DNA from: Pseudaquabacterium pictum
GTDB lineage: Bacteria > Pseudomonadota > Gammaproteobacteria > Burkholderiales > Burkholderiaceae_C
NCBI RefSeq assembly: GCF_005403045.1
Contig: NZ_BJCL01000001.1
Coordinates: forward strand, 248,001-312,000
Direction of reading: 5' to 3'
DNA: 64,000 nt
The notes under the pieces are model-generated. The model was not told the DNA's origin, searched no databases, and saw only the letters and a program-made list of their open reading frames with translations. The first letter of the stretch is position 1; each line of letters starts with the position of its first letter. Positions 1 through 64,000 of the stretch are shown here, in pieces. The translations under genes were made by a program, and so were the position numbers.

Positions 1-62
1 GAAGCCGTTTGCGACAGCAGCAACGCGGCACACAGTGCGCCAGTGCGGAGGAGGGTGTTCAT
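1..62 (-). CDS. Start of a secreted protein, cut by the window edge
   Basis: Only the first 20 codons are present. They read MNTLLRTGALCAALLLSQTA, a basic start followed by a hydrophobic stretch, so this is a signal peptide of an exported protein. An AGGAAGGA ribosome binding site lies 10 bases before the ATG at 62. The gene starts 35 bases after the stop of the COG3014 lipoprotein gene on the same strand, so the two are probably co-transcribed. COG3014 genes often sit beside LpoB-type (COG3417) lipoprotein genes in other Proteobacteria, which makes that a possible identity, but nothing in the 20 visible residues proves it. Confidence 0.6.
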   Translation of the reverse strand, partial: MNTLLRTGALCAALLLSQTA

Positions 63-97
63 CGGTGTCGGTCCTTCCTGCGTGGTCTTGTGGTTGC

Positions 98-1660
98 TCA
101 GGGCTTGGTGACGGCGCCGGTGGCGGCAGCCGGCTTCGCGGTGGGCTTGGGCGCCGCCGGTTGTGCAGCAGGCTTGGCCGCAGGCCTGGCGGCCGGCTTG
201 GCCGGTGCGGCGGTGGAAGCGGGCGTGACCAGGTTGCTGGGCACCGATGTGGCGGCCGACGGCGCGGCAGCCGGCGCGCCAGCGGCCAGCTGACCGAAGC
301 TGGTGGCCTGGCCCACGGTGACAGCGGCGCCGAGCAGCTGCACCGGCACCAGCATGTACTGGCCGGCGACCGTGACCACCTGGCCGGTGTCGCGGCCGTC
401 GACCAGCAGGCGGTGTTCGCCAGCCGGCAGATAGCCCCGCGCCACCGACACCACGCCCGGCAGCGTGCGCCAGATGCGGTCGTCGGCCTGCTCGGTGGCG
501 ATGGCCGCGGCCGCGCCGATCAAGCCGCCCAGCGGGCCGGCGGCCTTGTTCAGCTCGTTCTGCACCACGCCCTTGGCGACGGCGCGCACCACGCCACGCA
601 TCATCATGCCGGGCATCTCGTCCTTCAGGGCCCGGCGCGCCATCACGTTCAGGTCGGCCACCACGGCCGGCTGCAGCGTCACGTCTCCCAGGGTCAGCCG
701 CGACGGACCCGGCTGCACGCTGGGCTCGATCACCGGGTAGGAGATGCTGACGGAATTCAAGCGGCCCGCGACGGGCACCGGGATGGTGAAGTTCCTGGGC
801 TTGCGCGCCGGTGCGGTGCCGGATTCCAGCACGAACAGCACATCGGTCATGCGCTGCTTGCGGCGGTGGGTGAAGCTGGTGCGGTCGTCCAGCCCACGCA
901 GGCCTTCCATCAGCACCGGCGTGTCGGGCTTGAGCTCGATCGCCTTGCGGTAGCCCGGCGCGGCCAGGCCGCCTTCGTTCAGAACCTCGTAGAGGAAGCC
1001 GGCCAGGTAGTGGCTGAGGGCGTTCTGGTAGCCGTTCTTGAGCTTCAGCACCTCGGGATCGTTCAGGCTCTCGACCGGGTAGCCGTTGATCTCCTTGTTG
1101 GTGACCTGGGCGCCCTTGGCCTTGGCCTCCTGCTCGGCGGCCAGCGTCTCCTTGGAGCGCAGCTCGGCGATCACGGCCTCGCGCTCATGGGTGCGCTTGA
1201 TGTCGACGCGGGCGTTGTCCCAGTCGTTCTCGGCGATGCGGTTCAGCGCCAGTCGGGTGGTCAGCCAGACCTTCTCGTAGTCCTGGCCCTCATAGGGCTT
1301 CAGGCGCTCGCTGATCAGCGTGGCCCCGACCATGCCGAACAGCTTGTTCGGATCGGTCTTGGCCGTGTTTTCCCACTCGTTGACCTTGGCATCGGCGACC
1401 AGCCAGGCGGCGGTGCTGTCCTTGTACTGCCTGTTCTGGCGCAGCAACTCGCCACGCTCCAGGTTGAACAGCAGCGCCTTGCGGGCGTCGTCGGTGGTGG
1501 CCGAGGCCTCCAGCTGCTTCAGCGCGGCGGCCGGGCCACCGGCGGTGTTGGCCGCCTGCACCTGGGTGGCCAGCTTGTCGTGGCTCTCCATGTTGGCGCA
1601 ACCGGTCAAGACGACCACGGCCACCACCACGGCCCGCTGGGCCAACTGCCTAGAAAGCAT
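98..1660 (-). CDS. COG3014 family lipoprotein
   Basis: This 520-residue protein begins with a lipoprotein signal: a basic start, a run of Val/Ala, and the lipobox VLTGC, so it should be anchored in the envelope. The body resembles the uncharacterised COG3014 family, with TPR-like helical segments (roughly residues 30-210, including EKVWLTTRLALNRIAEND) before the beta-rich second half. The last 50 residues are a low-complexity Ala/Pro/Lys tail of the kind seen in periplasm- or cell-wall-spanning linkers. I chose the ATG at 1660 because GGGAG lies just before it and it places the lipobox correctly; an upstream in-frame extension to 1738 would bury the signal. The downstream neighbour is another exported protein. 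The biochemical role is unknown. Confidence 0.8.
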   Translation of the reverse strand: MLSRQLAQRAVVVAVVVLTGCANMESHDKLATQVQAANTAGGPAAALKQLEASATTDDARKALLFNLERGELLRQNRQYKDSTAAWLVADAKVNEWENTAKTDPNKLFGMVGATLISERLKPYEGQDYEKVWLTTRLALNRIAENDWDNARVDIKRTHEREAVIAELRSKETLAAEQEAKAKGAQVTNKEINGYPVESLNDPEVLKLKNGYQNALSHYLAGFLYEVLNEGGLAAPGYRKAIELKPDTPVLMEGLRGLDDRTSFTHRRKQRMTDVLFVLESGTAPARKPRNFTIPVPVAGRLNSVSISYPVIEPSVQPGPSRLTLGDVTLQPAVVADLNVMARRALKDEMPGMMMRGVVRAVAKGVVQNELNKAAGPLGGLIGAAAAIATEQADDRIWRTLPGVVSVARGYLPAGEHRLLVDGRDTGQVVTVAGQYMLVPVQLLGAAVTVGQATSFGQLAAGAPAAAPSAATSVPSNLVTPASTAAPAKPAARPAAKPAAQPAAPKPTAKPAAATGAVTKP

Positions 1661-1735
1661 CGCTTCTCCCTGATCTGGATGTTCTGATCCGAGGAGGCGC
1701 ACGGTCAGTCGCCGCGGCTCGTCCTCGCCTCGAAC

Positions 1736-1750
1736 CACTTTATCAAAGTG
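1736..1750. promoter_or_regulatory. Perfect inverted repeat upstream of the COG3014 gene
   Basis: CACTTT-ATC-AAAGTG is a perfect 6-3-6 inverted repeat about 76 bases upstream of the COG3014 start codon, in the 144-base gap before the next gene. It is AT-rich in a very GC-rich setting and has no following T-run, so an operator fits better than a terminator. The binding protein is unknown. Confidence 0.3.
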
Positions 1751-1804
1751 TTTCCAGACTGTTGCGCGAAGTTGCCCCCCTGCATCCAGGGTCCGTGCAC
1801 AAGT

Positions 1805-2836
1805 TCAACGAAGCTTGTCCGCCTCGGAGGTGAAGGCATCGGCGATGAAGTCGTCAGCCGCCAGGTTGCGGTGCGCGATCAGGTCGGTCTGCGCTGCGTC
1901 CACCATGGCCGGCGTGCCGCAGGCATAGACCTGGTGGCCGGACAGGTCGGGCCAGTCGGCCATCACCGCCTGGTGCACCAGGCCGATGCGCCCGCGCCAG
2001 GCATCACCGGCCGGTGCGTCCGACAGCACCGGGATGTAGCGCAGCTGGGGCCAGTCGGCAGCGGTCTGCAGCGCCCAGTCATGCAGGTACAGGTCGCGGC
2101 GGGTGCGGCAGCCCCAGTACAGCCAGGCCGGGCGTGTGTCACCGGTGTCGCGCAACTGCTCGATCAGCGCCTTCACCGGCGCCAGGCCGGTGCCCGAGGC
2201 CAGCAGGATGATGGGCTTGGCCGACTCCCGCAGGAAAAAGCTGCCGAACGGCCCTTCCATGCGCAGGATGTCCTTCTCCTTCAGGGTGCTGAACACCTGG
2301 TCGGTGAACAGTCCGCCGGGCAGGTGGCGGATGTGCAGCTCGATGGAGGGTGGGTTGTCCAGCCGCGAGGGCGCATTGGCCATCGAGTAGCTGCGGCGGG
2401 CACCGTCGCGCAGGATGAACTCGATGTACTGGCCGGCGTGGTACTGGAAGCGCTGGTTGGCCGGCAGTTGCAGCCGCAGCACCGCCACATCGGGCGCCGG
2501 GCGGTGGATCGCCAGCACGCGGGTGGGCATCTTCAGCACCGGGTACTCGCCAGCGCCAGGCACGCTGCGGGCCTCCAGCGTGCAGTCGGTCTGCGGCGTG
2601 GCGCAGCAGGTCAGCACCAGGCCGGCTTCCTCCTCGGTCGCGGTCAGGGCCTTCAGCTGGTGGGCGCCATGCAGCACCCGGCCGTCGAGCAGCCGGCTCT
2701 TGCAGGAACCGCAGGCGCCATCCTTGCAGCCGTAAGGCAAGCCCACGCCCTGACGGATGGCCGCAGCCAGCAGGGTTTCGTCACGCTGCACCTGGAAGAC
2801 CAGGCCCGAGGGTTGGAGGGTGATGCGCAGGGTCAT
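1805..2836 (-). CDS. 2Fe-2S/FAD/NAD(P)H reductase (AscD-like, CDP-6-deoxy-delta-3,4-glucoseen reductase family)
   Basis: This 343-residue soluble oxidoreductase has three domains in order. First is a plant-type ferredoxin domain with the cluster ligands Cys37, Cys42 and Cys45 (CKDGACGSC) and a fourth at Cys77 or Cys78. Next is an FAD domain with RRSYSMAN (about residues 149-156). Last is an NAD(P)H domain with LLASGTGLAP and a C-terminal YACGTPAMV. The layout matches phenol hydroxylase and benzoate dioxygenase reductases. In Burkholderiales such stand-alone copies are usually named after AscD of deoxysugar synthesis. No deoxysugar or oxygenase genes are nearby, so its electron acceptor cannot be named. 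It stands alone on its strand, divergent from the epimerase gene. Confidence 0.85.
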   Translation of the reverse strand: MTLRITLQPSGLVFQVQRDETLLAAAIRQGVGLPYGCKDGACGSCKSRLLDGRVLHGAHQLKALTATEEEAGLVLTCCATPQTDCTLEARSVPGAGEYPVLKMPTRVLAIHRPAPDVAVLRLQLPANQRFQYHAGQYIEFILRDGARRSYSMANAPSRLDNPPSIELHIRHLPGGLFTDQVFSTLKEKDILRMEGPFGSFFLRESAKPIILLASGTGLAPVKALIEQLRDTGDTRPAWLYWGCRTRRDLYLHDWALQTAADWPQLRYIPVLSDAPAGDAWRGRIGLVHQAVMADWPDLSGHQVYACGTPAMVDAAQTDLIAHRNLAADDFIADAFTSEADKLR

Positions 2837-2947
2837 GCCGGGCAGGGCGGTGCGGACCGCGGAAGAAAAGGGTGGAACAGTGCGCCAGGGGGCAGGGAAG
2901 CCGGCACGTAAACTCGTTGCAATTGTGCCCCGCGCCCCTTGTCGACC

Positions 2948-3838
2948 ATGCCCGCCGCCGCCATGACCCGCCAGCCCAGCCTGCTGGTGGTGGGCTGCGG
3001 TGATGTCGGCTTGCGGGTGCTGCGGCTGCTGCGCGGCCGCTGGCGGCTGCTGGCGTTGACCTCGTCACCCGAGCGCCAGGCCACGCTGCGTGCCGCCGGC
3101 GCCGTGCCGGTGCTGGGCAACCTGGACGATGCCGCCAGCCTGGCCCGCATCGGCAGCCTGGCCGACCGGGTGCTGCACCTGGCACCGCCGCCGTCGCACG
3201 GCCGCACCGACACCCGCACCGCGCACCTGCTGCAGGCCCTGGCCCGCGGTGGCCGGGTGCAGCGGCTGGTCTACGGCAGCACCACCGGGGTCTATGGCGA
3301 TGCCCAGGGCGCGAAGTTCGACGAGACCCGCGCCGTGGCACCGGGCACCGACCGCGCCTGGCGCCGGGTGGATGCCGAAGCCCGGCTGCGCGCCTTTGGC
3401 CTGGCCACCGGCGCGGCGGTGACCCTGCTGCGCATCCCGGGCATCTATGCCGGTGACCGGCCCGGCGGCCACCCGCGTGAACGGCTGGCCCGCGGCACGC
3501 CGGCGCTGCGCGCCGAGGACGACGTCTACACCAACCACATCCATGCCGACGATCTGGCGCGGGCCTGCGTGGCAGCGCTGTGGCGTGGCGGCCGGCAACG
3601 GGTGGTCAACGTCTGCGACGACACCGACCTGCGCATGGGCGACTACTTCGACCTGGCCGCCGACCTCTGCGGCCTGCCGCGGCCGCCGCGCCTGTCGCGC
3701 GCCGAGGCGGCGGCCGTGTTGTCGCCAATGCAGCTGAGCTTCATGGGTGAATCCCGCCGGCTGCTGAACCGGCGGCTGAAGCAGGAATTGCGCTTGCGCC
3801 TGCGCCACCCGACGGTGGCCACCGGCCTGCTGGCCTGA
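2948..3838 (+). CDS. SDR-family NAD-dependent epimerase/dehydratase-like protein (YeeZ type)
   Basis: The product is about 296 residues. Near the N terminus it has the nucleotide-binding turn LLVVGCGDVGLRVLRLL, which differs from the classical GxxGxxG of extended SDR enzymes and resembles atypical YeeZ-like members. The motif YGSTTGVYGD (about residues 100-109) holds the usual active-site Ser/Thr and Tyr region, but no YxxxK is seen, so catalysis may differ or be absent. LLRIPGIYAGDRPG and HIHADDLARA are typical of the family's second half. The start is uncertain: ATGs at 2948 and 2963 and a TTG at 2939 are all in frame and none has a good ribosome binding site. The substrate is unknown. Confidence 0.75.
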   Translation: MPAAAMTRQPSLLVVGCGDVGLRVLRLLRGRWRLLALTSSPERQATLRAAGAVPVLGNLDDAASLARIGSLADRVLHLAPPPSHGRTDTRTAHLLQALARGGRVQRLVYGSTTGVYGDAQGAKFDETRAVAPGTDRAWRRVDAEARLRAFGLATGAAVTLLRIPGIYAGDRPGGHPRERLARGTPALRAEDDVYTNHIHADDLARACVAALWRGGRQRVVNVCDDTDLRMGDYFDLAADLCGLPRPPRLSRAEAAAVLSPMQLSFMGESRRLLNRRLKQELRLRLRHPTVATGLLA

Positions 3839-3853
3839 TCCGGCCAGGCCGCC

Positions 3854-4909
3854 TCAGATGCCCTGGGCGCGCCGCAGCGTCTTCATGCGATCGACGCTGT
3901 GGACCTTCAGCGTCTGCTGGCCGTCGGCCCGCTCGATCATCAGGCTGATCTCGCGCTCGGGCGCGCCGCCGGCCCACAGTGCCTGCCACAGGCCGGCCAG
4001 CGTCTGCACCTCGGTGCCGTCGATGCGCAGGATGCGGTCGCCCACCGCCAGGCCGGCCACATCGGCCGGGCTGTCGTCGCTGACCCGCACCACGCGGATG
4101 CGGCCCTCGACCTCGGCGCAGTTCAGCCCCAGCCAGGCCCGCCGGCTGGCCGCGCCGAACCCCTGCTGTCGCAAATCGGCCAGGATGGGCGTGACGAGAT
4201 CCACCGGCACGAACATGTTGCCGCTGCGCCGTGGCGCTGGCGTCGGGCCGGCTGCGGCACCGGTGGCATCGGCCACCACCAGCGAGCCGATGCCCACCAG
4301 CTCACCGGCGGTGTTGAACAGGCCGGCGCCGCTGTGGTCGCGCCGCGGCGGTGCGGTGAACAGCGCGCCGTCGATGTGGTACTCCCAGTAGCCCGAGAAC
4401 GGCCGGCGGGCCACCAGCTCGGCCACGCTGACCGCACCATCGTCCCCGCCGCTGGCCACCATCAGCGGCTGCTCCGCAACCAGCCGGTCGGCGCGGCCCA
4501 GCGGCGCGGGCTCCAGGCCCAGTGGCGCCAGCGCCTGCAGCAGGCCGAAGCCGGTGGCCACGTCATAGCCCACCACCCGCGCCGGCACGCGGCGGCCGTC
4601 GTCACGCAGCAGTTCCACCCGCTCGGCCTCCAACACCAGGTAGCCGATGGTCAGCACCAGACCGTCCTGGCTGATCAGCACACCGGAGCCCTGCCGCGCC
4701 TTGCCCAGTGTGTTGGCGGACCGCGCCTCATCCACCGCCACGGTTTCCACGCCGAGCACGGACTGCTGCGCGCGCTGCAGGGCGCGCGACTGGTCGCTCA
4801 ACGGGGCATCGGCCGCCTGCGCCTCCGGCATCAACAGCAGAACGGCAGCCAGCACGGCCAGCAGCATGGTCCAGGCGACAGTGGAACCCTGGGACAGACG
4901 ACGCTTCAT
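3854..4909 (-). CDS. Exported trypsin-like PDZ protein, probably a catalytically dead protease
   Basis: This 351-residue protein has a signal peptide (hydrophobic residues 13-27, likely cut after AQA at 30-32), an HtrA-like chymotrypsin fold (about 45-260) and a C-terminal PDZ domain (about 265-345, with SPADVAGLAVGDRILRIDG). The triad looks broken. Where HtrA proteins read TNxHVV around the catalytic His, this one reads LTIGYLV, with Tyr90 at the His position. The Asp motif TDLALL is TGFGLL, with Gly120 at the Asp position. Only the Ser is kept, as Ser193 in DHSGAGLFN. It may act as a scaffold, chaperone or regulator of another protease. The ATG at 4909 is supported by GGGAG 6 bases upstream. 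Confidence 0.8.
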   Translation of the reverse strand: MKRRLSQGSTVAWTMLLAVLAAVLLLMPEAQAADAPLSDQSRALQRAQQSVLGVETVAVDEARSANTLGKARQGSGVLISQDGLVLTIGYLVLEAERVELLRDDGRRVPARVVGYDVATGFGLLQALAPLGLEPAPLGRADRLVAEQPLMVASGGDDGAVSVAELVARRPFSGYWEYHIDGALFTAPPRRDHSGAGLFNTAGELVGIGSLVVADATGAAAGPTPAPRRSGNMFVPVDLVTPILADLRQQGFGAASRRAWLGLNCAEVEGRIRVVRVSDDSPADVAGLAVGDRILRIDGTEVQTLAGLWQALWAGGAPEREISLMIERADGQQTLKVHSVDRMKTLRRAQGI

Positions 4910-5020
4910 CGCAGCACTCCCGACGTGGTGGGCCAGGCTGCAAGCATGAACCGTTCCGCTGACCCCTGTCCACACGGGGGGATGCAGCGGCAGTCGCCGG
5001 TCAGGGCCGGCGTGGTGGGC

Positions 5021-5626
5021 TCAGCGCCGGCGTGGCGGGCCGCCGAAGGGCAGGCGGCCGCGCCACCAGCTGAGCATCAGCCAGGCGCCCAGCATGCCGC
5101 CCAGGTGGGCGAAGTGGGCGACGCCGCTCGGCCCCCACAGGCCCGACAGCAGCTCGATCGCGCCGAACACCAGCACGAAGGTGCGCGCCTTCATCGGGAT
5201 GGGCGGAATCAGCGGCACGATCACCCGGTTGGGGAACAGCATGCCGAAGGACAGCAGCAAACCGTACAGACCGCCCGAGGCGCCCACCGTGGGCGCGCCC
5301 GAGCCGGTGAGCATGGTGAACACCAGCTGCACCAGGGCCGCCGCCACCACGCTGGCGGCCAGCAACTGCAGGTAGCGGCGCGGGCCCCACAGGCGCTCGA
5401 GCTCGCTGCCGAACATCCACATGCCCAGCATGTTGAAGAACAGGTGCATGAAATCGCCGTGCAGGAAGGCGTAGGTCAGCACCTGCCAGGGCCAGAAGCC
5501 GCCGCTGCCCAGCGGCCACAGCGCGAACAGCGGTTCCAGCGGCAGGAAGCGCAGCAGCGTCTGTGCAAAGAACACTGCAGAGCAGATGATCATCAACGCC
5601 TGGGTGACCGGGGGCAGAGGCGGCAT
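5021..5626 (-). CDS. Rhomboid family intramembrane serine protease
   Basis: This 201-residue inner-membrane protein has about six hydrophobic segments. It carries the rhomboid hallmarks: HGDFMHLFFNM (residues 56-66), the nucleophile motif GASGGLYG with Ser117, and AHLGGMLGAW with His174 as catalytic partner. Rhomboids cut single-pass membrane proteins within the bilayer; the substrate here is unknown. The start at 5626 is chosen because family members begin shortly before the first membrane segment. The reading frame stays open upstream through the tRNA gene, but that is not coding. There is no clear ribosome binding site. The gene begins 46 bases after the 3' end of tRNA-Leu on the same strand with no terminator between, so the two are probably co-transcribed. 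Confidence 0.88.
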   Translation of the reverse strand: MPPLPPVTQALMIICSAVFFAQTLLRFLPLEPLFALWPLGSGGFWPWQVLTYAFLHGDFMHLFFNMLGMWMFGSELERLWGPRRYLQLLAASVVAAALVQLVFTMLTGSGAPTVGASGGLYGLLLSFGMLFPNRVIVPLIPPIPMKARTFVLVFGAIELLSGLWGPSGVAHFAHLGGMLGAWLMLSWWRGRLPFGGPPRRR

Positions 5627-5672
5627 GGAGGAGCGTTGGGCAGCTGGGGCGGCGCAAGCCGGGGGAGGGGTG

Positions 5673-5757
5673 TGGTGCCCGCGGCCAGACTCGAACTGGC
5701 ACGCCTTGCGGCGGCGGATTTTGAATCCGCTACGTCTACCGATTTCGTCACGCGGGC
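5673..5757 (-). tRNA. tRNA-Leu(CAA)
   Basis: Read on the minus strand, the sequence folds into a class II tRNA. The acceptor stem GCCCGCG pairs with CGCGGGC (5677-5683). The anticodon stem GCGGA/TCCGC encloses the loop TTCAAAA, giving anticodon CAA. A long variable arm (GCCGCAAGGC region) and a T-arm with GTTCGAGTC are present. The terminal CCA is encoded at 5673-5675. The long variable arm and the anticodon both indicate leucine, reading UUG codons. Confidence 0.96.
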
Positions 5758-5789
5758 AGGCCGCAGCGAGGAGCTTGCCGCGGTCTGCG

Positions 5790-5795
5790 ATTATG
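5790..5795 (-). promoter_or_regulatory. Candidate -10 box for tRNA-Leu
   Basis: CATAAT on the minus strand matches the sigma-70 -10 consensus at five of six positions and lies 32 bases upstream of the tRNA 5' end, leaving a short leader for RNase P to remove. No clear -35 box is visible. Confidence 0.4.
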
Positions 5796-5853
5796 TCACG
5801 CGTGTTCAGCGGGCCCAGGCGGCGGCTGACACAATCCGGGCAGGAGGTGTCAC

Positions 5854-6765
5854 TTGTCGCGCAATCCCTATCCCACCATCGAAGACGTGATCGGCCAGAC
5901 GCCGGTCGTGCGCCTGCAACGCCTGCCCGGGCCCACCAGCGACAGCCGCGGCAACGTGGTGCTGGGCAAGCTGGAGGGCAACAATCCGGCCGGCTCGGTG
6001 AAGGACCGGCCGGCGATGAGCATGATCCGCCGTGCCGAGGAGCGCGGTGACATCCGCCCCGGCGACACCCTGATCGAGGCCACATCGGGCAACACCGGCA
6101 TCGCGCTGGCCATGGCCGCCGCCATCCGCGGCTACCACATGGTGCTGATCATGCCGGAGGACCTGTCCATCGAGCGGGCCCAGACGATGAAGGCCTATGG
6201 CGCCGAACTGATCCTCACGCCCCGCTCTGGCGGCATGGAGTACGCCCGCGACCTGGCCGAGCAGATGCAGCGCGACGGCAAGGGCCGCGTGCTCGACCAG
6301 TTCGCCAACGGCGACAACCCGCGCATCCACTTCGAGACCACCGGCCCGGAGATCTGGCAGCAGACCGGTGGGCGGGTGACGCACTTCGTCAGCGCGATGG
6401 GCACCACCGGCACCATCACCGGGGTGGGGCGGTACCTGAAGCAGCAGAACCCGAACGTGCGCATCGTCGGCGCCCAGCCGGCCGAGGGCTCGCGCATCCC
6501 CGGCATCCGCAAGTGGCCCGAGGCCTACCTGCCGAAGATCTACGACCCCGCGCAGGTGGACGAACTGGTGCTTGTCAGCCAGGCCGATGCCGAGGACATG
6601 GCACGCCGCCTGGCGCGGCAGGAAGGGCTGTTTGCCGGCATCTCGGCCGCTGGCGCCGCCTGGGTGGCGCTGCAGCTGGCCCAGCAGCTGACCGAGGCCA
6701 CCATCGTCTTCATCGTCTGCGACCGTGGCGAGCGCTACCTGTCGACCGGCGTGTTTCCGGCCTGA
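5854..6765 (+). CDS. cysM: Cysteine synthase B (O-acetylserine sulfhydrylase, CysM type)
   Basis: This 303-residue PLP enzyme makes cysteine from O-acetylserine and sulfide or thiosulfate in the cytoplasm. The PLP lysine is Lys50 in NPAGSVKDRPA. The substrate loop TSGNTGIALA and the phosphate-binding GTTGTITG are intact. The C-terminal CDRGERYLSTG is typical of CysM rather than CysK. The start codon is TTG at 5854, fixed by a near-perfect AGGAGGTG ribosome binding site at 5842-5849. A nudix hydrolase gene follows after 14 bases and a TusA-like gene after that, so sulfur assimilation and sulfur transfer proteins may share one transcript. Confidence 0.95.
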   Translation: MSRNPYPTIEDVIGQTPVVRLQRLPGPTSDSRGNVVLGKLEGNNPAGSVKDRPAMSMIRRAEERGDIRPGDTLIEATSGNTGIALAMAAAIRGYHMVLIMPEDLSIERAQTMKAYGAELILTPRSGGMEYARDLAEQMQRDGKGRVLDQFANGDNPRIHFETTGPEIWQQTGGRVTHFVSAMGTTGTITGVGRYLKQQNPNVRIVGAQPAEGSRIPGIRKWPEAYLPKIYDPAQVDELVLVSQADAEDMARRLARQEGLFAGISAAGAAWVALQLAQQLTEATIVFIVCDRGERYLSTGVFPA

Positions 6766-6779
6766 CCGCAAGGATTGCC

Positions 6780-7319
6780 ATGGCCCACGCCTTCCGCTTC
6801 TGCCCATCCTGCAGCACCGAGCTGCAGCCCACCGAAAGCCTGGAGGACGGCGGCCTCAAGACCCGCCTGCGCTGCCCGGCCTGCCAGTGGACGCACTGGA
6901 ACAACCCGACGCCGGTGCTGGCTGCCATCATCGAATGCGCCGACCAGGGCGGCCGGGTGCTGCTGGCCCGCAACGCGGCCTGGTCGGGTCGCATGTTCGC
7001 GCTGATCACCGGCTTCATGGAGGCCGGCGAGACGCCCGAGGAAGGCATCACCCGCGAGGTGGCCGAGGAGACCAACCTGGAGGTGCTGTCGCTGGACCTG
7101 ATCGGCGTCTACGACTTCCAGCGCATGAACCAGGTCATCATCGCCTACCACGCACTGGCCCGCGGCGAGGTGCGGCTGTCACCCGAGCTGGCCGAGTACA
7201 AGCTGTACGCGCCCGAGGACCTGGTCTGCTGGCCCGCCGGCACCGGCTATGCGCTGGCCGCCTGGCTGCGCCGGCGCGGCATCGAGCCGCGCTTCATGGA
7301 CCTGCCGCGCCGCGGCTGA
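6780..7319 (+). CDS. NUDIX hydrolase with N-terminal zinc ribbon
   Basis: This 179-residue protein starts with a zinc ribbon (Cys8, Cys11, Cys32, Cys35), followed by a Nudix domain. The Nudix box spans residues 78-100 (GFMEAGETPEEGITREVAEE, then TNL) and keeps the metal-binding REVAEE core; the usual Gly of the EExG element is Asn99. The layout resembles a shortened NudC-like enzyme, so a dinucleotide such as NADH is a possible substrate, though this is only inference. The start ATG at 6780 has AGGA about seven bases upstream. It sits in the cysM-nudix-tusA run. Confidence 0.9.
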   Translation: MAHAFRFCPSCSTELQPTESLEDGGLKTRLRCPACQWTHWNNPTPVLAAIIECADQGGRVLLARNAAWSGRMFALITGFMEAGETPEEGITREVAEETNLEVLSLDLIGVYDFQRMNQVIIAYHALARGEVRLSPELAEYKLYAPEDLVCWPAGTGYALAAWLRRRGIEPRFMDLPRRG

Positions 7320-7346
7320 CCACCCTGCCAACCACCACCGACCACC

Positions 7347-7574
7347 ATGGACGCCACCCAAGAACTCGACACCCGCGGCCTGAACTGCCCGCTGCCCATC
7401 CTGAAGGCCAAGAAGGCACTGGCCGCACTGCAGAGCGGCGAGGTGCTGAAGGTGGTGTCGACCGACCCGGGCTCGTTGCGCGATTTCCAGGCCTTCGCGC
7501 GGCAGACTGGCCACGAACTGGTCGAGCAGACCAGCATCGGCAACGAGTTCGTGCACCTGATGCGCCGACGCTGA
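7347..7574 (+). CDS. TusA/SirA-family sulfurtransferase
   Basis: This 75-residue protein has the family signature RGLNCPLPILKAKKAL near its start, with Cys14 in the CPxP motif as the persulfide-carrying residue. The full-length alpha/beta fold of TusA proteins (70-80 residues) fits. TusA relays sulfur from cysteine desulfurases to tRNA 2-thiolation or to other sulfur pathways; which applies here cannot be told. It begins 27 bases after the nudix stop in the same direction, which places it in a probable operon with cysM. Confidence 0.92.
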   Translation: MDATQELDTRGLNCPLPILKAKKALAALQSGEVLKVVSTDPGSLRDFQAFARQTGHELVEQTSIGNEFVHLMRRR

Positions 7575-7588
7575 GCCGGCGCCGGGCC

Positions 7589-8455
7589 TCAGAGGTGCAG
7601 GCCCTGCAGATAGGCGCGGAAGCTGGCGCCGACCTCGGGGTGGTTGAGCGCCAGCTCGACGTTGGCCTGCAGGAAGCCTTCCTTGCTGCCGCAGTCGTAG
7701 CGCTGCCCTTCGTAGCGGAAGGCGAACACCTTCTCGCGGCGCAACAGCGAGGCGATGCCGTCGGTCAGCTGGATCTCGCCACCCACGCCGCGCGGCTGGC
7801 TCGCGATCTCGTGGAACACGCCAGGCGTCAGGATGTAGCGCCCGGCCACGCCCAGGCGCGAGGGTGCGTCTTCGGGCGCCGGCTTCTCGACGATGCGGTT
7901 GACATCGACCAGCCGGTCGTTGACGCGGATGCCGTCGACGATGCCATAGCGCCGGGTGTGCTCCAGCGGCACCTCCTGCACCGCCAGGATGGAGGCGCGC
8001 CACTCGTTGAACTGCTCGACCATCTGCTTGAGCACTGGCGGGCTGCCGACCATCAGGTCGTCGGCCAGCAGCACCGCGAAGGGCTCGTTGCCCACCAGGC
8101 GCTGGCCGCACAGCACCGCATGGCCCAGGCCCAGTGCCTGCGCCTGGCGCACGTAGATGCATTCCATGTCATGCGGCTTCACACTGCGTACCACATGCAA
8201 GAGCTCTTCCTTGCCCGCCTGTTCCAGGGCTACCTCCAACTCGAAGGTCATGTCAAAGTGATCTTCGATCGGTCGTTTGTGGCGACCTGTCACAAAGATC
8301 ATCTCCCGCACGCCCGCGGCATACGCTTCTTCCACCGCATACTGGATGAGGGGTTTGTCCACCACCGGCAGCATCTCCTTCGGCTGCGCCTTGGTCGCAG
8401 GCAGGAAACGGGTGCCGAGGCCGGCCACCGGGAAAATCGCCTTCTTGACAAACAT
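7589..8455 (-). CDS. galU: UTP-glucose-1-phosphate uridylyltransferase
   Basis: This 288-residue nucleotidyltransferase makes UDP-glucose for envelope polysaccharides and trehalose. The N-terminal [19 protein letters not shown] is the UTP-binding signature, PKEMLP is fully kept, and [10 protein letters not shown] and [10 protein letters not shown] are standard GalU motifs. I take the ATG at 8455 because the conserved protein begins [11 protein letters not shown]. An in-frame ATG at 8497 would add 14 poorly conserved residues. The site lacks a good ribosome binding sequence, so the start is less certain than the identity. It converges with the tusA-like gene (14-base gap) and is divergent from the following gene. 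Confidence 0.95.
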
Positions 8456-8527
8456 TGGATGACTCGTCGTTGTGAGGGAGCAAGTTGATTCTGGCATGCA
8501 GATGTGGCGCCAGGACGTGAGGGCTGC

Positions 8528-9451
8528 GTGGTGGTCCTGATCGTCGAGCCGCTTGATCCGGAGGTGATGCAGTGGCTGGTGGCACGGCATGCGGTGCGCT
8601 ACGCGCCCGATCTGGCCCGTGACCCGCGCGGCCTGCGCCAGGCGTTGCGCAGTGTGCAGGCGCTGATCATTCCGCCCACGGTGGCGCTTGATGCGGATGC
8701 GCTGTCGCGTGCGCCGCAGCTGCGGGCGGTGGGCCGGCTGTCGGCCGGTGCCGAGAACATCGACTTCGAGGCCTGCGCCCGTGCGGGTGTCGAAGTGGTG
8801 CGGCCCAGTGACGCCACCGCCCAGGCCGAGGCCGAGTTCATGATCGGTGCGCTGCTGCAGATGCTGCGGCGCGTGCCCGTGGTCAACCCCGAGGGTCTGC
8901 TGGTGGGCCGCGAGCTGGGCAGTGCCACCGTCGGCCTGATCGGCATGAGCCCGGCGGCCCAGCCCACCGCGCAGCTGCTGCAGGCCTTCGGCACACGGGT
9001 GATCGGCTACGACCCGACGCTGCATGCCAGCGATCCGCTGTGGGCGCGCTGGCTGGTGGAGCCGGTGAGCCTGCGCGAGCTGATGGAGCAGAGCGACGCC
9101 GTCTGCGTGATGCTGACCTACTTCACCCGCTACCAGGGCCTGCTGGGCGAGCGCTACCTGGGCTTCTGCAAGCCCAACCAGGTGCTGGTGAGCCTGGCCT
9201 CGACCAGCCTGTTCGACGAGAACGCGTTGGCCGATGTGCTGGGCTCGGGCCGCATGGCGGCTGCCTGGTTCGACAGCGTGGAGCCCGGCCTGCTGGGGCC
9301 GGGGCGCCTGCTGCACCAGATCGACACCCTGCAGGTGACGCCGCGGGTGGCCAGCACCACGCTGGAATCGCGGGTGCGGGCAGCCTGGGATGTGGCCCGC
9401 CGCATCGACGACCTGCTGCAGCCGGGCACCGACATGGTGCCGGTCAGCTGA
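8528..9451 (+). CDS. Divergent D-2-hydroxyacid dehydrogenase-like protein
   Basis: The product is about 307 residues with the two-domain layout of D-isomer 2-hydroxyacid dehydrogenases, including [15 protein letters not shown] and a C-terminal [12 protein letters not shown]. Key residues differ from active enzymes. The dinucleotide loop reads [10 protein letters not shown] rather than GxGxxG. The catalytic Arg motif (NxxRG) reads [10 protein letters not shown], and the catalytic His of TPHxxGxT is Arg. It therefore may bind a ligand without the usual reaction. The GTG at 8528 is preferred because GAGGG lies at 8518-8522; an in-frame GTG at 8504 has no ribosome binding site. It ends at the hairpin shared with valS. 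Confidence 0.7.
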
Positions 9452-9494
9452 GCGTCGCGTCCACGGCCTCGCAGAGCTCGGCCGCTTCGCCAGG

Positions 9495-9521
9495 CACCAA
9501 CCGTCCTCAGGACGGTTGGTG
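9495..9521. terminator. Hairpin between convergent genes, overlapping the valS stop codon
   Basis: CACCAACCGTCC and GGACGGTTGGTG form a perfect 12-base-pair stem closed by the three bases TCA at 9507-9509, which are the valS stop codon read on the other strand. The hairpin sits between the stops of two converging genes, so it can serve both. Neither side has a T-run, so whether it terminates intrinsically or stabilises 3' ends is open. Confidence 0.6.
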
Positions 9522-12383
9522 TCCGGGCTCAGCCACCGGCAGGCGGGCCAGCTGTTCCTTCAACCGCAGCAGCGTCTGGCTGAAGCCGGCAATGCGCTCG
9601 CGCTCCTGCGCCACCACCGTGGCCGGCGCCCGCGCCACGAAGCTCTCATTGCCCAGCTTGGCCTCGGCCTTGGCCACTTCGCCCGCAAGCCGGGTGATCT
9701 CCTTGCCCAGGCGGGCGCGTTCCGCCGCCACGTCCACCTGCACCTGCAGCGCCAGGCGCAGGCCGGCCTGCACCACCACCGGTGAGCTGGCGCTCTCGGC
9801 CGCGAAGACGGCCTCGTCGTCGATGCGGCGCACGCCCGACAGCTTGGCGAGCGCCTGCAGCAGCGGGCCGGCCGCGTCGATGAAGGCGGCATCGTCGGCG
9901 CTGTGTCCGCGCACCAGCATCGGCACCCGTTCGGCCGGCGACAGGCCCATCTCGCTGCGCAGGCTGCGGCTGGCCGCCACCACTGTCTTCAGGCGCTCCA
10001 TCCAGGCGTCCGAGGCCGGGTCGATCTTGTCCAGCTGGGCCTGCGGATAGGGCGCGCTGGCAATGGTGTCGGCGCTGCCGGCGGCCTTGCGGCCGGCCAC
10101 CACCGCCACCGTGTCCCACAGCTCGGCGGTGACGAACGGTGCCACCGGATGCAGCAGGCGCAGCACCGTCTCCAGCGTGCGGATGAGTGTGCGGCGGGTG
10201 GCCCGCTGCTGGGCAGCATCGCCGTTCTGGATCTGCACCTTGGCGATCTCCAGGTACCAGTCGCAGTAGGCATCCCAGACGAACTGGTAGATGCCGTTGG
10301 CCACGTTGTCCAGCCGGTAGCTGGCGAAGCCCTCGGCCACCGCCGCCTCCACACGCTGCAGCTCGCTGCTGATCCACTTGTCGGCCGCGCTGAAGCGCAT
10401 GTAGCCGTGCGCCGGGCCGCCGGGCTGGCATTCGGCCTTGGTGTGCTCCTTCAGGCCGCAGTCCTGGCCTTCGCAGTGCATCAGCACGAAGCGGGTGGCG
10501 TTCCACAGCTTGTTGCAGAAGTTGCGGTAGCCCTCGCAGCGCTTGGTGTCGAAGTTGACGGTGCGGCCCAGCGTGGCCATGGCGGCGAAGGTGAAGCGCA
10601 GCGCATCGGCGCCATAGGCGGGGATGCCCTCGGGAAACTCCTTCTCGGTGGCCTTGCGCACCTTGGGCGCGGTCTCGGGCTTGCGCAGGCCGGTGGTGCG
10701 CTTGTCCAGCAGCGGTGCCAGGGCGATGCCGTCGATCAGGTCGACCGGATCGAGCACATTGCCCTCGCTCTTGCTCATCTTCTTGCCTTGCGCATCCAGC
10801 ACCAGGCCGTGGATGTAGACGTGGCGGAAGGGCACCTTGCCGGTGAAGTGCTTCGTCATCATGATCATCCGGGCGACCCAGAAGAAGATGATGTCGTGGC
10901 CGGTCACCAGCACGCTGCTGGGCAGGAACAGGTCCTGCTCGATGGTCTGGGCCGGCCAGCCCAGGGTGGAGAAGGGCACCAGGGCACTGGAGTACCAGGT
11001 GTCCAGCACGTCGGGGTCGCGCTGGAGCGGGCCGGTGTAGCCGGCCGCCGTGGCCTGGGCGCGGGCGCTGTCTTCATCCCGCGCCACGAACAGCTCGCCA
11101 CCATCGCCGTACCAGGCCGGGATCTGGTGGCCCCACCACAGCTGGCGGCTGATGCACCAGTCCTGGATGTTCTTCATCCACTGGTTGTAGGTGTTCACCC
11201 ATTGCTCGGGCACGAACTGCACCTCGCCCGAGGCCACCACGTCGATGGCCTGCTGGGCGATGCTCTTGCCACCGGCGCCGGGCTTGGTCATCGCGACGAA
11301 CCACTGGTCGGTCAGCATCGGCTCGATCACCTGGCCGGTGCGGGCGCAGCGTGGCACCGGCAGGCGGTGCTTCTTGGTCTCGACCAGCAGGCCTTCGGCG
11401 TCCAGCTGGGCGACGATCTGCTTGCGGGCGACGAAGCGGTCGAGGCCGCGGTAGGCCTCGGGTGCGCCGTCCCACACCTTGGCGTCCAGGGTGAAGATGG
11501 TCAGCATCTCCAGGTTGTGCCGCAGGCCGACCTGGTAGTCATTCGTGTCGTGCGCCGGCGTCACCTTCACCACGCCGGTGCCGAAGGCCTTGTCGACATA
11601 GGCATCGGCGATCACCGGCACCAGACGGCCGGTGATCGGCAGCTTCACCTGCTTGCCGATGAACCCGGTGTAGCGCTCGTCCTCCGGGTGCACCATCACC
11701 GCGGTGTCGCCCAGCATGGTCTCGGGGCGGGTGGTGGCCACCACCAGGCTGCCGCTGCCGTCAGCCAGGGGATAGCGGATGTGCCAGAGGAAGCCGTCTT
11801 CCTCCTCGCTCTCCACCTCCAGGTCGGACACCGCGCTCTTGAGCACCGGATCCCAGCTGACCAGGCGCTTGCCACGGTAGATCAGGCCTTCCTCGTACAG
11901 CCGCACGAAGGTCTCGGTCACTGTCTGCGACAGCTGCGGGTCCATCGTGAAGTACTCACGGTCCCAGCTCACGCTGTCGCCCATGCGGCGCATCTGCCGG
12001 GTGATGGTGGCGCCGCTCTGGGCCTTCCAGTCCCACACCTTGGCGGTGAAGGCCTCCCGGCCCAGGTCATGCCGGCTGACGCCCTGTTCCTGCAGCTGCC
12101 GCTCCACCACGATCTGCGTGGCAATGCCGGCATGGTCGGTGCCCGGCACCCACAGGGTGTTGAAGCCGCCCATGCGGTGGTAGCGGGTCAGCGCGTCCAT
12201 GATGGTCTGGTTGAACGCGTGGCCCATGTGCAGCGTGCCGGTGACGTTGGGCGGCGGCAGCTGGATGCAGAACGAGGGCTTCGCCGGGTCCAGCGACGGC
12301 GCGTAGACCCCGCTCTGCTCCCACAGCGGCGCCCAGCGGGCTTCGATGGCGGCGGGTTCGAAGGATTTGGCGAGTTCGGTCAT
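9507..12383 (-). CDS. valS: Valyl-tRNA synthetase
   Basis: This 958-residue class Ia enzyme charges tRNA-Val. The N-terminal [15 protein letters not shown] contains the HIGH-type motif HMGH (52-55), and KMSKS is at 535-539. Between them is the CP1 editing domain (about 200-340, with [13 protein letters not shown]). The C terminus (about 890-955) is the Arg/Lys-rich coiled coil that binds tRNA in bacterial ValRS. Length and motif order match the family. A TACAAT -10-like box lies 68 bases upstream of the ATG. The last codons lie in the hairpin shared with the converging gene. Confidence 0.97.
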
Positions 12384-12450
12384 GGGAGCAGCAAGGCGCC
12401 CGGCCCGCGGTGTGCACCGGTGGCGTCAGGCAGGTCAGAGGGGATGACCG

Positions 12451-12456
12451 ATTGTA
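12451..12456 (-). promoter_or_regulatory. Candidate -10 box for valS
   Basis: TACAAT on the minus strand, five of six matches to the -10 consensus, lies in the 116-base gap before valS and would give a 5' leader of about 60 bases. The upstream bases are almost pure G and C and show no -35 box. Confidence 0.4.
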
Positions 12457-12499
12457 GAAGCCGGCCCCCGGCCGGGCGGCGCGGAGGCTGGGCGCGGCC

Positions 12500-13465
12500 T
12501 CAGCGGCAGGTGTTGGCCACCGTGTAGTCGGTCACCTTCAGCCGGCCGGCCACGATGGCGGCACGCGCCGTCTCGGCGGCCTGGCGCATGGCTGGGGTCA
12601 GCAGCTTGTCGTTGTGCTGGTCGACCGCATAGTCGACGCCGCCTTCCTTCAGTCCCAGCGTGGTGATGCCGGGCTGCACGCCGCGGAAGGCCTGCTCCAC
12701 CGCGCGGTCGACCCGCTTGACCATCGAGGTGAGCATGGTGCCGGGGTGCAGGTGGTTCTGGTTGCTGTCGACACCGATGGCCAGGATGCCGCCATCCCTG
12801 GCCGCCTGCATGATGCCCAGGCCGGTGGTGCCGGCGGCGGCGAACACCACATCCACGCCCTGGGCGATCTGGGTCTTGGTCAGTTCGGCGCCGCGGGCCG
12901 GATCGGTCCAGGCGGCCGGTGTGCTGCCCGACATGGCGGACAGCACCTGCACCTTGGGGTTGGCGTGGCGGGCGCCCTGCTCATAGCCGCAGAGGAACTT
13001 GCGCACCAGCGGAATGTCCTGCCCGCCGACGAAGCCGATCTTGCCGCTCTTGCTGGCCATGGCCGCGAGCAGGCCGACCAGGAAGGCGCCTTCGTGCTCG
13101 CGGTAGATGACGCTTTGCACATTCGGCAGATCCACCACCGCATCGATGATGGCGAACGGCGTCTGCGGAAACTCCTTGGCCACCGTGGCGACGGCCGAGG
13201 CCTGCGGAAAGCCGATGGCCACCACCGGCGCCGCGCCGCGCTGGGCGAAGCGGCGCGCCGCCTGCTCACGCTGGGCCGACTGCGCCACCTCGAACTCCAG
13301 GTAGCGGCCGCCGGTGGCCTGGCGCCAGCGTTCGGCGCCTTCAAACGCAGCCTGGTTGAACGAACGGTCGGCCTTGCCGCCGAGTTCGTAGATGACAGCG
13401 GGCTGGGCCAGTGCGTTGCCGGCCAGCGCAGCGCCCAGCAGCGCCAGCCCCAACGCCCGCCGCAT
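12500..13465 (-). CDS. BMP-family (PnrA-like) periplasmic substrate-binding protein
   Basis: This 321-residue protein has a signal peptide (MRRALGLALLGAALAGNALA, cut before QP) and the fold of basic membrane protein/PnrA binding proteins. Markers are ELGGKADRSFNQAAFEGAER near the start, GFVGGQDIPLVRKF in the middle and VFAAAGTTGLG and GVDSNQ later. In characterised cases these bind purine nucleosides or related compounds for an ABC importer. No permease or ATPase gene for such an importer is next to it. The gene starts two bases after the stop of a TonB-dependent receptor, so the outer-membrane and periplasmic steps of uptake are probably made from one mRNA. Confidence 0.88.
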   Translation of the reverse strand: MRRALGLALLGAALAGNALAQPAVIYELGGKADRSFNQAAFEGAERWRQATGGRYLEFEVAQSAQREQAARRFAQRGAAPVVAIGFPQASAVATVAKEFPQTPFAIIDAVVDLPNVQSVIYREHEGAFLVGLLAAMASKSGKIGFVGGQDIPLVRKFLCGYEQGARHANPKVQVLSAMSGSTPAAWTDPARGAELTKTQIAQGVDVVFAAAGTTGLGIMQAARDGGILAIGVDSNQNHLHPGTMLTSMVKRVDRAVEQAFRGVQPGITTLGLKEGGVDYAVDQHNDKLLTPAMRQAAETARAAIVAGRLKVTDYTVANTCR

Positions 13466-13467
13466 CG

Positions 13468-15759
<2,292 letters not shown>

Positions 15760-15846
15760 CGTGGGACCTCGGCAGGGTGAACGTGGGGAAAACGCGGAAT
15801 GGTCAGATTCTGCGGTTCAACCCACCGGTGGCCGATGACGGCCCCG

Positions 15847-15865
15847 GCCAGTGTGACGCCAGTGT
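15847..15865. promoter_or_regulatory. Direct repeats upstream of the TonB receptor gene
   Basis: GCCAGTGT occurs at 15847-15854 and again at 15858-15865, 11 bases apart, which is one helical turn. The pair lies about 88-106 bases upstream of the receptor's ATG in a 136-base gap, a reasonable place for an activator site. The perfect palindrome CCACCGGTGG at 15822-15831 lies between them and the gene. No known regulator motif was recognised. Confidence 0.3.
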
Positions 15866-15895
15866 TGCGCCGATGTAACGTCGCCGTGTCACCGC

Positions 15896-16717
15896 TCAGG
15901 CTGCCGGCGTGTCCGGGCTGCCGCCGAACGTGTCGGCGAAGCTGAACCACAGCGATGCATAGAACGCCGCCGAGAACGCCAGGCCGATCGGCAGCGTCAT
16001 CAGCCCCAGCAGCTGGCTTGCGCCGGTGACGGCCGCGAGCAGCGAGAACAACACGCCGGCCACCAGCATCACGCCCATCCAGCCCACCAGGTACAGCAGG
16101 AAGGCACCGCGGGTGCGCCACAACGCCAGCGTGCTGCTGAACAGCGCCTGCAGTGCGCCCTGACCGCCCCAGTGCACCAGGGCCGGCGCATGCCAGAACG
16201 GCACCGACAGCAGGCCAGCCAGGCCGATGCGCACCAGCATGCCCTGCACCAGGCGCGGATCGGCCAGGATCGCATCCAGCTTGGCCGAGGGTTTGCCGTC
16301 GGCGCCAGCGGCGGCCATTTCGCGCTGCAGGTCTTCGAAGGTGCCGGCATCCACCCAGTCCGCCAAGGTGATCACCAGCATGGTGCCCAGCGCATAGGCG
16401 CCACACAGCAGCCACTGCGCCTTGCGCTGGCTGGGCACCGGGTGGCGCAGGCCCTCGGCCAGCTGGCCGATGTGCACCGGGCCGCCTGCCAGCGCGCTCT
16501 TGCTGGCGATCATGAAACCCAGGCTCAGCATCGGCAGCAGCGCCATGCCCAGCGGACCGCCCAGGAACGGCACCAGCGCCATCAGCAGCAGCACGGTGAA
16601 CAGGAAGAAGACGAACAGGCCGACGAAGGACAGCGGCCGCTGCAGCCACAGCTGCAGGCCTTGGCGCAGCCAGCGCCAGCCTTGCGCCGGGGCGACCGGT
16701 TGGAGTCGAAGTCCCAT
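15896..16717 (-). CDS. BPSS1780 family membrane protein
   Basis: This 273-residue inner-membrane protein has about six hydrophobic segments, including FVGLFVFFLFTVLLLMALVPF, and a conserved N-terminal VAPAQGWRWLRQG segment typical of the BPSS1780 family of Burkholderiales. The function is unknown. A soluble loop of about 50 residues (about 120-165) lies between membrane segments. It starts 45 bases after the homoserine kinase stop, an arrangement I recall as common in the order, so the two are probably one transcript. Confidence 0.8.
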   Translation of the reverse strand: MGLRLQPVAPAQGWRWLRQGLQLWLQRPLSFVGLFVFFLFTVLLLMALVPFLGGPLGMALLPMLSLGFMIASKSALAGGPVHIGQLAEGLRHPVPSQRKAQWLLCGAYALGTMLVITLADWVDAGTFEDLQREMAAAGADGKPSAKLDAILADPRLVQGMLVRIGLAGLLSVPFWHAPALVHWGGQGALQALFSSTLALWRTRGAFLLYLVGWMGVMLVAGVLFSLLAAVTGASQLLGLMTLPIGLAFSAAFYASLWFSFADTFGGSPDTPAA

Positions 16718-16762
16718 GGGTGGGCGTGGTCTCGGGTGGGGGTTGGAAGGCTTTGCGGCGCG

Positions 16763-17731
16763 TCAGCGCACGGCGTGCCAGGGCTGGGCGATGCGGGCGC
16801 GCAGCACGCGCTCGAAGTGCCCCGGATCCTTGGGCTGGAGCAGGGCGGCGGGGCGCGGCAGGTGCCAGTCGCCCAGGCGCGACAGCCAGAAACGCAGCGC
16901 CGCGGCCCGCAGCAGCGCCGGCAGCAGCCGGTGCTCGCCGGCGGACAGCGGGCGGTGAACCTCGTAGGCCTGCACCAGCGCCTGGGCGCGGGCCTCGTCC
17001 AGGCTGGCGTCGTCGGCGTTCAGGCACCAGTCGTTCAGGCACACCGCCAGGTCGTAGCCGAAGCTGTCGGTGCCGGCAAAGTAGAAATCGAAGGCGCCGG
17101 TCAGCTTCTCGTGGCCGGGCAGGCCGTCGAACAGCACGTTGTCGCAGAACAGGTCGGCATGCACCGCGCCCTGCGGCAGTGCCGCAAACGCGGGTGATGC
17201 GGCCACCTGTTGCTGGAAGGCGAGCTCGTCGTCCAGCAACTGCTGCTGCGCCGGCGGCAGGTGCGGCCGCACCTGGGGGGCAATCAGCGGCCACCAGTCG
17301 CGCCCACGCAGATTGGGTTGCTGCAGCGGGAAGTCGGCCACGGCCAGGTGCATGCGCGCCAGCAGGCTGCCCAGCTGGGCGCAGTGGTGCAGACCGGGCG
17401 CCAGCTGGTGGTGGCCGGGCAGGCGGTTGACCAGGGCCGCCGGCTTGCCCGCCAGCTGGTGCAGGATCTGGCCGTCGGCATCGGCCCGTGGCGCGGGCAC
17501 CGGCAGGCCGCGTTGGGCCAGGTGCTGCATCAGCTGCAGGTAGTAGGGCAGCTGCGCGGCCGTCAGGCGCTCGAACAGCGTCAGCACCCAGTCGCCCTGG
17601 GTGGTGGTGACGAAGAAGTTGCTGTTCTCGATGCCCGCGCCGATGCCCTGCAGGCGCTGCAGCGTGCCGGCGCCCAGGCGCTCGGTCAGCGCGCCGGCCT
17701 GGGCCGGCGTGACATCGGTGAACACGGCCAT
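16763..17731 (-). CDS. thrB: Homoserine kinase (ThrB2 / aminoglycoside phosphotransferase-like type)
   Basis: This 322-residue kinase belongs to the choline-kinase-like fold used for homoserine phosphorylation in many Proteobacteria, not the GHMP kinase family of E. coli ThrB. It starts MAVFTDVTP and has GIGAGIENSNFFVTT as the ATP-binding loop, AVHADLFCDNVLFDG as the catalytic loop and GAFDFYFAGTDSFGYDLA as the metal-binding segment. It makes O-phosphohomoserine for threonine synthesis. It lies 10 bases downstream of a small lipoprotein gene and upstream of the BPSS1780-family gene. No other threonine genes are present. Confidence 0.9.
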   Translation of the reverse strand: MAVFTDVTPAQAGALTERLGAGTLQRLQGIGAGIENSNFFVTTTQGDWVLTLFERLTAAQLPYYLQLMQHLAQRGLPVPAPRADADGQILHQLAGKPAALVNRLPGHHQLAPGLHHCAQLGSLLARMHLAVADFPLQQPNLRGRDWWPLIAPQVRPHLPPAQQQLLDDELAFQQQVAASPAFAALPQGAVHADLFCDNVLFDGLPGHEKLTGAFDFYFAGTDSFGYDLAVCLNDWCLNADDASLDEARAQALVQAYEVHRPLSAGEHRLLPALLRAAALRFWLSRLGDWHLPRPAALLQPKDPGHFERVLRARIAQPWHAVR

Positions 17732-17741
17732 GGGGATGCGG

Positions 17742-18023
17742 CTAGAAGCTCAGCACGGTCCAGACCCGCTGGCCGGCGCCGGTCTTGGCGGCCGACGGGT
17801 CGCTGCCGGCGGCCTGGGGCGTGATCTGGTAGGCCGGCGCGGCGCTGTCCTTGTTGTCGACGCTGATGCGCTGGGTCTGGCCGCGCACCCGCAGCTCGGT
17901 GATGCGGACCTGGTCGTCCTCGCTGACCAGTTGCTGCACGGCGGCATCGACAGCCGGCCGTGGTGCCAGGCCGGCGCAGGCCGTCAGCGTGGCACACCAG
18001 CACAGCAGCAGGGTCGTCTTCAT
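17742..18023 (-). CDS. Small predicted lipoprotein
   Basis: This 93-residue protein begins MKTTLLLCWCATLTACAG, a short lipoprotein signal with lipobox LTAC, so the mature part of about 78 residues should be lipid-anchored. The rest has one short predicted beta-rich region (EDDQVRITELRVRGQTQRIS). Its position beside homoserine kinase and polA is where Betaproteobacteria often carry a DUF2782-type small exported protein, and it may be a divergent member, but I cannot confirm that. A TAGAAT box ends six bases before the ATG, which suggests a leaderless mRNA. Confidence 0.7.
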   Translation of the reverse strand: MKTTLLLCWCATLTACAGLAPRPAVDAAVQQLVSEDDQVRITELRVRGQTQRISVDNKDSAAPAYQITPQAAGSDPSAAKTGAGQRVWTVLSF

Positions 18024-18029
18024 GCCCGG

Positions 18030-18035
18030 ATTCTA
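18030..18035 (-). promoter_or_regulatory. Candidate -10 box giving a leaderless lipoprotein mRNA
   Basis: TAGAAT on the minus strand is followed by six bases and then the ATG at 18023. Transcription usually starts about seven bases after the -10 box, so the mRNA would begin at the start codon. There is no ribosome binding site, in agreement. A convincing -35 box is not visible. Confidence 0.45.
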
Positions 18036-18074
18036 GGTGGCGGCTGCCCGGTCGGCAGGTGGGCCGGCAGCCAC

Positions 18075-18080
18075 CACAAT
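18075..18080 (+). promoter_or_regulatory. Candidate -10 box for polA
   Basis: CACAAT is followed by CCGGGC and then the polA ATG at 18087. It matches four of six bases of the -10 consensus, and its spacing is the same as that of the TAGAAT box of the divergent lipoprotein gene, suggesting two back-to-back near-leaderless promoters in a 63-base gap. Confidence 0.35.
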
Positions 18081-18086
18081 CCGGGC

Positions 18087-20885
18087 ATGAGCGATGCCAA
18101 CACCCCCCTGCCCACGCTGCTGCTGGTTGACGGATCCAGCTACCTGTACCGGGCGTACCACGCCATGCCCGACCTGCGCAGCCCGGACGGCTTTCCCACC
18201 GGCGCCATCCACGGCCTGGTGGCGATGATGAAGCGCCTGCGCGACCAGATCATCGGCAGCGGCCCCGGCGGCCATGCGGCCTGCGTGTTCGACGCCTCCG
18301 GCCCCACCTTCCGCGATGCCTGGTACGACCAGTACAAAGCCCAGCGTGCGCCCATGCCCGACGACCTGCGCACCCAGATCGCGCCCATCCACGAGGTGGT
18401 GCGCCTGCTGGGCTGGCCGGTGCTGGAGGTGCCCGGCATCGAGGCCGACGACGCCATCGGCACGCTGGCCCGGGTGGGCGCGGCCGCCGGCCACCAGGTG
18501 GTGATCTCCACCGGCGACAAGGACCTGGCCCAGCTGGTGAACGAGCGCGTCACGCTGATCAACACCATGAGCAACGAGCGGCTGGACATCGCCGGCGTGG
18601 TCGCCAAGTTCGGCGTGGCGCCGGACCGGATCATCGACTACCTGACCTTGATCGGCGACACGGTGGACAACGTGCCGGGCGTCGACAAGGTCGGTCCCAA
18701 GACAGCGGTGAAATGGCTGGCCGAACACGGCAGCCTCGATGGTGTGATGGCCGCGGCCAACGGCATCAAGGGCGTGGCCGGCGAGAACCTGCGCAAGGCC
18801 CTGGACTGGCTGCCCCAGGGCCGCCGCCTGGTGACGGTGGTGACCGACTGCGACCTGTCGGCCCACATCGCTGGCTGGCCGGCGGTGGAGGCGCTGGCGC
18901 TGCAGCCGGTCAACCGCGAGGGCCTGCTCGATTTCTACCAGCGCTATGGTTTCAAGGCCTGGCGCAAGGAGCTGGAAGCCGAGCTGGGCGTGGGCGGCAG
19001 CGTGGCGGTGACCACGCCGGGTCTGTTCGACGCCGACGGCACCGGCGCCGAGCCTGCCAAGCCCGACAACAGCACGCTGGCGCGCAGTTACGAGACGGTG
19101 CTGGACGCCGACCGCCTGGCCGCCTGGCTGGAACGGCTGCAGGCCGCGCCGCTGGCCGCGCTGGACACCGAGACCGACAGCCTGGACCCGATGCGCGCCC
19201 GCATCGTCGGCATCAGCTTCGCGGTGCAGCCGGGCGAGGCGGCCTATGTGCCGGTGGCGCACGACTACGCCGGCGCGCCCGACCAGCTGCCGCTGGACGC
19301 CGTGCTGGCCACGCTGAGGCCCTGGCTGGAGGATGCCGCCGCGCCCAAGGTGGGCCAGAACATCAAGTACGACACCCATGTGCTGGCGAACCACGGCATC
19401 AGCGTGCGCGGCTGGCAGCACGACACCCTGCTGGAAAGCTATGTGTTCGAGGCCCACCTGACGCACAGCCTGGAGAAGCTGGCCGAGCGCCACCTGGGCC
19501 GCCGGGGCCTGAGCTACGAAGACCTGTGCGGCAAGGGCGTCAACCAGATTCCATTCAGCCAGGTCGACATCGAACGCGCCACCACCTACAGCGGCGAGGA
19601 CAGCGAGATGACGCTCCAGGTGCACCAGGTGCTGCACCCGCGGGTGGCCGCGGTGCCCGGGCTGCTGCATGTCTACCGCGCCATCGAGATGCCGGTCTCG
19701 CTGATCCTGCAGCGCATCGAGCGCCATGGCGTGCTGGTGGATGCCGGCGTGCTGGCCCAGCAGAGCCACCAGCTGGCCGAGCGCATGATGCAGCTGGAGC
19801 AGCAGGCCTACGAGATCGCCGGCCAGCCGTTCAACCTGGGCAGCCCGAAGCAGATCGGCGAGATCCTGTTCAACCGCCTGGGCCTGCCGGTCAAGAAGAA
19901 GACCGCCTCCGGCGCGCCCAGCACCGATGAAGAGGTGCTGCAGGAATTGGCGGCCGACTACCCGCTGCCGGCCCGCATCCTGGAGCACCGCAGCCTGGCC
20001 AAGTTGAAGGGCACCTACACCGACAAGTTGCCGCTGATGGTGAACCCCGCCACCGGCCGGGTGCACACCAACTATGCGCAGGCGGTGGCGATCACCGGGC
20101 GGCTGTCCAGCAACGATCCCAACCTGCAGAACATCCCCATCCGCACGGCCGAGGGCCGGCGGGTGCGCGAGGCCTTCATCGCGCCGCCGGGCCATGTGAT
20201 CGTGTCGGCCGACTACAGCCAGATCGAACTGCGCATCATGGCCCACATCAGCGGCGACCCCGGTCTGACACGTGCCTTCGCCGAGGGGCTGGACGTGCAC
20301 AAGGCCACCGCCGCCGAGGTGTTCAACACCACGGTGGACGCGGTGACCAGCGAGCAGCGGCGCTACGCCAAGACCATCAACTTCGGCCTGATCTACGGCA
20401 TGGGCGCCTTCGGCCTGGCGCAAAGCCTGGGCATCGACCAGAAGATGGCGCGCGATTTCATCGACCGCTACTTCGCCCGCTTTGCCGGCGTGAAGCGCTA
20501 CATGGACGAAACCAAGGCCAGTGCGGCCGACAAGGGCTATGTGGAGACGCTGTTCGGCCGCCGCATCGAGCTGCCGGAGATCCGCGGCGGCAACGGCCCG
20601 CGCCGCTCCGGCGCCGAGCGCCAGGCCATCAACGCGCCGATGCAGGGCACGGCGGCCGACCTGATCAAGCTGGCGATGATCGCGGTGCAGGGCGCGCTGG
20701 ACGCCGCCGGCAAGCGCACCGCGATGGTGATGCAGGTGCACGACGAACTGGTGTTCGAGGTGCCCGACGACGAGCTGCCCTGGGTGCGGGAGCAGGTGCC
20801 GGCACTGATGGCCGGCGTGGCGCAACTCAGCGTGCCGCTGCTGGCCGAAGTCGGAATTGGCCCGAACTGGGAGCAGGCCCACTAG
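18087..20885 (+). CDS. polA: DNA polymerase I
   Basis: This 932-residue enzyme has all three domains. A 5'-3' exonuclease (about 1-290) includes GIEADDAIGTLA and STGDKDLAQLV. A 3'-5' proofreading domain (about 340-530) keeps DTETDSLDP, GQNIKYDTHVL and the YSGED motif, so proofreading should be active. The polymerase domain (about 560-932) has motif A VSADYSQIELRIMAHISGD, the O-helix RRYAKTINFGLIYGMGAFG and motif C VMQVHDELVFEVPD. It fills repair gaps and removes Okazaki primers. The start ATG at 18087 fits the conserved LLLVDGSSYLYRAYHA start. The upstream open frame overlaps the lipoprotein gene and is not coding. Confidence 0.97.
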   Translation: MSDANTPLPTLLLVDGSSYLYRAYHAMPDLRSPDGFPTGAIHGLVAMMKRLRDQIIGSGPGGHAACVFDASGPTFRDAWYDQYKAQRAPMPDDLRTQIAPIHEVVRLLGWPVLEVPGIEADDAIGTLARVGAAAGHQVVISTGDKDLAQLVNERVTLINTMSNERLDIAGVVAKFGVAPDRIIDYLTLIGDTVDNVPGVDKVGPKTAVKWLAEHGSLDGVMAAANGIKGVAGENLRKALDWLPQGRRLVTVVTDCDLSAHIAGWPAVEALALQPVNREGLLDFYQRYGFKAWRKELEAELGVGGSVAVTTPGLFDADGTGAEPAKPDNSTLARSYETVLDADRLAAWLERLQAAPLAALDTETDSLDPMRARIVGISFAVQPGEAAYVPVAHDYAGAPDQLPLDAVLATLRPWLEDAAAPKVGQNIKYDTHVLANHGISVRGWQHDTLLESYVFEAHLTHSLEKLAERHLGRRGLSYEDLCGKGVNQIPFSQVDIERATTYSGEDSEMTLQVHQVLHPRVAAVPGLLHVYRAIEMPVSLILQRIERHGVLVDAGVLAQQSHQLAERMMQLEQQAYEIAGQPFNLGSPKQIGEILFNRLGLPVKKKTASGAPSTDEEVLQELAADYPLPARILEHRSLAKLKGTYTDKLPLMVNPATGRVHTNYAQAVAITGRLSSNDPNLQNIPIRTAEGRRVREAFIAPPGHVIVSADYSQIELRIMAHISGDPGLTRAFAEGLDVHKATAAEVFNTTVDAVTSEQRRYAKTINFGLIYGMGAFGLAQSLGIDQKMARDFIDRYFARFAGVKRYMDETKASAADKGYVETLFGRRIELPEIRGGNGPRRSGAERQAINAPMQGTAADLIKLAMIAVQGALDAAGKRTAMVMQVHDELVFEVPDDELPWVREQVPALMAGVAQLSVPLLAEVGIGPNWEQAH

Positions 20886-20891
20886 AGCCGT

Positions 20892-20978
20892 TAACCCCCG
20901 AAGCGCCTTCGGCGCTCACCCTCAAGGGGGCGGCCCCAGCGGCCCGGCCAAGCCGGTTCCGCGGCGCCCGCTTGGTTC
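20892..20978. repeat. Dispersed intergenic repeat of the Burkholderiales type, with hairpin
   Basis: The gap between the convergent polA and TIGR03084 genes holds a G/C-rich block. It begins with a nested hairpin: an outer CCCCC/GGGGG pair and an inner AGCGCC-TTC-GGCGCT. It continues with GGCGGCCCCAGCGGCCCGG and a second short inverted repeat (GGCCAAGCCGG region). I recall near-identical intergenic blocks scattered through genomes of Comamonadaceae and Rubrivivax-like bacteria. Its position after two convergent stops suits a terminator function. Only one copy lies in this window, so its repeated nature is from memory, not shown here. Confidence 0.6.
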
Positions 20979-20980
20979 GT

Positions 20981-21775
20981 TCAGTTCAGCGCCCGAGTGT
21001 GGCGCGTACCCGGTGCGGGCGGCGTCTCCGGCCCGCCGGCAAAGCACTGGGCCTTGGACATCCAGTCGGTGGCCACCGGGCCTGTCACCTTCAGGCTGGT
21101 GTCGGCCACGTTGCGGACCTGGGTGACGACCTGGCAGAACGCGTCGGCAGGGCCTTCGATGCGCTCGGTCTCGCTGGGCTCGCCGTAGGTCCACACCGCG
21201 CCCGACGGGGCGGTCAGCACCAGGTGCGGCATCGGCCCCGGGGGCGTCTGCTGGCGGGTGGCGTAGGTCCAGCCGAAGGTGTTGACGCCCAGCATCACGA
21301 TGTTCTGCACTCGGTCGGCGTTCTGGCGCACCACGCCCAGGTGGTCATAGACCTCCTGGCCATGGGCCCAGGTCTCCATCAGCCGGGCAGTGATCGACGA
21401 GCGGGCGCTCATGTCGGGGCCGGGCCACTTCAGCCGGGCCTTGGGGTCGGCCTGGGCGAAGGCGTCGGCCGTGGCCTGGAAGCCCTGGTGCCAGGCGTCG
21501 AGCAGCGGCCGGCCCGACAGCCCGTTGAAATGGCTGTTCTCGAACGCGCGCATGCCGCCCTGGTGGCTCTTGACGGCGGCGATGCGCTGCAGCAGCAGCG
21601 GCTCGTCGGTCAGCTGCAGGCCGGCCATCTGGTTCCAGAAGTGCAGATGCTGCAGCACCGCGTTGATGGTCCAGCCCTTGAACAGCGTGGGCTCGCTGAA
21701 CACCGCGGCATCGGCACCGTCGAGCAGGTTGAACAAGGCCTGGCTCTCGGCGCGGAAGTCGTCTGCTTGCTGCAT
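20981..21775 (-). CDS. TIGR03084 family (DinB-like) metal-binding protein
   Basis: This 264-residue protein has a four-helix DinB/maleylpyruvate-isomerase-type N-terminal domain, with WTINAVLQHLHFWNQM supplying a candidate His metal ligand and METWAHGQEVYDHLG another. The C-terminal part (about 180-255) resembles the SCP2/MDMPI C domain. It matches the TIGR03084 family, whose members are thiol-dependent isomerase- or transferase-like but have no proven reaction. It lies 37 bases downstream of bamC in the same direction. Confidence 0.8.
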   Translation of the reverse strand: MQQADDFRAESQALFNLLDGADAAVFSEPTLFKGWTINAVLQHLHFWNQMAGLQLTDEPLLLQRIAAVKSHQGGMRAFENSHFNGLSGRPLLDAWHQGFQATADAFAQADPKARLKWPGPDMSARSSITARLMETWAHGQEVYDHLGVVRQNADRVQNIVMLGVNTFGWTYATRQQTPPGPMPHLVLTAPSGAVWTYGEPSETERIEGPADAFCQVVTQVRNVADTSLKVTGPVATDWMSKAQCFAGGPETPPAPGTRHTRALN

Positions 21776-21812
21776 GCGCTTGTCTCCTGGGGGCCGGCGG
21801 GCGCCGGCCAGG

Positions 21813-22946
21813 TCACTTCAGTTCATCGATCAGCTTGCCGACGATGGTACGGGCCTGCGGGCTGTTGTCGGGGTTGCCGTCGGCCGTCTGCACCGTCACC
21901 TGCGACTTGGCGCCACTGGCCTTGACCAGCACCCGCACGCGCTGCGGCCGCGCGGCTTCCTTGTCGCCGCCGAACAGCTTGGAGAAGAAGCCCGGCTCGT
22001 CCTTGCCGGCCAGCTTGGGATCGACGTAGCGCACGAAGTAGATGCCGGCGCTGCGGTCGCGGTCTTCCACGGTGAAGCCGCTGCGGTCCAGCGCCAGGCC
22101 CACCTGGCGCCAGGCGCGGTCGAAGCCCTCGTCGATCTCCATCGCGGCGGTGGCCGGTATCGTGGTCACGCGGGCCTTGGCCGGTGCGGCCGGCGCGGCG
22201 GCCACCGTGGGCCGGGCGGTCTCTTCCTTGGCGCCCAGCTTGACCATCAGGCGCGACAGGAACTCGACTTCCAGCTCCGGGTCGCTGGGCCGGGGCTGCC
22301 ACACCGTGGCGTCCTTCAGCTCGCTGGTGTAGATCTCCTGCACGCCGCGGTGGCTGATGTAGACCTCGCTGCCGTTGGCGGTGCGCTCGATGCGGGTGCG
22401 GAAGCGGTCGCGCTCGGGGGTGGAGTACAGGTTCTCGATGACCCGGCCCAGGGTGCGGCGCAGCACGTCCTGCGGGATCTTGGCGCGGTTCTCGGCCCAG
22501 TCGGTCTCCATCAGGCCGATCTCGGGGTTGTCGACCGCCAGCGAGAAGCCGCGCTCCTGCCAGAAGCTGCGGATCAGCGGGTACAGCTTCTCGGGCGGCA
22601 GGCTGCTCACCAGCCAGCGGGTGTTGCCCTGGCGCTCGATGCGCATGTCGGCCACCGTGTTCGGCGCTACCACCGTCGGGGCGGCCTGCTGCGGCGCGTT
22701 CGGCTGGCGCAGGGTGGTCGCGCTGACCACGCCGGTCTGCGGCTGGTAGCGGCCTTCGCGGGCCAGCTGGCTCAGGTCGGGCGGCACCTCCAGCGGCGCC
22801 GTCTTCTGCGAACCGCCACGGTAGTCCACCTTGTCACCCGACATCAGGTTCTCGAACGACGAGCAACCGGCCAGCGACAGCGCCAGGCAGAGCGCCAGCA
22901 GCGGTGTGGTGGCCCGCAGGCGGGTGGGGGCGATGGGGGCATTCAC
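21813..22946 (-). CDS. bamC: Outer membrane protein assembly factor BamC
   Basis: This 377-residue lipoprotein is a BAM-complex accessory that helps insert outer-membrane barrels. The signal ends in LSLAGC. The extended N-terminal segment KVDYRGGSQKTAPLEVPPDL is the part that contacts BamD in E. coli. Two helix-grip domains follow, about 100-215 (NTRWLVSSLPPEKLYPLIRS) and 265-375, joined by an Ala/Pro/Thr linker. The start is GTG at 22946 with GGAGAC eight bases upstream; the nearby ATG is out of frame. It follows dapA by 108 bases, the classical dapA-bamC order also seen in E. coli. Confidence 0.93.
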   Translation of the reverse strand: MNAPIAPTRLRATTPLLALCLALSLAGCSSFENLMSGDKVDYRGGSQKTAPLEVPPDLSQLAREGRYQPQTGVVSATTLRQPNAPQQAAPTVVAPNTVADMRIERQGNTRWLVSSLPPEKLYPLIRSFWQERGFSLAVDNPEIGLMETDWAENRAKIPQDVLRRTLGRVIENLYSTPERDRFRTRIERTANGSEVYISHRGVQEIYTSELKDATVWQPRPSDPELEVEFLSRLMVKLGAKEETARPTVAAAPAAPAKARVTTIPATAAMEIDEGFDRAWRQVGLALDRSGFTVEDRDRSAGIYFVRYVDPKLAGKDEPGFFSKLFGGDKEAARPQRVRVLVKASGAKSQVTVQTADGNPDNSPQARTIVGKLIDELK

Positions 22947-23054
22947 GTGGCGGGTCTCCGGAAGGGGCGCGGGGGCATGGTGGCCCGCTGCAGGCAGCGG
23001 GCGGATGCAGGCTGGAAATCTCAGGCGGGAGTGTGGCGCAAGTCGGTACGGCGC

Positions 23055-23936
23055 TCAGAGCAGGCCGGCGTCGCGCAGCGCGGCGTCCACCAGCTGCTGG
23101 CCGGCCGGCGTCAGCGGCGTGATCGGCAAGCGCACATCGGGGCGGCCGCGGCCCAGGCGCGACAGGGCCCACTTGGCGGGGGCCGGGCTGGGCTCGCAGA
23201 ACAGCTGCTTGTGCAGCGCCAGCAGGCGCAGGTGGATGGCGCGGGCCGTGGCCACATCGCCGGCGATGGCGGCCATGCACAGCTCGTGCATCAGCCGCGG
23301 CGCCACGTTGGCGGTGACGCTGACGTTGCCATGCCCGCCCAGCAGCATCAGCGCCACGGCGGTGCCGTCGTCGCCGGAGTAGATCTTGAAACTGTCGGGC
23401 GCGTGCTTGATCAGCTGGGCCGCCCGCTCGATGTTGCCGGTGGCTTCCTTGATGCCGACCACGCCGGGCACCTGGGCCAGGCGCAGGGCGGTCTCGGGCT
23501 GCATGTCGGCCACGGTGCGGCCGGGCACGTTGTACAGCACCACCGGCAGGTCCACCGCCTCGGCGATGGCCTTGAAGTGCTGGTAGATGCCCTCCTGCGA
23601 GGGCTTGTTGTAGTAGGGCACCACCTGCAGCGAGCAGTCGGCGCCGACTTCCTTGCTGAACTTGGTGAGCTCGATCGCCTCGCGGGTGCTGTTGGCGCCG
23701 GCGCCGGCCATGATCGGCACCCGGCCCTTCGCATGCTCGACCGCCACGCGGATGATCTCGCAGTGCTCGTCGACGCTGACGGTGGGCGATTCACCGGTGG
23801 TGCCCACCACGCCAATGCAGTCGGTGCCCTCGGCGATGTGCCAGTCGATCAGGGCGCGCAGGCCGGGGTAGTCGACGCTGCCGTCCTCGTGCATCGGCGT
23901 GACCAGGGCGACGATGCTGCCAACAATGGGTTTCAT
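23055..23936 (-). CDS. dapA: 4-hydroxy-tetrahydrodipicolinate synthase
   Basis: This 293-residue TIM-barrel aldolase condenses pyruvate with aspartate semialdehyde, the first committed step to lysine and meso-diaminopimelate for peptidoglycan. The Schiff-base lysine is Lys163 (GIKEATGN). The active-site Thr46-Thr47 (GTTGES), Tyr109 region (VVPYYNKP), Tyr135 and Arg140 (LYNVPGR) are all present. The ATG at 23936 has AAGGAA a few bases upstream. A TAAAAT box 22 bases before the ATG suggests it has its own promoter although it lies in a longer same-strand run. Confidence 0.96.
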
Positions 23937-23958
23937 GCGGGTTCCTTGCGAATCGGCG

Positions 23959-23964
23959 ATTTTA
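23959..23964 (-). promoter_or_regulatory. Candidate -10 box for dapA
   Basis: TAAAAT on the minus strand is a five-of-six match to the -10 consensus in the 59-base gap between the methyltransferase stop and dapA. It would give a leader of about 16 bases that includes the AAGGAA ribosome binding site. No -35 box is evident. Confidence 0.45.
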
Positions 23965-23995
23965 GCCGGCGCCGTGGGGGCGGCCGGCGGGCGCG

Positions 23996-24571
23996 TCAGC
24001 CACCGCCAGCTGGCTGCAGGTGGTGGCGTGCCGGTCCTGCGCCGGCCTCCGCAGGCCGCACTGCCACCACCCGCTGCAGGAAACGCGGCGGGGCGTCGAG
24101 AAAGCCGTCCTCGTACGCGACGATGCGCAGGCTGGCGCAGCGGCTGAGCAGTTCTCCGGGCTGCAGCAGGAAATCCGGCCGCGACGGCTTGCCCACCGTC
24201 TGGTTGCCGTCTGCGAAGGTTTCGTAGATCAGCACACCGCCCGGCGCCAGGCTGGCCAGGATCTGCGGCCACAGCGGCCGCCACAGGTAGTGGGTGACGA
24301 CCACCGCCGCGAACTGCTGCCCGGGCAGGGGCCAGGGGCCCTGCTCGACATCGGCTTGCACCAGGGTGGCCGCGCCGGCCTGGGCCAGATCGGATGACGC
24401 GGCCAGGGCCGCCGGATCGCGGTCGATGCCGGTGGGGTGCAGGCCCAGGCCGGCCAGCCAGCGCAGGTGGCGGCCGCTGCCGCAGGCCAGGTCCAGCGCC
24501 GTGCCGCCGGCTGGCAGCAGGTGGGCCCAGCGCTGCAGCCAGAGAGAGGGCGCGCCGCTGCCGTGCATCAT
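23996..24571 (-). CDS. Class I SAM-dependent methyltransferase
   Basis: This 191-residue protein carries motif [19 protein letters not shown], an acidic end of strand 2 (IDRDP), a motif II region ([11 protein letters not shown]) and [19 protein letters not shown] as motif III. It lacks a substrate-recognition domain, so a small-molecule substrate is likely, but unknown. I place the start at the ATG at 24571 because it overlaps the stop of the preceding 41-residue gene as TGATG, a translational-coupling arrangement; an in-frame GTG at 24586 is the alternative. Confidence 0.8.
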
Positions 24572-24696
24572 CAGAAGCAGGCCCACACCCGGTTGGCCAG
24601 GTCGACCACCAAGTGCGGGCTGAGGTAGGCGCTGAACACCAGTGCCAGCGCGGCCAGCACCCCGGCCCAGGCCGCCAGGCGCACGGCAGGCTTCAT
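24571..24696 (-). CDS. Small single-pass membrane protein (41 residues)
   Basis: This short gene encodes a basic start, one hydrophobic helix ([20 protein letters not shown]) and a short tail ending NRVWACF. Its ATG overlaps the MFS stop as ATGA and its stop overlaps the next start as TGATG, so it is wedged between two coupled genes. That layout and the clean signal-anchor sequence argue for a real protein. It may be an accessory to the transporter; there is no direct evidence. Confidence 0.65.
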
Positions 24697-25922
24697 GCCG
24701 CGGCCACCGCCGGCTGGCCGCGCGGGATGGGTTCTTCCCGCACCGGCAGGTTGGCCAGCGCGGCGAACACGCCCAGGGCGATGGCGATGCCCCAGACCAT
24801 GTCGTAGTTCCCGGTCAGGTCGTACAGCTTGCCTCCCATCCAGGCGCCCAGGAACGAGCCCACCTGGTGGCTGAAGAAGACGAAGCCACCCAGCATCGAC
24901 ATGTACTGCACACCGAAGATCTGCGCGATCACCGCATTGGTGGGTGGCACGGTCGACAACCACAGGAAGCCCATGGTGGCGGCGAAGATGTAGACGCTCA
25001 TCGGCGTCAGCGGCGCCAGCAGGAACAGGCTGATCACCACCGCCCGCAGGGCATAGATGCCCGACAGGATGTAGCGCTTGGGCATGCGCCCGCCCAGCCA
25101 GCCGGCGGTGTAGGTGCCGAACACGTTGAACAGGCCGATGAGCGCCAGCGCGGTGGTGGCCACGCCCGGGGCCATGCCGTGGTCCTTCAGGTAGCTGGGC
25201 ATGTGCACGCCGATGAACACCACCTGGAAGCCGCAGACGAAGTAGCCCGCCATCAGCCACTGGAAGCTGCGGTGGGCGAAGGCCTCGCGCACGGCCGAGC
25301 CCACGCTCTGCTGGAAGCCGGTGGCCGCCGCCTGTGCCGGCTCCTTCAACCCCACGGCCAGCGGCACGATGGCCAGCGCCAGGCAGCCCAGCACGAACAG
25401 CGCGTTCTGCCAGCCCCAGGTGCTGATCAGCCAGGTCTCCACCGGCACCATCAGGAACTGGCCGAACGAACCCGCCGCCGCGGCCACGCCCATCGCCCAG
25501 CTGCGCTTCTCAGCCGCCACGTTGCGGCCGATCACGCCGTAGACCACCGCATAGGTGGTGCCCGACTGCGCCATGCCCAGCAGCAGACCGGCCGAGCCGG
25601 TGAAGGCCAGGCCCGAGGTGGACAGCGCCATCAGCACCAGGCCCAGGCTGTAGAGCAGGGCGCCGACCACCAGCACCCGGTAGGCGCCGTAGCGGTCGGC
25701 CAGCATGCCGGCCACCGGCCCGGCGATGCCCCAGGCGATGTTCTGCACCGCGATGGCGAAGGCGAAGGTCTCGCGCGTCCAGCCGCGGTCCATGGTGACG
25801 GGCTGCAGCCACAGGCCGAAGCCGTGGCGGATGCCCATGCTGAGGGTGACGATGAACGCGCCGCAGACCAGCACCTGGGTCATCGACAGGCGTGGCACAG
25901 GTGTTGGGGCGGGCGTGGACAT
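24693..25922 (-). CDS. MFS transporter (monocarboxylate/oxalate-formate type)
   Basis: This protein of about 409 residues has 12 predicted membrane helices. The inter-helix motif GMLADRYGAYRVLVVG (helix 2-3 loop) and the repeated GGRMPKRYILSG in the second half are typical of major facilitators. GAFIVTLSMGIRHGFGLWLQP in helix 1 and the overall pattern resemble the monocarboxylate and oxalate/formate antiporter group, so a small organic acid is a likely substrate. The ATG at 25922 is preferred; in-frame ATGs at 25931 and 25940 are possible. It heads a coupled run with the 41-residue protein and the methyltransferase. Confidence 0.85.
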   Translation of the reverse strand: MSTPAPTPVPRLSMTQVLVCGAFIVTLSMGIRHGFGLWLQPVTMDRGWTRETFAFAIAVQNIAWGIAGPVAGMLADRYGAYRVLVVGALLYSLGLVLMALSTSGLAFTGSAGLLLGMAQSGTTYAVVYGVIGRNVAAEKRSWAMGVAAAAGSFGQFLMVPVETWLISTWGWQNALFVLGCLALAIVPLAVGLKEPAQAAATGFQQSVGSAVREAFAHRSFQWLMAGYFVCGFQVVFIGVHMPSYLKDHGMAPGVATTALALIGLFNVFGTYTAGWLGGRMPKRYILSGIYALRAVVISLFLLAPLTPMSVYIFAATMGFLWLSTVPPTNAVIAQIFGVQYMSMLGGFVFFSHQVGSFLGAWMGGKLYDLTGNYDMVWGIAIALGVFAALANLPVREEPIPRGQPAVAAA

Positions 25923-26011
25923 GGCGCGCATGCTACCCAAGCCACCCGGCGGCCCGGCTGCGCCGCTGCAGGTGGACTTTGCGTGCGTCGTCTGCCAGGA
26001 TCCCGCACACC

Positions 26012-26497
26012 ATGGCCAACGTCACTGTCACCGACCTGTGCCAGGTGCCGGCACACCGCGCCGCAGCTGCCGCACTGATCCACGGCGAGTTCTGGACCGA
26101 GGTGCCCGGCGCCAGCGCCGAGGGCATGGCCCGCCGCCTGCTGCAGGCCGACCGGCCCGACCGCATCCCGCTGTGCCTGGTGGCGTTGCAGGGCGGCCAG
26201 CTGGTGGGCGTGGTCAACCTGGTCGACAACGACGATGAAGACCACCCGGACTGGCACCCGTGGTTGGCCGGCATGGTGGTGGCGGCGCCCTGGCGGGGGC
26301 AGGGCATCGGCAGCCTGCTGGTGCGCACGCTGCTGCAGCGCGCACAGGCATTGGGCGTGCGGCGGGTCTACTTCGGCACCGATGGTCCGGGCTTCTACAC
26401 CCGGCTGGGTGCGGTGCTGCACCAGCCGGTGCGGGCGGATTTCTGCTTCATGCGCTTCGACCTGCCGCCCCAGGGCGCCCCGGAGGCCGGCTCCTAG
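26012..26497 (+). CDS. GNAT family N-acetyltransferase
   Basis: This 161-residue protein has the GNAT acetyl-CoA motif A as VVAAPWRGQGIGSLLVRTLL (RGQGIGS is the pyrophosphate loop) and a following YFGTDGPGFYTRLGA segment typical of motif B. The substrate is unknown. The ATG at 26012 gives the normal family length. Its TAG stop at 26495-26497 forms the first half of the likely parE -10 box, so the two genes touch without sharing a transcript obligatorily. Confidence 0.85.
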   Translation: MANVTVTDLCQVPAHRAAAAALIHGEFWTEVPGASAEGMARRLLQADRPDRIPLCLVALQGGQLVGVVNLVDNDDEDHPDWHPWLAGMVVAAPWRGQGIGSLLVRTLLQRAQALGVRRVYFGTDGPGFYTRLGAVLHQPVRADFCFMRFDLPPQGAPEAGS

Positions 26498-26500
26498 AAT
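26495..26500 (+). promoter_or_regulatory. Candidate -10 box for parE, overlapping the upstream stop codon
   Basis: TAGAAT perfectly overlaps the TAG stop of the acetyltransferase gene and ends eight bases before the parE ATG at 26509. The mRNA would begin at or within a base or two of the start codon, and there is no ribosome binding site. No clear -35 box is present. Confidence 0.45.
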
Positions 26501-26508
26501 CGCCGCCC

Positions 26509-28492
<1,984 letters not shown>

Positions 28493-28500
<8 letters not shown>

Positions 28501-29050
28501 GCCGGGTGGCGTCCAGGTGGAGCGGGTGCACCTGCGGCCCACGCTGCTCAGCGACCTGGACTTCGTGATCCAGGTAGAGACCGACAGCCACAACCTGCCG
28601 TTCATCACGCCCTGGGAGCGGCCGCAGCATGAAGGCGCGGTGCGCTTCCCCGACTTCCGCCACTTCATCATCGAAACCGGGCCGGCCTACACACCCACCG
28701 GCTTCGTCATCCTGCAGGGCTGCCGCAACCCGCACCGCAGCGTGGAGCTGAAACGCCTGGTGCTGCGCCACGACGGTCAGGGCCAGGGCCTGGGCCGGGC
28801 CACGGTGCGCCTGCTCAAGCAGATGGCCTTCCGTGACCTGCATGCCCACCGCTTCTGGCTGGATGTGAAGCTGCTCAACACCCGGGCGCAGACGCTGTAC
28901 CTGAGCGAGGGCTTTATCGAGGAAGGCCGGCTGCGCGAGAGCGTGCGCCTGACCGGCAATGCCGCGGACGGCTACGACAGCCTGGTCGTCATGAGCCTGC
29001 TCGACCGCGAGTACCAGGCCCGGGTGGCGCTGGGGCTGGAAGCCGCCTGA
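28493..29050 (+). CDS. GNAT family N-acetyltransferase (RimJ/RimL-like)
   Basis: This 185-residue protein starts inside the last codons of parE and is probably translated by coupling. It has the start VERVHLRPTLLSDLDFV and acetyl-CoA motif LKRLVLRHDGQGQGLGRATV (GQGLG). LNTRAQTLYLSEGFIEEGRLRES is very like the RimJ/RimL C-terminal signature (NxRAxxLYxxxGFxxEGxLR). It probably modifies a protein N terminus or an amine-containing small molecule; the substrate is not known. Confidence 0.85.
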
Positions 29051-29102
29051 AACGCCGCTGGCCGGGGGACACCCGGCCAGCGGCTTGGTGGTGCGGCAGC
29101 GA

Positions 29103-29978
29103 TCAGGCCTGCTGCTTCAGGCGGGCGATGCGCTCTTCCATCGGCGGGTGGCTGGAGAACAGCGCCATCAGGCCGCTGGGGCGGGCGCTGATGCCCATCG
29201 CCTGCATGGCCTTGGGCATCTCGCCGGGGTCCAGGCCGCCCAGACGGGCCAGGGCGTTGATCATCGGCTGCTTGCGGCCCATCAGGGTGGCGGCGTCGGC
29301 GTCGGCGCGGAATTCACGCTGCCGCGAGAACCAGGCCACGATGATGGCGGCGACCACGCCCAGCAGGATGTCGAGCACGATGGTGGTGATGTAGTAGCCC
29401 ATGCCCGGGCCGTCGTTCGTGTTGCGCAGCACCACCTTGTCGACGAAGTAGCCGATCACCCGCGACAGGAAGACCACGAAGGTGTTCATCACGCCCTGGA
29501 TCAGCGCCATGGTCACCATGTCGCCGTTGGCGACGTGGGCCACCTCGTGGCCGATCACCGCCTCGACCTCTTCCTTGGTCATCGACTGCAGCAGGCCGGT
29601 GGACACCGCCACCAGCGCCGAGTTCTTGAACGCGCCGGTGGCGAAGGCGTTGGGTGCGCCCTCGTAGATGCCGACCTCGGGCGTCTTGATGCCGGCCTTC
29701 TGCGCAAAGCGCTCGGTCGTCTGCACCAGCCAGCGGTGGGTGGGATCGGGCGAGTCGTTGACCAGCTGCAGCCGTGTGGTCCACTTGGCCATCGGCTTGC
29801 TGATCAGCAGCGAGATGAAGGCGCCGCCGAAGCCCATCACCAGGGCAAAGCCGAGCAGCGAGGTGAGGTTCAGGCCGTTGGCGGTGAGGAAGCTGTTCAG
29901 GCCCAGCAGGTTGACGGCCAGGCCGAGCACCAGCATGACACCGAGGTTGGTCAGCAGGAACAGGGCAATGCGTTTCAT
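29103..29978 (-). CDS. htpX: Membrane-bound zinc metalloprotease HtpX
   Basis: This 291-residue M48B protease degrades damaged inner-membrane proteins. The zinc motif VIGHEVAHV (HExxH) is near residue 145. A third ligand region [14 protein letters not shown] and about four hydrophobic segments, two N-terminal and two after the active site, match HtpX. The conserved [24 protein letters not shown] is present. E. coli htpX is under Cpx/heat-stress control, but no such box was recognised here. It follows the acyl-CoA dehydrogenase gene after a terminator, so it is probably transcribed alone. Confidence 0.95.
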
Positions 29979-30042
29979 GGTGGCAGGCGCAGGGTGGGCG
30001 CAGGATGCAGATGGGCTGCATTCTGGCCGGACCAGCTGCCTA

Positions 30043-30066
30043 GAAAAACCAGCCAGAGGCTGCTGG
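30043..30066 (-). terminator. Rho-independent terminator after the acyl-CoA dehydrogenase gene
   Basis: On the minus strand, CCAGC-AGCCTCTG-GCTGG forms a five-base-pair stem with a wobble extension and is followed by TTTTTC. It lies 23 bases past the acyl-CoA dehydrogenase stop and separates it from htpX. It is one of very few T-runs in the window. Confidence 0.6.
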
Positions 30067-30088
30067 ATGTTTCGGTTTTTCCTGAGCT

Positions 30089-31252
30089 TCAGTAGCTTTT
30101 GGGCAGGCCCAGCACCTTCTCGGCGATGAAGCACAGGATCAGCTGCGGGCTGACCGGCGCCAGCCGCGGGATCCAGGCCTCGCGCAGGTAGCGCTCGACG
30201 TGGTACTCCTTGGCATAGCCCATGCCGCCATGGGTGAACATGGCCGATTCGCAGGCCCGGAAGCAGGCCTCGGCGCCCAGGAACTTGGCGGCGTTGGCCT
30301 CGGCCGCGCAGGGCTGGCCGGCGTCGTACAGCGTGGCGGCCTTGTGCACCATCAGGTGGGCGGCTTCCAGCTCCATCCAGTTGCGCGCCAGCGGATGGGC
30401 GATGCCCTGGTTCTGGCCGATCGGGCGGTTGAACACCACCCGTTCCTTGGCATAGTCGGCCGCCCGGGCCAGCGCGGCACGGCCCAGGCCGATGGCCTCG
30501 GCGCCGATCAGGATGCGCTCGGGGTTCAGGCCGTGCAGGATGTAGTGGAAGCCCTTGCCTTCCTCGCCGATGCGGTCTTCGACCGGGATGCGCAGGTCGT
30601 CGATGAACAGCTGGTTGCTGTCGACTGCCTTGCGGCCCATCTTCGGGATCTCGTGCACCGCGATGGACGTGCGGTCGAGCGCGGTGTAGAACAGGCTCAG
30701 GCCCTCGGTGCCCTTGCACTCGTCCTGCGGTGTGGTGCGGGCCAGCAGCAGGATGCGGTTGGCCACCTGGGCGCTGCTGATCCACAGCTTCTGGCCATTG
30801 ACGCGGTAGTGGTCGCCGTGGCGGACGGCCCGCGTCTTCAGGCCCAGGGTGTTCAGGCCGCTGTCCGGCTCGGTGACGCCGAAGCAGGCCTTGTCCTGCC
30901 CGGCGATCAGCGGCGGCAGCCAGCGGGCCTTCTGTTCGTCGGTGCCGAACACCACCGCCGGGTGCAGGCCGAAGATGTTCATGTGCACGGCCGACGCGCC
31001 CGACAGCCCGGCGCCGGTGGCGGCGATGGTGTGCATCATCAGCGCCGCCTCGGTGATGCCCAGGCCGGCCCCGCCGTAGGCCGGCGGCATCGCGATGCCC
31101 AGCCAGCCGGCCTGCGCCAGGGCCTGGTGGAAGTCATGCGGGAAGCCGCCGTCGGTGTCCTTCTGCAGCCAGTAGTCGGCGTCGAAGGGTTGGCACAGGC
31201 GCCCGATGGCGTCCACGATCTGCTGCTGCTCGTCGCTGAGGTTGAAGTCCAT
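30089..31252 (-). CDS. Acyl-CoA dehydrogenase
   Basis: This 387-residue flavoprotein oxidises an acyl-CoA to the 2-enoyl-CoA. It has the N-terminal helical domain ([17 protein letters not shown]), [20 protein letters not shown] contacting FAD and substrate, [13 protein letters not shown], and a C-terminal helical domain with [20 protein letters not shown]. The usual IYEGTSEI near the active-site Glu reads [13 protein letters not shown], as in a Burkholderiales subgroup. The preferred acyl chain is unknown. The gene is divergent from an acyl-CoA ligase gene, with a shared inverted repeat between them, suggesting joint control. Confidence 0.92.
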
Positions 31253-31281
31253 GGCACGAGGGTAGGGCGCTGCAGGCGGCC

Positions 31282-31298
31282 CGCTTGACACGCAAGCG
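31282..31298. promoter_or_regulatory. Inverted repeat between divergent acyl-CoA genes
   Basis: CGCTTG-ACACG-CAAGCG is a perfect 6-5-6 inverted repeat in the 112-base gap between the acyl-CoA dehydrogenase and acyl-CoA ligase genes. It contains TTGACA on the plus strand, a perfect -35 hexamer, so a bound protein could block a promoter. The dyad shape fits a TetR-type fatty-acid regulator, but none is encoded in the window. Confidence 0.35.
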
Positions 31299-31364
31299 AC
31301 GGCTGCGGGGCGGTGTTTTCACGCATCATCCCCGCCCATTCCCAGCCTGCCCCGGAGACCGCCC

Positions 31365-32987
31365 ATGCAAGCCACGATGATGAATGTGCCGCTGTCCATC
31401 CTGCATTTCATGGACCGTGCCGGCACGCTGTTCCAGCGCAACACCATCGTCTCGCGACTGCCCGACAAGAGCCTGGTCACCCACACCTACGGCCAGTGGC
31501 ACCAGCGCACGCTGCAGCTGGCCGCGGCGCTGAAGGCCGCCGGCCTGCAGAAGGGCGACCGCGTGGCCACACTCTGCTGGAACCACCATGCCCACCTGGA
31601 GGCCTACTTCGGCATCCCGGCCGCCGGCGGCGTGATGCACACGCTGAATCTGCGGCTGTCGGCCGAGGAGATCGGCTGGATTGCCGCCGACTGCAAGGAC
31701 CGCTTCATCATCGTCGACGACGTGCTGTTGCCGCTGTTCCGCCAGGTGCTGCCGCTGCATGCCTTCGAGAAGGTGATCGTCTTTCCGTTCAGCGGCGCGC
31801 CGGTGCCGGCCGAGTTCACCGACTACGAGGCCTTCCTCGCCGGTGCGGACGCCGCCAGCTTCAAGACCGAGCCGCACGACGAGAACGACCCCATCGCCAT
31901 CTGCTACACCAGCGGCACCACCGGCCGGCCCAAGGGCGTGGCCTACTCCCACCGCAGCACCGTGCTGCACACGCTGGTCGGCAGCCTGGGCGACCACTGG
32001 GGCCTGAAGGGCACCGACGTGGTGATGCCCGTCACGCCGATGTTCCATGCCAACAGCTGGGGCATGCCCTACGGCGCGGTGATGGTCGGCGCCAAGCTGG
32101 TGTTCCCCGGCCCGCACCTGCACCCCGATGACCTGCTGGACCTGATGCAGCTGCACCCGCCCACGCTGAGCCTGGGCGTGCCGACGATCTGGATGAGCCT
32201 GATCCAGATCTTCGACCGGGCGCAGACCGAGACGCCGGGCCGCTGGAAGCTGCCGGCCGGCATGCGCAGCCTGGTGGGCGGCGCGGCGGTGCCGGAATCG
32301 CTGATCCGCGCCTTCGACAAGCATGGCATCTGGATCATGCAGGGCTGGGGCATGACCGAGACCAGCCCGATCGCGACCATCAGCTACCCCCGCGCCGAAC
32401 TGGCGGGCGCCAGCGCCGACGAGCGCTACCGCCGCGCGGCCATGGCCGGCACGGTGGCACCGCTGGTGGAACTGCGCCTGAAGACCGACGAGGGCACCAT
32501 CGCGCCCTGGGACGGCAAGACCATGGGCGAGATCCAGGTGCGCGGCCCGTTCATCACCGGCCGCTACCACGAGGTGCCGGTGACGGAAGACAAGTTCACC
32601 GCCGATGGCTGGCTGCGCACCGGCGACGTGGCCACCCAGGACGACCTGGGCTATGTCCGCATCACCGACCGCACGAAGGACCTGATCAAGAGCGGTGGCG
32701 AGTGGATCAGCAGCGTGGATGTGGAGAACGTGCTGATGAGCCACCCGGCGGTGGCCGAGGCGGCGGTGGTCGCCATCCCCGACGAGAAGTGGAGCGAGCG
32801 GCCGCTGGCCTGCGTGGTCTTCAAGCCCGGCCAGTCGGCCACGCCGGCCGAGCTGAACGCGCTGATGCTGGAGCGCGGCTTCGTGAAGTGGCAGCTGCCG
32901 GAGCGCTACGAGGTGATCGCCGCCATCCCGCGCACCAGCACCGGCAAGTTCTGGAAGCTGAAGCTGCGGGAGATGTTCCCGCGCTGA
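31365..32987 (+). CDS. Medium/long-chain fatty-acid-CoA ligase
   Basis: This 540-residue adenylating enzyme activates a carboxylic acid with ATP and joins it to CoA. It has ICYTSGTTGRPKGVAYSHRS (P-loop-like A3), MQGWGMTETSP (A5), TGDVATQDDLGYVRITDRTKD (A7/A8) and the C-terminal catalytic Lys in TSTGKFWKLKL (A10). Sequence style matches the FadD-like enzymes of Burkholderiales for medium or long chains. It is divergent from an acyl-CoA dehydrogenase, so the pair covers the first two steps of fatty-acid oxidation. The ATG at 31365 is preceded by GGAG. Confidence 0.9.
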   Translation: MQATMMNVPLSILHFMDRAGTLFQRNTIVSRLPDKSLVTHTYGQWHQRTLQLAAALKAAGLQKGDRVATLCWNHHAHLEAYFGIPAAGGVMHTLNLRLSAEEIGWIAADCKDRFIIVDDVLLPLFRQVLPLHAFEKVIVFPFSGAPVPAEFTDYEAFLAGADAASFKTEPHDENDPIAICYTSGTTGRPKGVAYSHRSTVLHTLVGSLGDHWGLKGTDVVMPVTPMFHANSWGMPYGAVMVGAKLVFPGPHLHPDDLLDLMQLHPPTLSLGVPTIWMSLIQIFDRAQTETPGRWKLPAGMRSLVGGAAVPESLIRAFDKHGIWIMQGWGMTETSPIATISYPRAELAGASADERYRRAAMAGTVAPLVELRLKTDEGTIAPWDGKTMGEIQVRGPFITGRYHEVPVTEDKFTADGWLRTGDVATQDDLGYVRITDRTKDLIKSGGEWISSVDVENVLMSHPAVAEAAVVAIPDEKWSERPLACVVFKPGQSATPAELNALMLERGFVKWQLPERYEVIAAIPRTSTGKFWKLKLREMFPR

Positions 32988-33074
32988 CCCGCGCCCGGGC
33001 GCTGGCCCGGGCATGGTCGGATATACAGTACCGGGTTGCCCGGCAGCTGCCGCGGCGCCCGTGACCCTGCTCCC

Positions 33075-35404
<2,330 letters not shown>

Positions 35405-35408
<4 letters not shown>

Positions 35409-36655
35409 CGACACCCGCCTTGCCGCCGCTGTGGCGGCAACGCGAATACATGCTGCTGTGGACCGGCCAGGTGGCGGCCACGCTGGGTGGCAGCGCCTCG
35501 GGCATCGTGGTGCCGCTGCTGGTGCTGGCGATGACCGGCTCGGCCACCGCGGCAGGCTTCGCGTCGGCGCTGGGCATCGTGCCCTACATCCTGCTCAGCC
35601 TGCCGGTGGGCGTGCTGGTCGACCGCTGGAACCGCCAGCGGGTGATGGTGGTCTGCGACATCGGGCGTGCCCTGGCCACGCTGAGCCTGGTGGTGGCCCT
35701 GCTGCTGGACGCGCTGACGCTGACCCAGCTCTACACCGTGGCGGTGCTGCAGGGCATCTGCATGGTGTTCTTCAACCTGGCCGAGGTGGCGGCCCTGCCC
35801 AAGGTGGTGGACAAGGGGCAGCTGACGCAGGCCATCGCCCAGAACCAGGCCGGCCACTCGGGCGCCGCCATCGCCGGCCCGGCGCTGGGCACCTGGCTGC
35901 TGCAGGTCGGCGGGCAAAGTGGCGGCCGGGCGTTGCCCTTCGGTGTCGATGTGCTGGGCCACCTGGCCTCGGCCTGGTGTGTCTGGAAGCTGCGCACGCC
36001 GCTGGCCGCCGCGCCGGTGGACCCGGCGGCCGGCCCGCGCAGCCTGCGCAAGGAGATGGCCGTGGGCCTGCGCTGGCTGTGGCAGCAGCCGTTGGTGCGG
36101 CGCATCGCCGGGCTGACCTGTTTGTCGAACTTCGTGATGGCAGCGGTGCCGCTGCTGGTCATCGTGCTGGCCAAGGGGCAGGGCGCCACCGAGGCGCAGA
36201 TCGGCCTGGCCTTCAGCGCCAGCGGCGCCGGCGGCCTGCTGGGCGCGCTGGCCGGCGGCTGGTTCGCGCGGCGCTTCAGCTTCGGCCAGGTGATCGTCGG
36301 CACGCTGGCGGTGCAGGCGGCCATGCTGCCGCTGCTGGCCTGGGCGCCGGGGCCATGGACGCTGGGCGCGGCGTTTGCGGTGCTGATGTTCTGCGGCCCG
36401 GTCTACAACGTGGTGCAGTTGAGCCGCCGGCTGGCGATGATTCCCGACGGGCTGCAGGGCCGCGTCAACAGCGCCTTCCGCTTCGCGGCCAACGTGCTGT
36501 ATCCGGTGGGCGCGGTGGTGTGCGGTGCGCTGGCCGAGCGGGTGGGCGCCACCGCCACCGCGCTGGCGTTTGCCGCGGTGATGGCGGCCCTGGCGCTGGC
36601 CGCCGCCAGCAGCCGCGTGGTGCGGCTGGAGGGGCTGGGCACCCCGCCACGCTGA
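35405..36655 (+). CDS. MFS efflux-type transporter
   Basis: This 416-residue protein has about 12 membrane helices and begins [31 protein letters not shown], typical of the MFS_3/macrolide-efflux-like group. The helix 2-3 loop motif is [20 protein letters not shown]. Members export macrolides, siderophores or other small compounds; the substrate here cannot be told. The ATG overlaps the parC stop (ATGA), so it is likely made by coupling with topoisomerase IV subunit A, although no functional link is known. Confidence 0.85.
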
Positions 36656-36782
36656 TGCGGCGCCACCGCGCCAAGGCATGGGTCAACCCCAGCTTGCGGC
36701 GCGCCGAGGGCCGCGGCTACCGTGCGCGCTCCGGTGGTGGGGGTTGGCCTGCACCCCGGCCCCCAACCCCTGGAGACCCACG

Positions 36783-37511
36783 ATGGCAAATTTCGTCCTG
36801 GTGCACGGCGCCTGGCATGGTGGCTGGTGCTACCGCGACACCGCCCGCGCGCTGCGCGCCGCCGGCCACACGGTGCACACGCCCACCCACAGCGGCGTGG
36901 GTGAGCGTGCCCACCAGTCGGCCGAGCACATCACGCTGGAAACCCACATCCGCGATGTCTGCGGCTGCATCGAGGCCGAGGAACTGCAGGACGTGATCCT
37001 GTGCGGCCACTCCTACGGCGGCATGGTGATCACCGGCGTGGCCGACCGCATGGCCGGCCGCATCAAGGCGCTGGTGTACCTGGACGCCTTCGTGCCCGAG
37101 CACGGCCAGTCGCTCACCGACCTGCTGCGCATCGCCTTGCCGGCCGAGGTGGCGGCGGTGTTCCTGGGCTCGTTCCACACCACGGCACTGCAAAACAACA
37201 GCGGCCTGATGGCGCCGATCCCGGCCGAGATGTTCGGCATCAAGCCCGAGAACCGCGCCTGGGTCGACCGCCGCTGCGTCGGCCAGCCGCTGGCCACCTT
37301 CGAGGTGCCGCTGCTGCTGACCGGCGCCGGCGCCGCCGTGCCGCAGCGCCTGTACATCCTGGCCGACGGCTGGGATCCGAGCCCGTTCCGGCACTTCGCC
37401 GCCAAGTTCGATGGCCAGCCGGGCTGGCGCGTCGCCAAGATGGCCAGCAGCCACGACGTCATGGTCGACATGCCGGCCGAACTGGCGGCCGAATTGATGA
37501 CGCTGGCCTGA
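36783..37511 (+). CDS. Alpha/beta-hydrolase (esterase-like)
   Basis: This 242-residue hydrolase has the oxyanion motif FVLVHGAWHGGWCYRD, the nucleophile elbow CGHSYGGM (Ser near residue 79) and a C-terminal SSHDVMVDMP with the catalytic His. The sequence style resembles the EstC/plant methylesterase-hydroxynitrile lyase group, so a small ester is the likely substrate. The ATG at 36783 has GGAG ten bases upstream. It converges with the glutathione transferase gene with a 14-base gap. The 127 bases before it show no clear promoter. Confidence 0.85.
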   Translation: MANFVLVHGAWHGGWCYRDTARALRAAGHTVHTPTHSGVGERAHQSAEHITLETHIRDVCGCIEAEELQDVILCGHSYGGMVITGVADRMAGRIKALVYLDAFVPEHGQSLTDLLRIALPAEVAAVFLGSFHTTALQNNSGLMAPIPAEMFGIKPENRAWVDRRCVGQPLATFEVPLLLTGAGAAVPQRLYILADGWDPSPFRHFAAKFDGQPGWRVAKMASSHDVMVDMPAELAAELMTLA

Positions 37512-37525
37512 GCCAGCCCGGACGC

Positions 37526-38149
37526 TCATCCGTTGGCCAGCGCATACGGGCCGCCGCGCTCCAGCGCGCGGCGGTAGGCCGGCCGGGCCTGCAGGCGGCG
37601 CACCCAGGCGTCCATCGCCGGGTACTGCACCCGCAGGTCGCGCGCGGCCTCGCCGACGAAGCTCATCTGGATGTCGGCGCCGGTCAGCTCGCTGCCCAGC
37701 AGGTAGTCGCGGCCTTCCAGGCTGCGGTTCACATAGCCCAGGTGGTTGGCCAGTTCGCTGTCGATGCGCGGCTTCAGCGGCGCGGCGGCCTCACCCAGGC
37801 GCCCGGTGTACAGCCGCAGCATCAGCGGCAGCATGCCCGAGCCTTCGGCGTAGTGCAGCCACTGGTTGTAGACCTCGTACTCGCGCGAGCCGGCCGCCGG
37901 CTGCAGCCGGCCACCGCCATGGCGCCGGAGGATGTAGTCGACGATGGCGCCGGATTCGATGACCGTCAGGCCGTCGTCCTCGATCACCGGGCTCTTGCCC
38001 AGCGGGTGCACCGCCATCAGCTCGGGCGGCGCCAGCCGGGTGGTGGCGTTGCGCGCGTAGTGGCGGATCTCGTAGGGCGTGCCCAGTTCCTCCAGCAGCC
38101 ACAGCACACGTTGCGAGCGGGAATCATTGAGGTGGTGGACGGTCAGCAT
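37526..38149 (-). CDS. Glutathione S-transferase family protein
   Basis: This 207-residue protein has the thioredoxin-like N-terminal domain with MLTVHHLNDSRSQRVLWLLEEL, where Ser10 and Ser12 are candidates for the residue activating glutathione, and the conserved VHPLGKSPVIEDDG and IESGAIVDYI glutathione-binding segments. The C-terminal helical domain includes YLLGSELTGADIQMSF with the conserved capping Asp. It conjugates or reduces substrates with glutathione; the specific one is unknown. It is divergent from the TauD-like gene, sharing a 113-base promoter gap. Confidence 0.9.
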   Translation of the reverse strand: MLTVHHLNDSRSQRVLWLLEELGTPYEIRHYARNATTRLAPPELMAVHPLGKSPVIEDDGLTVIESGAIVDYILRRHGGGRLQPAAGSREYEVYNQWLHYAEGSGMLPLMLRLYTGRLGEAAAPLKPRIDSELANHLGYVNRSLEGRDYLLGSELTGADIQMSFVGEAARDLRVQYPAMDAWVRRLQARPAYRRALERGGPYALANG

Positions 38150-38262
38150 GGCGGGCCTTGTCGATGGAAGGGGGTCTGGGGGGTTGCACGGGGTGCGCCG
38201 ACACGGCGCGCTGCGTATCCTGCCCGGAACGCCCGGCCCGAGGCGAAACCCAGGAGACACCC

Positions 38263-39111
38263 ATGGCCTTGCCAACCGCCCTGCAAGTGACCCCGCAAGA
38301 CGCGCCCTGCGGCGCGCTGGTGCGCGGCTTGAACCTGTCGCAACCGCTGGATGCCGCCACCACGCAGGCCATCCGCGCCGCCTGGCTGCAGCACCAGGTG
38401 CTGGCCTTCGTCGACCAGTCGATGACGCTGGAGGACCTGGAGCGGTTCGCGCTCACCATCGGTCCATACGGGCAGGATCCGTATTTCGAGTCGGTGCCCG
38501 GCCATCCGCATGTGGCCCAGGTCAAGCGCGAGGCCGACGAGACCAGCACCCTGTTTGCCGACAACTTCCACTCCGACTGGAGCTTCCTGGCCAGCCCGCC
38601 GGCGGCCACGATGCTGTACGGAGACGTGATCCCGCCGATGGGCGGCGACACGCTGTTCGCCAACCAGTACGCTGCCTGGGACGCGCTGTCCCCGGCGATG
38701 CAGGCGCTGCTGCAGGGCAGGCAGGGCGTGCACTCGGCCCGCCGCGGCTATGCCAAGGACGGCCGCTATGGTGCGGGCGACAAGGGCCGCTCGATGGCCA
38801 TCCGCTACGACGATTCGGCCCTGGCCACGCAGCTGCAGCCGATCGCCCGGGTGCACCCCGAGACCGGCCGCACCGCGCTGTTCGTCAGCCCGGGCTACAC
38901 CATCGGCATCGACGGCATGCCCGACGACGAGGCCGGGCCGCTGCTGAAGGAGTTGTTCCAGCACCAGGCGCGGCCCGAGTTCGTCTACCGCCATGTCTGG
39001 CAGCAGGGCACGCTGCTGCTGTGGGACAACCGCTGCCTGGTGCATGCCGCCACTGGCGGCTACGACGGCCACCGCCGGTTGCTGCACCGCATCACCGTCG
39101 GCGAGCGGTGA
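38263..39111 (+). CDS. TauD/TfdA-family Fe(II)/2-oxoglutarate dioxygenase
   Basis: This 282-residue oxygenase has the iron-binding triad His103 and Asp105 (FHSDWSFL) and His261 (LVHAATGG), with Arg276 (HRITV) placed to bind 2-oxoglutarate. MLYGDVIPPMGGDTLFANQ is the typical core. Family members hydroxylate taurine, alkylsulfates or aryloxyalkanoates, and without a neighbouring transporter the substrate is open. CAGGAGAC lies before the ATG. Its stop is six bases from the dsbB stop on the other strand. Confidence 0.9.
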   Translation: MALPTALQVTPQDAPCGALVRGLNLSQPLDAATTQAIRAAWLQHQVLAFVDQSMTLEDLERFALTIGPYGQDPYFESVPGHPHVAQVKREADETSTLFADNFHSDWSFLASPPAATMLYGDVIPPMGGDTLFANQYAAWDALSPAMQALLQGRQGVHSARRGYAKDGRYGAGDKGRSMAIRYDDSALATQLQPIARVHPETGRTALFVSPGYTIGIDGMPDDEAGPLLKELFQHQARPEFVYRHVWQQGTLLLWDNRCLVHAATGGYDGHRRLLHRITVGER

Positions 39112-39117
39112 GGTGGT

Positions 39118-39594
39118 TCAGACCGGCCGCGCCACCACCCGCAGCGCGGCCGCGGCCAGCACGATGAACAGGCCCAGGCTCCAGAATTCATAAGGCAGCC
39201 CGAACAGGTCCACCTTGGCATCGGCGCACGAGGCATAGGCCGCGAACACCTCGGGGAATCGGCTGTCCAGGCCGGTGAAGCCCATCAGCCGGTCGGCCAG
39301 GGACATCGCGCAGGAGGCGGATGCATTCGCCACGAAGTGCTGCCACAGCGCGGCGGTGATGCCGCCCAGTGCGGCCAGCAGCGCCAGCAGCGCGGCGGCG
39401 CGGCGCAGGGCCAGCCGAGGCATCAACAAGGCCAGCAGACTGGCCAGCGACAGCACCACGAAGCACAGCCGCTGCAGCACGCACCAGGCGCAGGGCATCA
39501 TGTCCATGCGGTACTGGGTGTACAGCGCGGCGGCCACCGCCAGCAGCGGCAGCACAACCATGCCGCCCAGCAGCAGGCGGGCAGGGGATCGCAT
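39118..39594 (-). CDS. dsbB: Disulfide bond formation protein B
   Basis: This 158-residue inner-membrane protein reoxidises DsbA and passes electrons to quinone. Four membrane helices are evident. The first periplasmic loop has PCAWCVLQR with Cys35 and Cys38, and the second has Cys95 (SASCAMSL) and Cys123 (YASCADAK), the full set of redox cysteines. It lies 13 bases downstream of the RidA-family gene in the same direction. No dsbA is in the window. Confidence 0.93.
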   Translation of the reverse strand: MRSPARLLLGGMVVLPLLAVAAALYTQYRMDMMPCAWCVLQRLCFVVLSLASLLALLMPRLALRRAAALLALLAALGGITAALWQHFVANASASCAMSLADRLMGFTGLDSRFPEVFAAYASCADAKVDLFGLPYEFWSLGLFIVLAAAALRVVARPV

Positions 39595-39607
39595 CAGCGC
39601 ACCAACC

Positions 39608-40063
39608 TCAGGCCACCTCGGCGATCAGCTCGATCTCGACACAGGCGCCCATCGGGATCTGCGCCACGCCGAAGGCGCTGCGTGCATGGGCGCCGGCCGG
39701 GCCGAACAGCTCGCCGATCAGTTCCGACGCGCCATTGACCACCAGGTGGTGCTCGGTGAAGGTGGGCGCGCTGTTGACCAGGCCCAGCAGCTTGACGATG
39801 CGGGTCACCTTGTTCAGGTCGCCAACGGCGGCATGCAGCGTGCCCAGCAGGTCGATGGCGATGGCGCGCGCGGCGGTCTTGCCATCGGCGGTGACCATGT
39901 CGGTGCCCAACTGGCCCACCCAGGGCTTGCCCTCGCGCCTGGCGATGTGGCCCGACAGGAACACCAGGTTGCCGGTGCGCACGAAGGGCACATAGGCGGC
40001 AGCGGGCGTGGCCACGGGGGGCAGGCTGATGCCCAGGGCGGTGAGCTTGTCGTAGACGGACAT
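39608..40063 (-). CDS. RidA/YjgF-family protein
   Basis: This 151-residue protein has the RidA fold markers LVFLSGHIARREGKPWVGQLG in the middle and HARSAFGVAQIPMGACVEIE at the end, where the Arg of ARSAFG corresponds to the residue that binds the substrate carboxylate. RidA hydrolyses reactive 2-aminoacrylate and related imines; this longer variant belongs to a subgroup whose substrate may differ. It is co-directional with dsbB and divergent from comEC, which it faces across 52 bases. Confidence 0.88.
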   Translation of the reverse strand: MSVYDKLTALGISLPPVATPAAAYVPFVRTGNLVFLSGHIARREGKPWVGQLGTDMVTADGKTAARAIAIDLLGTLHAAVGDLNKVTRIVKLLGLVNSAPTFTEHHLVVNGASELIGELFGPAGAHARSAFGVAQIPMGACVEIELIAEVA

Positions 40064-40080
40064 GGCAGGTGTGCGGGGTT

Positions 40081-40109
40081 GGTTCAGGGGTGGGCGGCGA
40101 TCCTACACT
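40081..40109 (+). promoter_or_regulatory. Candidate comEC promoter giving a leaderless mRNA
   Basis: GGTTCA (40081-40086) and TACACT (40104-40109) are separated by 17 bases, the ideal spacing. Transcription would start about seven bases after the -10 box, exactly at the comEC ATG at 40116. There is no ribosome binding site before the ATG, which agrees with a leaderless message. Confidence 0.45.
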
Positions 40110-40115
40110 GGCCCC

Positions 40116-42581
40116 ATGGCAGCCGGCAGCATCGGGCACAGGGGCTGGCCGACCGGCCTGCAGGCCACCGGCTGGCTGGCCGTGGCCGCCGGCCTGGGCT
40201 GGCTGCTGGGTCTGGCGTGGCAGCTGCAGCAAACGGTGCTGTGGCCGCTGGCCACCTACCAGGGCTTGGTGGCGGTGGCGTTGCTGCTGGCGCTGGTGGC
40301 ACTGCGCTGGCAGCCTTGGCTGTGGCCGCTGGCGCTGGCGCTGCTGGCCCTGGGCAGCACCGGCTGGCGTGCCGATCAGCGGCTGGCCGAGCGCCTGCCC
40401 GCGGCGCTGGAGGGGCAGGATCTGCTGGTCACCGGCGTGGTGGCCAGCCTGCCGCAGACCGGGCCGGCCGGCACCCGCTTCCTGTTCGATGTCGAATCGG
40501 CCACCCGGCGCGGCCAGGCGGTGGCCTTGCCGCCCCGGCTGAGCCTGGGCTGGTACACCCAGTACAACGACGAGGCCTGGCTGGACGACCCGCGCGACGA
40601 GCTGCGTGCCGGCCAGCGCTGGCGCCTGCCGCTGCGGCTGAAGCGGCCGCAGGGCGGGCTCAATCCGCATGGCTTCGATGTCGAGCTGATGTGGTTCGAG
40701 CAGGGCGTGGGCGCCATCGGCTATGTGCGGGTGGTGCGCGGCTGGCAGCCGGCGCAGCTGCTGGCGGCCGATGCCGGCCACCCGGTCGACCGCCTGCGCC
40801 AGACCCTGCGCGACCAGTTGCAGCGCGCGGTGGCCGATCCGCGCAGCGCCGGCATGCTGGCCGCGCTGACGGTGGGCGACCAGGCCGCGATCGAGCGCGA
40901 CGACTGGGAGCTGTTCCGCACCACCGGCATCGCCCATCTTGTCTCGATCAGCGGCGTGCATGTGACCATGTTCGCCTGGCTGGCCGCCGCGGTGGCCGGC
41001 TGGGCTTGGCGCCGCAGCCCGCGCGCGATGGCCTGGCTGCCGACGCCCACCGCCGGCCGCTGGATCGGCCTGGCCGCGGCCACCGGCTATGCGCTGCTGG
41101 CCGGCTGGGGCGTGCCGGCCCAGCGCACGGTGCTGATGCTGGCGGTGGCCGTGGCCCTGCGCAGCGCCGGCTGGCGCTGGCCCTGGGCGCTGGTGCTGCT
41201 GGCCGCGGCGGTGGTGGTGACCGCGGTCGACCCCTGGGCGCTGCTGCAGCCGGGCTTCTGGCTGTCGTTCGCCGCGGTGGCACTGCTGATGGCCAGCGAG
41301 CCGATGGCCGGCGGGCCGGTGCCGGGCCGTGGCGCGGGCGGGCTGCTGGCTGGCCACCTGCGTGCCCAGGCGGTGGCCACGCTGGGGTTGGCGCCGCTGT
41401 CGCTGGTGTTCTTCCAGCAGTTCAGCCTGGTGGGGGTGCTGGCCAACCTGGTGGCCATTCCGTTGGTGACGCTGCTGATCACGCCGCTGGCCTTGCTGGG
41501 CATGCTGGTGCCGGGCCTGTGGTGGCTGGCCGCCGCCCTGGTGCAGGCGCTGCTGTGGGGCCTGGGCTGGCTGGCGCAGTGGCCGCTGGCGGTGTGGCAG
41601 GTGCCGGCTGCACCCGGATGGCTGGTGGCTGCCGCAGCCCTGGGCGCGGTGCTGGCGGTGCTGCCGGCGCCCTGGGCGCTGCGCTGGCTGGCCTTGCCGC
41701 TGGTGCTGCCGCTGCTGTGGCCGCCGCTGGACCGGCCGGCGCCGGGCCGCTTCAGCGTGCTGGCCGCCGATGTGGGGCAGGGCACGGCGCTGCTGTTGCG
41801 CACCCGCCACCACCTGCTGGTCTACGACACCGGGCCGCAGTATTCCCGCGAGAGCGATGCCGCCCAGCGGGTGCTGCTGCCGCTGCTGCGCGCCCGTGGC
41901 GAGGGTCCGATCGACCTGCTGGTGCTGAGCCACCGCGACATGGACCATGTCGGTGGCGCCGCCAGCCTGCTGGCGTCCCACCCGGTGAAGGCGCTCAACA
42001 GCTCGCTGGAGCCGGGCCATCCGCTGCTGGACCGCGGCGTGCCGCACACCCCTTGCCGCGCCGGCCAGTCCTGGGACTGGGACGGCGTGCAGTTCCGCAT
42101 GCTGCACCCTACGCCCGACGACGTGGCCTTTGCTGCCAAGCCGAATGCCGTGTCCTGCGTGCTGCGGGTGCAGGACGCGCTGGGCCGCAGCCTGCTGATC
42201 ACCGGCGACATCGAGGCACCGCAGGAGGCCGCGCTGCTGCGGCGCACCGGCGCGGCGCTGGCCAGCACCATGCTGGTGGTGCCCCACCATGGCAGCCGCA
42301 CCTCGTCGACCGCCGACTTCCTGGATGCGGTGCAGCCGCAGCTGGCGGTGGTGCAGGCCGCCTACCGCAGCCGCTTCGGCCATCCGGCGCCTGATGTGCT
42401 GGCGCGTTATGCCGAGCGCCGCATTGATGTGGTGCGTACGGATGGTTGCGGTGCATGGCTGTGGCACGATGGTGCGGCCGCATGCACCCGCGATGTGCGC
42501 CGCCGCTACTGGCACGCGGCCGCGCCCGTGGGTGGTGCGATTGTTGCTAACTCGTCAGGGCCAGGAGCCCCTTCCCCATGA
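40116..42581 (+). CDS. comEC: DNA internalisation competence protein ComEC/Rec2
   Basis: This 821-residue inner-membrane protein forms the channel that takes single-stranded DNA into the cytoplasm in natural transformation. It has an N-terminal DUF4131-like part (about 1-190) and a multi-helix competence domain (about 200-520, with HLVSISGVHVTMFAWLAA). A C-terminal metallo-beta-lactamase-like domain follows (about 540-800, with VLAADVGQGTALLL and LSHRDMDHVGG, the HxxDH metal motif). All domains look intact. Its stop overlaps the start of the ATP-grasp gene as ATGA, tying it to the cluster that follows. Confidence 0.94.
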   Translation: MAAGSIGHRGWPTGLQATGWLAVAAGLGWLLGLAWQLQQTVLWPLATYQGLVAVALLLALVALRWQPWLWPLALALLALGSTGWRADQRLAERLPAALEGQDLLVTGVVASLPQTGPAGTRFLFDVESATRRGQAVALPPRLSLGWYTQYNDEAWLDDPRDELRAGQRWRLPLRLKRPQGGLNPHGFDVELMWFEQGVGAIGYVRVVRGWQPAQLLAADAGHPVDRLRQTLRDQLQRAVADPRSAGMLAALTVGDQAAIERDDWELFRTTGIAHLVSISGVHVTMFAWLAAAVAGWAWRRSPRAMAWLPTPTAGRWIGLAAATGYALLAGWGVPAQRTVLMLAVAVALRSAGWRWPWALVLLAAAVVVTAVDPWALLQPGFWLSFAAVALLMASEPMAGGPVPGRGAGGLLAGHLRAQAVATLGLAPLSLVFFQQFSLVGVLANLVAIPLVTLLITPLALLGMLVPGLWWLAAALVQALLWGLGWLAQWPLAVWQVPAAPGWLVAAAALGAVLAVLPAPWALRWLALPLVLPLLWPPLDRPAPGRFSVLAADVGQGTALLLRTRHHLLVYDTGPQYSRESDAAQRVLLPLLRARGEGPIDLLVLSHRDMDHVGGAASLLASHPVKALNSSLEPGHPLLDRGVPHTPCRAGQSWDWDGVQFRMLHPTPDDVAFAAKPNAVSCVLRVQDALGRSLLITGDIEAPQEAALLRRTGAALASTMLVVPHHGSRTSSTADFLDAVQPQLAVVQAAYRSRFGHPAPDVLARYAERRIDVVRTDGCGAWLWHDGAAACTRDVRRRYWHAAAPVGGAIVANSSGPGAPSP

Positions 42582-44014
42582 AACCTTCCTTTGACGAAAT
42601 GCAGGCCGGTGCTGGCGCGGTCCGGCCGCACTACAGCGGCTTCGACCGCTGGCTGCAGCAGCAACCGCGTGAACTGATGGCCGCCCGCCGCGACGAGGCA
42701 GAAATGATCTTCCGCCGCGTCGGCATCACCTTCGCCGTCTACGGCGCCAAGGATGAGGACGGCGCCGGCACCGAGCGGCTGATTCCGTTCGATGTGATCC
42801 CGCGCATCATCCCCAGCGACGAGTGGGCCCGCATGCAGCAGGGCCTGGCCCAGCGGGTGGCGGCGCTCAACCGCTTCCTGCACGACGTGTACCACGACCA
42901 GGAGATCCTGAAGGCCGGCATCGTGCCCGCCGAGCAGGTGCTGAAGAACGCCCAGTTCCGGCCCGAGATGATGGGCGTGGACCTGCCGGGCCAGATCTAT
43001 TCGCACATTGCCGGCATCGACATCGTGCGCGCCGCGCAACCTGACGGCAGCGGCACCTACTACGTGCTGGAAGACAACCTGCGCGTGCCCAGCGGCGTGA
43101 GCTACATGCTCGAGAACCGCAAGATGATGATGCGGCTGTTCCCCGAGCTGTTCGCCCAGCACCGGGTGGCGCCGGTGGCGCATTACCCCGACCTGCTGCT
43201 GGAAACCCTGCGCGACGTGGCGCCGGCCGGCGTCAACGACCCGACCGTGGTGGTGCTGACGCCGGGCATGTACAACAGCGCCTACTTCGAGCATGCCTTC
43301 CTGGCCCAGCAGATGGGCGTGGAGCTGGTCGAGGGGCAGGACCTGTTCGTCAAGGACAACTTCGTCTACATGCGCACCACCCAGGGCCCACGCCGGGTGG
43401 ATGTGGTCTACCGCCGGGTGGACGACGACTTCCTCGACCCCAAGGCCTTCCGGCCCGACAGCACGCTGGGCTGCGCCGGCCTGCTGGATGTCTACCGCAA
43501 GGGCAACATCAGCCTGTGCAACGCCATCGGCACGGGCGTGGCCGACGACAAGTCGATCTACCCGTATGTGCCGAAGATGGTGGAGTTCTACCTCGGCGAG
43601 AAGCCGATCCTGGAGAACGTGCCCACCTACCTGTGCCGCGAGAAGGACGATCTGCAGTACGTGCTGGACCACCTGCCCGAGCTGGTGGTGAAGGAAGTGC
43701 ACGGCGCCGGCGGCTACGGCATGCTGGTGGGCCCGGCCAGCACCAAGGCCGAGATCGCCGAGTTCCGCGAGGTGCTGCTGGCCCGACCCAGCAACTACAT
43801 CGCCCAGCCCACGCTGGCACTCAGCACCACGCCCACCTTCGTGGAAAGCGGCGTGGCGCCGCGCCACATCGACCTGCGGCCCTTCGTGCTGACGGGCAAG
43901 AACGTGCAGATGGTGCCGGGCGGCCTGACCCGGGTGGCTTTGAAGGAGGGCTCGCTGGTGGTCAACAGCAGCCAGGGCGGTGGCACCAAGGACACCTGGG
44001 TGCTGGAAGCCTGA
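42578..44014 (+). CDS. Circularly permuted type 2 ATP-grasp protein
   Basis: This 478-residue protein is the stand-alone ATP-grasp ligase of the cluster. ATP-grasp enzymes form amide-type bonds through an acyl-phosphate. Markers of the permuted family are VVVLTPGMYNSAYFEHAFLA, VDVVYRRVDDDFLDPKAF and ISLCNAIGTGVADDKSIYPY. Lys372 in VVKEVHGAGGYGM and Asp/Arg of HIDLRPFVL are consistent with nucleotide binding, so it should be active. The substrate is unknown. It starts inside the comEC stop, and the alpha-E gene follows after 20 bases. Comparative genomics groups this family with alpha-E, transglutaminase and amidoligase genes as a predicted peptide-synthesis or tagging system. Confidence 0.9.
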   Translation: MKPSFDEMQAGAGAVRPHYSGFDRWLQQQPRELMAARRDEAEMIFRRVGITFAVYGAKDEDGAGTERLIPFDVIPRIIPSDEWARMQQGLAQRVAALNRFLHDVYHDQEILKAGIVPAEQVLKNAQFRPEMMGVDLPGQIYSHIAGIDIVRAAQPDGSGTYYVLEDNLRVPSGVSYMLENRKMMMRLFPELFAQHRVAPVAHYPDLLLETLRDVAPAGVNDPTVVVLTPGMYNSAYFEHAFLAQQMGVELVEGQDLFVKDNFVYMRTTQGPRRVDVVYRRVDDDFLDPKAFRPDSTLGCAGLLDVYRKGNISLCNAIGTGVADDKSIYPYVPKMVEFYLGEKPILENVPTYLCREKDDLQYVLDHLPELVVKEVHGAGGYGMLVGPASTKAEIAEFREVLLARPSNYIAQPTLALSTTPTFVESGVAPRHIDLRPFVLTGKNVQMVPGGLTRVALKEGSLVVNSSQGGGTKDTWVLEA

Positions 44015-44034
44015 CAACGAGGGAACACGACAAC

Positions 44035-44991
44035 ATGCTTTCGCGAACCGCTGACCACCTGTTCTGGATGAGCCGCTACATGGAGCGGGCCGAGAACACC
44101 GCCCGCATGCTGGATGTGAACTACCAGACCTCGCTGCTGCCGCAGTCGGCCGACCGGGCCGAAGAAGGCTGGGCCGGCGTGCTGGGCATCTCGGAGCTGA
44201 CCTGGTCGTTCAACCAGAAGCACGACGCGGTGACCGCCGCCAATGTCATGGATTTCATGGTGCGCGACGCCAGCAACCCGTCGTCCATCGTCTCCTGCCT
44301 GCATGCGGCGCGCGAGAACGCCCGCGCGGTGCGCGGCACCCTGACCACCGAGCTGTTCGAGACCACCAACCAGACCTGGCTGGAGTTCAACCGCATGCTC
44401 AAGGGCGACGACTTCGAGCGCGACCCGGCGGCGCTGTTCGAATGGGTGAAGTTCCGCTCTCACCTGAGCCGCGGCGTCAGCGTGGGCACGATGCTGCAGG
44501 ATGAATCGCTGCACTTCATCCGCATCGGCACCTTCCTGGAGCGGGCCGACAACACCGCCCGCCTGCTGGACGTGAAGTTCCATGCCCTGGCCGGCGACTA
44601 CTTCGGCACCTGGGCCGACGACAGCGCGCCCGAGGTCGACTTCTACCACTGGAGCGCGATCCTCCGATCGGTCTCCGGCTTCGAGATCTACCGCAAGGTC
44701 TACCGCAACGTGATCCGGCCCGACAAGGTGGCCGAGCTGCTGATCCTGCGGCCCGACATGCCGCGCTCGCTGGCCGCCTGCATGAACGAGGTGATGGCCA
44801 ATCTCGACCTGGTGGCCAACGAGCAGAGCGCCGAGACCCGCCGCCGCGCCGGCCGCCTGCGCAGTGACCTGCAGTTCGGCCGCATCGACGAGATCCTGGC
44901 CACCGGCCTGCATGCCTTCCTCACCCAGTTCCTGGACCGCGTCAACGACATCGGCGCCGGCATCAGCCGCGATTTCCTCGTCCCGGCCTGA
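44035..44991 (+). CDS. Alpha-E domain protein
   Basis: This 318-residue, almost wholly helical protein starts with the family signature SRTADHLFWMSRYMERAENTARML and repeats a related LHFIRIGTFLERADNTARLLD half-way, as if built from two related helical units. Alpha-E proteins have no proven activity but occur almost always with circularly permuted ATP-grasp proteins, either as neighbours or fused, so they probably act as partner or carrier-binding subunits. GAGGGA lies nine bases before the ATG. A fused copy is present 6 kb downstream. Confidence 0.88.
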   Translation: MLSRTADHLFWMSRYMERAENTARMLDVNYQTSLLPQSADRAEEGWAGVLGISELTWSFNQKHDAVTAANVMDFMVRDASNPSSIVSCLHAARENARAVRGTLTTELFETTNQTWLEFNRMLKGDDFERDPAALFEWVKFRSHLSRGVSVGTMLQDESLHFIRIGTFLERADNTARLLDVKFHALAGDYFGTWADDSAPEVDFYHWSAILRSVSGFEIYRKVYRNVIRPDKVAELLILRPDMPRSLAACMNEVMANLDLVANEQSAETRRRAGRLRSDLQFGRIDEILATGLHAFLTQFLDRVNDIGAGISRDFLVPA

Positions 44992-45050
44992 ATCCTGTCT
45001 CGCAGGCGACAATGCTGCAACGCAGCATCGCAAGCCATTGAAAGCACACC

Positions 45051-48000
45051 GTGTCGATCCACGTCGCCCTGAACCACGTCACCCACTACAAGTACGACCG
45101 CCGGGTGAGCATGTCGCCGCACATCGTGCGCTTGCGTCCGGCGCCGCACTGCCGCAGCAACATCCTGAGCTACAGCCTGAAGGTCGAGCCCGAGGGCCAC
45201 TTCATCAACTGGCAGCAGGATGCCTTCGCCAACTACCTGGCGCGGCTGGTGTTCCCCGAGCCGGCCACCGAGTTCAAGGTGACGGTGGACCTGGTGACCG
45301 AGATGTCGGTCTACAACCCCTTCGACTTCTTCCTGGAGCCGGAGGCGGAGAACTTCCCGTTCGCCTACGACGAACCCACCAAGCTGGAGCTGCAGCCCTA
45401 CCTGGTGACCGAGCCGGCCACGCCGGCGTTTGCCAAGTTCCTGGCCACGATCGACCGGAAAGAACAGCGCACCATCGATTTCCTGGTCGCCATCAACCAG
45501 CGGCTGCAGGGCGACATCCGCTACCTGATCCGCATGGAGCCGGGCGTGCAGACGCCGGAGCAGACGCTGACCCTGGGCAGCGGCAGCTGCCGTGACAGCG
45601 GCTGGCTGCTGGTGCAGACGCTGCGCCACATGGGCCTAGCGGCGCGCTTCGTCTCCGGCTACCTGATCCAGCTGAAGAGCGATGTGAAGGCGCTGGACGG
45701 TCCCAGCGGCACCGAGGTCGACTTCACCGACCTGCACGCCTGGTGCGAGGTGTTCCTGCCCGGTGCCGGCTGGATCGGGCTGGATCCCACCTCCGGCCTG
45801 CTGGCCGGCGAGGGCCACATCCCCGTGGCCTGCACGCCCACGCCCGGCAGCGCGGCGCCGATCAGCGGCGCCATCGACGAGTGCGAGGTGGCGTTCTCCC
45901 ACCACATGCAGATCAGCCGCATCTGGGAATCGCCGCGCGTCACCAAGCCCTACACCGATGCGCAGTGGCAGCAGGTGCTGACCCTGGGCGAGCAGGTCGA
46001 TGCGCAGCTGGATGCTGGCGATGTGCGGCTGACCATGGGCGGCGAGCCCACCTTCGTCAGCGTGGACGACCGCGACGGCGCCGAGTGGAACACCGATGCC
46101 CTGGGCCCGACCAAGCGGCTGTTCGCCACTGACCTGACCAACCGCCTGCGCGAGCACTATGCCCAGGGCGGCTTCCTGCACTTCGGCCAGGGCAAGTGGT
46201 ACCCGGGCGAGCAGCTGCCGCGCTGGGCGCTCAGCATCTGCTGGCGCGCCGATGGTGAACCCTGCTGGCACGATCCCAAGCTGTTCACCGACGAGCGCTA
46301 CCCCACCCACTACACCAGCGCCGATGCCAAGGCCTTCATGTCGGCCCTGTGCGCCCGCCTGGGCGTGACCGACACCCATGTGCAGACCGGCTACGAGGAC
46401 ACCTGGTACCACCTGTGGCGCGAGCGCCGGCTGCCGGTCAACGTCGATCCGTTCGAATCCAAGCTCGAGGACGAGATGGAGCGCATCCGCCTGCGCCGCG
46501 TCTTCGACCAGGGGCTGGAGTACCCGGTGGGCTATGCGCTGCCGCTCAAGCGCAGCGATGGGCTGGATGGCGTGCCGGCCCTGGAAGGCAGCCGCTGGCA
46601 GACCGGCCCGTGGTTCTTCCGCGACGAGCGCATGTACCTGCACCCCGGTGATTCACCGATGGGTTACCGCCTGCCGCTGGACAGCCTGCCCTGGGTGAAG
46701 ACCACCGAGTACCCGTACCACATCGAGAGCGACCCCTTCGCGCCGCGCGATGCCCTGCCGGCCGCCGCGGCCATCCGCAGCCAGTACGCCGCGCATGTGA
46801 TCGGCGGCGGCTTCGCCGAGGGTGGCGTGGTGGCGCTGCAGGCCAAGGGCGGCAGTGCTGGCGGTGATGCAGGCGACGGCATCCTGGGCGCCGGTGGCGC
46901 CATGGCCGGTCTGGCCGGGCGGGGTGCTGCCGCCGGCAAGGGCAGCGGTGCCAGCATCAGCACGCTGGACCCGACCCGCAGCCCCAGCCGCGGTGAATCC
47001 GCACACTGGATCACCCGCACCGCCCTGGTGGTGGAAGTGCGCGACCCGCGCCGCGCCAACGGCCCCAAGGCCGAGGCCGTGGGCAGCCCCAGCGGCGTGA
47101 TGTACGTCTTCATGCCGCCGCTCAAGCAACTGGAAGACTACCTGGAGCTGCTGGCCGCGGTGGAAGCCACGGCCGCCGCCCAGGGTGTGACCATCGTGCT
47201 GGAAGGCTATCCGCCACCGCGCGACCCGCGGCTGAAGGTGCTGGCCATCACCCCCGACCCCGGCGTCATCGAGGTCAACATCCACCCCGCCAGCAACTGG
47301 ACCGAGCTGGTCGAGCACACCGAATTCCTCTACGACGCGGCCTGGCTGTCCCGCCTGTCCACCGAGAAGTTCATGCTCGACGGCCGCCACACCGGCACCG
47401 GCGGCGGCAACCACTTCGTGATGGGCGGCGCGCGCCCAGCCGACAGCCCCTTCCTGCGCCGGCCCGACGTGCTGGGCAGCCTGCTGGCCTACTGGCACAA
47501 CCACCCCAGCCTGAGCTATTTGTTCAGCGGCCTGTTCATCGGCCCCACCAGCCAGGCGCCGCGGGTCGATGAAGCGCGCAACGACCAGCTCTACGAGCTG
47601 GAGATCGCCCTCGGCGAGATCGAGAAGAACAAGGCGGTCTACGGCCAGCAGATGCCGCCCTGGCTGGTCGACCGCACGCTGCGCAACATCCTGGTCGACA
47701 TCACCGGCAACACCCACCGCAGCGAGTTCTGCATCGACAAGCTGTACTCGCCCGACAGCGCCACCGGCCGCCTGGGCCTGCTGGAGCTGCGCGCCTTCGA
47801 GATGCCGCCGCATGCGCGCATGTCCATCGTGCAGCAGCTGCTGCTGCGGGCGCTGGTGGCCCGCTTCTGGAACGAGCCGTACCGACACGAACTGGTGCGC
47901 TGGGGCACCGAGCTGCATGACCGCTTCCTGCTGCCGCATTTCGTCTGGCAGGACTTCGGCCATGTGATGGAGGAAATGGGCGAGGCCGGTTTCGGCTTCG

Positions 48001-48575
48001 ACGCCGCCTGGTTCGCGCCGCACTTCGAATTCCGCTTCCCCAAGGTGGGCGAGCTCACTGCCGAGGGCGTGCACCTGCAGCTGCGCAGCGCGCTCGAGCC
48101 CTGGCATGTGATGGGCGAGGAAGGATCGAGCGGCGGCACGGTGCGCTATGTCGATTCATCGGTCGAGCGCATCGAGGTCCTGGTCAGCGGCCTGGTCAAC
48201 CCACGCCATGTGCTCACCTGCAACGGCGTGCCCGTGCCGCTGCAGCCCACCGGCCGCACCGGCGAGTTCGTCGCCGGCGTGCGCTACCGCGCCTGGCTGC
48301 CGCCCAGCGCGCTGCACCCGTCCATCGGCATCGACGCGCCGCTCACCTTCGACCTGGTCGACACCTGGATGCAGCGCAGCCTGGGTGGCTGCCAGTACCA
48401 CGTCACCCATCCGGGCGGCCGCAGCTACGAGACCTTCCCGATCAACGCCTTCGAGGCCGAGAGCCGGCGGCTGGCGCGCTTCTTCACCATCGGCCACACG
48501 CCCGGCAAGATGGTGGTCGGCAAGCCGGTGCGCAGCCTGGAGTTCCCGTTCACGCTGGACCTGCGCACGGCCTGA
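45051..48575 (+). CDS. Transglutaminase-like protease fused to a DUF2126 amidoligase-like domain
   Basis: This 1174-residue protein has two parts. Residues about 1-290 are a bacterial transglutaminase-like cysteine peptidase with an N-terminal beta-domain and a complete triad: Cys180 ([10 protein letters not shown]), His229 (DLHAWCEV) and Asp245 (GLDPTSG). Residues about 320-1174 match DUF2126, a family predicted to be a glutamine-synthetase-like carboxylate-amine ligase, with [20 protein letters not shown] at its start. A Gly/Ala-rich, probably unstructured insert occupies about 583-644. One chain thus pairs a peptide-bond cutter with a predicted peptide-bond maker. The start is GTG at 45051 with only a weak ribosome binding site. 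Confidence 0.88.
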
Positions 48576-48659
48576 CGGCCGTGTCCAGCCGCTGCTGACC
48601 CGCGTTCACAGGGGATGGGCCCAAGCGAAAAGCCCCCGCTTCCCGGGCATGATGGCGGG

Positions 48660-51320
48660 ATGCAAAGCAGTCTGCTGGCCGACGACGATCTGCCCGACGC
48701 CGCCAGCCTGGTGGCGTCGGTGGCGCAGCGCGCCACGCCTGGCCATTTCGATGAGTGGTGCGCCTCGGTCTCGGGCACGGCCAGCGCGGCCGGCCACCTG
48801 CCGGCGCCGCACTGGCGGCAGTTCTTCGACACCCTGGGCACCGAAGGCTGGGCCGACCTGGGCGCCCGTGCGCAACGGGTGCAGGCCCGGGTGCGCGAAG
48901 ACGGCGCCACCTACAACATCTATGCCGAGGGGGTGGATGCGCCACGCGCCTGGCCGCTGGAGCTGCTGCCGTTCATCGTGCCGGCCGATGAGTGGGCGCA
49001 GATCGAGGCCGGCGTCACCCAGCGCGCCCGGTTGATGGCCGCCACGCTGGCCGACATCTACGGCCCGCAGACCCTGCTGCGCGATGCACTGCTGCCGGCC
49101 AGCCTGATCTTTGCCCATCCGCACTACCTGCGGCCGGCCTGCGGCCTGTGGCCGGCCGAGCGCTGCGGCCTGCACATCGCCGCCTTCGACCTGGCGCGCA
49201 CGCCCGAGGGCGGCTTCCGGGTGCTGTCGCAGCGGCTGCAGGCGCCGTCGGGCCTGGGCTACCTGCTGGAGAACCGGCTGATCATCGGCCCGCAGTTCCA
49301 CGACCAGTTTGCCGACCTGCGGGTGCAGCGCCTGGCCGGCACCTTCCGCAGCCTGCTCGACGGACTGGTGCGCGCCAGCCCGGCCGGCGAGCGCAGCCGC
49401 ATCGTGCTGCTGACGCCTGGCCCGCTGAACGAAACCTACTTCGAGCAGGTGTTCCTGGCCCGCTACCTGGGGGTCACTCTGGTCGAGGGCAGCGACCTGA
49501 CGGTGCGCGGCAAGAAGCTGTTCCTCAAGACCCTGCACGGCCTGGAGCAGGTGCATGTGCTGCTGCGCCGGGTGGACGATGAATTCCTCGATCCGCTGGA
49601 GCTGCGGCCCGACAGCCAGCTGGGCGTGCCCGGCCTGCTGCAGGCGCTGCGCGCCGGCGAGGTGGTGATGGCCAACGCCCCCGGCGCCGGCGTGCTGGAA
49701 AGCCCCGGCCTGGCCGCCTTCTGGCCCGGTGTGGCCGAGCGCCTGCTGGGCGAGGACCTGCTGTTGCCGGCCTCCACCAGCTGGTGGTGCGGCGAATCCG
49801 CCGTGTGGAGCCGCCAGCGTGACGACCTGGCCAGCTTCGTGGTGGCGCCCACCTTCCCCGACAGCGGCTTCGGCCCGCGGGTGGCCGCGCTGATGGGCGA
49901 GGCCGAGCGCCGCGCGCTGCGCGACCGCATCGACGCCGACCCCGCCGCCTACACCCTGCAGGCCCGGGTGCGGCCCAGCGAGACGCCGGTGTGGGGCCAT
50001 GGCAGCGCCGACAGCGCCAGCCCCGGCGGCCAGCTGCACCCGCGGGCCGCGGTCATGCGGGTGTTTGCGCTGGCCGACGGGCAGGGTGGCTGGCAGGTGC
50101 TGCCTGGCGCGCTGACCCGCGTGGCCAACCGCAGCGGCCAGCAGCCCGGCAGCGCGCACGACCCCTGGCTGAGCATGCAGCACGGCAGCGCCAGCGTCGA
50201 CACCTGGGTGATCGCCAGCGGCGCGGTCGACAAGAGCACGCTGCTGCCCAAGCCGCTGACCGCCGATGAACTGGGCGGCGTGCACCGGGCGGTGAGCAGC
50301 CGCGCCGCCGAGAACCTGTTCTGGCTGGGCCGCTACACCGAGCGGGCCGAGAACTCGGTGCGCCTGGTGCGGCTGATGCTGGAGATGCTGCGCGAGGGCA
50401 GCGAGCCGGTGTTGCGCCTGCTCGACCGGCTGGCCCGCTTCCACGGCCTGGTGGGCGCCGGCGTGCCGGGCGTGCTGAAGGCGCCGCGGGTGTTCGAGCG
50501 GGCGTTGATCCACGGCCTGCTGCCGCGCGGCCACGGCGCGCCGGTGGATGCCAGCATCGGCGGGCCGATGTACGGCCCCACAACCAGCGTGGCCCACAAC
50601 CTGCGCAGTCTGCGCCAGTGCGCCCAGGCCCTGCGCGAGCGGCTGTCGCCCGAGCACTGGAAATTGATCCACGAGGTGGGCGACCATTTCGAGCAGCACC
50701 TGGGCGTGGTGCTGTCGCTGGGCGAGGGCCATGCGCCGGTGCCCGATGTGCTGGGCGTGCTGGGCCGCGCCACCACCCACCTGGCGGCCATCACCGGCGC
50801 CCAGACCGACCGCATGACCCGCGACGACGGCTGGCGCCTGCTCAGCGTGGGCCGGCAGATCGAACGGCTGGACATGCTGTCGCATGCGCTGGGCCTGGGC
50901 TTCGAGCTGAAGGTGCACGAGGCCGACGACGGCTTCCACCTGCTGCTGGGCATGTTCGACAGCGTGATCACCTACCGCGCCCAGTTCCAGGGCCGGCGCG
51001 AGGTGCTGCCGCTGCTGCACCTGCTGGCCATGGACACCGACAACCCGCGCAGCCTGGCCTGGGTGGCCCGCACCATGCGCGACCGCCTGCGCAAGCTGGC
51101 CCGGCATGACCCGCTGTGGGTGCACCAGGTCACCCGCGACCTGCCCATGCCCGAGGACTGGCTGCTGGCCCGCATGGCGCGTGCCGACGACAAGGGCCGC
51201 CACACCGAGCTGATCGAGGCCCTGCGTGCCTGCAGCACGGCCGCGCGTGGCCTGTCGGACCAGATCAGCCGCCACCTCTTCGCGCATGTGGAATCGCGCG
51301 ACCGCACGGTGTGGCAATGA
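48660..51320 (+). CDS. Circularly permuted ATP-grasp fused to an alpha-E domain
   Basis: This 886-residue protein joins in one chain what the two upstream genes encode separately. Residues about 1-530 are the ATP-grasp part (IVLLTPGPLNETYFEQVFLA, VLLRRVDDEFLDPLEL) and about 545-886 the alpha-E part (SSRAAENLFWLGRYTERAEN). The ATP-grasp core is divergent: where the stand-alone paralogue has VVKEVHGAGGYGM this one has VVAPTFPDSGFG, so Ala396 sits at the expected Lys position, and the Asp of HIDLRPF is replaced in AAVMRVF. It may therefore be inactive or use a different mechanism. The start at 48660 is preferred over an in-frame ATG at 48615. The next gene overlaps its stop as ATGA. Confidence 0.88.
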   Translation: MQSSLLADDDLPDAASLVASVAQRATPGHFDEWCASVSGTASAAGHLPAPHWRQFFDTLGTEGWADLGARAQRVQARVREDGATYNIYAEGVDAPRAWPLELLPFIVPADEWAQIEAGVTQRARLMAATLADIYGPQTLLRDALLPASLIFAHPHYLRPACGLWPAERCGLHIAAFDLARTPEGGFRVLSQRLQAPSGLGYLLENRLIIGPQFHDQFADLRVQRLAGTFRSLLDGLVRASPAGERSRIVLLTPGPLNETYFEQVFLARYLGVTLVEGSDLTVRGKKLFLKTLHGLEQVHVLLRRVDDEFLDPLELRPDSQLGVPGLLQALRAGEVVMANAPGAGVLESPGLAAFWPGVAERLLGEDLLLPASTSWWCGESAVWSRQRDDLASFVVAPTFPDSGFGPRVAALMGEAERRALRDRIDADPAAYTLQARVRPSETPVWGHGSADSASPGGQLHPRAAVMRVFALADGQGGWQVLPGALTRVANRSGQQPGSAHDPWLSMQHGSASVDTWVIASGAVDKSTLLPKPLTADELGGVHRAVSSRAAENLFWLGRYTERAENSVRLVRLMLEMLREGSEPVLRLLDRLARFHGLVGAGVPGVLKAPRVFERALIHGLLPRGHGAPVDASIGGPMYGPTTSVAHNLRSLRQCAQALRERLSPEHWKLIHEVGDHFEQHLGVVLSLGEGHAPVPDVLGVLGRATTHLAAITGAQTDRMTRDDGWRLLSVGRQIERLDMLSHALGLGFELKVHEADDGFHLLLGMFDSVITYRAQFQGRREVLPLLHLLAMDTDNPRSLAWVARTMRDRLRKLARHDPLWVHQVTRDLPMPEDWLLARMARADDKGRHTELIEALRACSTAARGLSDQISRHLFAHVESRDRTVWQ

Positions 51321-52297
51321 GCGATCAAGCGCCCGCCGCTGCACCTGCGCACGCCCAGTCGCAGAGCCAGGGCCCGGCGCCGCTGCCGCCGGCCCAGCGG
51401 CGCCCGCCGGCGCCCGGCCACCGCCTGCTGCAGGTGACCCACGAGACCTGCTACGACTACGACGCGGCGGTGGAGGTGGCCCACCACAGCGCCTGGCTGC
51501 GCCCGCGCGACACCGAGGTGCAGAAGGTGCAGCGCTGGGACCTGGAGATCGACCCGCTGCCCGAAAGCGCGGTGCAGGAGAGCAAGGACGCCTTCGGCAA
51601 CTGGCGCCATGGCTTCAGCCATTCCCGGGTGCATGACCGGCTCACCGTCACCAGCCGCTTCCAGGTGCTGATGACCGCGCCGCCCGCGCTGGACGACGCC
51701 CACAGTCCGCCCTGGGAAGAGGCTGCGGCGGCACTGCGCTACCGCGCCGGCGTCACCCAGCCCGAGGCGGTGGAATTCGTGTTGCCCAGCCAGTTTGCGC
51801 AGCATGCGCCCGAGCTGGCGGCCTATGCCCGCGACCTGTTCACCCCCGGCCGGCCGCTGCTGCAGGGCGCGCAGGCGCTGATGGCCCGGGTCTACGAGCG
51901 CATGCAGTACAAGCCCCACAGCACCGATGTGGCCACCAGCGCGCTGCAGGCGCTGGCCCAGGGGCAGGGCGTCTGCCAGGACTTCGCCCACCTGATGATC
52001 GCCGCGCTGCGCAGCCTGGGCCTGGCCGCGCGTTATGTCAGCGGCTACCTGCTGACGCACCCGCCCGAAGGCCAGCCCCGCCTGGTGGGCGCCGATGCCA
52101 GCCATGCCTGGGTGGCGGTGTGGTGCCCGCTGCACCGCTGGGTGGCGCTGGACCCGACCAACAACGTCCGCGTGGGGCAGGACCATGTCACCCTGGCCTG
52201 GGGCCGCGACTATGCCGACGTGGCACCGCTGCGCGGCGTGATCCGTGGCGGCGGCACGGCGCCGCCGTCGGTGGGCGTGACGGTGGAGCCGGTCTAG
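51317..52297 (+). CDS. Transglutaminase family protein (second copy)
   Basis: This 326-residue protein has a Pro/Ala/Gln-rich start (about 1-36), a beta-rich N-terminal domain (LLQVTHETCYDYDAAVEVAHHSAWL) and a transglutaminase-like core with Cys220 (GQGVCQDFAHLM), His263 (ASHAWVAVW) and Asp279 (ALDPTNN), all intact. Proteins of this type usually act as cysteine peptidases rather than cross-linkers. It lacks the DUF2126 part of its larger paralogue. The overlap with the previous gene implies coupled translation. No signal peptide is visible, so it should act in the cytoplasm. Confidence 0.9.
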   Translation: MSDQAPAAAPAHAQSQSQGPAPLPPAQRRPPAPGHRLLQVTHETCYDYDAAVEVAHHSAWLRPRDTEVQKVQRWDLEIDPLPESAVQESKDAFGNWRHGFSHSRVHDRLTVTSRFQVLMTAPPALDDAHSPPWEEAAAALRYRAGVTQPEAVEFVLPSQFAQHAPELAAYARDLFTPGRPLLQGAQALMARVYERMQYKPHSTDVATSALQALAQGQGVCQDFAHLMIAALRSLGLAARYVSGYLLTHPPEGQPRLVGADASHAWVAVWCPLHRWVALDPTNNVRVGQDHVTLAWGRDYADVAPLRGVIRGGGTAPPSVGVTVEPV

Positions 52298-52301
52298 CAG
52301 C

Positions 52302-52772
52302 ATGCCTGGCCTGGTCACGTTCGGCCTGCACCCGGCCCGCCGGCTGGCAGCGCTGCTGGGGGGGTCTTGGCGGATGTCTGTCCTGCTGCCGTTGCTGGTG
52401 CCGGGCCTGGCCACCGCCGGACCGGCCACCGCGCCCGCCGAGCGCCTGGGCAACACCATCACCGGCACCTGGGCCAGCACCACCAGCGCCGAGCGGCTGG
52501 TCTTCCTGCCTGGCGGCTACTTCCGCAGCTGCTTCGCCAACGGACGGATCGGCAATGCGTCGATGGGCCGCTGGAAGCGGCAGGCACCTGGCCGCTACAC
52601 GGTGGAGTTCACCCACACCGCCACGCCGGCCTGCAACGCGCCGCCGCAGACCATCCGCCAGCACCCGGCCAGCATCCTGGGCCAGGTGCTGGTGCAGAAG
52701 GGCGAGCTGTCGCTGTATGTCTCCGGCGAGTTCCCGCCCGACGTCTACCGGCCGGTGCTGCCGGCACGCTGA
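52302..52772 (+). CDS. Unknown small exported protein
   Basis: This protein of up to 156 residues is not recognised. It has a twin-Arg-containing N-terminal stretch (PARRLAALLG) followed by a hydrophobic run (MSVLLPLLVPGLATAGPATA) that looks like a signal peptide, and two cysteines (SCFANGR, PACNAPP) that could form a disulfide. The mature part, about 110 residues, is beta-rich, with GTWASTTSAERLVFLPGGYF. The start is uncertain between 52302 and 52374. It begins four bases after the transglutaminase stop, so it is probably the last product of that cluster, but it might be unrelated. Confidence 0.6.
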   Translation: MPGLVTFGLHPARRLAALLGGSWRMSVLLPLLVPGLATAGPATAPAERLGNTITGTWASTTSAERLVFLPGGYFRSCFANGRIGNASMGRWKRQAPGRYTVEFTHTATPACNAPPQTIRQHPASILGQVLVQKGELSLYVSGEFPPDVYRPVLPAR

Positions 52773-52802
52773 GTTGCAACGCCCGGGCAACCGGCGTCGC
52801 GC

Positions 52803-53201
52803 TTGTCGGTGACGCCTGCACACCGCAGCTTGCTGGCCCGCGCCAAGGCCTGGGCAGGCGGCCTCAAGCGGGACGTGGTCGCCATCTGGCATGCGGCGCG
52901 CGACCCGCGCACGCCGTGGCTGCCGCGGCTGCTGGCGCTGCTGGTGGCGGCCTATGCACTGAGCCCGATCGACCTGATCCCCGACTTCGTGCCGGTGCTC
53001 GGCTACCTGGACGACCTGGTGCTGGTGCCGCTGGGCCTGCTGCTGGTCATCCGCCTGCTGCCGGCCGACGTGCTGGCCGATGCCCGCCGCCAGGCCGCGC
53101 TGACCCTGGCGCGCCCGCGCAGCCGGGCGGCGGCGGTGGCCATTGTGCTGCTGTGGCTGGCCGCCGCTGCGCTGGCCCTGTGGTGGTGGCTGCGGCCCTG
53201 A
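52803..53201 (+). CDS. YkvA/DUF1232 family membrane protein
   Basis: This 132-residue protein has the DUF1232 signature [22 protein letters not shown] in a membrane-associated helical pair, and a final hydrophobic helix ([20 protein letters not shown]). Function is unknown across the family. No ATG is available; a TTG at 52803 or GTG at 52809 starts the frame and neither has a clear ribosome binding site. It lies 30 bases after the unknown exported protein. Confidence 0.75.
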
Positions 53202-53228
53202 TCCGGGGGGCAGCGACCGGGGGCTTTC

Positions 53229-53256
53229 CCGGGGCTGGACGCCTTGCCGGGGCTGG
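53229..53256 (+). repeat. Short direct repeats in the gap before the ABC transporter
   Basis: CCGGGGCTGG occurs at 53229-53238 and 53247-53256, 18 bases apart, in the 175-base gap upstream of the livH-like gene. Nothing else stands out in this gap except the ribosome binding site. A regulatory role is possible but G/C-rich repeats of this length can arise by chance. Confidence 0.2.
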
Positions 53257-53376
53257 CAGCATCTAGGCACAAGACAACCGCCGGTGCCGCGCCTAGCCTG
53301 CGCGACGTTCGAGGCGGTTGCCTCCCCCACCACCACCCGTCAACCAACGGCCATCCGGCCGCTGCAGGAGACCTGT

Positions 53377-54252
53377 TTGGCCATCGTGCAACTGTTGATC
53401 TCGGGCATCTCGCTCGGGTGCATCTATGCGCTGATCGCGCTGGGCTTCGTGCTCATCTACAAGGCCACCGAGACCGTCAACTTCGCCCAGGGCGAGCTGA
53501 TGATGCTGGGTGCCTTCGGCGGCCTGGTGATGATGACCATCTTCGGCTGGTCGTTCTGGCTGGCCGCGCCGCTGGCGGTGGTGCTGATGTTCTTCATGGG
53601 CATCGGCCTGGAGCGGGCGGTCATCCGGCCCATCCTGGGCCAGCCGCAGTTCACCGTGGTGATGCTGACCATCGGCGTGGGCTACACCGCCCGCGGCCTG
53701 ATCTCGATGATCCCGGAGATCGGCACCGAGACCCACACCCTGCCGGTGCCCTACGCCGGCCAGGTACTCAACGTCGGCGGCGCGGTGATCAGCCTGGAGC
53801 AGGTGGCCGTGATCGGCATGACGGCGGTGCTGTGCCTGGTGCTGTACCTGATGTTCCGGTACACCAAGCTGGGCATTGCCATGCAGGCGGCCTCGCAGAA
53901 CCAGCTGGCGGCCTACTACATGGGCATCCCGGTGCGGCGCATCAACGGCCTGGTGTGGGGCCTGTCGGCGGCGGTGGCGGCCATTGCCGGCCTGCTGCTG
54001 GCGCCGGTCACCTTCGTGCACGCCAACATGGGCTTCATCGGCCTGAAGGCCTTTCCGGCGGCGGTGGTGGGCGGCTTCGGCAGCCTGCCGGGCGCCATCG
54101 TCGGCGGCCTGGTGATCGGCCTGGTGGAGGCCTTCGCCGGGTTCTACCTGCCCGAGGGCTTCAAGGACATCGCCGCCTACGTGGTGGTGCTGATCATGCT
54201 GGTGGTCAAGCCGAACGGCCTGTTCGGCGGCGCGATGCGCAAGAAGGTCTGA
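53377..54252 (+). CDS. Branched-chain amino acid-type ABC permease (LivH family)
   Basis: This 291-residue permease has about eight membrane helices and the LivH markers SLGCIYALIALGFVLIYKAT, TVNFAQGELMMLGAF and FPAAVVGGFGSLPGAIVGG. LivH/LivM pairs import amino acids, amides or aromatic and other carboxylates. The start is TTG at 53377, fixed by AGGAG at 53366-53370. It opens a five-gene run with livM, livG, livF and an acyl-CoA ligase. No periplasmic binding protein gene is in the run. Confidence 0.9.
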   Translation: MAIVQLLISGISLGCIYALIALGFVLIYKATETVNFAQGELMMLGAFGGLVMMTIFGWSFWLAAPLAVVLMFFMGIGLERAVIRPILGQPQFTVVMLTIGVGYTARGLISMIPEIGTETHTLPVPYAGQVLNVGGAVISLEQVAVIGMTAVLCLVLYLMFRYTKLGIAMQAASQNQLAAYYMGIPVRRINGLVWGLSAAVAAIAGLLLAPVTFVHANMGFIGLKAFPAAVVGGFGSLPGAIVGGLVIGLVEAFAGFYLPEGFKDIAAYVVVLIMLVVKPNGLFGGAMRKKV

Positions 54253-54255
54253 GCC

Positions 54256-55332
54256 ATGCGATTCATCTTCAAGACCGACTACGCGCAAGACCTGCAGATC
54301 GTCAAGCACAGCGGCCAGGCCTTCTGGTACGGGCTGCTGATGGCCGCCATGCTGGCTGCGCCGCTGTGGGCCGGCGACTACTGGCTGTCGCAGATCAGCT
54401 TCGTGCTGATCTATGCGGTGGCCGGCCTGGGGCTGATGGTGCTCTCGGGCTTCACCGGCCTGGCCTCCATCGGCCACGCCGCCTTCCTGGGCGTGGGCGC
54501 CTATGTGCAGGCAGTGCTGTCGGCCAAGGGCTGGCCGTTCCCGGTCACCATGGCCATGGCCGCCGGCCTGAGCGCCGCGGTGGGCGTGGTGGTGGGCCTG
54601 CCGGCACTGCGGGTCAAGGGGATCTACCTGGCGATTGCCACGCTGAGCTTCGGCTTCATCGTCGAGGAAGTTCTGGCCCGCTGGGAAAGCGTGACCAAGG
54701 GCAATGCCGGCATGAGCGTCACATCGCCGCAGTTCTTCGGTGCCGATCTGGCCAGCAGCGAGGCCTTCTACTACATCGCCCTGGGCACCACGGTGCTCGT
54801 CACCCTGGGCGTGCTGAACCTGCTGCGCAGCGCCACCGGCCGTGCCTTCATCGCCATCCGCGACAGCGAGATCTCGGCCCAGAGCATGGGCATCCACCTG
54901 GCGGGCTACAAGACGCTGGCGTTTGCGTTGAGCGCGGCCATCGTCGGCCTGGCGGGCGCCCTGTATGCCCACAAGCTGCGCTTCATCTCGCCCGACCAGT
55001 TCGGCATCGTGCAGAGCGTGGACCTGCTGCTGCTGGTGGTGGTGGGCGGCGTGGGCAGCGTGCACGGCGCCTTCCTGGGCGCGATCTTCCTGATCACCAT
55101 GCCGCAGCTGATCGCTCTGGGCAAGGACTACCTGCCGCCGGCCATCGGCCAGGCCGCCGGCCTGCAGGCGGTGGTGTACGGCGTGGTGCTGATGGCCTTC
55201 GTGCTGTTCGAGCCGCATGGCCTGTACGGCCGCTGGCTGAAGGTGCGCACCTGGCTGCAGCTGTTCCCGTTCTACCGCAAGGGCATGTTCAAGCGGCAGA
55301 AGTCGTATGCCAAGTCTGAACGCCTGAAGTGA
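54256..55332 (+). CDS. Branched-chain amino acid-type ABC permease (LivM family)
   Basis: This 358-residue partner permease has the LivM markers GLGLMVLSGFTGLASIGHAAFLG and GIYLAIATLSFGFIVEEV, about nine membrane helices, and a long cytoplasmic C terminus rich in Lys and Arg. RAFIAIRDSEISAQSMGI is the loop contacting the ATPase. It starts three bases after livH and its stop overlaps the livG start as TGATG. Confidence 0.9.
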   Translation: MRFIFKTDYAQDLQIVKHSGQAFWYGLLMAAMLAAPLWAGDYWLSQISFVLIYAVAGLGLMVLSGFTGLASIGHAAFLGVGAYVQAVLSAKGWPFPVTMAMAAGLSAAVGVVVGLPALRVKGIYLAIATLSFGFIVEEVLARWESVTKGNAGMSVTSPQFFGADLASSEAFYYIALGTTVLVTLGVLNLLRSATGRAFIAIRDSEISAQSMGIHLAGYKTLAFALSAAIVGLAGALYAHKLRFISPDQFGIVQSVDLLLLVVVGGVGSVHGAFLGAIFLITMPQLIALGKDYLPPAIGQAAGLQAVVYGVVLMAFVLFEPHGLYGRWLKVRTWLQLFPFYRKGMFKRQKSYAKSERLK

Positions 55333-56153
55333 TGCCGACCATGAGCGACACCAACTCCACCCCCTTGCTCAGCGCCCGCGACCTGAGCGTGCGCTTCGGC
55401 GGCGTGCTGGCCGTCAACAAGGTCAGCTTCGACGTGCAGCGCGGCGAGGTCTTCACCCTGATCGGCCCCAACGGCGCGGGCAAGACCACGGTGTTCAACC
55501 TGATCAGCCGCATCTACACGCCCACCACCGGCACGCTGCACTTCGAGGGCCAGCTGCTCTCTGACAAACCGCCGCACGACATCGCCGCGCTGGGCATCGC
55601 CCGCACCTTCCAGAACATCGAGCTGTTCGAGAACGCCACGGTGCTGCAGAACCTGCTGATCGGCCACCACATCCACCGCGGCGCCGGCTTCTGGAGCAAC
55701 CTGTTCTTCACCAAGGCGACGCGCCAGGCCGAGCTGGCCGCCCGGTTGCGGGCCGAGCAGGTGATCGAGCTGCTGGACCTGCAGCACTACCGCGACACCT
55801 TCGTCGCCGGCCTGCCATACGGGAAGCGGAAGGTCGTCGAACTGGCCAGAGCGCTGTGCACCGGCCCCAAGCTGCTGCTGCTGGACGAGCCCTCATCGGG
55901 CCTGAACGTGGAGGAAACCTCGGACATGGCCTGGTGGATCCACGACATCAAGAACGAGCTGGGCATCACCGTGTTGATGGTCGAACACGACATGAGCCTG
56001 GTCTCGCGCGTGTCCGACCGGGTGCTGGCCATGAACCAGGGCGAGGTGCTGGCCCTGGGCACGCCGGCCGAGGTGCAGAGCCACCCGGGCGTGATCGAGG
56101 CCTACCTGGGCTCGGTGGACGATGTGTCGAGCCTGCGGAGGAAGGCAGCATGA
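55332..56153 (+). CDS. ABC transporter ATPase (LivG family)
   Basis: This 273-residue ATPase has Walker A GPNGAGKTT, the LivG-type signature LPYGKRKVVELARAL, Walker B LLLLDEPSSGLN and the switch His in VEHDMSLV. It energises the permease pair. Starts at 55332 and 55341 are both possible; I use 55332 because it overlaps the livM stop. The following livF gene begins inside its stop codon (ATGA). Confidence 0.92.
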   Translation: MPTMSDTNSTPLLSARDLSVRFGGVLAVNKVSFDVQRGEVFTLIGPNGAGKTTVFNLISRIYTPTTGTLHFEGQLLSDKPPHDIAALGIARTFQNIELFENATVLQNLLIGHHIHRGAGFWSNLFFTKATRQAELAARLRAEQVIELLDLQHYRDTFVAGLPYGKRKVVELARALCTGPKLLLLDEPSSGLNVEETSDMAWWIHDIKNELGITVLMVEHDMSLVSRVSDRVLAMNQGEVLALGTPAEVQSHPGVIEAYLGSVDDVSSLRRKAA

Positions 56154-56935
56154 GCACCGCCGAAGCCGACGTGCTGCTGTCCGTCGCCAACATCGAGAGC
56201 GCCTACGGCCCGATCAAGGCCATCCGCGGCGTCAGCCTGAAGGTGCGCAAGGGCGAGATCGGCACCGTGCTTGGCAGCAATGGCGCGGGCAAGAGCACCA
56301 TCCTGAAGACCATCTCCGGCGTGCTCGATCCCACCCGCGGCACCGTCATGTTCAAGGGCGCCGACATCACCGGCAAGGACCCGGCCGAGATCGTGCGCGG
56401 CGGCCTGGCCCATGTGCCCGAGGGGCGCGAGGTGTTCCCGCTGCTGTCGGTGCGCGACAACCTGCTGATGGGCGCCTACACCCGCCATGACAAGGACGGC
56501 GTGGCCCGTGACATGGAGCAGGTCTACACCTACTTCCCGATCCTGCGCGAGCGCCAGGCCCAGGATGCCGGCCTGCTGTCGGGCGGCCAGCAGCAGATGC
56601 TGTCGATCAGCCGCGCGCTGATGGCCCAGCCCGACCTGATCCTGCTGGATGAACCCAGCCTGGGTCTGTCGCCGAAGCTGACCAAGGAGATCTTCGAGAT
56701 CGTGGTGCGCATCAACCGCGAGCGCGGCACCACCATCCTGCTGGTCGAGCAGAACGCCAACATGGCGCTCAATGCCGCCGACTACGGCTATGTGCTGGAG
56801 AACGGCCGCATCGTGATGGAAGACCGCTGCGAGGTGCTGCGCGAGAAGGAAGACATCCGCGAGTTCTACCTTGGCATGAAGGAAACCGGCGTGCGCGGTG
56901 AACGCCGCTGGAAGAAGAAGAAGACGTGGCGCTGA
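56150..56935 (+). CDS. ABC transporter ATPase (LivF family)
   Basis: This 261-residue ATPase has Walker A GSNGAGKST, signature LSGGQQQMLSISRAL, Walker B LILLDEPSLGLSP and the switch region VEQNANMAL. The C terminus ends in an unusual basic tail (GERRWKKKKTWR) beyond the normal LivF length of about 235. It forms a heterodimer with LivG under the LivHM channel. The acyl-CoA ligase gene follows after 16 bases. Confidence 0.92.
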   Translation: MSTAEADVLLSVANIESAYGPIKAIRGVSLKVRKGEIGTVLGSNGAGKSTILKTISGVLDPTRGTVMFKGADITGKDPAEIVRGGLAHVPEGREVFPLLSVRDNLLMGAYTRHDKDGVARDMEQVYTYFPILRERQAQDAGLLSGGQQQMLSISRALMAQPDLILLDEPSLGLSPKLTKEIFEIVVRINRERGTTILLVEQNANMALNAADYGYVLENGRIVMEDRCEVLREKEDIREFYLGMKETGVRGERRWKKKKTWR

Positions 56936-56951
56936 CCCAGGAGCAACACCG

Positions 56952-58880
56952 ATGAACACCACCACGCAAGAACGCCCGGCACCTGCCGCACAGAAGCGCG
57001 ACCCGCACCGCATCGTCACCACCACCGACCGGCCCGGCTGGGTGCTGGAGCAGTTGCCCTTCGAGACCATCGCCCAGATGTTCTGGCTGCGGGTCCAGGA
57101 GCACGGTCCGAAGGTGATGATGCGGCAGAAGGACCTGGGCATCTGGAAGACCTACACCTGGGCCGAGGTGGGCCAGATCGTCAGCGAGATCGGCGCCGGC
57201 ATGGTGCGCCTGGGCTTCGAGCCCGGCGAGGTGGTCTCGGTGCTGGCCAACACCCGGCGGGAATGGGTGTGGGCCGACCTGGCGGCGCAGACCATGGGTG
57301 GCGTGGTCAGCGGTGTCTACCCCACCGACGCGGCCAGCCAGCTGCAGTACCTGGCGGCCGATTCCGGCAGCGTCTACCTGTTCGTCGAGGACGAGGAGCA
57401 GCTCGACAAGTGGCTGGAAGTGCGCGACCAGCTGCCGCAGGTGCGCCACGTGTTCGTCATCGACATGGAAGGCCTGGCCCAGTTCAATGACCCACAGGTG
57501 ATGAGCCTGGACGCGCTGCGTGCCTTGGGCCGCGAGGAACTGCAGCGCCAGCCGCAGTTGGTGGAACAGCGGCTCAAGCGCCGTGGCGCGGACGACCTGG
57601 CCGTGCTGGTCTACACCAGCGGCACCACCGGCCGGCCCAAGGGCGCGATGATGAAGAACGCCAACCTCTGCGCCACGCTGTCGGGCGTCAACGGTGGGTT
57701 GTTCGAGGGCCTGCCGGGCGACGAGGAGCGGGTGGCCTTCCTGCCGCTGTGCCACATCGCCGAACGGCTGATCGGCGAGTACGTGCCGATCTTCCGCGCC
57801 TCTGTCGTCAACTATGTCGAGAACCCGGAGACGGTGTTCGAGAACGTGCGCGAGGTGCAGCCGCATGTGTTCTTCGCGGTGCCGCGGGTGTGGGAGAAGA
57901 TGTACTCCACCGTGATGATCACGCTGAAGGAGGCCAGCGCCAGCCAGCGCGCCGCCTACGGCTGGGCCATCGGCATCGGCCAGCAGGTGGCGAGGCTGGC
58001 CGAATCCGGCCAGAAGCCCGCTGGGGCGCTGGCCATGCAGTACAGCCTGGCCCGGCTGCTGGTGCTGAACAACGTGCGTCGAGCGCTGGGCCTGAACCGG
58101 GTGCACATGGCGCTGACCGGCGCGGCGCCGATCTCGCCCGAACTGATCCGCTGGTACCTGGCACTCGGCATCCCGTTGCGTGAAGGCTGGGGCATGACCG
58201 AGACCACCGGCGGCGGCACCATCACGCCGGTGGACGCCCTGCGCCCCGGCAGCATCGGCAAGCCCGGCCCGGGCGTGGAGATGCGCATCGCCCCGGTGAC
58301 CAACGAGATCCTGCTGCGCGGTGGCAACTGCTTTGCCGGCTACCTGAACCTGCCCGAGAAGACCGCCGAGGCCATCGACAGCGAGGGCTGGCTGCACACC
58401 GGCGATGTGGGCTGGGTCGACGACGACGGCTACTTCTACATCACCGACCGGATGAAGGACATCATCATCACGGCCGGCGGCAAGAACATCACGCCCAGCG
58501 AATGGGAGAACCAGCTGAAGTTCAGCCCCTACGTGACCGACGCGGTGGTGATCGGCGACAAGCGCGCCTACCTCAGCTGCCTGGTGATGATCGACGAGGA
58601 CAACGTGGCCCAGTGGGCGCAGGACCGCGACGTGCAGTTCAGCGATTTCAAGAGCCTGTGCCGCAGTGCCGAGGTGCAGGCGCTGATCGAGGAAGAGATC
58701 GCCAAGGTCAACAAGCAGTTCGCCCGTGTCGAGCAGATCAAGCAGTTCCGGCTGATCGAGCAGCGCCTGACCGCCGAAGACGAGGAGCTGACGCCGACGA
58801 TGAAGCTCAAGCGCTCGCTGATCAACAAGAAGTACGCCGACATGATCGAGGGCATGTACAGCGGCAAGTCGGCCGGCTGA
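56952..58880 (+). CDS. Long-chain fatty-acid-CoA ligase (AMP-binding)
   Basis: This 642-residue enzyme is of the longer FAA/ACSBG-like type. It has VLVYTSGTTGRPKGAMMKN, a gate region before LPLCHIAERLIG, GWGMTETTGGG, TGDVGWVDDDGYFYITDRMKD and ELTPTMKLKRSLI with the C-terminal Lys. It joins CoA to a carboxylic acid. Its place directly after livF, with AGGAGC before the ATG, suggests that the transporter brings in a carboxylate which this ligase traps as CoA thioester. The exact substrate cannot be read from the sequence. Confidence 0.9.
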   Translation: MNTTTQERPAPAAQKRDPHRIVTTTDRPGWVLEQLPFETIAQMFWLRVQEHGPKVMMRQKDLGIWKTYTWAEVGQIVSEIGAGMVRLGFEPGEVVSVLANTRREWVWADLAAQTMGGVVSGVYPTDAASQLQYLAADSGSVYLFVEDEEQLDKWLEVRDQLPQVRHVFVIDMEGLAQFNDPQVMSLDALRALGREELQRQPQLVEQRLKRRGADDLAVLVYTSGTTGRPKGAMMKNANLCATLSGVNGGLFEGLPGDEERVAFLPLCHIAERLIGEYVPIFRASVVNYVENPETVFENVREVQPHVFFAVPRVWEKMYSTVMITLKEASASQRAAYGWAIGIGQQVARLAESGQKPAGALAMQYSLARLLVLNNVRRALGLNRVHMALTGAAPISPELIRWYLALGIPLREGWGMTETTGGGTITPVDALRPGSIGKPGPGVEMRIAPVTNEILLRGGNCFAGYLNLPEKTAEAIDSEGWLHTGDVGWVDDDGYFYITDRMKDIIITAGGKNITPSEWENQLKFSPYVTDAVVIGDKRAYLSCLVMIDEDNVAQWAQDRDVQFSDFKSLCRSAEVQALIEEEIAKVNKQFARVEQIKQFRLIEQRLTAEDEELTPTMKLKRSLINKKYADMIEGMYSGKSAG

Positions 58881-58913
58881 TCACACCGGCACGCCGTTGG
58901 TGAAGGTGGTGGG

Positions 58914-59100
58914 TCAGGCTGCGCAGCGGTGCCGACACCGGCATGCCGCCCCGGACTGGAGCCGCTGCACCATGTTGGCGATGGCCCTGGCCGCTGCTTC
59001 AGGCGGCAGGTGGGCTGTGACCAGCGTTGCCAGGTCCGCGAAGGCTTGTGCCAGCGCGGCAAGGTGGCTCAGCGGATGCCAGGTGGGATGCCGCCGGCGC
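58914..59100 (-). other. Coding-like frame without a start codon, after an unknown gene
   Basis: From about 59100 leftward to a stop at 58914, a frame shifted from the preceding gene reads like a helical protein segment (HPLSHLAALAQAFADLATLV, then PPEAAARAIANMVQRLQ) with the G/C-rich third positions of real genes here. It has no ATG or ribosome binding site and begins at a G/C-repetitive stretch (CGCCGGCGCCGCCGGG). It may be the true end of the upstream gene separated by a frameshift or assembly error. The remaining gap to 58880 shows nothing. Confidence 0.3.
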
Positions 59101-59491
59101 CGCCGGGTTCCGCCAGCTGTGGCAGCCGTGTCAGCAGTTCCGACAGGTGACCGAGCAGGGCCAGATCGGCCGCCGTGGCCGGCATGTCCCCGCGGTCCAG
59201 CACGGCCTGCAGGCTGTGGCGCTTCTGGGTGACGGTCTCCAGCAGGGCAGGCAGGCAGGTGATGGGCGGCGCGTCCTCGTGCAGGGCGGTGCATTGCTGC
59301 AAGGCGGCGTGCAGGTGGGCGGGCACGGTGGGCAGCAGCGTCTGCAGCCAGGCGTCGGTGGCGGCCTGCGCCTGCACGCGCTGGCGATAGGCGGCACTGG
59401 CCGGCACCGGTTCACCGGTGCGCACCGCCTCGGCGGGCAGGCCCTCCCGCAGGTTGGCCAGCACGCGGCGCAGGGTCGGCACGAAGGCCAT
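59069..59491 (-). CDS. Unknown helical protein
   Basis: This 140-residue product is not recognised. It is predicted mostly helical, with MAFVPTLRRVLANLREGLPA at the start and two cysteines (Cys68 region and ITCLPALL). The ATG overlaps the preceding gene's stop as TGATG, so the two are translated together. The end is doubtful: the last residues (GGAGGIPPGIR) are low-complexity, and a neighbouring frame continues with protein-like sequence, so the natural protein may be longer. Confidence 0.55.
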   Translation of the reverse strand: MAFVPTLRRVLANLREGLPAEAVRTGEPVPASAAYRQRVQAQAATDAWLQTLLPTVPAHLHAALQQCTALHEDAPPITCLPALLETVTQKRHSLQAVLDRGDMPATAADLALLGHLSELLTRLPQLAEPGGAGGIPPGIR

Positions 59492-59898
59492 CAGGCGTTC
59501 TCCACCCAGTGGCGGATGGCCAGACCGTCGGTCACCACCACCGGCGGGCCCAGTGACTCCACCAGGTCCGCCGGCAGGTGCGGGACGGTGTCGGCCACGC
59601 CGATCAGCGGCGGCACCTCGCCCGGCACCACCAGCACGCGGCCGGTGTGCTGCAGCGCGCTGAACAAGGCCCGCCACAGCGCCGGATCCCGCACCGGCCG
59701 ATTGAGCGTGAAGCCGGTCGCGGTGGCGGCGGTGGTGTCGATGAACAGCAGGCTCTCCTGGTCGCCGGGCAGGCCCAGCACCAGGCAGCCCGGCTCGGTG
59801 CGGAGCACCAGCGGATCGAAGGGCGCGCGCAGCCCGGCGGTCGGCGCCGGGTGCGGCTCGCCATGGCAGAAGCAGGAAACCCACAGGTCCAGGCTCAT
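59491..59898 (-). CDS. Unknown small alpha/beta protein
   Basis: This 135-residue protein begins MSLDLWVSCFCHGEPHPAP and continues with beta-strands and a helix (DPALWRALFSALQHTGRVLVVPG), ending HLPADLVESLGPPVVVTDG. I recall similar small soluble proteins of unknown function, some annotated as hypothetical beside toxin-like genes, but cannot name a family. There is no signal peptide. It starts 18 bases after the stop of the giant oxidoreductase gene and is coupled to the next unknown gene, so all three may share an mRNA. Confidence 0.65.
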   Translation of the reverse strand: MSLDLWVSCFCHGEPHPAPTAGLRAPFDPLVLRTEPGCLVLGLPGDQESLLFIDTTAATATGFTLNRPVRDPALWRALFSALQHTGRVLVVPGEVPPLIGVADTVPHLPADLVESLGPPVVVTDGLAIRHWVENA

Positions 59899-59916
59899 GC
59901 CACCACCTTCGGTCGC

Positions 59917-62900
59917 TCAAGCGGCGGCTTGCGCGCCCCCGGCACGCCACTGCGCCAGCAGCCGGTCCCACTTCGGCTTGACCGCGGCCAGGTGCCGTGC
60001 CTTGACATGGCCATAGCCGCGGATGTCCTCCGGCAGGCGGGCGATCTCCAGCGCTGCCTCCAGGTTGGCGGCGGTCAGGCCACGCAGCAGCTCCTCGATG
60101 GTGCTGCGGTAGGTGCCGATCAGCGCCCGCTCGGTGCGGCGCTCCTCGGTCTTGCCGAAGAGGTCCAGCGGGCCACCGCGCAGACCCTTCAGTTTGGCCA
60201 ACACACCGAAGGCGCTGCGCATCCAGGGGCCGAAGGCCTGCTTGACCGGCTGGCCCTGCGCGTCCACCTTGCCCAGGATCGGCGGGGCCAGGTGGTGCAC
60301 CAGCTTGTACTCGCCTTCGAACATGCCGGCGATCTTGGCAGTGAAGGCCGCATCGGTGTGCAGCCGGGCCACCTCGTACTCGTCCTTGTAGGCCATCAGC
60401 TTGAACAGGTAGCGGGCCACGGCCTCGGTGAGTCGGGTGCTGTTCAGCCCCGCCTCGGCCTGCCGCACCTGGGCCACGAAGGCCGCGTACTGGCCGGCAT
60501 AGGCGGCGTCCTGGTAGCCGGTGAGGAAGTCGACCCGCTTGGCGATCATCTCGTCCAGCGACGGCTTCTTGACGAACTGGATGACCTGTGCCGCCTTGAA
60601 CAGCGCTTGCACCGACGCCAGGTCATGCGCGCAGCGGCGGCCCCATTCGAAGGCGGCCTGGTTGTTCTCGATCTGGGTGCCGTTCAGCTCGATGGCGCGC
60701 AGCAGCGCAGCGCGGCCCAGCGGCACGCGGCCCTGCTGCCAGGCGTAGCCCAGCAGCAGCGGGTTGGCATAGATGCTGTCGCCCAGCAGTTGCACCGCCA
60801 CCTGCTCTGCGTCCAGCAGCCCCAGCTGGCTGCGGCCCACGGCACCCACCAGCGCGGCCTCGCAGCCGGCGGTGGGCGCCTGCCAGTCGGCGCTCTTCAC
60901 AAACGCAGCGGTGGGCGTGGCGTGGCTGTTCATCGCCACGTAGGTGGTGCCCTCGCGCATCAGCGCCAGCGTGGCCTTGCCGGCAGCCACGATGTTGTCG
61001 CAGGCGATCACGAGATCCGCCTTGGCGGTGTCGACCTTGGTGGTGTGGATGGCCTCGGGCGTGGCGGCGATCTGGATGTGGCTCCAGGTGGCGCCACCCT
61101 TCTGCGCCAGGCCGGCGGAATCCTGCGTGACCACACCCTTGCCTTCCAGATGCGCGGCCATCCCTAGCAGCTGGCCGATGGTGATGACGCCGGTGCCGCC
61201 CACACCGGCCACCACGATGCCCCAGGCCCGGTCGCGGCCCTGGCCGTCCAGCGGCAGCGGCAGCGTGGGCTCGGGGATGGCGGGCAGGGTGGCCGGGTCG
61301 GGCCGGGTGGCCTTCTTCGGCTTCTTCAGCTGGCCGCCTTCCACCGTGACGAAGCTGGGGCAGAAGCCCTTGGTGCAGGAGTAGTCCTTGTTGCAGCTGT
61401 TCTGGTTGATCTGGCGCTTGCGGCCGAACTCGGTTTCCAGCGGCTCCACGCTCAGGCAGTTGCTTTGCACGCCGCAATCGCCGCAGCCTTCGCACACCAG
61501 CTCGTTGATCACCACCCGCTTGGCCGGATCGACCATCTTGCCGCGCTTGCGGCGCCGGCGCTTCTCGGTGGCGCAGGTCTGGTCGTAGATCAGGATGCTG
61601 CAGCCGGGCACCTCGCGCAGCTCACGCTGCACCTGGTCGAGCTGGTCGCGGTGGCGCACCGTCACGCCGGGCGCCAGCTGCAGCGCGCCGTTGTACTTGC
61701 CCGGGTCGTCGGTCACGATGACGATGGTCTTGGCGCCCTCGGCCTCCAGCACCCGGGTCATCTGCGGCACGGTCAGGATGCCGTCCACCGGCTGGCCGCC
61801 GGTCATCGCCACCGCGTCGTTGTAGAGGATCTTGTAGGTGATGTTGATGCCCGCGGCGATGCTCTGACGCACCGCCAGGCTGCCCGAGTGGTAGAACGTG
61901 CCGTCGCCCAGGTTGGCGAACATGTGCGGCCGCTTGCTGAAGTGGGCCTGGCCCACCCAGGGCACGCCTTCGCCGCCCATCTGGGTGAAGCCGATGGTCT
62001 CGCGGTCCATCCAGGTGGCCATGAAGTGGCAGCCGATGCCGCCCATCGCGCGCGAGCCGTCGGGCAGCTTGGTGCTGGTGTTGTGCGGGCAGCCGCTGCA
62101 GAACCAGGGTTGCCGGTCGGCGCCACCGGTGGTGCCGGCGGCCATGGCGCGTTCCTTGGCGTCCAGCACGCCGAGGCGGGCGTCCATGCGCGCGACGATG
62201 TCGGCCGGCACGCCGAGTTTCTTCAGCCGTTTGGCGATGGCCTGGGCAATGATCGCCGGGGTCAGGTCGGCATTGGCCCGCAGCAGCCAGTTGCCGCTGG
62301 GGTTGGCCTGGCTCCATTCGCCGCCGGAGCTGTCGCCCTCCACTTCGTCGAACTTGCCCAGCACATTGGGCCGCACATCCGGCCGCCAGTTGTACAGCTC
62401 TTCCTTCAGCTGGTACTCGATGACCTGGCGCTTCTCCTCCACCACCAGGATCTCCTGCAGTCCCAGGGCGAAGTCACGGGTGATGGTGGCTTCCAGCGGC
62501 CACACCACGTTCACCTTGTGCAGGCGAATGCCCAGCTGGCGGCAGGTGGCGTCGTCCAGGCCCAGGTCGGCCAGGGCCTGGCGGGTGTCATTGAAGGCCT
62601 TGCCGCTGGCGATGATGCCGAAGCGGTCGTGCGGGCCGGCAACCACGTTGTGGTTCAGCTTGTTGGCCCGCACATAGGCCAACGCCGCGTACCACTTGTA
62701 GTCGAACAGCCGCGCTTCCTGCACCAGCGCCACGTCGGGCCAGCGGATGTGCACGCCGCCGGGCGGCATCTGGAAGTCCTCGGGCAGGAGGATGTTCACC
62801 CGGTCGGGCGAGACATCGATGCTGGCCGAGCTCTCCACCACCTCCTGGATGGTCTTCATCGAGGTCCACACCCCGGCGAAACGGCTCATCGCGAAGGCGT

Positions 62901-63486
62901 GCAGGCCCAGGTCCAGGATCTCCTGCGCGCTGCTGGGGAAGAACACCGGCAGGCCGCAGGCCTTGAAGATGTGGTCGCTCTGGTGCGCGGCGGTGCTGCT
63001 CTTGGCCACATGGTCGTCGCCGGCCAGGGCGATCACGCCGCCGTGCGGCGCGGTGCCGGCCATGTTGGCGTGCTTGAACACATCGCTGCAGCGGTCCACA
63101 CCCGGGCCCTTGCCGTACCAGATGCCGAACACGCCGTCGTGCTTCTTGTTGGCGGCGTCGAATTCCAGCTGCTGCGTGCCCCACACCGCGGTGGCCGCCA
63201 GTTCCTCGTTCACGCCGGGCTGGAACACGATGTTCTGCGCGGCCAGGTGCTGCTTGGCCTGCCACAGCGCCTGGTCATAGCCGCCCAGCGGGCTGCCGCG
63301 GTAGCCGCTGATGAAGCCGGCGGTGTTCAGCCCGGCGGCGGCATCGCGCTGGCGCTGCAGCATCGGCAGGCGCACCAGGGCCTGGATGCCCGACATGAAG
63401 GCCCGGCCGGCCGGCAAGGTGTACTTGTCGTCGAGCGTCACGCGCTCCAGGGCCAGGCGGATGGACTCGGGCAGCGGGGCGTTCAT
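59917..63486 (-). CDS. Fused indolepyruvate:ferredoxin oxidoreductase-type enzyme
   Basis: This 1189-residue enzyme is the single-chain form of IorAB found in Proteobacteria. It decarboxylates a 2-oxoacid, such as an aryl or branched-chain keto acid, to an acyl-CoA and passes electrons to ferredoxin. Domains in order are an N-terminal pyrimidine-binding part (SGYRGSPLGGYD) and a TPP-binding part with GDGTFYHSGSLAVRQS and ILYNDAVAMTGGQ. Next is a ferredoxin-like cluster site (CEGCGDCGVQSNC plus CNKDYSC and FCP), and then the gamma domain (GVGGTGVITIGQLLGMAA). The C terminus (about 1040-1189) holds a DUF6537-like helical part. Length and motif order are complete. Confidence 0.9.
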   Translation of the reverse strand: MNAPLPESIRLALERVTLDDKYTLPAGRAFMSGIQALVRLPMLQRQRDAAAGLNTAGFISGYRGSPLGGYDQALWQAKQHLAAQNIVFQPGVNEELAATAVWGTQQLEFDAANKKHDGVFGIWYGKGPGVDRCSDVFKHANMAGTAPHGGVIALAGDDHVAKSSTAAHQSDHIFKACGLPVFFPSSAQEILDLGLHAFAMSRFAGVWTSMKTIQEVVESSASIDVSPDRVNILLPEDFQMPPGGVHIRWPDVALVQEARLFDYKWYAALAYVRANKLNHNVVAGPHDRFGIIASGKAFNDTRQALADLGLDDATCRQLGIRLHKVNVVWPLEATITRDFALGLQEILVVEEKRQVIEYQLKEELYNWRPDVRPNVLGKFDEVEGDSSGGEWSQANPSGNWLLRANADLTPAIIAQAIAKRLKKLGVPADIVARMDARLGVLDAKERAMAAGTTGGADRQPWFCSGCPHNTSTKLPDGSRAMGGIGCHFMATWMDRETIGFTQMGGEGVPWVGQAHFSKRPHMFANLGDGTFYHSGSLAVRQSIAAGINITYKILYNDAVAMTGGQPVDGILTVPQMTRVLEAEGAKTIVIVTDDPGKYNGALQLAPGVTVRHRDQLDQVQRELREVPGCSILIYDQTCATEKRRRRKRGKMVDPAKRVVINELVCEGCGDCGVQSNCLSVEPLETEFGRKRQINQNSCNKDYSCTKGFCPSFVTVEGGQLKKPKKATRPDPATLPAIPEPTLPLPLDGQGRDRAWGIVVAGVGGTGVITIGQLLGMAAHLEGKGVVTQDSAGLAQKGGATWSHIQIAATPEAIHTTKVDTAKADLVIACDNIVAAGKATLALMREGTTYVAMNSHATPTAAFVKSADWQAPTAGCEAALVGAVGRSQLGLLDAEQVAVQLLGDSIYANPLLLGYAWQQGRVPLGRAALLRAIELNGTQIENNQAAFEWGRRCAHDLASVQALFKAAQVIQFVKKPSLDEMIAKRVDFLTGYQDAAYAGQYAAFVAQVRQAEAGLNSTRLTEAVARYLFKLMAYKDEYEVARLHTDAAFTAKIAGMFEGEYKLVHHLAPPILGKVDAQGQPVKQAFGPWMRSAFGVLAKLKGLRGGPLDLFGKTEERRTERALIGTYRSTIEELLRGLTAANLEAALEIARLPEDIRGYGHVKARHLAAVKPKWDRLLAQWRAGGAQAAA

Positions 63487-63518
63487 GGCATCTGGCTCCA
63501 GGCCGAAGAAGATGCCAG

Positions 63519-63524
63519 AGTGTA
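63519..63524 (-). promoter_or_regulatory. Candidate -10 box for the oxidoreductase gene
   Basis: TACACT on the minus strand lies 32 bases upstream of the ATG at 63486 in a 131-base gap. A weak AAGACT lies 17 bases further up. The leader of about 26 bases includes a GGAG ribosome binding site. Confidence 0.35.
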
Positions 63525-63617
63525 GGAAGTGCCGCCGGTGAAGTCTTTTCTTTGTTGGTCGCGATTTCCAGCTTCAGCGCAATGAAACCTGCGATTGAAT
63601 CGACTTCAGAGAAAGGA

Positions 63618-64000
63618 TCAGGCGCGAGCAGTCGATCTCCGGGAAAACACGGAGTGCCGCTGCCGCCAGCCCAGCACGGCCAGGCCCAGCGCCAGCAGGG
63701 CGGCCGGGCCGGGCTCGGGCACCGGGGCCAGCTGGAAGTTCGCGCCCAGCCAGCCACCCGGCGTGCCGTCGCTCATGCCGGGGTGACTCAGGCTGAAGAA
63801 GCCGTCGCCAAAGCGGTCGCCCAGCACGGTGACACGCGGGTCGATGCTGGCGGCGCCGGTGTCCGCGATGCCGAACGACGAGGCCACGCCGGCGTCGAGG
63901 TAGGCGGCGACCACATACACCCGGCCGGGCTGCAGCCGCAGCGCCGTCACCGGCGCAAACCGGAACAGCCCGTCCAGCGCGGCCTCGGTGCCGGCGGGCA
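63618..64000 (-). CDS. PEP-CTERM sorting-signal protein, cut by the window edge
   Basis: The last 127 codons of an exported protein are present and the frame is open to the window edge. It ends with the PEP-CTERM tripartite signal: VPEPGPAA, a hydrophobic helix (LLALGLAVLGW) and a basic tail (RQRHSVFSRRSTARA). Exosortase-type enzymes recognise this signal and process the protein at the envelope, usually in bacteria that make exopolysaccharide. The visible ectodomain is beta-rich (RLQPGRVYVVAAYLDAGV), as in secreted matrix proteins. No exosortase gene is in the window. Confidence 0.8.
   Translation of the reverse strand, partial: PAGTEAALDGLFRFAPVTALRLQPGRVYVVAAYLDAGVASSFGIADTGAASIDPRVTVLGDRFGDGFFSLSHPGMSDGTPGGWLGANFQLAPVPEPGPAALLALGLAVLGWRQRHSVFSRRSTARA

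Follow-up and report, generated by a model that had tools for sequence, protein, structure and literature searches.

A two-module ATP-grasp, alpha-E, transglutaminase and amidoligase cluster in Pseudaquabacterium pictum with a predicted nitrogen-starvation-type promoter

Proteins of the ATP-grasp, alpha-E and transglutaminase families, in some cases together with DUF2126 and Anbu, are said to form systems of peptide synthesis or modification that Iyer et al. predicted in 2009. Those systems and the locus described here have the same protein families, and in both the genes are adjacent and co-occur with Anbu. Here, two modules lie in one run, the fused pair is degenerate and Anbu is encoded elsewhere, which may set this locus apart. 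The prediction is cited in the available text of PMC5666114 and PMC6376114. The ATP-grasp protein of Yersinia bercovieri releases phosphate from ATP, and for the Anbu of the same operon neither peptidase activity nor a specific interaction with any other protein of that operon was found, according to the accessible part of that work (PMC6376114). In the portions available to us, the literature on these families gives no substrate or product, and no activity for alpha-E, DUF2126 or these transglutaminases.

Expression data come from two other species, in each case from the accessible part of the source. Genes PP2685-2687 of P. putida are induced by nitrogen limitation (PMC3325844); PP_2686-2688 rose 11- to 15-fold in the wild type and still 14- to 20-fold in an rpoN mutant, which argues against strict sigma54 dependence in P. 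putida, and the Anbu gene PP_2685 changed only 1.12-fold in the wild type (PMC7801951). Homologous genes of a B. cenocepacia ntrC mutant gave log2 values of -8.2, -9.4, -9.4 and -6.0 and are named common sigma54/NtrC targets (PMC5491218). For alpha-, beta- and gamma-Proteobacteria, a predicted sigma54 regulon already includes COG3484, the proteasome-type protease (PMC12316311), so that control of Anbu by sigma54 has been proposed before.

Here we analysed a window of 64,000 nucleotides of the P. pictum genome and compared its cluster with these systems. As far as the available text describes them, the Anbu operons of P. putida (PP_2685-2688) and Y. bercovieri contain a transglutaminase and Anbu, and that of Y. 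bercovieri shares ATP-grasp and alpha-E with our locus; that text mentions neither DUF2126 nor a fused ATP-grasp/alpha-E gene, and Anbu lies inside the operon, unlike here. The strongly NtrC-dependent B. cenocepacia genes I35_5080-5083 likewise encode a DUF404/407 protein, a DUF403 protein and two transglutaminase-domain proteins, but the published table, in the part seen, holds no fused ATP-grasp/alpha-E gene (PMC5491218).

Gene content and distribution of the two modules

Five neighbouring genes occupy positions 42578-52297 of the window, all on the + strand, and Pfam profiles placed all five in the CP_ATPgrasp, alpha-E, transglutaminase and DUF2126 families that the sequence-only reading had named. 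Module I consists of a circularly permuted ATP-grasp amide ligase (42578..44014, 478 amino acids; PF14403, CP_ATPgrasp_2, E 1.8e-168) and an alpha-E protein (44035..44991, 318 amino acids; PF04168, E 3.7e-94; scanned as 44053-44991, with the first ATG at 44035). Module II begins with a fusion of a transglutaminase-like cysteine peptidase and a putative amidoligase (45051..48575, 1174 amino acids), which matches PF08379 (Bact_transglu_N), PF01841 (Transglut_core) and PF09899 (DUF2126, E 0). It continues with a fused, degenerate ATP-grasp and alpha-E gene (48615..51320, 901 amino acids, or 886 from the alternative ATG at 48660; PF14403, CP_ATPgrasp_2, E 2.1e-134, and PF04168, Alpha-E, E 4.3e-55), and ends with a stand-alone transglutaminase-like cysteine peptidase (51317..52297, 326 amino acids; PF01841, E 3.4e-24, and PF08379, E 2.8e-22), scanned as 51314-52297, the start of which, at ATG 51317, overlaps the fused gene in the motif ATGA. 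The earlier description of a doubled cluster is better replaced by that of two separate modules brought together, side by side.

On the 5' side lies comEC (40062..42581, + strand; TIGR00361), which is the 5' neighbour in many close relatives and is not thought to belong to the amide-ligase system. On the 3' side, four genes at 53386-56935 were considered as a urea transporter and rejected: liv models give the higher score for three of them and UrtB for the fourth, and all four fall below the curated cut-offs of both the liv and the urt sets.

Alpha-E was found in 83 of 150 genomes of the order and in 115 of 199 genomes of the phylum. Within the 150 order genomes, DUF2126 never occurs without alpha-E (51/51 DUF2126 genomes) and Anbu is present in 77 of the 83 alpha-E genomes. 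The CP-ATP-grasp and alpha-E genes are adjacent in the window and in order neighbourhoods. Modules I and II are found again in relatives, where each is rearranged as a whole, rather than standing in scattered neighbourhoods; both are carried by 48 of 53 loci of at least 18 kb from named relatives, a set that comprises the best 80 of at least 594 confirmed and may overlap the order genomes. Beyond the system genes, only two neighbourhood groups have more than 8 members, the range that was annotated, with groups named by eye: a loose group of ABC-ATPases (15) and one resembling comEC (9). Genes in neighbourhoods were called by a home-made, homologue-seeded caller with approximate starts. Before counting, we left out ATP-grasp proteins of 430 amino acids or fewer, fused genes encoding less than about 800 amino acids and loci with less than 200 bp upstream, and removed duplicates by identical sequence ends. 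Fisher tests of co-occurrence, of leader and follower positions and of E165/N167 loss treat non-independent loci as independent.

Conserved residues, the fused gene and Anbu

Of 79 family sequences, at least 97% share the same residue in each of 135 columns, and the module I ligase keeps all 135. Its only close solved relative is 3n6x (E 1.5e-223), annotated as a putative glutathionylspermidine synthase. The alpha-E protein is all-helical in its AF2 model (pLDDT 91.9), which matched no solved fold at E <= 0.001; the best match in a profile search of solved structures was a designed bundle (E 0.009), the others being weaker, and a fold relative was rejected on this threshold.

Both transglutaminase-like proteins carry the Cys-His-Asp triads ascribed to them earlier, and these are kept across homologues (48/48; and 60/61, 60/61 and 61/61). 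The triad C180/H229/D245 of the DUF2126 fusion is invariant in 28 of 28 sequences, and that of the second protein lies in the motifs VCQDF, SHAWV and LDPTN; the transglutaminase domain of the fusion resembles 3isr, which the second protein matches at E 2.5e-11. For DUF2126 itself, Foldseek matches to glutamine synthetase and glutamate-cysteine ligase are weak (E 0.3-0.7, on a model of pLDDT 71) and include gamma-glutamyl-methylamide synthetase; a sequence-profile comparison with glutamine synthetase chains gave no match.

The fused gene differs from its module I counterpart. Its product matches its families over the full length, and family-invariant residues of the ATP-grasp part are lost in 25 of 25 homologues: E165, N167, K325, G378, D432 and N463 are retained in none of the 25 and G381 in one, with K372 and D148 retained in 22 each and R280 in all 25. 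In a further count, E165 and N167 are retained in 0 of 38. We take the invariant residues to be tied to catalysis; because they are lost, the fused ATP-grasp is probably an inactive pseudo-ligase. Both ligase/alpha-E pairs of the sequence-only reading thus match their families, but the count of two is overstated because the fused pair is degenerate. Mapping of GspS catalytic residues by sequence was abandoned, as 3n6x was the sole PDB entry matched by the ATP-grasp profile, and the loss is therefore expressed as family-invariant columns. Among the matches listed in a literature search on pseudoenzymes, permuted ATP-grasp, transglutaminase and alpha-E, no report of a degenerate fusion was found.

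Anbu is absent from the window, as had been stated, but not from the genome: a profile of 26 Anbu proteins identified a full-length gene product of 274 amino acids on a different contig (G000:C3:151137-151874), with a best E of 5.9e-90 against solved Anbu chains. This overturned the absence suggested by a Pfam proteasome search, in which PF00227 did not detect Anbu and had HslV, beside HslU, as its sole match in the genome. Placement of Anbu in the same cluster, not the case here, is common but not universal among order neighbourhoods. A class-III aminotransferase gene adjoins the solo Anbu gene, an arrangement identified in this genome only.

Promoter-type elements upstream of module I

Regulation is the main new evidence of this analysis. 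A sigma54-type -24/-12 element, TGGTGCGATTGTTGCT, lies at 42533..42548 on the + strand, inside the end of comEC, and ends 29 bp 5' of the first gene. The pattern TGGYRYRNNNNTTGCW has 38 matches in the 6.1-Mb genome, the 42533 element among them, compared with 14 for a reversed control. Sigma54 elements were scored with hand-written weights, and NtrC-like sites with a hand-written consensus. An aligned element is present at 5 of 6 same-family loci. In the order, such elements precede the module I ATP-grasp gene at 64 of 79 loci and are missing from 15, compared with 53 of 614 other genes and with 6/81 alpha-E, 9/62 stand-alone transglutaminase, 9/62 Anbu and 2/24 fused genes. Among the named relatives (best 80 of at least 594; L211 was left out because its upstream sequence was too short, hence 79), the element is found at 77 of 79 loci, in 76 of these 30-90 bp before the ATP-grasp start, against a shuffled fraction of 0.108 and 1 of 79 alpha-E genes. 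Elsewhere in the same best 80 of at least 594 it was found at 10/56 CPATPg2, 1/57 DUF2126 and 2/52 alphaE2 genes. Before the transglutaminase-DUF2126 gene, it occurs in 32 of 42 cases in which this gene leads a unit and in 1 of 62 in which it follows module I. In other classes of the phylum, sampled as hand-picked loci (40 stretches from the 115 positive genomes, with 3 own-family stretches among them and one genome sampled twice), 10 of 20 loci carry it. Upstream of the solo Anbu gene of P. pictum, the best sigma54 score is 9.4, too low for a good element. Both rpoN and ntrC are encoded in the genome. On this comparative evidence, we predict that the 42533 element is a conserved, nitrogen-starvation-type promoter.

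Two NtrC-like sites precede it on the + strand, GCATTGATGTGGTGC at 42421..42435 and GCACCCGCGATGTGC at 42484..42498, each with 9 of 10 consensus positions. Both lie inside the 3' part of comEC, and their conservation is confounded because they are in coding sequence; several close relatives have sites resembling that at 42484, also in coding sequence. NtrC-like sites occur 5' of homologous ATP-grasp genes at 39 of 79 order loci compared with 44 of 610 other genes, and in the named relatives (best 80 of at least 594) at 46 of 79, against 0.093 for shuffled sequence and 1 of 79 for the alpha-E control. In the same best 80 of at least 594, they also precede alphaE2, within the fused coding sequence, in 16 of 52 cases against 0.094 shuffled, so NtrC-like matches can be coding artefacts. 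An exact composite pattern of NtrC and sigma54 sites has no match in the whole genome, and only 2 of the 20 loci from other classes have NtrC-like sites. The NtrC-like enrichment is less clean than that of the sigma54 element.

Possible functions of the cluster

The earlier assignment to the predicted ATP-grasp, alpha-E, transglutaminase and amidoligase peptide systems proved right, and we see an even chance that the cluster is a nitrogen-starvation amide-ligation system of this kind. When ammonium is exhausted, NtrC bound upstream would activate sigma54 polymerase at 42533, and the five genes would be transcribed as a single unit. The NtrC data from B. cenocepacia are consistent with this, and those from P. 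putida are mixed. The module I ligase, judged by its superfamily, would convert a carboxylate to an acyl phosphate and join it to an amine, with alpha-E presenting one of the substrates. DUF2126, by its family and weak fold match, may be a second, glutamine-synthetase-like amidoligase, and the fused protein most likely provides a scaffold for the active ligases or regulates them. The two transglutaminase-like enzymes and Anbu would hydrolyse or transfer the amide products, from which nitrogen or amino acids would be recovered. Proteins, peptides and small amines are all candidates for the ligated object; we slightly favour a tag that is attached to peptides or proteins and taken off again.

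Gamma-glutamyl-polyamine and gamma-glutamyl-methylamide synthetases acylate amines, and salvage of small-molecule amines or amides, with no protein tagged, is a possible though unlikely alternative: the ligases would acylate the amine, and the transglutaminase-like enzymes and Anbu would deacylate it after removal of nitrogen. Control of the NtrC-sigma54 type suits nitrogen scavenging, the annotation of 3n6x and the weak fold matches of the DUF2126 fusion to gamma-glutamyl-methylamide synthetase and glutamate-cysteine ligase point the same way, and marine metagenome networks connect DUF403/404/407 to urea domains in the available part of PMC3597751. However, the neighbour groups of more than 8 members, as named by eye, include no oxidase or transaminase partner, and the aminotransferase beside the solo Anbu gene was seen in this one genome only.

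PafA of the Pup system is a glutamine-synthetase-like ligase, and the ATP-grasp, alpha-E and transglutaminase proteins are not known to have a counterpart in the Pup-proteasome system. The actinobacterial system, with its proteasome-family peptidase and a role in nitrogen limitation in the accessible part of PMC8223512, is a parallel in how it works only. We consider it doubtful, yet worth stating, that the two modules and the trans-encoded Anbu form a proteobacterial nitrogen-starvation tagging system of pupylation-like logic, built from an ATP-grasp ligase, a glutamine-synthetase-like amidoligase, cysteine peptidases and a proteasome relative, in which the degenerate fusion would select what is tagged and recycled.

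Amidoligases are known in peptide natural-product pathways, and under nitrogen shortage the cluster might produce a peptide metabolite for secretion or modify the cell envelope. Exopolysaccharide changes are also given in the available part of the B. cenocepacia ntrC study (PMC5491218). We nevertheless regard this explanation as improbable, as no precursor-peptide or secretion gene stands out among neighbour groups of more than 8 members, although the loose ABC-ATPase group is present at 11 loci. A cyanophycin-like store of nitrogen or carbon, a polymer that the ligases would build and the peptidases degrade, would account for two ligase families and hydrolase-like enzymes at one locus, but is very improbable, as nitrogen starvation would be an ill-suited moment to build up a nitrogen reserve. 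That two unrelated modules lie side by side by chance is just as hard to credit: they occupy separate loci in many order genomes, in varying order and orientation, but DUF2126 always accompanies alpha-E, most long loci of the named relatives carry both modules, and the same promoter type precedes each when it heads a unit, so that a conserved promoter tracking the head gene ties the modules together.

For the amide-ligation reading that we prefer, the nitrogen-starvation-type promoter points to a condition in which to seek the product, and the probable pseudo-ligase and the trans-encoded Anbu alter which deletions and reconstitutions make sense. Alpha-E systems are widespread, in the order and across the phylum.

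Families and arrangement of the cluster

The five plus-strand genes at 42578-52297, in a window of 70% GC, follow comEC directly with short gaps and comprise two modules. Module I is a CP-ATP-grasp ligase and an alpha-E protein, here without its own transglutaminase or Anbu; directly after it, module II comprises a transglutaminase (TG)-DUF2126 protein, a fused ATP-grasp/alpha-E protein and a stand-alone transglutaminase. Assigned by the sequence-only reading to the ATP-grasp, alpha-E, transglutaminase and DUF2126 families, all five genes were placed there by Pfam with scores far above cut-off, and the cluster firmly belongs to a known, uncharacterised kind of system.

The genome is of Burkholderiales type, near Aquabacterium and Ideonella: among the matches listed, the top named match of the module I ATP-grasp comes from a Burkholderiaceae MAG (99% over the protein); the solved protein 3n6x is a close relative of this ligase, and 3isr matches the second transglutaminase. 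The first domain of the TG-DUF2126 structure model (moderate, pLDDT 71.4) also matches 3isr (E about 1e-12), and glutamine-synthetase-type chains match this model only weakly (E 0.3-0.7). The alpha-E model is confident and all-helical (pLDDT 91.9); structure comparison found no similar solved fold at E ≤ 0.001. An inverted repeat, ATGCTGC-AAC-GCAGCAT, with perfect 7-bp arms and no T run, lies between alpha-E and TG-DUF2126 (45012-45028). Downstream of the cluster (53386-58880) are an acyl-CoA ligase gene and branched-chain-amino-acid-type ABC transporter genes, the latter under the urea-transporter cut-offs.

Across 104 stretches with gene tables, some sharing one genome, module I contains ATP-grasp and alpha-E, often with a transglutaminase and often with Anbu; module II contains TG-DUF2126, the fused gene and a transglutaminase, and module I is also paired with TG-DUF2126 without the fused gene. 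Close relatives carry both modules together, often next to comEC, in either order or divergently; in one relative (L188), module II genes flank module I on both sides. A module II gene lies near module I in 48 of 53 named-relative loci of ≥18 kb, drawn from the best 80 of at least 594 relatives. Within 150 genomes of the same order, alpha-E (PF04168) is present in 83, including all 51 that carry DUF2126 (PF09899), and Anbu in 79 (one a weak partial match); the two co-occur in 77, whereas 6 carry alpha-E alone, 2 carry Anbu alone and 65 lack both.

The absence of Anbu noted in the sequence-only reading holds for the cluster in the window and not for the genome. The single match to the Pfam proteasome model is HslV, adjoining HslU; searching the genome with a profile built from relatives' Anbu proteins (26 sequences) recovered a full-length Anbu gene on another contig (G000:C3:151137-151874). 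Its matches to solved Anbu chains range from E 5.9e-90 to 9.4e-61. No good sigma54-type element was found upstream of this solo gene (best score 9.4). All three same-family genomes among the 150 carry Anbu, each time apart from alpha-E. In the genome under study, the solo Anbu is preceded on the same strand, at a distance of 61 bp, by a GSAM-like class-III aminotransferase gene (L108:6937-8187) that scores under the NCBIfam cut-offs. Six second Anbu genes of order genomes (L120-L125) are also apart from alpha-E, five of them near a transglutaminase gene; one in-frame stop was flagged within matches of this type.

The fused ligase

Both ligase/alpha-E pairs anticipated from the sequence match their families, and the fused pair lacks family-conserved residues. 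In 79 module I ATP-grasps, 135 columns reach ≥97% conservation; 83 of these are each retained in half or more of the 25 fused ATP-grasps. E165, N167, K325, G378, D432 and N463 are retained in none of the 25, G381 in 1, D166 in 16, K372 and D148 in 22 each and R280 in all. In the window's copy, E165, D166, N167 and K372 are replaced by S, Q, R and A, D432 by V and N463 by S, while D148, R280, G379 and G381 are intact; among 38 close-relative fused homologues, E165 and N167 are retained in none and K372 in 6. In the alpha-E part, R18, R24, R100 and R170 persist in 24-25 of the 25 sequences, E17 in 23; E94, N95 and E109 persist in none, D172 and R176 in 1, R93 in 3 and N112 in 11. The window's fusion has R93 and D172.

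Judged from these residues, the second ligase looks inactive. A scaffold or regulatory role is the simplest reading, as the family match is retained over the full length; there is some chance of altered activity instead, because residues are partly retained. None of the papers listed in our literature search, which did not cover the founding paper on such systems, treats a degenerate ATP-grasp/alpha-E fusion.

A predicted sigma54-type promoter

A match to the -24/-12 pattern, TGGTGCGATTGTTGCT, stops 29 bp short of the cluster's first ATG. Across the 6.1-Mb genome there are only 38 matches to TGGYRYRNNNNTTGCW, versus 14 for a reversed control pattern. Scored with hand-written weights, an element (score ≥12.5) lies upstream of the module I ATP-grasp gene in 64 of 79 order loci (missing in 15), versus 53 of 614 other called genes. 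Among 79 scannable named relatives (best 80 of at least 594), 77 have it, in 76 of the 77 at 30-90 bp before the start, versus 0.108 in shuffled sequence and 1/79 for the alpha-E gene; the loci in these counts are non-independent. Outside the order, it occurs in 13 of 17 loci of the same class and 10 of 20 elsewhere in the phylum. The element is at the same place in five of six aligned same-family loci and absent there in L080; conservation among close relatives is confounded because, in the window, the element and the NtrC-like sites lie inside the coding end of comEC, although most relatives with module II before the ATP-grasp gene also keep the element.

The strongest internal test of the promoter claim is gene position. 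Of the TG-DUF2126 genes heading their own unit, 32 of 42 (18/20 in relatives, 14/22 in order loci) have an element no more than 160 bp away; of those following a module I gene, 1 of 62 does (1/36 and 0/26), the relatives again being drawn from the best 80 of at least 594. In the window, TG-DUF2126 falls among the followers and lacks an element, consistent with a single transcription unit for the five genes. A conserved sigma54-type promoter is, on these sequence comparisons, well supported.

Probable nitrogen control and possible function

NtrC-like sites (9/10 or better matches to a hand-written consensus) lie upstream of the module I ATP-grasp gene in 39 of 79 order loci versus 44 of 610 other genes, in 46 of 79 named relatives (best 80 of at least 594) versus 0.093 in shuffled sequence, and, outside the order, in 9 of 17 loci of the same class and 2 of 20 from the rest of the phylum. 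The NtrC part of the case is weaker than the sigma54 part, because sites are also enriched upstream of the fused gene's alpha-E part, inside coding sequence (16/52 versus 0.094 shuffled). No site in the genome matches an exact composite of the NtrC and sigma54 patterns. The genome encodes ntrC (over the equivalog cut-off) and rpoN, the latter with two Sigma54_DBD matches (G000:C10:63539 and G000:C12:61967).

In Burkholderia cenocepacia, loss of ntrC lowers expression of I35_5080-83 (DUF404/407, DUF403 and two transglutaminase-domain proteins) by log2 6.0 to 9.4; these genes are named among common sigma54/NtrC targets (PMC5491218). Nitrogen limitation raises PP_2686-2688 11- to 15-fold in wild-type Pseudomonas putida, attributed to NtrB/NtrC, and still 14- to 20-fold in an rpoN mutant, in which urtA-D likewise rise 7- to 17-fold; Anbu (PP_2685) changes 1.12-fold in the wild type (PMC7801951). 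In a second P. putida study, the first of two comparisons shows PP2685-2687 up 6.6- to 11.1-fold (PMC3325844). COG3484 proteasome-type protease was already named in a 2025 survey of the sigma54 regulon (PMC12316311). The Yersinia bercovieri ATP-grasp releases phosphate from ATP; that study detected no peptidase activity for Anbu and found it to have no specific interaction with the other operon proteins (PMC6376114).

Nitrogen control of the cluster is likely, and tagging and amine salvage are the two live readings of what the system may do.
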